Assembly (NCBI GenBank): GCA_024680595.1
Contig: JAILCB010000004.1
Coordinates: forward strand, 1 to 35,634
From: Lachnospiraceae bacterium
GTDB lineage: Bacteria; Bacillota; Clostridia; Lachnospirales; Lachnospiraceae
DNA: 35,634 nucleotides
Direction: 5' to 3'
The notes under the pieces are model-generated. The model made no database searches, had not been told where the DNA came from, and saw only the letters and a list, made by a program, of their open reading frames with translations. The position numbers were made by a program, and so were the translations under genes. Positions 1-35,634 of this stretch are shown here, piece by piece; the stretch's first letter is position 1; each line of letters starts with the position of its first letter.

Positions 1-305
1 TCTCGCGCTCGTGCAAGCACGGCGACGAGACTTTGGCTCCTAGCCTACAATCGAGTAGGGGAAAAGCCCCCTACTCGATTCCGGCTACGCCCACATCTCA
101 GGCCCTACGGGCCTTCGATGATGGGCTGTGCCTTGCGTCTCACGCTCGTGCAAGCACGGCGACGAGACTTTGGCTCCTAGCCTACAATCGAGTAGGAGAA
201 AAGCCCCCTACTCGATTCCGCACGCGAACATTCCGCACTTCGTGCTCCATGTTCTTACGACCGGCAAATGAATTTGCATGCAAGCATGCAATTCGCTTGC
301 CGGTC
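1..305. repeat. Two tandem ~137-bp units of a hairpin-rich dispersed intergenic repeat, followed by a ccggcaaatg...cttgccggtc module
   Basis: 'caagcacggcgacgagactttggctcctagcctacaatcgagtagg' starts at 14 and again at 151. Related sequence recurs at 14640-14912 (inverted) and 33595-34190. Confidence 0.85.
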
Positions 306-322
306 TTGTGCTACAAAAAACA

Positions 323-348
323 GGAGGGAGATGAATTTATCTCCCTCC
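323..348 (-). terminator. Rho-independent terminator for the pduQ-side operon
   Basis: Perfect 10-bp stem ggagggagat/atctccctcc with 6-nt loop; on the minus strand followed by TGTTTTTTG. Confidence 0.8.
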
Positions 349-362
349 CGGTGGTGTTATTT

Positions 363-1511
363 TTACCACAAATCGATGTAAATTTTCTTGATATCGTCGA
401 ATGTGACAGGTGTCGGATTGGTAGCCAGAGTGGAATCCTTCAGAGCCATCTCCGCCATTCTATCAATATTCTGGAAATAATCGCCTACAGGAATCTTTCC
501 ATATTCACTGATGGACTTGGGAATGTGAAGTTCCCTAAGCATATACTCTATAAAGAAATTCAATGCCCGAATGGCCATTGCCTCTGTTGCAAGGGAAAGA
601 CCCAGGCACTTGGACATATCCACATATTTCTTTATACAGCTCCTGTTGTGCTCCTGACGGCTATTCGCATATTGATCAATACCGGTATTAAAGGTGATGA
701 CCCTTGTCAAAAGCATTGCATTGGCACGGCCGTGGGGGATGTGGAACACAGCTCCCAGCTGGTGGGCCATGGCGTGATTCAGGCCTAAGGATGCGATATT
801 AAATGCTAAACCTGCTAAACAGGAAGCATTATGCATTTTTTCCCTGGCGTGAGTATCGTCCTTACTATGGAAAGAACGAATCAGGAACTGAGATACGAGA
901 GAAGCTGACTTTTCTGCCAAAGCATCTGTAAAAGAGTTGGCATTTGTACTGACATAAGCTTCCAAAGCATGGGTGAAAACATCCATACCTGTATCTGCTG
1001 TTACATTGGGGGGAACGCTTTCAACCAGCTTTGCATCGAGGATGGCCTCTGTAGGAATGAGGTCATCGCTCTTGATAGCAAACTTAGTATTCTCATCAGG
1101 ATTAGATATTACAGCAAAAGAGGTAACCTCACTACCGGTACCGCTGGTAGTGGGAATGGCAATCATGGGAACATCCCTATCAGGCTTAATAACCATCATA
1201 AGCTGCTTGATACCCTTGCCGGAGTCGATAGAAGAGCCTCCGCCGACCATAATCATGGCTTCAGGATCAAATTCCAGAAATGCCTGTAAACCAGCTGCAA
1301 TGTTTCTGATGGGCGGATCGGGTTTCACATCATCGAAAATGCGATATTCAATATTTGCCCTTTTCAGAGGATCCGTGATAAGGTGAATCATATCACTGCT
1401 GGCAATAAATGAATCTGTAACAATCAGAACCTTTTTGTAGGGAATCTGACTTAAACGCTCCAGGGCACCCTCGCCAAAAGACAGTTTAGTTTTTAGAATG
1501 AAACTTTCCAT
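363..1511 (-). CDS. pduQ: Iron-containing alcohol dehydrogenase, PduQ/EutG-like
   Basis: 382 aa; GGGSSIDSGKG, PTTSGTGSEVT and GLNHAMAHQLGAVFHIPHG motifs of Fe-ADHs; next to PduT and PduS. Confidence 0.88.
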   Translation of the reverse strand: MESFILKTKLSFGEGALERLSQIPYKKVLIVTDSFIASSDMIHLITDPLKRANIEYRIFDDVKPDPPIRNIAAGLQAFLEFDPEAMIMVGGGSSIDSGKGIKQLMMVIKPDRDVPMIAIPTTSGTGSEVTSFAVISNPDENTKFAIKSDDLIPTEAILDAKLVESVPPNVTADTGMDVFTHALEAYVSTNANSFTDALAEKSASLVSQFLIRSFHSKDDTHAREKMHNASCLAGLAFNIASLGLNHAMAHQLGAVFHIPHGRANAMLLTRVITFNTGIDQYANSRQEHNRSCIKKYVDMSKCLGLSLATEAMAIRALNFFIEYMLRELHIPKSISEYGKIPVGDYFQNIDRMAEMALKDSTLATNPTPVTFDDIKKIYIDLW

Positions 1512-1544
1512 ATAAGAATCCTTTCATTAACTGTGGCGAATATA

Positions 1545-2090
1545 TTAATAGAGTGACTTTACAACCTGCATATTGGGATGAGGAATGACAACCTTATTGA
1601 CAAGATAGCCCTTCTCCTCAGCGGTGGCGGCACCGTTCTTTACGGCCGTCTGTACTGCGGAAACATCGCCGGTCAGAGTGACAAAGCTCTTTCCGCCAAT
1701 ACCGCTTCCCATACGGATCTCAATCAGATGAACATTTGCGCTCTTCACAGCGGCATCTGCTCCGATAATAGAAGCTGTTACAGAGAAATACTCCAGAATT
1801 CCGATGGACTCGGGATGCTCAGGATAGGTTCCCATATTGATGGCTTCAATAACCTCATCATGTACACGGGGAATAACCAAATCGTCAACCAGGTGGGAAC
1901 CGGCAATTAAGCGGCCGTTCTTCATGGCAGACTGTACAGCGGAAACTTCGCCGCTAATAAGGATATTATACTTGCCGGGGCAGGAGGGCTTTGAGGCTAA
2001 TAATGAAACCTGCGCTGCCTTACACATAGCATCTGCGGCCTCAATGCCTTTAGCGATGCTGTTTAATTCCAAAAAACCAATTGTAATCAT
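1545..2090 (-). CDS. pduT: Tandem BMC-domain shell protein, PduT-like
   Basis: 181 aa, two BMC domains, CPGKY motif matching the [4Fe-4S]-ligand Cys region of PduT. Confidence 0.9.
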   Translation of the reverse strand: MITIGFLELNSIAKGIEAADAMCKAAQVSLLASKPSCPGKYNILISGEVSAVQSAMKNGRLIAGSHLVDDLVIPRVHDEVIEAINMGTYPEHPESIGILEYFSVTASIIGADAAVKSANVHLIEIRMGSGIGGKSFVTLTGDVSAVQTAVKNGAATAEEKGYLVNKVVIPHPNMQVVKSLY

Positions 2091-2138
2091 AGGTATGTGC
2101 TCCTTTATCTGTTAGATAAGACCAGAGGTTATTATTGC

Positions 2139-3485
2139 TCAGGCTTTCTTGATTGTGATCATATTCTTATCAATTGCCGTTACCGTACCGTTAATTGAGC
2201 AGTGGGTATTGGCACTCAGCGCATTCTCAGGGATTTTGCCTAGAAGGTCGCCCTTATTCACGCTATCGCCGACCTGCACCTGAATCTCGCCCGGAGCGCC
2301 GATGTGCTGGGCAACAGAGATATGTACCTCATCGGGGGCAAGTTCCACTAGCTTGTCGATGTCATAATCATAGTAAGCTTCCACGTCGAGTCTCATAGCA
2401 AGCCTATGGGAATTCACTCTACGATAATCTCTCTGTTCTCTTGCGCTGTAGGAATCCTGGGTCCTTTGATACCGGATGCCCTGCTTGCGGTATTCCGCCT
2501 TCAGCATCTGATTCACCTTCCTGGGAGAAAGCATCATAGGACAGGCATAAACCTCACAAAGACCACATTCTGAACAGGTAAGAGCCTCTTTCACAGCCTG
2601 AAGCTTCATGGTTTCCTCAAGATTCTCGCTGTATGCTACTGAACGCATAATCTTGTGAGGAGATAAGGGATGTCCAATTAAGAAACGAGGGCACATTTCA
2701 GTACAATACTGACACTGGATACAGCTGACCCTAGCCATCCGCATAGCACGCTCAAGAGGGAATTCCTTCCCCTGTACCAGGGCACTGTCGTTCTTTACAA
2801 TAACAACACCGCTGGTGGTCTTGGTTACATAGAGAGAATCCAGTTCTTCCTTTTTGTAGAGCTTACCCATCATAGGTCCGCCGATAAGGATGTGATAATC
2901 AGAAATGAGTGAACCGCCGGCAGCCTCAATACAGCTCTTCACAGAAGTTCCGATGGGAGCCTTGACAATAATGGGCTCTTTCACTTCGCCTGTAACAGTC
3001 AGGTATTTCTCTGTGAAGGGAGTGTCGTTCATAGCCTCAGAAATTCCAATCATAGAAGCTACATTAGAAACAACGGCTCCGACATTCAGAGGAATTCCTG
3101 CAGGAGGAACTGTCCTACCTGTAATGTCACATACCAGAGCCTGCTCATCCCCGGCCGGATAATAATTATGAAGCGGGAAGAGTTTCACAGGGCTCTTCAA
3201 ACTCGAAATAGCCTTCTGGAGAGAGGCTATCTCATCAGTGTAGGTCTCTTTCAGACCAATAAACATTTTCTGGGCCTTTGTCATCTGGCCGACTGCTTCA
3301 ACCGCCCGGATAATGTCTTCGGGCCTGTGCTTCATTAGATACCGGTCGGTGCGCAGAAGAGGCTCACATTCGGCGGCATTTACCAAAAGGTACTCCACCT
3401 CGCAGTTCAGCTTTGCATGCGTTGGAAAACCTGCTCCGCCGCAACCGATGATGCCGGCATCCTTAATCTGTTCCAATAATCCCAT
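2139..3485 (-). CDS. pduS: PduS-like RnfC-family ferredoxin/SLBB protein (cobalamin reductase / electron conduit)
   Basis: 448 aa; GCGGAGFPTHAKL N-terminus, two ferredoxin-like Cys clusters (CIQCQYCTEMCP, CSECGLCEVYACP). Confidence 0.9.
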   Translation of the reverse strand: MGLLEQIKDAGIIGCGGAGFPTHAKLNCEVEYLLVNAAECEPLLRTDRYLMKHRPEDIIRAVEAVGQMTKAQKMFIGLKETYTDEIASLQKAISSLKSPVKLFPLHNYYPAGDEQALVCDITGRTVPPAGIPLNVGAVVSNVASMIGISEAMNDTPFTEKYLTVTGEVKEPIIVKAPIGTSVKSCIEAAGGSLISDYHILIGGPMMGKLYKKEELDSLYVTKTTSGVVIVKNDSALVQGKEFPLERAMRMARVSCIQCQYCTEMCPRFLIGHPLSPHKIMRSVAYSENLEETMKLQAVKEALTCSECGLCEVYACPMMLSPRKVNQMLKAEYRKQGIRYQRTQDSYSAREQRDYRRVNSHRLAMRLDVEAYYDYDIDKLVELAPDEVHISVAQHIGAPGEIQVQVGDSVNKGDLLGKIPENALSANTHCSINGTVTAIDKNMITIKKA

Positions 3486-3779
3486 AATGATTTGTCCTTT
3501 CCCCTATTCTATTATTGATGGAACGATCATTGGACCGCCCTAAAATAGACAATTGACAAAATATACTTTGCCTTCTATTATAAATATGAAAGAGGTTATC
3601 AACAATAGACATATTTATCCTAGAAAAGGAAAAAAGTGAAACAAAACGTGTTCCATTTGTTATACATGAAACAAGTTTTAGTTTCATATTTTTACATTTT
3701 TTAGTTTTTTATAGACTAGATTAAACTATGCGAGTTGTGATATTATACATTCAAAGTAATTTTTGATGAGGGTGGGTCT

Positions 3780-4169
3780 ATGGGGATCGAAGAAAGAGGT
3801 TTCTGGAGCGATCATAAGAATGACTTGGTACGTATTATACAGGAAAGCGTACCCGGAAAGCAAATTACAATGGCTCATATCATATCTAGTCCCGATCCAA
3901 TCATGTATCAGAAGTTAGGACTGGATCCGAAGGTGGATTACCACAATGCAGCCATTGGAATTATGGCGATTACGCCATACGAGACGGCAATTATTGCCGC
4001 AGATCTCTGTATGAAATTTTCGCCGATTAAGCTAGGATTCCTCGATAGATTTTCAGGAACTCTGATTGTAACCGGCCTCATTTCTGATGTTCAGGTCGGT
4101 TTTCAAAGGGTTCTGGAATATACGTCCCAGACCATGGGCTTTACGGTCTGCGAAATTACTAATACTTAA
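3780..4169 (+). CDS. pduU: Circularly permuted BMC-H shell protein, PduU/EutS-like
   Basis: 129 aa; 'VPGKQITMAHIISSP...LGFLDRFSGTLIVTGLISDV' typical of EutS/PduU. Confidence 0.9.
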   Translation: MGIEERGFWSDHKNDLVRIIQESVPGKQITMAHIISSPDPIMYQKLGLDPKVDYHNAAIGIMAITPYETAIIAADLCMKFSPIKLGFLDRFSGTLIVTGLISDVQVGFQRVLEYTSQTMGFTVCEITNT

Positions 4170-4174
4170 TAATT

Positions 4175-4708
4175 ATGAAAAAGATTATTTTCTGTGGGCG
4201 GGTCGGCTGTGGAAAGACTACTTTGACCCAGGCTCTTAAAGGTGAAAACCTCTCTTATCATAAAACTCAGTATATTAATCATTATGATATGATTATCGAT
4301 ACTCCCGGGGAATACTCCGAGAATAAGAAAATGGTCAGAGCGGTTCTTTTATATTCTTTTGAGGCTGATGTTGTAGGCCTTATGGCTAGTTCCATGGAGG
4401 AATACACTTTATACCCGCCGAATATCGTTTATCTGGCTACGAGGCCCGTTATAGGGATTGTGACACAGATAGACCGTCCCAATTGCAGGCCTGACTGGGC
4501 TGAATTATATTTAAGGCTTGCCGGTTGCAAGAAAATTTTCTGGATATCCAGCGTTACAGGGGAAGGAATACCTGATTTAATGGATTATTTAAGGGATCCG
4601 GGAGATGAATTTCCCTGGGATAATGATCCTGAGTTCTGGGCCAAAAGACAAAAGGATAAAGAAAGAGAAGTGCAGCTGGGCAGATTTGGGTTTGATCGCC
4701 TGAAATAG
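4175..4708 (+). CDS. pduV: EutP/PduV-like small GTPase
   Basis: 177 aa; Walker A GRVGCGKTTL, DTPGEY, TQIDRP. Confidence 0.88.
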   Translation: MKKIIFCGRVGCGKTTLTQALKGENLSYHKTQYINHYDMIIDTPGEYSENKKMVRAVLLYSFEADVVGLMASSMEEYTLYPPNIVYLATRPVIGIVTQIDRPNCRPDWAELYLRLAGCKKIFWISSVTGEGIPDLMDYLRDPGDEFPWDNDPEFWAKRQKDKEREVQLGRFGFDRLK

Positions 4709-4964
4709 GTGAATTATTATATATTTTTTTATCAAACCAAGGATGAAATAAGTTATAGGAGGAAGAAACAGGCGAACAGTGGTAAAAAATGAAACACAGT
4801 TCCTTGATGAGCTGAACGTGATTTTTCTATTTTGTAAAAGTACCGTTTAACCGAACTCTGCCCTGGGTTCACAGGAATATAGTTTCAATTTTTGCTAATT
4901 TCAATTGTTTCACCCGATAGCTTTTTTTCAGAATAACAAATGAGCAATATATGGAGGAAATCAA

Positions 4965-5768
4965 ATGGATCAGGAGTTAATTGAGAAGGTAATGAAAGAA
5001 GTTACCGCTGAGTTGCAGACCGGTAGCGAAGCTGCCGCAGATCCTGCACCTGAATTTACCCCGAAGACTGATATCGGAATCACCGAGTTTGTCGGAACTT
5101 CCATGGGACATACCTACGGACTTGTGATTGCGGCTCTCGATCCGCTTCTGGTAGAAGGCTTCAATGTTGGCAAGTATCGTTCTATCGGTATTATCGGAAG
5201 CCGTACCGGCGCCGGCCCTCAGATTATGGCCGTTGACGAGGCTGTTAAGGCTACAAATACAGAGGTTATCTCTGTTGAGCTTCCCAGGGATACTGAGGGA
5301 AGTGGCGGACATGGATGCCTTATCCTTGTCGGCGCTGACGATGTCTCCGATGCAAAGCGTTGCGTAGAGATCGCCCTGGACGTGATTCCCAAGTATTTCG
5401 GAGAGGTTTATGCTGCTAACGATGATAGCACAAACTTCCTTGAGTATCAGTTCACTGCCCGTGCTTCAACTTGCCTGAACAAGGCATTTGGCACTCCTAT
5501 CGGCAAGGCTTTCGGATTCACCAATGGCTGCCCTGCTGCTATGGGTGTTGTTATTGCTGATACGGCTGTTAAGGCTGCTAATGTTGAGATCGTTGCTGTA
5601 TGCACACCTAAGAACGGTGGAACCAGCTTCTCTAATGAGGTTATCGTAGCCTTCACTGGAGATTCCGGTGCTGTTCGTCAGGCTGTTAGAGCCGGTATCG
5701 ATGTTGGTAAGAAGCTGCTTAGCGCTTTCGGTGGAACTCCTACCTCTGCTACAGTGCCTTACGTCTAA
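4965..5768 (+). CDS. pduB: Trimeric BMC-T shell protein, PduB-like
   Basis: 267 aa; duplicated BMC domain, amphipathic N-terminal helix MDQELIEKVMKEVTAEL; RBS ggaggaaa. Confidence 0.9.
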   Translation: MDQELIEKVMKEVTAELQTGSEAAADPAPEFTPKTDIGITEFVGTSMGHTYGLVIAALDPLLVEGFNVGKYRSIGIIGSRTGAGPQIMAVDEAVKATNTEVISVELPRDTEGSGGHGCLILVGADDVSDAKRCVEIALDVIPKYFGEVYAANDDSTNFLEYQFTARASTCLNKAFGTPIGKAFGFTNGCPAAMGVVIADTAVKAANVEIVAVCTPKNGGTSFSNEVIVAFTGDSGAVRQAVRAGIDVGKKLLSAFGGTPTSATVPYV

Positions 5769-5935
5769 TTATTCAGGACAGATTTTTTGTTGATTGTTCC
5801 TTTATCTTAGAAGGAATCTATCAATCAAATGGGTAATCCGGTTCTATCTTATGATTTGATTATAAGATTCAGGATTCGGCATAATGTATCGTCTGCCCTT
5901 TTGGGGCTGCGAGTTAATACTTAGGAGGAAATCAT

Positions 5936-6214
5936 ATGATATCAGAAGCATTGGGAATGGTTGAGACCAAGGGCCTTGTCGGCGCGATTGAGGCAGCCGA
6001 TGCGATGGTCAAGGCTGCTAATGTTAGCCTTGTAGGTTATGAGAAGATCGGTTCCGGACTGGTAACAGTCATGGTAAGAGGAGATGTCGGTGCTACTAAG
6101 GCCGCCGTTGAGGCTGGTTCTGCAGCAGCTGCTGTTGTTGGCACTGTTGTTTCTACCCATGTCATTCCTCGTCCTCATACTGATACTGAGAAGATCATTC
6201 CGACGATTTCATAA
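5936..6214 (+). CDS. pduA: Hexameric BMC-H shell protein, PduA/PduJ-like
   Basis: 92 aa; [27 protein letters not shown] and pore loop KIGSG; RBS taggagg. Confidence 0.92.
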
Positions 6215-6328
6215 TTTCAGTTATAGAAACTACGTGACATAGACGGGAGACACGTCAGTCCGGCTGTAGTGACTTATATGAACTGTATGATGTTGCTATG
6301 CCGGACGGCGGTTCCTGTCCGACTCACT

Positions 6329-6359
6329 CAGCCGGCCGGTTTATCCGGCCAAAAGGCTG
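6329..6359 (+). other. Intergenic hairpin between pduA and the PduM-like gene
   Basis: cagccGGCCGGtttatCCGGCCaaaaggctg; no T-tract. Confidence 0.55.
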
Positions 6360-6377
6360 GGTTCGGGTAAATATTTC

Positions 6378-7307
6378 ATGACTATCGATCAGAATAAACT
6401 CAGAGAAATTGTGACAAAGATTCTAATGGCCTATGCGGCTGAGGGGCGTTTGGATGGGGCAGGTGTTTCTGCTCCAATTGTTGATGTTCCCAAAAAGGAG
6501 CTTTTTGTCTATTGTGAGAAAAACGGCAATTCCTCTTTCCTGGACTTTCTGAAACAGATTAAGGGTACGCCGGGTCTACGGATTACGGCAGTTTTGGAAT
6601 GTACTGAGGATGGACTTATCGGTTCGCTTACAGATGACAAACTCTGTGACAATATTGCCAGAGCCTGCTCTTTTGATGAAAAATGTGGTGGCATCAGCGT
6701 TTATCCTTCTTTTGGACGTTCCGCTTTGTGTGAGGCCGCTCTCGGCATGGATCGTGAATTTGCTTCCAGGTCGATTCGTCAGGATTTTGAGTGCGGAAGG
6801 AAGTCCATAATTCTCTCGGATGGAATGGATCCGTTTACCGGAAAAGAGCCCTCTGCTTATCGGGAAATGATTCTCGGTTATATTCGGTCACTTATTCAAA
6901 TGAATGTACAGTTTTGCAGGAATGCGGAAACTGCCGGAAAGCTTCTTGCGGGCGAGGGTTTGCTCGTACCTAACATGAAGGCTTCTTCAGCTGCTTCTGT
7001 CGGAACTGCAGGCTCTGCTTCTGAGAATGGGTCTACGAAGGCAAGTGCTCCTAAATCTGAAAAAACGGCAAAGGCCCAGACACTTCCCAAGGCACCTACG
7101 CCTGAGCAGGTTCTGGAGGCATCCAAAAAGCGCTATGTGCTTCAGACAGATTGCAACCTTTTAAAGCAGAGTGATTTTATGAATTTCCCTATCGGGAGTA
7201 CAGTTTATTCCCCTGAGAGGAAGATTCTGACCCCTCTTGCCAAGGATGCTCTGCACAATAGACAGCTTAGGTTTATCAATGGCCGTCAGGCTACTTATAC
7301 TTATTGA
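6378..7307 (+). CDS. BMC core protein of unknown function: N-terminal encapsulation-like helix, unknown middle domain, Ala/Ser/Pro linker, PduM-like C-terminal module
   Basis: 309 aa; MTIDQNKLREIVTKILMAYAAEG helix; C-terminal GSTVYSPERKILTPLAKDALHNRQLRFI resembles the tail of PduM. Confidence 0.6.
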   Translation: MTIDQNKLREIVTKILMAYAAEGRLDGAGVSAPIVDVPKKELFVYCEKNGNSSFLDFLKQIKGTPGLRITAVLECTEDGLIGSLTDDKLCDNIARACSFDEKCGGISVYPSFGRSALCEAALGMDREFASRSIRQDFECGRKSIILSDGMDPFTGKEPSAYREMILGYIRSLIQMNVQFCRNAETAGKLLAGEGLLVPNMKASSAASVGTAGSASENGSTKASAPKSEKTAKAQTLPKAPTPEQVLEASKKRYVLQTDCNLLKQSDFMNFPIGSTVYSPERKILTPLAKDALHNRQLRFINGRQATYTY

Positions 7308-7378
7308 TTGTTTACGCAGGTAATTCCGTCTTTTAGCTGATTCTGAATATGGAGACGGATGGAAAGGGTTTCGAACGC

Positions 7379-7684
7379 ATGAGATATGCATTAGGTCTTG
7401 TGGAAGTAGCTGGGTTATGTCCCGCCATAGCGACCTGTGACGTAATGCTGAAGGCCGCTAATGTTACGATCGTAGAAATCGAGCGTGCAAAAGGTGGTGG
7501 TTATACCGTTATTAAGGTTGAAGGCGATGTAGCTGCTGTCCAGGCTTCTTGTCAGGCTGGCTCAGCTTTTGCGAAGGAAGACGGAACGTTTGTTTCGCTC
7601 AAGGTTATTCCCAGACCGGAGAAATCAACCTGCAATTTCTTTGCAAAACATGAGTTTGACAGAAAGACTCTGTATCGGCTGTAA
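7379..7684 (+). CDS. Second BMC-H shell protein with C-terminal extension
   Basis: ORF track starts at 7349; ATG at 7379 is better supported by the upstream gaaaggg RBS and the BMC start MRYALGLVEVAG. Pore region AKGGGY. Confidence 0.85.
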   Translation: MRYALGLVEVAGLCPAIATCDVMLKAANVTIVEIERAKGGGYTVIKVEGDVAAVQASCQAGSAFAKEDGTFVSLKVIPRPEKSTCNFFAKHEFDRKTLYRL

Positions 7685-7762
7685 TGAGATCTGCTTTTTG
7701 ACTTTATGTTGCTGTAGCATCTCAGTTCATTATGCCAGGCAATCTGGCATGAGAGGAGTAGA

Positions 7763-8023
7763 ATGTATATTGCAAAAGTTGTCGGCAATGTGGTTGCCAC
7801 CAGAAAAGAGGAAAGTCTGGTAGGAACCAGATTTATGATTATCCAGCAGGTTGACAAGCATGAAAATCCTATTGGAAATGAGGTTGTCGCCGCTGATTAT
7901 ATCGGAGCCGGAAAAGGTGAAATCGTTTTGGTCGGTACGGGTTCTTCTGTCCGTGTAGGCGATGTTAATAAAGGCAAACCTATCGATGCCGCTATTTTGG
8001 GCATCATAGATGAGATTCAATAA
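7763..8023 (+). CDS. pduN: EutN/CcmL/PduN pentameric vertex protein
   Basis: 86 aa; MYIAKVVGNVVATRKEESLVGTRFMIIQ...GAGKGEIVLVGTGSSVR. Confidence 0.92.
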   Translation: MYIAKVVGNVVATRKEESLVGTRFMIIQQVDKHENPIGNEVVAADYIGAGKGEIVLVGTGSSVRVGDVNKGKPIDAAILGIIDEIQ

Positions 8024-8029
8024 GAAGAT

Positions 8030-9310
8030 ATGGCTGAGTTTTCTGCTGAAAAGGAAAAGAAGACACCTGAAATAATCGATCTTTTTGACAAAGAGCGTTT
8101 GGAGGAAATACAGGACAAGATAGGTAAAGCTACAGGTTTAGCCTTTGTGACCGTAGATTATACCGGTAACCCTATTACCAAGCTCAGTTGTTTTTCTTCT
8201 TTCTGTAAGCGTGTACGAGGAAATGATGATTGCCGCATTATATGTCAGAAGAGCGATGCCTTTGGTGCTTTGCAGGCGGCGATTTCCCATAAACCTTTCA
8301 TATATTACTGTCCATGCGGGCTCCTGGAAGTGGCCATACCTATTGAGGAGAATGGCGCTTTTCTGGGCGGCTTTATTGGAGGACAGGTACTCTGTGACGA
8401 TGCGCCTGCTGACACGATTCATTTAAATCAGCTTTTTGATCAGAAAAAGGAGTTTACAGAAACTCCTGAAATGTGCGAGTTAAGGCGCTCCGCGAAACAC
8501 TATCCTTTTTCTCAATATAAGGATATTGTAAATCTGATTCATTTAATTGTTTCTCAGTTTTATGAATCAAAGAATTATCAGCTCTTTGAAAAGAATTCAT
8601 TAGAAACGGAATCCGAGGAAATTCATGAATTAGAGAAGGAGATTTCCCATCTTAATGAGAAACTTTCTTTTCTGACAAATTTTCGGAATGAGTTTTTCTT
8701 CTCCCAGGTTTTTTCAACTATTTCAGGTCTTGCCATTCTGGAGAATGCAGAACGTACAAACGCTTTGCTTTTAGATTTATCAGATTATATAAAGGAGAGC
8801 GGCAGAGATTTAAAGGGATATTGGAGTCTGGAAGAGGAAATTCTGCAGATAAGACGTTACATTAGATTAACTTGTTCTAGATTTGGTGATAGGTTTAACC
8901 TACAGATAAATGTTCCGGATTCCATGAAAGTCAGGAGACTTCCAGTATTTCTTTTGCTTCCCTATGTGCAGCATGCTGTATATTATGGCGTTGCCTTAAA
9001 GAAGGACGAAGCTGTTCTCACAATTAACGTAAATGAGGAAAAGGGGAATACGGTCGTTGACCTTACGGAAAATGGCCCTGGATATTCTGAACATGAAATT
9101 TCTGAGTTGTTCCGTGATTATGGAGCAGAACATGAAGGAGCGTATATAGAAGAAGCTATTTCACGTAACAAAATGCGGATTATAGAGGAATTTGGCAGGG
9201 CTTTTGTTCCAGAAATCAGCGTTGGTCGGGGGGTTGGCAGGCGTTTTCGAATTGTTATACCCGGTATTTTCGCAGGAGGAACAGAGGGTGAAGTCGGTTC
9301 TAGTAGTTGA
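8030..9310 (+). CDS. PocR-domain sensor protein related to LytS-type histidine kinases (apparently degenerate)
   Basis: 426 aa; PocR-like N-terminus (CQKSDAFGALQAAISHKPFIYYCPCGLLEVAIPI...GGFIGGQV); kinase-like C-terminus with ENGPG. Confidence 0.8.
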   Translation: MAEFSAEKEKKTPEIIDLFDKERLEEIQDKIGKATGLAFVTVDYTGNPITKLSCFSSFCKRVRGNDDCRIICQKSDAFGALQAAISHKPFIYYCPCGLLEVAIPIEENGAFLGGFIGGQVLCDDAPADTIHLNQLFDQKKEFTETPEMCELRRSAKHYPFSQYKDIVNLIHLIVSQFYESKNYQLFEKNSLETESEEIHELEKEISHLNEKLSFLTNFRNEFFFSQVFSTISGLAILENAERTNALLLDLSDYIKESGRDLKGYWSLEEEILQIRRYIRLTCSRFGDRFNLQINVPDSMKVRRLPVFLLLPYVQHAVYYGVALKKDEAVLTINVNEEKGNTVVDLTENGPGYSEHEISELFRDYGAEHEGAYIEEAISRNKMRIIEEFGRAFVPEISVGRGVGRRFRIVIPGIFAGGTEGEVGSSS

Positions 9311-10319
9311 TAGCGATGTTTTCCTAAGGGATGCTCTGAAGATTTTGATTGAGCAAAATATGGATTACAAGGTGGAAGCCTCCTTTTCTAAGGGGCAGGA
9401 TGCCGTCGATTACTGTAAGGTTCATACTTCCGATTATATTTTTACGGATATAAGATTGTCCGATATGGATGGCTTTCAGCTTGCTGAGAAGGTAAGAGAT
9501 TTTCTATCCGACATAAAGATTTGTATCATCAGTTCCTCCCATAGCCAGGGAATTCTAAAAAAGGCAATTCAATATGGCATTCTGGCTCTGTTGGAAAAGC
9601 CTTTGAAATCTGAGGATATTGCCTCTATCTTGAGCCAGAATGATGGGTATACTGATGACTATAGTATGATTATTAAATATCTTAGCGAGATAATTGATTC
9701 GCATGATTATAGTCGGGTTTATCGGGAATGTTCCAATGTTGCAGGAATGGTGATGGGGGTTTCCGGTAGGAAGAATGAGAAGACTGCACAGATCCTTCGG
9801 GTTATTTTGACGAGACTTCTCAGCCGTTATATAGAAAATCCTTTTGTGGATTCCTCTTTGACAGATCGTTTTACTATTAATGTTAATTTTCTCGACGATG
9901 AAATTATGGTCGAGATGTGGCTTTGTAATTTTCTGGATTTTATCTATAAACATAGGTTTATTGAACGTTTTAGTTCAGTTCGTTCCGTTTTTGAATATAT
10001 TGATGCTCATATTAAAGAATATATCAATATGCTCGAAATCGTTGAACAATGTCATATTAGCCAGCAGTATCTTCTGAAGCTATTTAAGAATCAGATGAAG
10101 ATGAGCGCTTTAGAGTATATCCAAAGCCGTAAGATGCTTCTTGCAAAATGGTATCTTTATTTTGAAGAGTATTCTACTATGGATGTGGCCTCTAAATTGG
10201 GATACGGAGATGCGGGTTATTTCTCAAAGGTTTTCAAGAGATATGAGAAGATTACCCCTCATCAGTACCGGACTAATATGAGACAAAAAGAAACTAAGAG
10301 TAAAGGAAAGGCGGTGTGA
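9288..10319 (+). CDS. Response regulator with AraC-type HTH output domain
   Basis: ORF track starts at 9192; GTG at 9288 with RBS gcaggagga gives VKSVLVVDSDVF. Receiver FTDIRLSDMDG, LLEKP; C-terminal AraC HTH ending YEKITPHQYR. Confidence 0.88.
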   Translation: MKSVLVVDSDVFLRDALKILIEQNMDYKVEASFSKGQDAVDYCKVHTSDYIFTDIRLSDMDGFQLAEKVRDFLSDIKICIISSSHSQGILKKAIQYGILALLEKPLKSEDIASILSQNDGYTDDYSMIIKYLSEIIDSHDYSRVYRECSNVAGMVMGVSGRKNEKTAQILRVILTRLLSRYIENPFVDSSLTDRFTINVNFLDDEIMVEMWLCNFLDFIYKHRFIERFSSVRSVFEYIDAHIKEYINMLEIVEQCHISQQYLLKLFKNQMKMSALEYIQSRKMLLAKWYLYFEEYSTMDVASKLGYGDAGYFSKVFKRYEKITPHQYRTNMRQKETKSKGKAV

Positions 10320-10323
10320 GGTT

Positions 10324-10962
10324 TTGAATCAGGAGCAGTTGGCGGAATTGGTTGCAAGTAAAGTTTGTACTAAGCTTGCAGATATTTCTCGGTATCTGGT
10401 ACCCATTGGTGTATCAAACCGGCATGTTCATGTGACCAATGAGACATTTGCTATTCTTTTCGGACCCGATGCGGTTATGACCAAGAAGGGCGATGTGAAA
10501 CAGCCCGGTCAGTTCGCTGCGAACGAGTGCGTGGCTGTAGTGGGACCGAAAGGACAGTTTGACAAGGTTCGTATTCTGGGACCTGCCAGAAGGTTTAATC
10601 AGGTTGAAGTATCTAAGACGGATTGCTTCAAGCTGGGTGTTAAGCCTTTTGTCAGACTTTCAGGAGATCTGGATGGAACTCCCGGCGTGACTTTGATTGG
10701 ACCAAAGGGCAAGGTTGAGTTGGATCAGGGCTGTATCGTAGCACTTCGTCATGTACATATGTTGCCTGAGCAGGCGGAGCAGCTCGGACTTCATGATGGC
10801 GAGGTTGTGGATATTCAGACATTTGGAAGCCGTAGCGGTATTTTTGGCGATGTTGTTATGCGTATTAATAGTGCTTCCGCATTGGAAATGCATATTGATA
10901 CGGATGAGGCAAATGCACTAGGCCTGAAGAATAATGACCAGGTATTAATTCGGAAGCATTGA
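10324..10962 (+). CDS. pduL: Phosphate propanoyltransferase PduL
   Basis: 212 aa; VPIGVSNRHVHVT, ALRHVHM; N-terminal encapsulation-like helix. TTG start. Confidence 0.93.
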   Translation: MNQEQLAELVASKVCTKLADISRYLVPIGVSNRHVHVTNETFAILFGPDAVMTKKGDVKQPGQFAANECVAVVGPKGQFDKVRILGPARRFNQVEVSKTDCFKLGVKPFVRLSGDLDGTPGVTLIGPKGKVELDQGCIVALRHVHMLPEQAEQLGLHDGEVVDIQTFGSRSGIFGDVVMRINSASALEMHIDTDEANALGLKNNDQVLIRKH

Positions 10963-10966
10963 ATCT

Positions 10967-11797
10967 ATGATAATTGAGAAGCCTATTTTAAATGAATTCA
11001 ACCGTCTGGTTGAGAATGGAATTTGCAGGCGTTTTGAAGGCCCTTTGAAATGTGGTGTTGATTTAGGTACTGCTAATATTGTTCTGGCTGTGGTTGATAA
11101 GGATAATAAGCCTGTAGCAGGTGCAACGTATTATTCTTCGGTAGTTAAGGATGGTATTGTTGTAGATTATATCGGTGCTATCAAGATCGTCAAGAATTTG
11201 AAAGCCCAGCTGGAGCAGGCCTTGGGATGTGAGCTTCTTTATGGAAGCTGTGCAATTCCTCCGGGAATCCTTTCCGGTAATGTTAGGGTTATCGCCAATG
11301 TTGTGGAGAGTGCCGGCTTTGAAGTGACTAAGGTTGTGGATGAGCCCACTGCCGCCGCTACTGTTCTGGATATACAGGATGGAGGCGTGGTTGACGTTGG
11401 TGGCGGTACTACCGGTATTAGTATTCTGAAGGATGGTAAGGTTGTATATGTTGCCGATGAACCAACCGGTGGTACGCATATGACTTTAGTTCTGTCCGGA
11501 TATTATAAGGTTCCTTACAGCGAGGCGGAAGAGATTAAAAAGAATACTGCAAAGCAGGATGATGTTTTTCCTATTATTAAGCCTGTAGTTTCAAAAATGG
11601 CTACAATTGTCAGAGGTTTTATTGAAGGAAAGGATGTTTCCGCCATCTATTTGGTAGGTGGTGCTTCTTGCTTCGATGATTTCGAGGCTGTTTTCGAAAA
11701 GGAGACAGGAGTTCCGTGCTATAAGGCAAATCACCCTTTACTTGTCACACCGCTTGGTATTGCCATGCATTGTGAGATTCCGGAAGGTGCAGAATAG
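10967..11797 (+). CDS. eutJ: EutJ-like actin/Hsp70-fold chaperone-like protein
   Basis: 276 aa; CGVDLGTANIVL, DEPTAAATVL, DVGGGTTGISIL, YLVGGASCFDDF. Confidence 0.92.
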   Translation: MIIEKPILNEFNRLVENGICRRFEGPLKCGVDLGTANIVLAVVDKDNKPVAGATYYSSVVKDGIVVDYIGAIKIVKNLKAQLEQALGCELLYGSCAIPPGILSGNVRVIANVVESAGFEVTKVVDEPTAAATVLDIQDGGVVDVGGGTTGISILKDGKVVYVADEPTGGTHMTLVLSGYYKVPYSEAEEIKKNTAKQDDVFPIIKPVVSKMATIVRGFIEGKDVSAIYLVGGASCFDDFEAVFEKETGVPCYKANHPLLVTPLGIAMHCEIPEGAE

Positions 11798-11904
11798 TTT
11801 ATGCCGCCCTTTAGATGTGTTTTGGACGGTTGTTTGATTTTTATTGGAACCCGTTGTTTTTGGAAGTTATCGGCTTTCGCTGATTTCTTTTCATAATTAC
11901 ATTT

Positions 11905-11928
11905 AGCCGTTATATATTTAATACGGCT
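11905..11928 (+). other. Hairpin just upstream of the pduP RBS
   Basis: agccgt-N12-acggct immediately before gcggaggga. Confidence 0.4.
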
Positions 11929-11940
11929 GCGGAGGGAGAA

Positions 11941-13353
11941 ATGGATATTTCTAAGTTTGACAGTAATTTTATTACGCAGCTGGTCAAAGATGCCGTTGAG
12001 GAAATCATGGCTGAGAATCCTGAGCCTGTAGAGCCTAATTATGGTATTTTTGATTCTATGAACGAGGCTATTGAGGCCAGTGCAGTTGCGCAGCAGAAGC
12101 TTCTTCACTCATCTATGGCACAGCGTCAGCTCTATGTTGACACCATTAAGAAGACTGTCCTGGATAAGCAGAATCTGGAAGTGATGTCTAGACTGTCTGT
12201 TGATGAGACCGGTATCGGAAGATACGAGCACAAGCTCATCAAGAATGCTCTTGCAGCTAATAAGACAGCTGGAACTGAGGATCTGGTTACAGAGGCTAAG
12301 TCAGGTGATATGGGTCTTACCCTTATCGAGTATTGCCCCTTCGGCGTTATTGGTGCAATTACCCCGACTACCAATCCTACTGAGACAGTTATCTGCAATT
12401 CCATCTGCATGATCGCCGGCGGAAACACGGTTGTTTTCTCACCTCATCCCCGTGCAAAGAAGACTACAATTCTTCTTATCACCATGCTGAATAAGGCTCT
12501 GGCAGAGGTTGGAGCACCTGACAATCTGATTACAACAGTTCGCGAGCCTTCCATCGAGAACACCAATATTATGATGGAGCATCCGAAGGTCCGTATGCTG
12601 GTAGCTACCGGCGGTCCTGCTATTGTTAAGAAGGTTATGAGCACCGGTAAGAAGGCTATCGGAGCCGGCGCAGGAAATCCTCCTGTTGTTGTTGATGAGA
12701 CTGCTGATATTGCTAAGGCTGCAAAGGATATTGTCGCTGGTTCTTCCTTTGATAATAATGTTCCTTGTATCGCTGAGAAGGAAGTCTTTGCTGTTTCCTG
12801 CATTTATGATTATCTGAAGAAGTGCATGAAGGACAATGGCGCTTATGAGATTACGGATCCTGCTATGGTTCAGAAGCTGGATGCCCTGGTATCTAATGAG
12901 AAGGGCAAGCCCAAGGTGGAGTTCGTTGGTAAGAGCGCTAAGTATATCCTCGGCAAGTTAGGTATTGAGGTTGATGATTCTATCTGCCTGATTATCATGG
13001 ATGCTAAGTTTGAGGATCATTTGGTTCAGGAAGAGATGATGATGCCTATTCTTCCTCTGGTCTGTGTACCTGATGTTGATACCGGTATTGAGATGGCATT
13101 TAAGGCTGAGCACGGCAATCGTCATACTGCTATGATGCACTCCAAGAATGTTGAGAAGCTTACAAAGATGGCACGTCTCCTGGAGACCACCATTTTCGTA
13201 AAGAATGCTCCCAGCTATGCCGGAATCGGTGTTGGCGGCGAAGGCTATACCACCTTTACAATTGCCGGACCTACCGGTGAAGGCCTGACCTGTCCTCGTT
13301 CTTTCTGCAGAAAGAGGAAGTGTGTCATGAGCGAGATGCTCAATATTAGGTAA
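11941..13353 (+). CDS. pduP: CoA-acylating aldehyde dehydrogenase, PduP/EutE-like
   Basis: 470 aa; amphipathic N-terminal peptide, GAITPTTNPTET, GAGNPPVVVDETADI, SSFDNNVPCIAEKE catalytic Cys. Confidence 0.95.
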   Translation: MDISKFDSNFITQLVKDAVEEIMAENPEPVEPNYGIFDSMNEAIEASAVAQQKLLHSSMAQRQLYVDTIKKTVLDKQNLEVMSRLSVDETGIGRYEHKLIKNALAANKTAGTEDLVTEAKSGDMGLTLIEYCPFGVIGAITPTTNPTETVICNSICMIAGGNTVVFSPHPRAKKTTILLITMLNKALAEVGAPDNLITTVREPSIENTNIMMEHPKVRMLVATGGPAIVKKVMSTGKKAIGAGAGNPPVVVDETADIAKAAKDIVAGSSFDNNVPCIAEKEVFAVSCIYDYLKKCMKDNGAYEITDPAMVQKLDALVSNEKGKPKVEFVGKSAKYILGKLGIEVDDSICLIIMDAKFEDHLVQEEMMMPILPLVCVPDVDTGIEMAFKAEHGNRHTAMMHSKNVEKLTKMARLLETTIFVKNAPSYAGIGVGGEGYTTFTIAGPTGEGLTCPRSFCRKRKCVMSEMLNIR

Positions 13354-13374
13354 TATTTTAACTTTTGACAAACC

Positions 13375-13408
13375 GTATTGGAAACGGTTATATAGCCGTT
13401 TCCAATAC
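13375..13408 (+). other. Stem-loop between pduP and pduO
   Basis: gtattggaaacggt-N6-gccgtttccaatac: 13 Watson-Crick pairs plus one G-T. Confidence 0.8.
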
Positions 13409-13433
13409 ATTTTCTTATCCCGGGGGCTTAAAA

Positions 13434-14504
13434 GTGGCGAATCTCTATACTAAAACAGGCGATAAAGGTACCACCGGACTTGTGGGCGGTAATCGGGTAT
13501 CCAAGAGTGACCCTCGAGTGAACTGCTATGGAATTGTGGATGAAACCACATCCATGCTGGGACTTGCTTATTCTTTTGCTAAGAATGAGTATATCCGTGA
13601 ATGCATTCATTCCATTCAGAATAAGCTTTTTACACTTGGTGCAGAGCTTGCCAGTGATGAGAAAGGAATGAAACGTCTTGGGGATAACGTTCTCCATGAG
13701 GAGGATGTGAAGGCTCTTGAGAAGATCGTAGATTTTTGCACGGAGACAACAGGTAAGCAGACAGCTTTTGTTGTTCCCGGTGTGAATCAGTGTTCTGCCG
13801 CGCTTCATGTGGCCAGGACTATGATTCGCCGTGCAGAGAGAGCGATTATTGCAGCTCAGGATACAATGCCGGTCCGTGAGATTGTTCTCAGCTATGTGAA
13901 TCGTCTTTCGGATGCAATATATGCCTTGGCCCGGTTGGAGGAGACAGAAGTGGAAACAAAGGATCTTCGTGATCAGATTGAAGCGATTATTAAGAGTGAA
14001 CTGGGAATAGCTGATACTGCTAAGGCGGATGCATGTGATGCCGCTACGGATGGGGCTGTTTCCTGCCGCGGAGACTTTAAGTTTAGTCTGGATATTGCCA
14101 GGGAACTGGCTTGTGCAGCTGAGGCAAAGTCCCGTGAAATCAATGTTCCTGTTGTGTTCACAGCTGTTGATAATGGTGGAAATGTGATGCTTCTCCATCG
14201 GATGGACGGTTCACTCCAGGGCAGTATTGATATTTCAATGAATAAGGCCTATACAGCCAATGCTTTCAAGATGTCTACCAAGGATTTGAGCCAGCATGCT
14301 CAGCCTGGTGGCAGTTTGTATGGAATACAGCAGACCAATAATGGTAAGGTTGTTATTTTTGGAGGCGGCTATCCTCTGGTTTACCATGGTGAGGTTGTTG
14401 GCGCAGTTGGTGTCAGCGGCGGAACCGAGGATGAGGATATGACTGTTGCAAAGGCTGCTGTTCAGGCTTTTGATGACATTAAAGCAAACTGGAAGCTGGT
14501 ATAA
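13434..14504 (+). CDS. pduO: PduO: ATP:cob(I)alamin adenosyltransferase fused to a DUF336/GlcG-like domain
   Basis: ANLYTKTGDKGTTGLVGGNRV, IRRAERAII, NRLSDAIYALARLEE, then a GlcG-like domain. GTG at 13434 preferred over the tracked 13365 start, which lies inside the upstream stem-loop region. Confidence 0.92.
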   Translation: MANLYTKTGDKGTTGLVGGNRVSKSDPRVNCYGIVDETTSMLGLAYSFAKNEYIRECIHSIQNKLFTLGAELASDEKGMKRLGDNVLHEEDVKALEKIVDFCTETTGKQTAFVVPGVNQCSAALHVARTMIRRAERAIIAAQDTMPVREIVLSYVNRLSDAIYALARLEETEVETKDLRDQIEAIIKSELGIADTAKADACDAATDGAVSCRGDFKFSLDIARELACAAEAKSREINVPVVFTAVDNGGNVMLLHRMDGSLQGSIDISMNKAYTANAFKMSTKDLSQHAQPGGSLYGIQQTNNGKVVIFGGGYPLVYHGEVVGAVGVSGGTEDEDMTVAKAAVQAFDDIKANWKLV

Positions 14505-14559
14505 AAGAGTTTTGTATTACATTAAACTTGGTTCTGGTTTAATTGTTACTTGAATGAGG

Positions 14560-14597
14560 CGACAGATCTCTTGTTTTGAGAGATCTGTCGTTTTATT
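14560..14597 (+). terminator. Rho-independent terminator of the plus-strand BMC operon
   Basis: cgacagatctct-tgttttg-agagatctgtcg then ttttattgttt. Confidence 0.9.
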
Positions 14598-14639
14598 GTT
14601 TATTTTTCTATATGATTTAAGGTATCTATTTTCGTTTTT

Positions 14640-14912
14640 TGTGTAGGCGACGAGCCAAAGCCGTGGTGCAAGCTTGCTTGCAGACCACGGCTTACGGCGA
14701 CCGCTCATCATCGAGCAAGCTTGCTTGCGAGATGATAGCGGCGTAGCCGGAATCGAGTAGGGGAGCTTCCCACCCCTACTCAATTAGCATAATACCGGCA
14801 AGCGAATGCATGCTTGCATGTAAATTCATTTGTCGGTCGTAAGAACATGGAGCACGAAGTGCGGGATGTTTGCGTGTGAAATCTTGTAGGGGAGCTTTCC
14901 CCTACTCGATTT
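14640..14912. repeat. Dispersed hairpin-rich repeat composite (second cluster)
   Basis: 14794-14912 is the near-identical reverse complement of about 188-304; 14706-14735 is the exact reverse complement of a 30-mer near 34050. Confidence 0.85.
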
Positions 14913-15051
14913 GCCATTGGGACATGATTAGTCTATGTTTATAGATTGTTGATTTGTTATTTTATTTGTTTCGGGTTATAATGTTTTTATTGTTCAATGT
15001 CGTTGACAGTTTTATTTCTTAGCTTAGCATCACTCAGGAGAGTATTGTATC

Positions 15052-16143
15052 ATGGGATCTTTTAGCGCATTTTTGAAGAAGAAGGATATTGAGATTTCTG
15101 CACGCCGTTATGGGATTGAGGCATTAGGTGCCATGGCACAGGGACTTTTTTGTTCCCTGCTGATTGGCACTATTATTAATACCATAGGAACTCAGTTCGG
15201 TATTGGTTTTTTGACTGAACCGGTGGCTATAGTGGCAGGGGTGGAGTATACGGTCGGTGGACTTGCCAGCGCAATGAGCGGGCCGGCTATGGCTGTGGCC
15301 ATTGGCTATGCCTTGCATTGTCCGCCTCTTGTTTTATTCTCTCTTATTACAGTTGGTTTCGCTTCTAATGCACTTGGAGGGGCAGGCGGACCTTTGGCCG
15401 TTCTTTTCATTGCCATAATTGCAGCTGAAATTGGAAAGGCTATTTCAAAAGAGACCAAAATCGACATACTTATTACGCCATTAGTTACTATCGCTGTTGG
15501 AATTCTTCTTTCTGCGCTGCTGGCCCCGGCTCTTGGAAAGCTGGCCATGCTTGTAGGTAATTTCATTATGTGGGCGACGGATCTGCAGCCTTTCCTTATG
15601 GGTATTTTTGTTTCTGTTGTTGTTGGGGTTGCGCTTACCCTGCCAATTTCTTCCGCGGCTATTTGTGCTGCTTTTTCCCTGACAGGGCTGGCAGGAGGGG
15701 CTGCGGTAGCAGGCTGTTGTGCTCAAATGGTGGGGTTTGCTGTTATGTCTTTTCCTGAGAATAAGGTGGGAGGTCTCATTTCACAGGGAATTGGTACGTC
15801 TATGCTCCAGATGGGGAATATCGTGAAGAATCCTAGAATTTGGATTGCCCCTATTGTTACCAGTGCTATTACGGGTCCTATCGCTACCTGTGTATTTCAT
15901 CTGCAGATGAACGGGGCTCCGGTTTCTTCGGGCATGGGAACATGTGGATTTGTTGGTCAGATTGGGGTCTATTCCGGCTGGGTAAACGATATTGCTAATG
16001 GCTTAAAGGATTCCATTACAAGCTTTGACTGGATTGGCCTTATTTTGATTTCATTTGTTCTGCCTGCAATTCTGTGTCCTTTGATTAATCAGGTCTGTGT
16101 AAAGCTGGGCTGGGTGAAGAAGGGCGATATGACCTTGCAGTGA
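15052..16143 (+). CDS. PTS_EIIC_2-like integral membrane transport protein
   Basis: 363 aa, many hydrophobic segments, GGAGGPLAVLFIAIIAAEIGKA, PISSAAICAAFSLTGLAGGAAVAGCCAQMVGFAV. Confidence 0.75.
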   Translation: MGSFSAFLKKKDIEISARRYGIEALGAMAQGLFCSLLIGTIINTIGTQFGIGFLTEPVAIVAGVEYTVGGLASAMSGPAMAVAIGYALHCPPLVLFSLITVGFASNALGGAGGPLAVLFIAIIAAEIGKAISKETKIDILITPLVTIAVGILLSALLAPALGKLAMLVGNFIMWATDLQPFLMGIFVSVVVGVALTLPISSAAICAAFSLTGLAGGAAVAGCCAQMVGFAVMSFPENKVGGLISQGIGTSMLQMGNIVKNPRIWIAPIVTSAITGPIATCVFHLQMNGAPVSSGMGTCGFVGQIGVYSGWVNDIANGLKDSITSFDWIGLILISFVLPAILCPLINQVCVKLGWVKKGDMTLQ

Positions 16144-16160
16144 AGAAATGATATGTTTTA

Positions 16161-16440
16161 TAGGATTGCTTTGCGCTAAACCGCTTTGACTGGCTTGGGT
16201 TCGGGAATAAGTGGAGAGGCCTTGCAATGCAATTGATATAGGATTGCTTTGCGCTAATCCGCTTTGACTGGCCTGGGTCCTGGAATAAGGGATAAGCCTT
16301 GCACTAGATGTAGGATTGCTTTGCACTAAACCGATTTGACAGTCTTTAGTCCGGGAATAAGTGGAGAGGCCTTGCAATAGGATATGGGGTTGTTTTGCAC
16401 AAATCTTCTGTGACAGGCCTGGGTTCGGGATAGGGTGATA
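16161..16440 (+). repeat. Four degenerate tandem repeats (about 72-78 bp) downstream of the PTS-IIC gene
   Basis: 'taggattgctttgc(g/a)cta' at 16161, 16239, 16311 and a diverged copy near 16384; shared 'gggaataag...ggccttgca'. Confidence 0.85.
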
Positions 16441-16477
16441 GGATTAGCTAAAATTTATGTGAGATGATTTTATGGAT

Positions 16478-16502
16478 GTTAACATAATTAAATTATGTTA
16501 AC
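16478..16502. repeat. Palindrome GTTAACATAATTAAATTATGTTAAC
   Basis: Perfect 11-nt inverted arms; similar palindromes at 31136-31172 and near 33005. Confidence 0.7.
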
Positions 16503-16541
16503 TGGTTTCATAAGAGCTTTATATTTGAAAGGGGAATTTAT

Positions 16542-17222
16542 TTGAATCAGAGTAAAAATGAGTCCGGAATTGCTGTTATTTTTGACATGGACGGGGTCAT
16601 TTTCGATACAGAACGGCACTGTATCAGTTGCTGGAAGAAGTTAGCCGCTGAACATGGTTTTGAGGATGTGGAGCCGACCTTTGTTAAATGCATTGGCACG
16701 ACAGAGGAGGTAACCAGGCATATTTTTTTGGAGCGCTATGGGGAGGATTTTCCTTTTAGCCAATATGATAGAGAGGTCCGGAGGCAGACCAGGGAGTTAT
16801 CCGATGCGGGAAAGCTTCCGCTTAAAACAGGGGTTTTTGAGATTCTTTCCGAATTACAGAATAGAGAAATCCCTCTAGCTCTAGGCTCTTCGAATGACAC
16901 GGTTTCTATTCGCAGAGAATTAGAGAATGCCGGCCTTCTTTCATATTTCTCCCAGGTTATAGGCGGAGATATGGTGAAGAGGGGAAAGCCATTTCCGGAT
17001 ATATTCCTTTCTGCCGGGGAGGCTTTATTGAAAACTCCTAAGCAGTGCTATGTTATTGAAGATTCCTTTAATGGAATCCGTGCGGCGGGTAGAGCGGGCA
17101 TGCATCCAATTATGGTTCCTGATATGTTGGAACCGGATTCAGAGATTCGGGATATTGCTGAAATCGTGCTGCCTTCTCTGCATGAGGCTCTTTCATATTT
17201 ACTTGCCGTAATTGACGCCTAA
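16542..17222 (+). CDS. HAD-superfamily hydrolase, beta-phosphoglucomutase-like
   Basis: 226 aa; FDMDGVIFDTE, GSSNDT, GKPFPDIFL, VIEDSFNGIRAA. TTG start with aaggggaa RBS. Confidence 0.88.
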   Translation: MNQSKNESGIAVIFDMDGVIFDTERHCISCWKKLAAEHGFEDVEPTFVKCIGTTEEVTRHIFLERYGEDFPFSQYDREVRRQTRELSDAGKLPLKTGVFEILSELQNREIPLALGSSNDTVSIRRELENAGLLSYFSQVIGGDMVKRGKPFPDIFLSAGEALLKTPKQCYVIEDSFNGIRAAGRAGMHPIMVPDMLEPDSEIRDIAEIVLPSLHEALSYLLAVIDA

Positions 17223-17235
17223 AAGGAGGTAGAGA

Positions 17236-18483
17236 ATGGGAAATGTAATTATTGGACAGTCGGGTGGACCGACGGCAGTTATTAATTCCAGCCTTGCGGG
17301 AGCCATTAGTGCAGCAAAGAAGGGTGGAGTCCCAAAGATTTATGGGATGCATTACGGAATAGAGGGTTTCTTGAAAAAGGATATTATTGATATTGAAGAC
17401 TATCTCTTTGATATTGATGATCTTTCTATCCTGAAGCGGACACCGTCTGCATTTCTTGGATCCTGCAGATATAAGCTTCCAAAAATTGAAGGGAACGAGG
17501 AAGTTTATGCTACAATGTTTGATACCTTGGATGAGTATGATATAGAATATTTCATGTATATTGGCGGAAATGATTCTATGGATACCATCAAGCAGCTTTC
17601 GGATTATGCCGAGGCACACGGCAAGAAGCAGAAGTTTATGGGAATTCCCAAGACTATCGATAATGATTTGCCTATTACGGATCATACTCCGGGTTTTGGT
17701 TCCGCCGCTAAGTTTATTGCCACATCTATGAGGGAGATTATATGCGATAATGAAAGCTTTGGTGCTAATGACCCCAAAATCTGTGTGGTAGAGATTATGG
17801 GAAGAAATGCCGGCTGGCTCACTGCCGCATCGGTACTTTCAAGGGCTACGGATAGTACCGGGCCTGATTTGATTTATCTACCCGAGAATCCTTTTGATGA
17901 GAAAGCATTTCTGGAACGGGTTGAGGATTTGACGAAAAAGAAGAAATCCATTGTTATTGCTGTTTCCGAAGGACTTAAGGATGCGGAAGGAAAGCTTATC
18001 TGTGAGCAGAACGATGACTATGCATTTGTGGATGCTTTTGGACACAGACAGCTCTCCGGCTGCGGAAAGATTCTCTCAAATAAAATCGCCAGAACTATGG
18101 GATACAAGACCCGTGCCATTGAGTTTTCACTTCTTCAGCGCTGCGCGACCCATCTGGCCAGCCGCGTGGATATTGACGAGGCCTATGATGTTGGTTATAT
18201 TGCCTGTGAGGCGGCCCTTGCGGGCGAGACTGGGAAAATGGTGGTTATCAACGTTACCCACAGGGAGCCGTATGTCGTGTCCTATGAGCTTGCGGATATT
18301 CACAATATTGCTAATATAGAGAAGAAGATGCCTAATGAGTGGATTATTAATGAGGGGACTTTTGTATCGGATGAATTTGTTAAGTATGTAAAGCCCCTGG
18401 TAGTTGGTTCTCTAACGCCCTATTATGCCGGAGGTGTTCCCAAGCACATATCTCTGAAAAATAAGAGAAGACATTTGAATTAA
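17236..18483 (+). CDS. Phosphofructokinase, probably PPi-dependent
   Basis: 415 aa; IGQSGGPTAVINSSL, YIGGNDSMDT, PKTIDNDL, MGRNAGWL; GGND (not GGDG-type) signature. Confidence 0.9.
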   Translation: MGNVIIGQSGGPTAVINSSLAGAISAAKKGGVPKIYGMHYGIEGFLKKDIIDIEDYLFDIDDLSILKRTPSAFLGSCRYKLPKIEGNEEVYATMFDTLDEYDIEYFMYIGGNDSMDTIKQLSDYAEAHGKKQKFMGIPKTIDNDLPITDHTPGFGSAAKFIATSMREIICDNESFGANDPKICVVEIMGRNAGWLTAASVLSRATDSTGPDLIYLPENPFDEKAFLERVEDLTKKKKSIVIAVSEGLKDAEGKLICEQNDDYAFVDAFGHRQLSGCGKILSNKIARTMGYKTRAIEFSLLQRCATHLASRVDIDEAYDVGYIACEAALAGETGKMVVINVTHREPYVVSYELADIHNIANIEKKMPNEWIINEGTFVSDEFVKYVKPLVVGSLTPYYAGGVPKHISLKNKRRHLN

Positions 18484-18700
18484 GCATTTGCCTTTGCGGT
18501 TTTTGCAATGCGAAAAGGAAACGCATACTTTTACTTGTGGTACCGGCAGGTTTTTCTACCAGTAGTTGTGTTTCGGGGCGTCTTATTATATAATATATAA
18601 GATTAATAGTTGAATTACTGCCTAATATATTGGTGGCAGTGGAATTTGTTTTGTCAATTTGGTTTTCCAAATGGATAAATGATAAAGGAGGAAGTTCTGA

Positions 18701-19123
18701 ATGATACAATTAATTGTTGGTGAAAAGGGTAAGGGCAAGACAAAAGTACTTTTGGATAAGGTTGCTGAGACCGCACAGAATGCGAAAGGTAACGTTGTTT
18801 TCGTAGATAAGGATATGTCTCATATCTATGAAATTAAGAATACTGTACGTCTTGTCAATATCAGTGAGTATGGTATTACTAATGGGGATGAGTTTTTAGG
18901 ATTTTTGGCGGGACTCATTGCCGCTGATCACGATTTAGAGGATCTTTTCATCGATAGGTTTTTACGTGTATCATTTCATCCTACTGCGGAGGATTCTGTC
19001 TCTGTTCTCCGTAAACTGGATACTCTCAGCACAAAGTTTGACGTTAGGGTTACAGTTTCCCTTTCTTGCGGAAAGGATGAGGTTCCTGAGGATCTTCAGG
19101 ACAAGATTATTGTAGCACTGTAA
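18701..19123 (+). CDS. Small P-loop protein
   Basis: 140 aa; Walker A VGEKGKGKTK; RBS aaaggagg. Confidence 0.8.
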   Translation: MIQLIVGEKGKGKTKVLLDKVAETAQNAKGNVVFVDKDMSHIYEIKNTVRLVNISEYGITNGDEFLGFLAGLIAADHDLEDLFIDRFLRVSFHPTAEDSVSVLRKLDTLSTKFDVRVTVSLSCGKDEVPEDLQDKIIVAL

Positions 19124-19312
19124 GCATTGTCTGATTTACGGGAAATTCAGGTTATTGCGGGGTTACCTCTTTATCTGAAATTGATGATGTACTGTAAATA
19201 TGGTTTTTTTGAATTATTATTGTTACTGATTTATGATTGAGCTGGGGCTGCCGCCTGCGCAGAGAATGCGCAGGTTGACAGCCTCGAAACTGTTCAGTCT
19301 GAAAGTTGTAAT

Positions 19313-21379
19313 ATGAGTCAAAAGCAGCATAAGAAAAAAAAGAATAATAGCCGGAGACGGACCTCTGGAAATGCTGCCGGACGCAGAGAGAGACAGAACA
19401 GATCCGCGAATTCCACATCTAGAACTAATTCTAGGTCAGATTTCAGTTCTTCTGATTCCGGTTCCGGTCTGACACCCCAGAGAGAGGCATATTTAAGAAA
19501 TGCCGGTGTTCAGAATGACCCAGATCGGGATGTCCGGGATACGTCGGCCAGACAATTTATCCGTTCTCAAAGTAAAGGCTCGGGCTATAACTTTTCATCT
19601 TCCGGTTCTCGTAATTCTCGCCCTTTCGCCGGGTTTGACAGTGGTAACAGTCGATCCTATGGCCGCGCAGGGTCCGGAATGACAAACGGTGGCTTATACG
19701 GGGGAGATGGTTCCCAATATTCCTCCGCCGGATTTACTGGTGGCTGGAATACTCGTAATAGCGGAGGAAATGACGGTTATTCGGGTAATTATGGCAGAAC
19801 GGGAGGGAATCGTTTTTCTTCTAACTCAGGTAGGAGAAATGCTTATGGTTCCGGAGGTATAGGTAACTCTCACAGCGATGGGGCAAATAGTAGATTATCC
19901 GGCAGGAATGGCGGGAATTCCGGCAGGGAGAGGTCGGCCACGGAGAGGCAAAAGGCCAGGGAGCTCCGCAGTCGGGAAGAAAGGCTTGCCCGGGACAATA
20001 AAGTCACAAAAATCCGTCGACATTCCTTGAATAGGATGAATCTGGGTATGGTCATTTTTGTGGCAATTTTCATTTATATTCTTATACTTCTCTATATTTC
20101 TTCACAGAAAACAACAATTACAGGCTATGAGGTGAAGCTGGGTTCTCTGGCCGTAAACCGTACAGGGCGTGGCGTGATTGTCCGGGCCGAGAAAGTATAT
20201 AGTGTTAAGGAATATGGCTATATTAATTATTATGCCAGGGAGACTGAGCGATTATCCACGGGTGAGCTTGTCTATTCCATTGATGAAAGTGGCGCGCTTT
20301 CCAGTATGGCGGGAGAAGGCGGGGCAGGAGAAATAGAATTAGACGAGTCTAATCTCTTGGAGCTTAGGGATGAGATTGTAAATTATCGGAAGACTTTTTC
20401 TGATAGTGATTTTAAGAGTATATATAGTTTTAAGAATTCTCTAAATGGGGTTGTTGCCCGTCTTACCAATGAAAGTATGCTTGCGGCACTTCAGAGTATA
20501 TCAGGAAATGCGGCCAAAAATTCCATTGCCATGGGCTATTGCGATACCAGCGGAATTGTTATTTTGGGTACGGATGGTTTAGAAAGCCTTATTCCCCAGG
20601 CCGTGGGAAAGAGTACTTTTAATGAGGATGAGCATCAGGAACAGCGACATGCGGATAATACCATTGTTTCTGTCAGTGATAATGCCTTCAAGATCATTAC
20701 AGATGAGAATTGGTCTGTGGTTGTTCCCTGGAATGAGGAGTGGGAAGGCGAGATTGAGAATGGGAAGTTTATCAATGTACTGTTTCTCAAAAACGGCATG
20801 ACTTCCTGGGCCCAGACAACGATTCTGCACAATGAGGACGGTGATTATCTCCAGCTTTCCTTCACTAATTCTATGGTTACCTATTCAAAGGATAGGTACT
20901 TGGATATTGAACTTTTGACATCGAAGAAGGAAGGCTTGAAAATCCCGAATTCTTCTTTGGTGAAAAGGGAGTTTTATGTCATTCCCAGAGCATTTTTGAC
21001 GAGAGGCGGCGATTCTGATTCTGAAGGCTTTATTAGGCAGGCTTATCTGGAGGACGGGTCCCTGTCCACGGAGTTTGTAGAGGCAAAGCTCTATGATGAG
21101 GTGCCGGAGGGCGTTTATGTGGATATAAATGTTTTCTCGCCGGGAGATACCATACTAAAACCTGATTCAACTGAACGCTTTACTGTTAGTCCCAAGGCCT
21201 CTCTGACCGGTGTCTATAATATGAATAATGGATATGCGGATTTCACAAAAGTGAATGTTCTATATTCTAATAAGGAGTATTCTATTGTAGAGTCGGGCAC
21301 CATGTACGGGCTGAGTGTTTATGATCATATTGTTTTGAACGGGGCTGATGTCAGTGACGATGATTTTGTTTATGAGTGA
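19313..21379 (+). CDS. HlyD-like membrane protein with a long Ser/Gly/Arg/Asn-rich N-terminal region
   Basis: 688 aa; disordered N-terminus to ~aa 230, one TM segment (MVIFVAIFIYILILLYISS), HlyD-type C-terminus; upstream of yggS-sepF as in related Firmicutes. Confidence 0.75.
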   Translation: MSQKQHKKKKNNSRRRTSGNAAGRRERQNRSANSTSRTNSRSDFSSSDSGSGLTPQREAYLRNAGVQNDPDRDVRDTSARQFIRSQSKGSGYNFSSSGSRNSRPFAGFDSGNSRSYGRAGSGMTNGGLYGGDGSQYSSAGFTGGWNTRNSGGNDGYSGNYGRTGGNRFSSNSGRRNAYGSGGIGNSHSDGANSRLSGRNGGNSGRERSATERQKARELRSREERLARDNKVTKIRRHSLNRMNLGMVIFVAIFIYILILLYISSQKTTITGYEVKLGSLAVNRTGRGVIVRAEKVYSVKEYGYINYYARETERLSTGELVYSIDESGALSSMAGEGGAGEIELDESNLLELRDEIVNYRKTFSDSDFKSIYSFKNSLNGVVARLTNESMLAALQSISGNAAKNSIAMGYCDTSGIVILGTDGLESLIPQAVGKSTFNEDEHQEQRHADNTIVSVSDNAFKIITDENWSVVVPWNEEWEGEIENGKFINVLFLKNGMTSWAQTTILHNEDGDYLQLSFTNSMVTYSKDRYLDIELLTSKKEGLKIPNSSLVKREFYVIPRAFLTRGGDSDSEGFIRQAYLEDGSLSTEFVEAKLYDEVPEGVYVDINVFSPGDTILKPDSTERFTVSPKASLTGVYNMNNGYADFTKVNVLYSNKEYSIVESGTMYGLSVYDHIVLNGADVSDDDFVYE

Positions 21380-21656
21380 CTTTCCGAATGCGTTAGGAAA
21401 CCGCATTTGGAAAGTCCACGCTGTGCGCGGGACAGGGACATCGCTTTGCGAGGATTGGTCATGTAGGTATGATTTTCCGAATGCGTTAGGAAACCGCATT
21501 TGGAAATTCCACGCTGTGCGCGGGACAGGGACATCGCTTTGCGAGGATTGATCGTGTAGGTATGACTTTCCGAATGCGTGAGGGAACTGCATTTGGAAAT
21601 TCCACGCTGTGTATGGGACAGGGTTATCGCTTTGCTATGGCCGGTCACTATAGGTT
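21378..21656 (+). repeat. Three tandem 93-bp repeats starting at the stop codon of the 688-aa gene
   Basis: Copies begin at 21378, 21471 and 21564; each has the hairpin tttccgaatgcg...cgcatttggaaa. Confidence 0.93.
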
Positions 21657-21694
21657 TGATTGTGTTTTTTTATGCTTTTATATTTGGAGGGAAC

Positions 21695-22399
21695 ATGGAG
21701 GATATTAATATTCAGGAGAATCTCAAAGCTGTTGAAGAGCGGATTCAGGAGGCCTGCAAGAAAAGCGGACGGAAAAGAGAAGATGTCACTCTTGTGGCGG
21801 TCAGTAAAACAAAGCCTGTTTCTTTGATTATGAAGGCATATGAGGCCGGTATTAGGGATTTCGGGGAGAATAAGGCCCAGGAGCTGGCGGCTAAATACGA
21901 GGAGATGCCAAAGGATATCCGCTGGCATATGATAGGCCATTTGCAGAGAAATAAGGTTAAATATATTATTGATAAGGCTGCTTATATCCACAGTGTCGAT
22001 TCCCTGGCCCTGGCAGAGGAGATTAGCCGTCAGGCTGTTAAGCATGGGGTTACTGCCCATGTATTCGTGGAGATTAATATCGGTGACGAGGAAACGAAAT
22101 TTGGTGTCCCTTATGATGAGGTTACAGAATTAGTTGACAAAATAATTGGTTTACCAAATTTATCGGTTGAGGGCTTAATGTGCATTGCTCCAAACGTTGA
22201 TAATTCTGAAGAAAATCGAAAATTTTTTATAAAAATGCGTGAAAAATCTGTTGACATAAATTTAAAACTAAGTCATAATGTAACGGTCAGCGTTTTATCT
22301 ATGGGTATGACAGGAGACTATCAGGTGGCTATTGAAGAGGGGGCCACCATGATACGTGTTGGTACTGGGATTTTCGGAGAACGCACTTATAAAGTATGA
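21695..22399 (+). CDS. yggS: YggS-family pyridoxal phosphate homeostasis protein
   Basis: LVAVSKTKP, FGENKAQE, WHMIGHLQRNK, MGMTGDYQVAIEEGATMIRVGTGIFG. ATG at 21695 with ggaggg RBS; the tracked start at 21578 lies in the repeats. Confidence 0.93.
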   Translation: MEDINIQENLKAVEERIQEACKKSGRKREDVTLVAVSKTKPVSLIMKAYEAGIRDFGENKAQELAAKYEEMPKDIRWHMIGHLQRNKVKYIIDKAAYIHSVDSLALAEEISRQAVKHGVTAHVFVEINIGDEETKFGVPYDEVTELVDKIIGLPNLSVEGLMCIAPNVDNSEENRKFFIKMREKSVDINLKLSHNVTVSVLSMGMTGDYQVAIEEGATMIRVGTGIFGERTYKV

Positions 22400-22477
22400 C
22401 GGAATCGGGAAATTATATTCTTATTAAGAATCGCTTTAGGAGGGAGCCTGATTCAGTCTCTTAAGGGAGGGAAAAAG

Positions 22478-23023
22478 ATGGGTTTGCTGGATAAGTTTGT
22501 ACATGCGATGAATATTAAGGATGAGGACGAAGATTACGGATACGATGAGGGTTATGATGATGACGGATACATGGATGATGAACCGGATGAACCCGTCAGA
22601 AATGAGAAGCGTGGATTCTTCAGCAGGAATAGAAAGGCAGATATAGAGGAAGAGGAACCTAAGGCTTCCAAGGGAAAGATTACACCTATGCGTCAGTCAA
22701 AGCGCCGCGCAGATTCAAGCGACCGTGAAATTTGTATGTTTAAGCCTGTTAATTCCGATGAATCCTGTGATATTATGGATGCACTGCTTTCGGACAGGAC
22801 TGTTGTATTGAACCTTGAGGGACTGCATGATGATGTAGCTCAGAAGATTATTGATACTTTATCAGGAGCCTGCTATGCCCTTAGCGGGAATATGCTGAAG
22901 ATTTCCAATTATATTTTTATTGTTGCACCTAAGAGTGTTGAGCTTTCGGGGGATTCCCAGGGAAACGTGCTTCGGGAAGCTTTCGAGCTTCCACTGGCGG
23001 CAGCATCCGGCGGACGGATCTAG
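22478..23023 (+). CDS. sepF: Cell division protein SepF
   Basis: 181 aa; MGLLDKFVHAMNI, acidic linker, DUF552-like domain. Confidence 0.9.
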   Translation: MGLLDKFVHAMNIKDEDEDYGYDEGYDDDGYMDDEPDEPVRNEKRGFFSRNRKADIEEEEPKASKGKITPMRQSKRRADSSDREICMFKPVNSDESCDIMDALLSDRTVVLNLEGLHDDVAQKIIDTLSGACYALSGNMLKISNYIFIVAPKSVELSGDSQGNVLREAFELPLAAASGGRI

Positions 23024-23341
23024 GACAGGATCCATATTTCGAACATAGCGGTACTACTTATTTTCATTCCGGAGAACGGAGAGAATTTGGGGATTATGGT
23101 AATATTAATGACCGTTCCCTGCGTGTTTATCTAAAGGATGATCCTAATAGGCCGCGTTCTTTTTAGACAGTTTTGATTTAGTCATTGTGTATACTATGAC
23201 TTTTGCTGGTTTTTGATTTATATACGGAATGATCGTGACTGTATTGTATAGAACGGTTACGATTATTCCGTTTTGTTTTTCTAATAGCAGGGAAGTTGAG
23301 ATTGTTGTTCATAATAGTTTCATGAATGAGGAGTTAGTTTT

Positions 23342-24460
23342 ATGCAGAAAAATGTTCATATTGGCAGCACTGTGACCGGAGATGCTTATGATATAATCAT
23401 AGAGAATAATTTTGAGAGTATCATTCCCGAGCTTGAGAAGCTGGGGAGTCATGATAGACGAGTTCTTATAATTAGTGATACAAATGTAGCCCCGGTCTAC
23501 TTAGAAGAGCTTTCAAGGACTCTGGAGTCTTCCTTTAAGTCTGTTTATTCCCTTGTCCTTCCTGCAGGGGAGTCCTATAAAAATCTAGACCAGGTCCGGC
23601 TTGTCTTGAGCAGGCTTTTGGAATTAGAATTTGATAGGAAAGATTTCCTTGCTGCTCTGGGCGGGGGTGTTATTGGAGATCTGACAGGTTTTGCGGCTGC
23701 CATCTACAGGAGGGGGATTCGTTTCATTCAGATTCCCACTACATTACTTTCACAGACAGATAGCTCTATAGGCGGCAAAACTGGAGTTGATCTTGATTCC
23801 TATAAGAATATGGTAGGGGCCTTTCATCAGCCTTCATTGACCTATATTAATGTCGATACCTTGAATTCACTTTCACCTAGAGAATTCTCGGCCGGTATGG
23901 GGGAAATTATTAAACACGGCCTCATCAAGGATTCGGATTATTTGGATTTTGTCATATCAAATAAGGATGAAATCCTGGCCCACCAAAGTGATATTCTGGC
24001 AAGGATGATTGAGCGCAGCCTACAGATTAAAGCCCAGGTGGTGGAGGAGGATCCCAAAGAGCTGGGAATTCGAGCTATATTGAACTTCGGACATACAATT
24101 GGTCACGCTATCGAAAAATGGATGAATTTTTCCTTACTTCACGGGGAGTGTGTTTCGCTTGGTTCAATAGCCGCTGCATATATCTCTCTAAAACGGGGTT
24201 TCCTAAAACCGGAAGAATATGATAAAATCCATAATGTGTTTTCTGCCTTTTCATTACCCGTTTCCCTTATCGGACATCTAGGCGGTATTGCTGAGAATAA
24301 AGCCATTGAAGAGATTGTCAGGCTTACCAAATCCGATAAGAAGATGGATGGGGGTAAGGTCCGTTTTATCCTTCTCCAAGGGATTGGCAATGCCGTAATT
24401 GACAAATCCATTAGGGATGAGGAGATTGAAGAAGCTATTAAGAAAGGGATCCTGTCGTAA
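23342..24460 (+). CDS. aroB: 3-dehydroquinate synthase
   Basis: 372 aa; GGGVIGDLTGFAAAIYRRGIRFIQIPTTLLSQTDSSIGGKTGVD, NFGHTIGHAIE. Confidence 0.96.
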   Translation: MQKNVHIGSTVTGDAYDIIIENNFESIIPELEKLGSHDRRVLIISDTNVAPVYLEELSRTLESSFKSVYSLVLPAGESYKNLDQVRLVLSRLLELEFDRKDFLAALGGGVIGDLTGFAAAIYRRGIRFIQIPTTLLSQTDSSIGGKTGVDLDSYKNMVGAFHQPSLTYINVDTLNSLSPREFSAGMGEIIKHGLIKDSDYLDFVISNKDEILAHQSDILARMIERSLQIKAQVVEEDPKELGIRAILNFGHTIGHAIEKWMNFSLLHGECVSLGSIAAAYISLKRGFLKPEEYDKIHNVFSAFSLPVSLIGHLGGIAENKAIEEIVRLTKSDKKMDGGKVRFILLQGIGNAVIDKSIRDEEIEEAIKKGILS

Positions 24461-24463
24461 AGT

Positions 24464-25189
24464 ATGAAACCTGTTTTTCGATTTAGATATATAATAATTG
24501 ATTTTATTCTGATTGCCGGCTTTTTGTTTCTCGATCAATATACTAAGAACCTCGCCGTCCTATATTTGAAGGGAAATAAACCCATTCCCATTATTCGGGA
24601 TTTCCTTGTTCTGGAGTATCTGGAGAACAGGGGCGCCGCATTTGGTATGCTGCAGAATCAAAAGGTTTTCTTTCTGCTGATAGGAACAGTATTTGTGGCT
24701 CTAATGATCTTTGCCCTTTTTCGTCTGCCGACGACCCGAAAATACAGGATTCTCCGTTTCTTTATCTGTCTTATCACGGCGGGTGCGGCCGGGAACCTTA
24801 TTGACAGGGCTATGCTGGACTATGTTATTGACTTCATTTATGTAATCTACATTCATTTTCCGATTTTTAATGTGGCAGATATCTATGTCACAGTATCGGC
24901 GGCGGCCTTATTGATCCTGCTCCTTTTTGTTTACAAAGAGGAGGATTTGGATATGAAGAAAGCCAGGAATCCCAAGGTGCATTCCTCTATGCGGAGGGAT
25001 AAAGAGGAAAATTCGAATTCAGCGGCAGGTTCAACTCTGGCTACGGAAACAGCTAAGAAGGCAAAGAATGAGGCTGTCGAGGGAGTGCAGGCGTCAGAGG
25101 GTGGAGCTGCTGAATCTGCCAAAGCCGCTGAGGGTGATGAGGTAAAAAAGTCAGAGGCTTCTGAAGACAATAAGGCTGAGGACAATTAG
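24464..25189 (+). CDS. lspA: Lipoprotein signal peptidase with Ala/Glu/Lys-rich C-terminal tail
   Basis: 241 aa; NRGAAFGML, AGAAGNLIDRA, FPIFNVADIYVT; tail from ~aa 165 is low complexity. Confidence 0.93.
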   Translation: MKPVFRFRYIIIDFILIAGFLFLDQYTKNLAVLYLKGNKPIPIIRDFLVLEYLENRGAAFGMLQNQKVFFLLIGTVFVALMIFALFRLPTTRKYRILRFFICLITAGAAGNLIDRAMLDYVIDFIYVIYIHFPIFNVADIYVTVSAAALLILLLFVYKEEDLDMKKARNPKVHSSMRRDKEENSNSAAGSTLATETAKKAKNEAVEGVQASEGGAAESAKAAEGDEVKKSEASEDNKAEDN

Positions 25190-25349
25190 GCTAAAGAGGC
25201 TGGAGGGTCTGAGTCAGCCGAGGGAGTTCCTGAATCTGCCAAAGCCGCTGAGGGTGATGAGGAAAAAAGTCAGAAGCTTCTGAAGACAATAAGGCTGAGG
25301 ACAATTAGGCTAAAGAGGCTGGAGGGTCTGAGTCAGCTGAGGGAGTTCA
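25111..25349 (+). repeat. Tandem ~120-bp duplication spanning the lspA stop codon
   Basis: 25111-25230 and 25231-25349 are nearly identical (few substitutions, one 1-nt deletion); both contain gaggacaattaggct with the TAG. Confidence 0.95.
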
Positions 25350-25475
25350 TTCGTTCGAGGGTGGAGCTGCTTGGAATGAATATATAATACCAAACAAATG
25401 TTCTAATGTCAATCATGAAATTAGAATTATATCCTGATTTATAGAAATTATGAAATTACTCTTATTTGGGGAGCG

Positions 25476-26450
25476 TTGGGAGGAGCATTGGGAGATTATT
25501 TTGAGGAAGAGCTTCAGGAAGAAGATTTCGATAACGGGGATCAGGTGTCTCTTGTAGTATCTGAGGAAGAGGCAGGTACTCGTATTGATAAATATATATC
25601 TGACAAGGTAAAGGAATTATCCAGATCTCGGTGCGCAAAGCTTATTGAGACCGGCCAGGTTTTTCGCAATGAAGAGGTTGTCGGAAAGCCAAAATTCAGT
25701 GTCAGGGGCGGGGATTTGATTACAATTAGGCTCCCTGAGCCGGAGGAAATGGATATTCTTCCGGAAGATATTCCGCTCGAAATTCTCTATGAGGATTCGG
25801 ATGTATTAGTTATTAATAAGCCTAAAGGAATGGTTGTGCACCCTGCGCCGGGCCATTATTCCGGCACCCTGGTGAATGCCTTACTTTTCCACTGTAAGGA
25901 TTTATCCGGTATCAATGGGGTTCAACGGCCCGGAATTGTGCACCGTATTGATAGGGATACCACCGGCTCTCTTTTGGTTTGCAAAAATGATTTGGCCCAT
26001 CGCTCAATTGCGGACCAGCTCCATGTTCATTCCATCAAAAGGCAGTACCGGGCAATTGTTCATGGTCAAATCAATATGGATGGCAGGGTGGATGCGGCCA
26101 TTGGCAGGAGCCGTAAGGATAGGAAGCGGATGGCCGTGACTCCGGACGGCCGCAGGGCCGTTACTCATTATCATGTTCTGGCAAATTCCGGAAAGTTTAC
26201 CTATCTGGAATGTGAACTAGAGACGGGAAGGACCCATCAGATCCGAGTTCATCTTTCCCATATTGGGCATCCTGTGTTCGGAGATCCAGTATATGGCGGG
26301 GCGCATCCTGCCAGGGAAGAGGGACAGGCCCTGCATGCTATGACATTGGGCTTCCGCCAGCCCAGAACAGGCCAATATATTGAAGTAAGCGCACCCTTAC
26401 CGGATTATTTTCAGGAATTATTATCCAAATTATTTGGTATTAATGGATAG
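25476..26450 (+). CDS. rluD: RluD-family 23S rRNA pseudouridine synthase
   Basis: 324 aa; S4 domain, INKPKGMVVHPAPGH, GIVHRIDRDTTGSLLVCKN, GRTHQIRVHLSHIGHPVFGDPVYGG. Start may be TTG 25488. Confidence 0.93.
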   Translation: MGGALGDYFEEELQEEDFDNGDQVSLVVSEEEAGTRIDKYISDKVKELSRSRCAKLIETGQVFRNEEVVGKPKFSVRGGDLITIRLPEPEEMDILPEDIPLEILYEDSDVLVINKPKGMVVHPAPGHYSGTLVNALLFHCKDLSGINGVQRPGIVHRIDRDTTGSLLVCKNDLAHRSIADQLHVHSIKRQYRAIVHGQINMDGRVDAAIGRSRKDRKRMAVTPDGRRAVTHYHVLANSGKFTYLECELETGRTHQIRVHLSHIGHPVFGDPVYGGAHPAREEGQALHAMTLGFRQPRTGQYIEVSAPLPDYFQELLSKLFGING

Positions 26451-26625
26451 ATTAATGGGATTAGAGACTTGAAATCGCTAAATGCACCCTTGCCGGATAA
26501 TATGAAATTAGAGGATAGATATATAGTTAAGAGACTGGCAATAATTGCACCATTACCGGATAATTTGGAATTAAAGGATAGATGGTCAGGTTTAAGAGAT
26601 TGGCAATAAAGGTCATTGTACCTTG
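26391..26625 (+). repeat. Degenerate tandem repeats beginning in the 3' end of rluD and continuing past its stop
   Basis: 'gcaccctt(a/g)ccggat(a/t)at' at 26391 and 26484, 'gcaccattaccggataat' at 26547, partial copy near 26615. Confidence 0.85.
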
Positions 26626-26653
26626 ATAATAAAGGAAACGGAGGCAAATAATA

Positions 26654-27286
26654 ATGAAGTCAATAATTACTATAGGAAGGACATTTGGTTCGGGGGGCAG
26701 GGAGATAGGTGAAAAGCTTGCCGCTTATTATGGCATTAAATGCTATGATAAGGAGCTTTTGGCGAGGGCGGCGAAGGAGAGCGGACTGTGTGAGGAGGTT
26801 CTGACGGAACACGATGAGCGCTCCACCGGATCCTTTCTCTTTAATTTAGTAATGGATACCTATTCCTTCGGATATAATAATTCCTCCTTTGTAGATATGC
26901 CGGTGTCCCATAAGGTTTTTCTGGCTCAGTTTGACGCAATAAAGAAGATTGCGGAGGACGGGCCCTGTGTAATTGTGGGAAGATGCGCGGACTATGCACT
27001 GCAGGATTTTTCGAATGTTTTGAATATTTTTATATACGGAAAGAAGGAAGAGAGGATTAAACGGATTATGGAGCGCTTCTCCGATATTGATTCTCCTGAT
27101 AAGGCCTGGGACATGATTCGGAAAAAGGATAAGCAGAGGCGGAGCTACTATGATTATTATTCCACCAAGAAATGGGGGCATGTGAGCACCTATGATCTTT
27201 CCATTGATTCCGCTGTTTTAGGGATAGAGGGAACGGTAAAGCTGCTGACCCAGTTCATTGATGATAAGGAGGCCCTTTCGGACTAG
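26654..27286 (+). CDS. Cytidylate kinase-like family protein
   Basis: 210 aa; ITIGRTFGSGGREIGEKLAAYYGIKCYDKELL, VGRCADYAL. Confidence 0.9.
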   Translation: MKSIITIGRTFGSGGREIGEKLAAYYGIKCYDKELLARAAKESGLCEEVLTEHDERSTGSFLFNLVMDTYSFGYNNSSFVDMPVSHKVFLAQFDAIKKIAEDGPCVIVGRCADYALQDFSNVLNIFIYGKKEERIKRIMERFSDIDSPDKAWDMIRKKDKQRRSYYDYYSTKKWGHVSTYDLSIDSAVLGIEGTVKLLTQFIDDKEALSD

Positions 27287-27375
27287 AAGGGTGTTAGGAA
27301 TTTAATAAGGAAGCTCATCTAAACAAATATGGATATGGATTAAGCGGTTTGGAGCTTGGGAGATATAATCGATTT

Positions 27376-27399
27376 CCCGGGGCAGTTATTGGCCCCGGG
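27376..27399. terminator. Terminator-like hairpin between convergent genes
   Basis: cccggggc-agttattg-gccccggg flanked by ttt/aattt. Confidence 0.7.
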
Positions 27400-27450
27400 A
27401 ATTTATTGGGCTTATGGTGCTTTGAATGTCATTCTCTTAGCTAAGGGAAT

Positions 27451-27760
27451 CGTCGTTTTTGGCCATTGGGGCAATTCTATAGGCCAGGGGTACGGTCATT
27501 CTTGTCCATGGGTTCATCTTTTTTGAACCGTAGAATCGTCGCTCTTGTCTATGGGTTCATCTTTTTAGAACCGGAGAATCGTCGCTCTTGTCCATGGGTT
27601 CATCATTTTAGAACCGGAGAATCATCGCTCTTGTCCATGGGTTCATCCTTTATGTTAGGGGAATCGTCACTCTTGTCCATGGGTTTACCCTTTAGGCCTG
27701 GGGTATCGCTATTTTTGTCCATAGGATCAACCTTTAGGTCTGGTGTATCGTCCTTATTAT
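27451..27760 (-). repeat. 42/43-bp tandem repeats covering the 3' end of the AI-2E permease gene and continuing past its stop
   Basis: 'cttgtccatgggtt' units at 27501, 27544, 27587, 27630, 27672, 27714; spacing 43 nt downstream of the stop and 42 nt inside the ORF. Confidence 0.93.
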
Positions 27761-29165
27761 CCGAAGGGGAAGAGTTTCCCTCCCATGCCTTCTCTTTTTC
27801 CGGGTCCTCTTTATTGGCCTTGCGGTCGATTTTGTTAATGATTCTCGAAATAAGCTTCTTTCTTTCGCCGATGCCCCTTTTATGTTTGATGACATTTGCC
27901 TTCTTTTTGGAATTTTTATCTTCTAAGGGCAGTTCATCTGCCTTTAGATAATTGTCGGTATTGGTGGACAAACCTCTTTTGGCCAATTTTTTATTGACCT
28001 GATGACCGATCTCATAATATATGATGGCGCATATAGGAGTCCCGAGATACATACCGGGAACTCCGAACAGACCGCCGCCCACCAGAATGGCAGTTAGAAC
28101 CCAGAATCCGGAAAGTCCCATGGAATCGCCAAATAGCTTAGGTTTAATAATATTTCCGTCACATTGCTGCAAAACGACAATCATTATGGCAAAGTAGACG
28201 GCCTTAATGGGATCAATAATCAAAATGATAAGTGCACAGGGGACGCCTCCCATAAAGGGGCCGAAAAAGGGGATGATATTGGTAATTCCCACCACAAGGC
28301 TGACCAGCACCGGATAAGGAATCTGCAGGACCATACAGGCTATAAAACATATCATACCAATTAGGAAAGAGTCTACAATGGAACTGATGATATAGCGGTT
28401 AAAGGTATTATTGATATAGAATACTTCATCGATAATATCCTGGGCCGTATCCTCTGAACTGAAAGCGAAGATCATTTTTCTGGAAACAGCCAGAAAGTGT
28501 TCTTTAGAAAGCAGGATATAGACGGCAAAAATCAGGCCTAATATTAAGTTCATAAGGAATGAAAGACTCTTTAGAATTCCTGAGGTAACGGAGGAGGCTA
28601 TTTGATTGACATAGGGAAGGGCGCTTTCAATGGCCTCATTGGTCCGGCTATATAATTTGGGCAGATACTCATTTGCCCATCCGTTTAATGTTGGATTTTC
28701 CTTGACCAGATCGTCCAGCCAGGAACGCAGGCTGTCCATGTAGCCGGTGATTTTGTCTATACTTAATAGACTGCGCAGACTGTTTAAGCTGGTAATTAGC
28801 TGTGGCACCACCAGCCGAAGGAACAGGGCTAAAACAGCCAATACAAATACAACGAGTAATGCAACCGAAATTTTTCGGATATTACGGCGTCCACGCAAAC
28901 CGGGCCGGATATTCATTTTTTGACAGACCATGGGAAGGGCCTTTTTCTCAAGCCAATTTAGAATGGGATTCAAGAGATAAGCCAAAACAAAGCCATAAAT
29001 GACCGGTTTTAAAACGCCTAATATAAATGCCAGAAATGAGGTAATTGATTGAATATTAAAAATGACATAGGCCATGATAATACTGGCCAGGATGACGAGG
29101 AAAGCGGTGACCCCCCATAAAAAATATTTTTTATTAAAGTGTAATTTCATAAATCCCCTTTGCAA
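27603..29165 (-). CDS. AI-2E family transporter-like permease with repetitive Asp/Lys-rich C-terminal tail
   Basis: 520 aa; multiple TM segments, GITNIIPFFGPFMGGVPCALIILI; C-terminal 14-aa repeats KPMDKSDDSPNIKD/EPMDKSDDSPVLK. Confidence 0.88.
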   Translation of the reverse strand: MQRGFMKLHFNKKYFLWGVTAFLVILASIIMAYVIFNIQSITSFLAFILGVLKPVIYGFVLAYLLNPILNWLEKKALPMVCQKMNIRPGLRGRRNIRKISVALLVVFVLAVLALFLRLVVPQLITSLNSLRSLLSIDKITGYMDSLRSWLDDLVKENPTLNGWANEYLPKLYSRTNEAIESALPYVNQIASSVTSGILKSLSFLMNLILGLIFAVYILLSKEHFLAVSRKMIFAFSSEDTAQDIIDEVFYINNTFNRYIISSIVDSFLIGMICFIACMVLQIPYPVLVSLVVGITNIIPFFGPFMGGVPCALIILIIDPIKAVYFAIMIVVLQQCDGNIIKPKLFGDSMGLSGFWVLTAILVGGGLFGVPGMYLGTPICAIIYYEIGHQVNKKLAKRGLSTNTDNYLKADELPLEDKNSKKKANVIKHKRGIGERKKLISRIINKIDRKANKEDPEKEKAWEGNSSPSDNKDDTPDLKVDPMDKNSDTPGLKGKPMDKSDDSPNIKDEPMDKSDDSPVLK

Positions 29166-29274
29166 AAAACAAATTATATGGCAATATATCCTTATATAAT
29201 GATATAAAGATACCGCCGATTTTAAAACATGAGCATATTATAGCATAAATGAAGAAAAAAGGAGGAAAATATAA

Positions 29275-30939
29275 ATGTCTGAAAATATAAATCCTATCTT
29301 TGTGGTGGGGCACAAAAATCCTGATACAGATTCCATCTGTTCGGCCATTGCCTACGCGAATTTGAAAAATCAGATTTCTGACAAGGAGTATGTGCCCTGT
29401 AGGGCAGGCGATATTAGCAATGAGACTAAATTTGTTTTGCAGCGCTTTCATATGCCTGACCCGATGCTGATCAAGGATGTCAGAACCCAGATTCGGGATA
29501 TGGATTATCGTCGTATAGATGGACTTAGTGAGGATGTATCCTTAAAGGATGCCTGGAAATTGATGAGGGATGAGAACGTTGTGACCCTGCCGGTGACCAA
29601 GGGAACTCATCTGGAGGGTGTTATAGCCATGGCGGACATCGTCAAGTCCTACATGGATGTCCTGGATTCCAGGATTCTGACGGATGCCCATACCTGCTAC
29701 CGCAATATTGTAGAGACCCTGGATGGCAAGATGGTGGTTGGCGATATTAATGAATTTGCCGAAAAGGGTAAAGTTCTAATTGCGGCCGGAACGCCTGAGG
29801 TGGTCGAGAACTATATTGAGGAAGGGGACATCATTCTGCTGGGAAACCGTTATGACGTACAGCTCTGTGCCATTGAGATGAATGCCAGCTGTCTCATCGT
29901 ATGCGGAGGATCGGATGTCACCAAATCCATACAGAAGCAGGCAATTGCCAATAATTGTAAGATCATTACCTCGCCTCATGACACCTATACAGCGGCCAGG
30001 CTTATCAATCAGAGTATGCCTATTAGCCATTTCATGAGGGGGACGGATCTGGTTCTATTCCATTTGAATGATTATATTGATGATGTACAGCTGGTTATGT
30101 CCAAGGAGCGTCACCGTTATTTCCCTGTTCTGGATGAAAAGAACCAATATGCAGGCATTATTTCCCGCCGTAATTTCCTGGGAGCCCACAAGAAGCAGCT
30201 GGTTTTGGTGGATCATAATGAAATGAGCCAGGCCGTGAACGGGGCGGATTCGGCAGAAATTCTGGAAATCATTGATCACCACAGGCTGGGTACAATTCAG
30301 ACAACAGGACCCGTTTTCTTCCGTAACCAGCCTTTAGGCTGTACCTGTACCATTATCTATCAGATGTATAGGGAGAATGGTATCAAGATTGAGCCGAAGA
30401 TTGCCGGTATACTCTGTTCAGCTATTATTTCAGACACCCTCTTATTCCGTTCACCTACCTGTACGGAGGTGGATAAGGAGGCGGCCAAAATGCTGGCGGA
30501 AATTGCAGGAATCCGTCTGGAGCCCTATGCAAAGGAGATGTTCAAGGCGGGCAGCGACCTGTCCAGCAAGTCTCCGGAAGAAATTATTCATCAGGACTAT
30601 AAGAGGTTCACAATCCATGACCGTGCGGTCTGTATCGGACAGATAAGCGGTATGTCCACAGAGGATTTGGAAAAGACCGGGGAGAGTATCCGGGAGGAGC
30701 TTCAGAAAACGCTGAAAGAGGATAAGATTGACGATATTTTCTTCCTATTGACGAATATTCTGGATGAGTCCAGCGGGGTCATGGGGGTTGGCCTGGAGGC
30801 GGAGGAAGCCCTGCGCCGGGCATTTAAGGTCGAGCCCCAGGAGAATGGTATATTCCTGCTGAGGGGGGTGGTTTCCCGAAAGAAGCAGTTCCTGCCGGCC
30901 ATCGATGATGCCTTCCAGAGAATAGACAGTGAGTCTTGA
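29275..30939 (+). CDS. Manganese-dependent inorganic pyrophosphatase with inserted CBS/DRTGG-type regulatory region
   Basis: 554 aa; VVGHKNPDTDSICSAIAYA, VDHNEMSQAV, IIDHHRLGTIQT, SAIISDTLLFRSPTCT. Confidence 0.92.
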   Translation: MSENINPIFVVGHKNPDTDSICSAIAYANLKNQISDKEYVPCRAGDISNETKFVLQRFHMPDPMLIKDVRTQIRDMDYRRIDGLSEDVSLKDAWKLMRDENVVTLPVTKGTHLEGVIAMADIVKSYMDVLDSRILTDAHTCYRNIVETLDGKMVVGDINEFAEKGKVLIAAGTPEVVENYIEEGDIILLGNRYDVQLCAIEMNASCLIVCGGSDVTKSIQKQAIANNCKIITSPHDTYTAARLINQSMPISHFMRGTDLVLFHLNDYIDDVQLVMSKERHRYFPVLDEKNQYAGIISRRNFLGAHKKQLVLVDHNEMSQAVNGADSAEILEIIDHHRLGTIQTTGPVFFRNQPLGCTCTIIYQMYRENGIKIEPKIAGILCSAIISDTLLFRSPTCTEVDKEAAKMLAEIAGIRLEPYAKEMFKAGSDLSSKSPEEIIHQDYKRFTIHDRAVCIGQISGMSTEDLEKTGESIREELQKTLKEDKIDDIFFLLTNILDESSGVMGVGLEAEEALRRAFKVEPQENGIFLLRGVVSRKKQFLPAIDDAFQRIDSES

Positions 30940-30982
30940 GCTTACAGTATAGGGACGATAAAAAGAATCCATGTGACCAATT

Positions 30983-31009
30983 GCCGGGGCGGACAAGATC
31001 CGCCCCGGC
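30983..31009. other. Stable hairpin downstream of the pyrophosphatase gene
   Basis: gccggggcgga-caaga-tccgccccggc; a related degraded copy lies 64 nt downstream near 31045. Confidence 0.7.
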
Positions 31010-31135
31010 GGCATGTAGAAGGTAAAAAAGGGACTTATTATATTTTGCCGGGGGTGCTCAAATTCTGCTCCAGTGGCATGTAGAGGGTTAACAGGATTTC
31101 TTGTAGTCATTAGCTGAAATCAAATAGTATTATTG

Positions 31136-31178
31136 GGATAGGTTTACATAATAAATTTATGTAAACCTATCCTTTTTT
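31136..31178. terminator. Terminator between convergent pyrophosphatase and recombinase genes
   Basis: Perfect 16-bp stem ggataggtttacataa/ttatgtaaacctatcc, 5-nt loop, followed by tttttt. Confidence 0.92.
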
Positions 31179-31269
31179 CTTGCCATGAGCCTTTGGCATT
31201 AGCCTATAATCAAAGGTCGTCAGACCTGAGGCGGGGAGCAGGCCGGAATCGCGTCCGGAGTACAGCAAT

Positions 31270-31386
31270 AATCAATTGTCCTCCGACAAATATCTAACAG
31301 CGGCCTTCTCAGCTTCCGTACCGGCAAAGTAGTGGGTGGTAGAAGTAATGTGGAGGGATCCATAACAATGGAATTTGCCGAAATCT
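31270..31386 (-). pseudogene. Duplicated C-terminal fragment of the tyrosine recombinase, directly downstream of its stop
   Basis: Minus-strand translation ITSTTHYFAGTEAEKAAVRYLSEDN* versus parental ITSTTHYVASTEAEKAAVRNLSEDN*; period 117 bp. Confidence 0.93.
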
Positions 31387-31388
31387 AA

Positions 31389-32444
31389 TCAATTGTCCTC
31401 CGACAAATTTCTAACAGCGGCCTTTTCGGCTTCCGTACTGGCAACATAATGGGTGGTGGAGGTAATAGAAGAGTGTCCCATGAGCTTCTGGACCTTCTCC
31501 AGGTCGCCTCCTGTGGCTTTTAACATGGTTTCCGCATAGGTACTGCGTAATTTGTGGGGGGTGATTCTGTCGGCCTCTGAGGGCACAGAGGCATTGATAT
31601 ATTTCTTTACCATGAGCTCCACGGACCTTACGCTGAGCCTTTTTCCGGATCGGTTAAGAAAAACCGCCTTTTCTGAAGCGACCGGATTATATATGTTTCT
31701 GCAGTCCAGATATTGCTGCAGATAGTATTCAGCTGTATCGCTGAAATATACGGTATCGAAATTCCCGCCCTTACGGAATACCTTAATGCTGTGTTTCTTG
31801 AAATTGATATCATTCAGGTCCATACCGACTAACTCGGAGACACGGATTCCGGTAGATAGGAATACATTCATAATTGCCAGGTCCCTGGGACCATTTTTTT
31901 CATGGAACTGGGCCTGCCTTTTAGTTAGGCCGTCACCGGTTTCAACAGCATCCAGGAAAAGGTTTTTATCATCCCTGTCCAGATAAATTACTTCCTTTTT
32001 TGGCAATTTGGCCCTGGTAATCAGTTCAATTGGATTGGACGAAACCATTTTTCTGACATACAGGTATTTCCAGAAGGTATTTAGGGCCACTGTATAGTGC
32101 TGGATGGTCGTTGGACTGCATTCTACATACTTTACAGAGCCGTCATTGCATTTTTGAGGATAATTTCTGAGATAATGCATGAATTCCACGATGTCCCGGT
32201 CATTGAGCCTGTCTAAATCCTCAAGGCTGATTTCAGCAATAGCTTTCTTGGCGAAATAAGGACTGGAATCATGAAGGAATGAAAAAAAGGTAAACAGCTG
32301 TCCGGCATAGGAATAAATGGACATGGCGCTGAGCCGGATTTCACGTTCCAGGAAATAATCATTTACAAAGCCGGGCATTTTCTTAATGATTTCATTTGCC
32401 TGTTGACGGACCTGGTTGTTTTTATCTTTTTTATAATTGGACAT
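31389..32444 (-). CDS. Tyrosine recombinase, XerS-like
   Basis: 351 aa; STGIRVSELVGMDL, RKGG, TPHKLRSTYAE, LMGHSSITSTTHYV. N-terminal KMPGFVNDYF...YSYAGQLFTFFSFL...ISLEDLDRLNDRDIVEFMHYLR resembles XerS. Confidence 0.85.
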   Translation of the reverse strand: MSNYKKDKNNQVRQQANEIIKKMPGFVNDYFLEREIRLSAMSIYSYAGQLFTFFSFLHDSSPYFAKKAIAEISLEDLDRLNDRDIVEFMHYLRNYPQKCNDGSVKYVECSPTTIQHYTVALNTFWKYLYVRKMVSSNPIELITRAKLPKKEVIYLDRDDKNLFLDAVETGDGLTKRQAQFHEKNGPRDLAIMNVFLSTGIRVSELVGMDLNDINFKKHSIKVFRKGGNFDTVYFSDTAEYYLQQYLDCRNIYNPVASEKAVFLNRSGKRLSVRSVELMVKKYINASVPSEADRITPHKLRSTYAETMLKATGGDLEKVQKLMGHSSITSTTHYVASTEAEKAAVRNLSEDN

Positions 32445-32572
32445 TGTAATTTCAAAACCTCACAAAAAAATAATGCGAACAAATATATTATGTCTACCTG
32501 GGAATTATAAAGGTTTTGTCTTGAAAAGTCCAGTATTTATGGGTATTTGAGGGTTCCCTCAAATATACTACT

Positions 32573-32606
32573 ATTTGTTCGTATAATTTATATTATGCGA
32601 ACAAAT
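32573..32606. other. Candidate tyrosine-recombinase core site (dif/loxP-like)
   Basis: ATTTGTTCGTATA-ATTTATAT-TATGCGAACAAAT; arms inverted with one mismatch; matching half-site at 32470-32485. Confidence 0.5.
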
Positions 32607-32681
32607 AGATATAGGGTCAAAATCACCCTACCCTGGATGTCCAATTATATATTTTCTATAAAACGAATTTGTATGAAGTTG

Positions 32682-32767
32682 TCAAGGAGCAAATGAAAAC
32701 AGCTGTAGAATGTAAGAATACAAATCAAGGAGCAAATGAAAACAGCTGTAGAATGTAAGAATACAAA
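32682..32767 (+). repeat. Perfect 43-bp tandem duplication containing an RBS and start codon
   Basis: tcaaggagcaaatgaaaacagctgtagaatgtaagaatacaaa twice, exact. Confidence 0.97.
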
Positions 32768-33033
32768 ATTAAGAAGTTTTACTTAGAGGGAATTATGAAC
32801 CTTGTTTGCTTATGTCAGGAAGGCCTTATAATAGATGCCGGCGGCCGGGCTCAGAAGCTTCAGAATCATGGCCTTTGTATTCCGGACAGCCGGAACCGGG
32901 ACCGGAATATGCCGGAATTATCAAATGACCAGGCGGTGTCAAAACAAAATAAGGGTTTGACTCTGAGGGTAAAAAATTAAAATAACGAATTAATATTTCT
33001 ATGAAGTTAACATAACAAATTTATGTAAACTAT

Positions 33034-33459
33034 CTATTTATAATATGGAAGTATTAAATAATTCCCTGTATGTATCTTTCCCTCTGCATTTAAATGATTT
33101 ATCTGAATGACTTCACTTTTGTAGGCTTCTGCATCCGAATACTCCGGTGACGAATACTGATTGTAAAGACTGTCAAGTGTTTCTCCTTTCATTACAACAA
33201 TACTGGTATAGTACTTCTCTCTCTGGGAAAGCTCTGCCTGTCCGTCCTTTGCAAAGGACTGGTTATAGAGAAATATCATTGCAAGGAGGCACACGATTCC
33301 CAGAATGATATTGTAACGTAACAATTCTCGTTTCCTGGCTACTCTGCTGTTTTCCCTTTTCGCAGCAAGCATAGTTTCCTGATGAAACGAGCAACTAATA
33401 AAGTGCTGATTTCCCTTTGCCCTGATTGCCACTTCTCTCATACCACCCTCCCACTTCAT
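33034..33459 (-). CDS. YneA-like single-TM LysM protein (candidate SOS cell-division inhibitor)
   Basis: TM segment LRYNIILGIVCLLAMIFLY then YYTSIVVMKGETLDSLYNQY...INHLNAEGKIHTGNYLILPYY; LexA box upstream. True start may be internal. Confidence 0.75.
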   Translation of the reverse strand: MKWEGGMREVAIRAKGNQHFISCSFHQETMLAAKRENSRVARKRELLRYNIILGIVCLLAMIFLYNQSFAKDGQAELSQREKYYTSIVVMKGETLDSLYNQYSSPEYSDAEAYKSEVIQINHLNAEGKIHTGNYLILPYYK

Positions 33460-33535
33460 CCATTGGGATAAAACACAATCTGAAATTGCTGCGTTTGTGT
33501 TCTATACAAACAGTCGTTCGATAATCGTATTATAT

Positions 33536-33549
33536 AGAACGGGCGTTCG
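33536..33549. promoter_or_regulatory. LexA (SOS) box upstream of the YneA-like gene
   Basis: aGAACgggcGTTCg, matching Gram-positive GAAC-N4-GTTC; second near-match cGAACaaatTTTCg at 33576-33589. Confidence 0.7.
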
Positions 33550-33594
33550 TGTGTCAAGAGAAATCAGAAAAAAATCGAACAAATTTTCGAACAA

Positions 33595-34190
33595 GTCTTG
33601 TAGCCTGCAATCGAGTAGGCTAACACATCGATTCGGCTACGCCCACATCTCAAACCCTTCTGGCCTTCGATGATGGGCTGTCGCCAAAGCCTCAATGGTG
33701 CGCAAGCGCCTCGACGAGGCTTTGGCTTGTAGCTTAAATCGAGTAGGCTGACACCTGCTCGATTCCGGCTTCGCCCGCATATCAGGTCCAAAAGGCCTTC
33801 GATGATGGGCTGTCGCTTAATCCTCACTGGTGCGCAAGCGCCTTGACGAGGATTAGGCTTGTAGCTTAAATCGAGTAGGCTGACACCTGCTCGATTCCGG
33901 CTTCGATAGCATCTCAGGTCCAAAAGGCTTTCGATGATGGGCTATCGCAAAGGCCTCGCATTCGTGCAAGCACGGCGACGAGGCTTTGGTTTCTAGCCTA
34001 CAATCGAGAGGGAGATAAATCCCCCCTCTCGATTTTGGCTACGCCGATATCATCTCGCAAGCAAGCTTGCTCGATGATTAGCGGTCGCCGAGAGCCATGG
34101 TCTGCAAGCAAGCTTGCACCACGGCTTCCGGCTCGTCGTCTACATTCGAGTAGGGAAAATGCAAATCGCGCCCTACTCGTCCGCGAGCCG
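33595..34190. repeat. Third cluster of the dispersed hairpin-rich repeat (about 4 units)
   Basis: Recurring tagcyt-aatcgagtagg...cctrctcgat hairpins, 'ttcgatgatgggct', and 'cctc...gcgcaagcgcc...gagg' stems. Confidence 0.9.
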
Positions 34191-34241
34191 ACGTTCGGCT
34201 TTAGAGACAAATTTCATCTCGGCGGCTCTGTGATAAAAAAA

Positions 34242-34272
34242 GACCGCAGGGCTGAAATCTTACCCTGCGGTC
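34242..34272 (-). terminator. Terminator of the 34312-35634 gene
   Basis: gaccgcaggg...ccctgcggtc, followed on the minus strand by TTTTTTT. Confidence 0.88.
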
Positions 34273-34311
34273 CTCCTTTTACTCTAAGGAATTATAGAAT
34301 CCAATTAAATC

Positions 34312-35634
34312 TTAATCCTCAAGCATTGTAATGTAGTTTACATCCTTATCGATAAAGAAACCAGATCCAATAGACTCCTCATTATCATTGCGAATCCTAA
34401 ATGCTACGTTGTTCTCAAAGTTATTTACACCCTGGACAACAAAGATGTCATCATAATACTGACCGTTCTTCTTGCTGGTATCCACAAGATCCTTGGCACT
34501 ATTGTCGGGAAGCTCATAGCGGAACCAGGTGTAATCACCCTTCTTCTCAGTTCCATAAGGATACTGGTTATTCTTACCAATCTTCTTCAGAGGGATAATA
34601 AGCTCCATGCTGGTTGCCTTAGCTTCAGCCTTTTCCTTTGACTTACCCTTTGCAGTCTCCTCAGAAGTATCCTCCTCAGTATTATCCTCCAGGCTGTAAG
34701 GAACTCTGACCTGTACAATAGCGGTTACATTCTTACCATTCTTGCTGAACTTCAGAACATCATCCTTGAGCTCTGCATAAACAATCTGCTCTGAAGGATT
34801 TGCAAGATCATAGTCTACCAGATCTCTACGACGGATTTCGAAAGGATACTGCTTTGTCTTTAACTTAGTATTAAGAGCCTTAACCAGGGCCTTCTCAGCC
34901 TTAGTAGCCTTTAACTTATTATTCTTGTCGCCATATTCCTTGTTCTTTACGGTTGTAGCCTTCAGCTTGTAGGTGAAGTAGGGCTGCTTGTTGCTCTTAT
35001 TATAAGCATTGTAAATGCTTTCCCAAACTATCTTGCCGTTCTCGCTGACAGCGTCATGGGAAACGGTTGCATACTGATTGTTCTTTATGGACAGAGAGCT
35101 AACCTTGATGGTCTCAACCAGCTCAGCCTTTTCTCCGGCCTTTTCCCAGGTAACAACAGCGGCATCGAAATAAATCTTGCCATTGTTCTTGGCACTGACA
35201 TTCTTTGCGTGCCATGTGAACTTCTGAGAATCATAGATTCCTGCGGGTACAATCTTACTTCCGTCATAAGCTAGGGTATTAACACCCTCACCCTCATTGA
35301 TTCCATAGGCTAGCAGGAGATAATAGTCATCCTGAATATGCTCGGATTCAAAAATCAGGTTATTAATGGAAATTGCCATGTTCTGGCTTGCAGGTACGGC
35401 ATCCCTCACAACAACCTTGCCATTCACGATCTTATTGTGAGATACGGCAAGAGTATCATCCTTGAGAAGTCCTCTTAAGTAAAGCATGAAAGTCTTCTCG
35501 GCAGATGCGGGATCCGTGGTCCAGGTTGAAGGGTCTGCACTAGGATCGGAAACCGTTTTAGTTGTGGTACTAGTGTCATCAGCCTGTACACTATAAGTAG
35601 CTTCCTCACTAGCCTCTGTGACCTCTGAACCTAC
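34312..35634 (-). CDS. Partial secreted/surface protein of unknown function (5' end outside window)
   Basis: Frame stays open past the tracked Met at 35487 to the window edge (...VTEASEEATYSVQADDTSTTTKTVSDPSADPSTWTTDPASAEKTF-MLY...); Thr/Ser-rich N-terminal part. Confidence 0.7.
   Translation of the reverse strand, partial: VGSEVTEASEEATYSVQADDTSTTTKTVSDPSADPSTWTTDPASAEKTFMLYLRGLLKDDTLAVSHNKIVNGKVVVRDAVPASQNMAISINNLIFESEHIQDDYYLLLAYGINEGEGVNTLAYDGSKIVPAGIYDSQKFTWHAKNVSAKNNGKIYFDAAVVTWEKAGEKAELVETIKVSSLSIKNNQYATVSHDAVSENGKIVWESIYNAYNKSNKQPYFTYKLKATTVKNKEYGDKNNKLKATKAEKALVKALNTKLKTKQYPFEIRRRDLVDYDLANPSEQIVYAELKDDVLKFSKNGKNVTAIVQVRVPYSLEDNTEEDTSEETAKGKSKEKAEAKATSMELIIPLKKIGKNNQYPYGTEKKGDYTWFRYELPDNSAKDLVDTSKKNGQYYDDIFVVQGVNNFENNVAFRIRNDNEESIGSGFFIDKDVNYITMLED

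Follow-up and report, generated by a model that had tools for sequence, protein, structure and literature searches.

The genome of this rumen-type gut bacterium probably owes its many tandem arrays to an excess of tandem duplications of 30-150 bp that is specific to the lineage, affects the whole genome and is filtered by selection. A preliminary description of the window, i.e. the whole stretch of 35,634 nucleotides that was analysed, had reported repeats at the 3' ends of six genes, and a sequence basis is present in each of the six. The bias towards 3' ends is best read as largely due to the selective filter, with C-terminal diversification as the exception. The density of the arrays, the lack of relationship between their units, their position, their reading-frame phase and their decay are direct observations on the sequence, while we infer the molecular event and what sets this lineage apart from its congeners.

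Genomes and array detection

The window corresponds to contig C100 in a MAG (G000) of 3.2 Mb in 318 contigs, 85% complete and 4% contaminated. Arrays with a period of at least 30 bp were surveyed in 1.11 Mb (1109 kb) of this MAG with TRF, using one setting throughout, and the loci in the window were examined by TRF and by direct alignment. The comparison genome is 400 kb of the 4.09-Mb chromosome of the congener G032. For other congeners the density was taken from 3.5-kb loci, together with loci of at most 21.5 kb in seven named relatives. The relatives, one genome per species, are rumen-type Lachnospiraceae (G013 and G030 belong to the same genus), and 658 kb of their sequence was scanned in total as a partial sample. 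Gene calls are home-made and the starts are less certain than the stops. The basis is one incomplete MAG, one 400-kb comparison genome and small samples.

Excess of tandem arrays

The survey found 189 arrays, corresponding to 0.17 per kb and 3.4% of the bases, compared with none in locally shuffled sequence of the same genome and 3 in the 400 kb of G032, an excess of about 23-fold. The relatives pooled have 10 arrays in 658 kb (binomial P about 1e-26 against G000). The comparison with G032 bears out the impression that something unusual is present. With permissive TRF scoring the contrast with G032 is only about 3-fold (0.23 vs 0.07 per kb), and our reading is that weak matches then enter the count for either genome. 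In a partial search of the literature, we found no described bacterial chromosome that matches this density of 30-150 bp arrays.

The array-rich trait is not necessarily unique to G000, as arrays are also found at the lspA locus of the congeners G014, G017 and G024, which may share the duplication-rich state. In these three (loci L157, L145 and L156, respectively) LspA has a long C-terminal tail, with open frames of 516, 291 and 344 aa, and the tandem arrays lie inside or near lspA.

An alternative is that duplications are born at an ordinary rate and are only weakly removed, so that they accumulate and age under low deletion bias and weak selection on non-coding DNA. The high age of the copies (see below) would agree with this, and so would the median gap between genes, which is 153 bp in the array-free gaps of G000 compared with 95 bp in all gaps of G032. 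However, the enrichment extends to coding sequence, with 52 arrays in 1109 kb of G000 vs 1 in 400 kb of G032, the called coding fraction is similar in the two genomes (0.78 vs 0.80), and the phase of the arrays and the gene starts are under strict selection. We consider weak removal unlikely compared with an excess of duplications that is filtered by selection.

That the arrays are an assembly artefact, or the result of mixed genomes in a chimeric MAG, is scarcely credible. The fragmentation, incompleteness and contamination of the MAG and the perfect 43-bp duplication close to the end of the window would fit such an origin, but the copies differ by about 12% in the median, which is beyond what an assembler would invent, and every coding array is in frame. 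Contig ends are not enriched in arrays either (4 seen vs about 7 expected), and collapsed arrays at contig ends are rejected on the same count.

Arrays in the window

The repeats found in the window are listed in Table 1.

Table 1. Tandem arrays and other repeats in the window. In the columns: the locus, the positions, the strand, the repeat unit with its copies, and the location relative to the gene.
Locus	Positions	Strand	Unit and copies	Location
PTS-IIC	16143-16452	+	72-78 bp, about 4 copies (from 16161), 60-90% identical to the first	starts about 18 bp past the stop
HlyD-like 688-aa gene	21377-21659	+	93 bp, 3 copies	first base on the stop codon TGA
lspA	25093-25348	+	119 bp, 2.1 copies, 96% matches	crosses the TAG stop
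rluD	26420-26610	+	decayed 63 bp, 2-3 copies, 71%	downstream of the gene
AI-2E permease	27467-27735	-	about 6 copies, spacings 43, 43, 43, 42, 42 bp	crosses the stop
Tyrosine recombinase	31269-31466	-	81-bp direct repeat, 89%, 117-bp spacing, 36-bp spacer	gene end and downstream
Extra array	32682-32767		43 bp, two identical copies	between genes, upstream of the recombinase
Palindromic family	33591-34220 (array 33662-34008)		132 bp	different kind of repeat

At three genes the repeats are as first described. The array of the HlyD-like gene does begin on the stop codon, its three units cover 21377-21655, and its copies 2 and 3 have 96% and 77% identity to copy 1. The C-terminus of this protein is conserved, with relatives aligning to query residue 687 or 688 and adding 0-6 aa, and the gap to the YggS gene is 315 bp here vs 4-162 bp in seven of eight relatives. 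The repeat of about 120 bp across the lspA stop is confirmed, with its 2.1 copies at 25103-25348; copy 1 codes for part of an enlarged C-terminal tail and copy 2 is downstream of the stop. LspA is 241 aa long compared with about 185-200 in most relatives. Also confirmed are the 42/43-bp spacings of the AI-2E permease array and its crossing of the stop, which is located at 27603-27605 within the array. Both 42-bp spacings, which are in frame, are on the coding side, while the 43-bp spacings are outside the coding sequence or straddle the stop, and this pattern shows the selective filter at the level of single bases. LspA and the AI-2E permease are the cases with enlarged C-terminal tails, and the length of these tails varies in array-free relatives too.

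For the other three genes the earlier account needs correction. The PTS-IIC array is real by TRF and alignment; it only follows the gene end and does not cross the stop. Behind rluD there are two clear 63-bp copies at 26479-26604 (local alignment score 60 vs a shuffled maximum of 27), but the 93-bp repeat that had been proposed to reach into the coding end comes down to an 18-bp match at chance level (score 26 vs 28 for chance). This array also follows the stop without crossing it, and RluD ends at a conserved position. For the recombinase the last 26 codons and the stop (31386-31466) are indeed repeated at 31269-31349 (score 117 vs a shuffled maximum of 25). The alignment covers just 81 of the 117 bp, which makes this a direct repeat with a spacer and not a 117-bp tandem repeat; no paralogous source was found elsewhere in the genome.

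The BMC genes are free of arrays, as had been pointed out, but this is uninformative since 15 kb are expected to contain 2.6 arrays (P(0)=0.08). The palindromic family is dispersed and is found at 1-260, 14642-14911 and 33591-34220 of the window, with the core AATCGAGTAGG...CCTACTCGATT. It occupies about 65 places in the 1.11 Mb of G000, sometimes at contig ends. Comparison with Rfam gave no match in the window, neither for this family nor for the array units.

Properties of the repeat units

The units are almost all mutually unrelated and each array is separate. Among the 189 units there are 10 similar pairs, mostly neighbours on the same contig or members of the dispersed family. This rules out a shared mobile unit, and a MIRU-like interspersed family is rejected on the same ground.

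On the gene strand the units are G-rich, coding and non-coding alike, with 32-38 GGG per kb vs 21-23 in controls, and runs of T are rarer (1.2 vs 4.7 per kb). Their folding is not in excess of control intergenic sequence. Hairpins or terminators as a class are excluded by the absence of a folding excess, the fewer T-runs and the lack of an Rfam match in the window.

The arrays might be selected elements, i.e. terminators, RNA stabilisers or MIRU-like regulators that act at operon junctions. Their position behind stops agrees with this, and about 16% of the intergenic gaps of G000 contain an array. On the other hand, the units are unrelated, lack Rfam matches in the window and are less structured than control intergenic sequence, the orthologous junctions of relatives are without arrays, and coding sequence also has an excess. 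We regard a function as selected elements as highly improbable.

Placement relative to genes and reading frame

When whole arrays are placed at random, 34 arrays cross a stop alone, where 16-18 are expected, and a start alone is crossed by 2, where about 17 are expected. A stricter null places single units on the genome with the arrays collapsed. Here, stop-crossing (34 vs 6.4 expected, 5.3x) and intergenic arrays (99 vs 33, 3.0x) are in excess, while start-crossing (2 vs 6.6, 0.30x) and coding arrays (52 vs 141, 0.37x) are depleted. Stops are thus strongly preferred over starts, in line with the preliminary description. Array coverage of the genes rises from 0.6% at starts and about 1% within gene ends to 5% at stops and 12% at +90 to +150.

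The period is divisible by three in all 52 coding arrays, compared with 44 of the 137 others, which are split 44/53/40 over the three phases. Along the gene the coding arrays are evenly distributed (10, 12, 8, 8 and 14 per fifth of gene length). The preliminary description had proposed a mechanism that acts on gene ends; since coding arrays are present evenly from start to stop and all in frame, we conclude instead that the generator works everywhere and that selection keeps the least harmful events. The check that the preliminary description had set against its own proposal, i.e. repeats of equal frequency inside genes or at 5' ends, has a divided outcome: 5' ends are depleted, while gene bodies carry many, though only in-frame ones. 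The 52 in-frame arrays give rise to protein segments that are repetitive and mostly of low complexity, in a variety of genes (e.g. L053:16701, L112:16259, L066:3695).

Of the 36 arrays that cross a stop, 34 have it within the first copy, which leaves the protein unaltered. The suggested diversification of C-termini is therefore rare, with the AI-2E permease, where the array extends into the coding tail, and, in a milder form, lspA among the exceptions.

It has to be considered whether gene 3' ends are targeted and duplicated through transcription termination, R-loops or replication conflict. The stop-crossing excess of 5.3x is larger than the intergenic one of 3.0x, the units carry a G bias on the gene strand (32 GGG vs 21-23 per kb), and convergent and co-directional gaps have more arrays per kb than divergent gaps. 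Against this, the in-frame arrays are spread evenly along the coding sequence, by which we reject gene-end targeting as the main cause, the units are poor in T-runs and fold no more than controls, and the G bias is found in coding units as well. Targeting is very unlikely as a general explanation, but the difference between 5.3 and 3.0 leaves room for some genuine 3' preference beside the selective filter.

Age and divergence of the copies

The identity between adjacent copies is 60-100%, mostly 70-99%, with a median of 0.88. The gradation from nearly identical to highly decayed copies that had been described is therefore seen among many separate arrays. Identity of 99% or more is seen in just 3 of 343 copy pairs. 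The present-day formation of arrays may therefore be low, or near-identical copies may be hidden by short-read assembly.

In the coding copies, single changes are 132 synonymous to 168 non-synonymous, with an excess at third positions, and in non-coding copies about 58% of the changes are transitions. The synonymous excess and the transition bias indicate that the divergence came after the duplication, under normal mutation and selection. Error-prone copying at birth is rejected by this pattern, and so is a diversity-generating retroelement, since the differences between copies affect all bases with a transition bias and are not adenine-directed. In relatives, the orthologous neighbours are separated by short gaps or overlap; the distance from LspA to RluD is -197 to -25 there vs 286 in G000 by the same measure. 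The arrays are therefore net insertions in the lineage of G000.

Proposed origin and repair genes

According to the model that we favour, duplications of about 30-150 bp would arise de novo and genome-wide from whatever sequence lies locally, later grow to 2-6 copies and then decay through ordinary point mutation. Within genes, survival would be limited to in-frame events in tolerant, low-complexity stretches, and almost no duplication across a start or in the 5' leader would survive. Across or just behind the stop a duplication would cost almost nothing, since the intact gene end and the stop are retained in the first copy and the later copies are untranslated.

The most likely molecular event would be slipped-strand mispairing or template switching at short direct repeats. 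Among the young arrays, several have a direct repeat of 3-9 bp at their ends and two have one of 24-25 bp, while about half of the young two-copy arrays are without end homology, counted on only about 11 that can be judged. The direct repeats at array ends are compatible with either process but not diagnostic.

Among the repair genes tested, none is missing in G000. Loss of the PolA 5' nuclease, as in a flap endonuclease mutator, is rejected because the domain is apparently present, judged by a match on contig C250 (E 1.9e-62). MutS1/2, RecJ, XseA, two DinB-type polymerases, SbcD and MutL are all present, by which the loss of RecJ, XseA, DinB or SbcD is rejected as cause and the loss of MutS or MutL appears unlikely. 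No Ku was found in any of the 48 genomes of the genus examined, which rejects Ku-based end joining. To our knowledge, loss of mismatch repair is not expected to give duplications of 30-150 bp, and for this reason it is not proposed here.

The open frame of MutL (contig C205, 1060-3507) is 897 aa long compared with about 650 aa in congeners, and the matches to its N- and C-terminal domains are separated by about 950 bp, i.e. a long spacer.

Comparison with known repeat systems

The closest known case is that of the tandem repeats of the archaeal Borg elements. The arrays of G000 behave like these, but as they lack the perfection and the A-bias of Borg repeats we do not file them as members of that class. 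Borgs have many independent arrays with unique units throughout the genome, 20-76 per 0.6-1.1 Mb. About half or more of these arrays lie outside coding sequence, and in some the first unit belongs to a gene end; coding units are always divisible by three and often in disordered protein. The arrays are rare in related genomes, mostly perfect with three or more units, A-rich, and located on linear extrachromosomal elements of archaea (PMC9879509). Like in Borgs, the units of G000 are unrelated at many loci and some reach into gene ends, coding units are divisible by three while intergenic ones mostly are not (52/52 vs 44/137), the composition is biased between strands, and arrays are rare in close relatives as far as the partial sample goes, in which G014, G017 and G024 carry lspA arrays. 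In contrast to Borgs, the units of G000 are longer (30-150 bp), imperfect (median adjacent identity 0.88), and G-rich and T-poor on the gene strand instead of A-rich, and the genome is a bacterial chromosome-scale MAG. Counted in the way used for Borgs (perfect arrays of at least 3 units), it has 17 arrays in 1109 kb, which is below the Borgs.

The MIRU/VNTR loci of Mycobacterium tuberculosis have 40-100 bp units between genes, with one interspersed kind at 41 chromosomal places (PMC2734929). In both genomes there are intergenic regions inflated by repeats where relatives have a few bp, as between rnc and fpg in M. tuberculosis, but the units of G000 are not homologous between loci and their density is far higher. 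In Burkholderia pseudomallei, minisatellites have units of mostly 6-9 bp (3-16 bp) and a density of 70-102 arrays per Mb (PMC1853098). The arrays of G000 resemble bacterial minisatellites in being mostly intergenic with a triplet bias in genes, but they reach 170 per Mb counting only units of at least 30 bp.

A bolder proposal is that G000 is in a heritable mutator state for tandem duplications, in which a changed replication or repair factor or a genomic element makes 30-150 bp duplications all over the chromosome at well over 10x the usual rate. Such a state would be a bacterial counterpart of that in Borgs and would supply disordered protein segments and spacer DNA. We put it forward tentatively, as possible but doubtful.

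The puzzle is therefore what makes or keeps so many duplications, and not what targets gene ends. Few arrays of this size are found in the relatives sampled, and G000 has about 20-fold more than one congener. With their clear selective filtering by frame, start and stop, the arrays form a natural archive of mutation by small duplications in bacteria. G000 could reveal a factor that normally restrains small duplications, and it can serve as a bacterial point of comparison for the unexplained Borg repeats.
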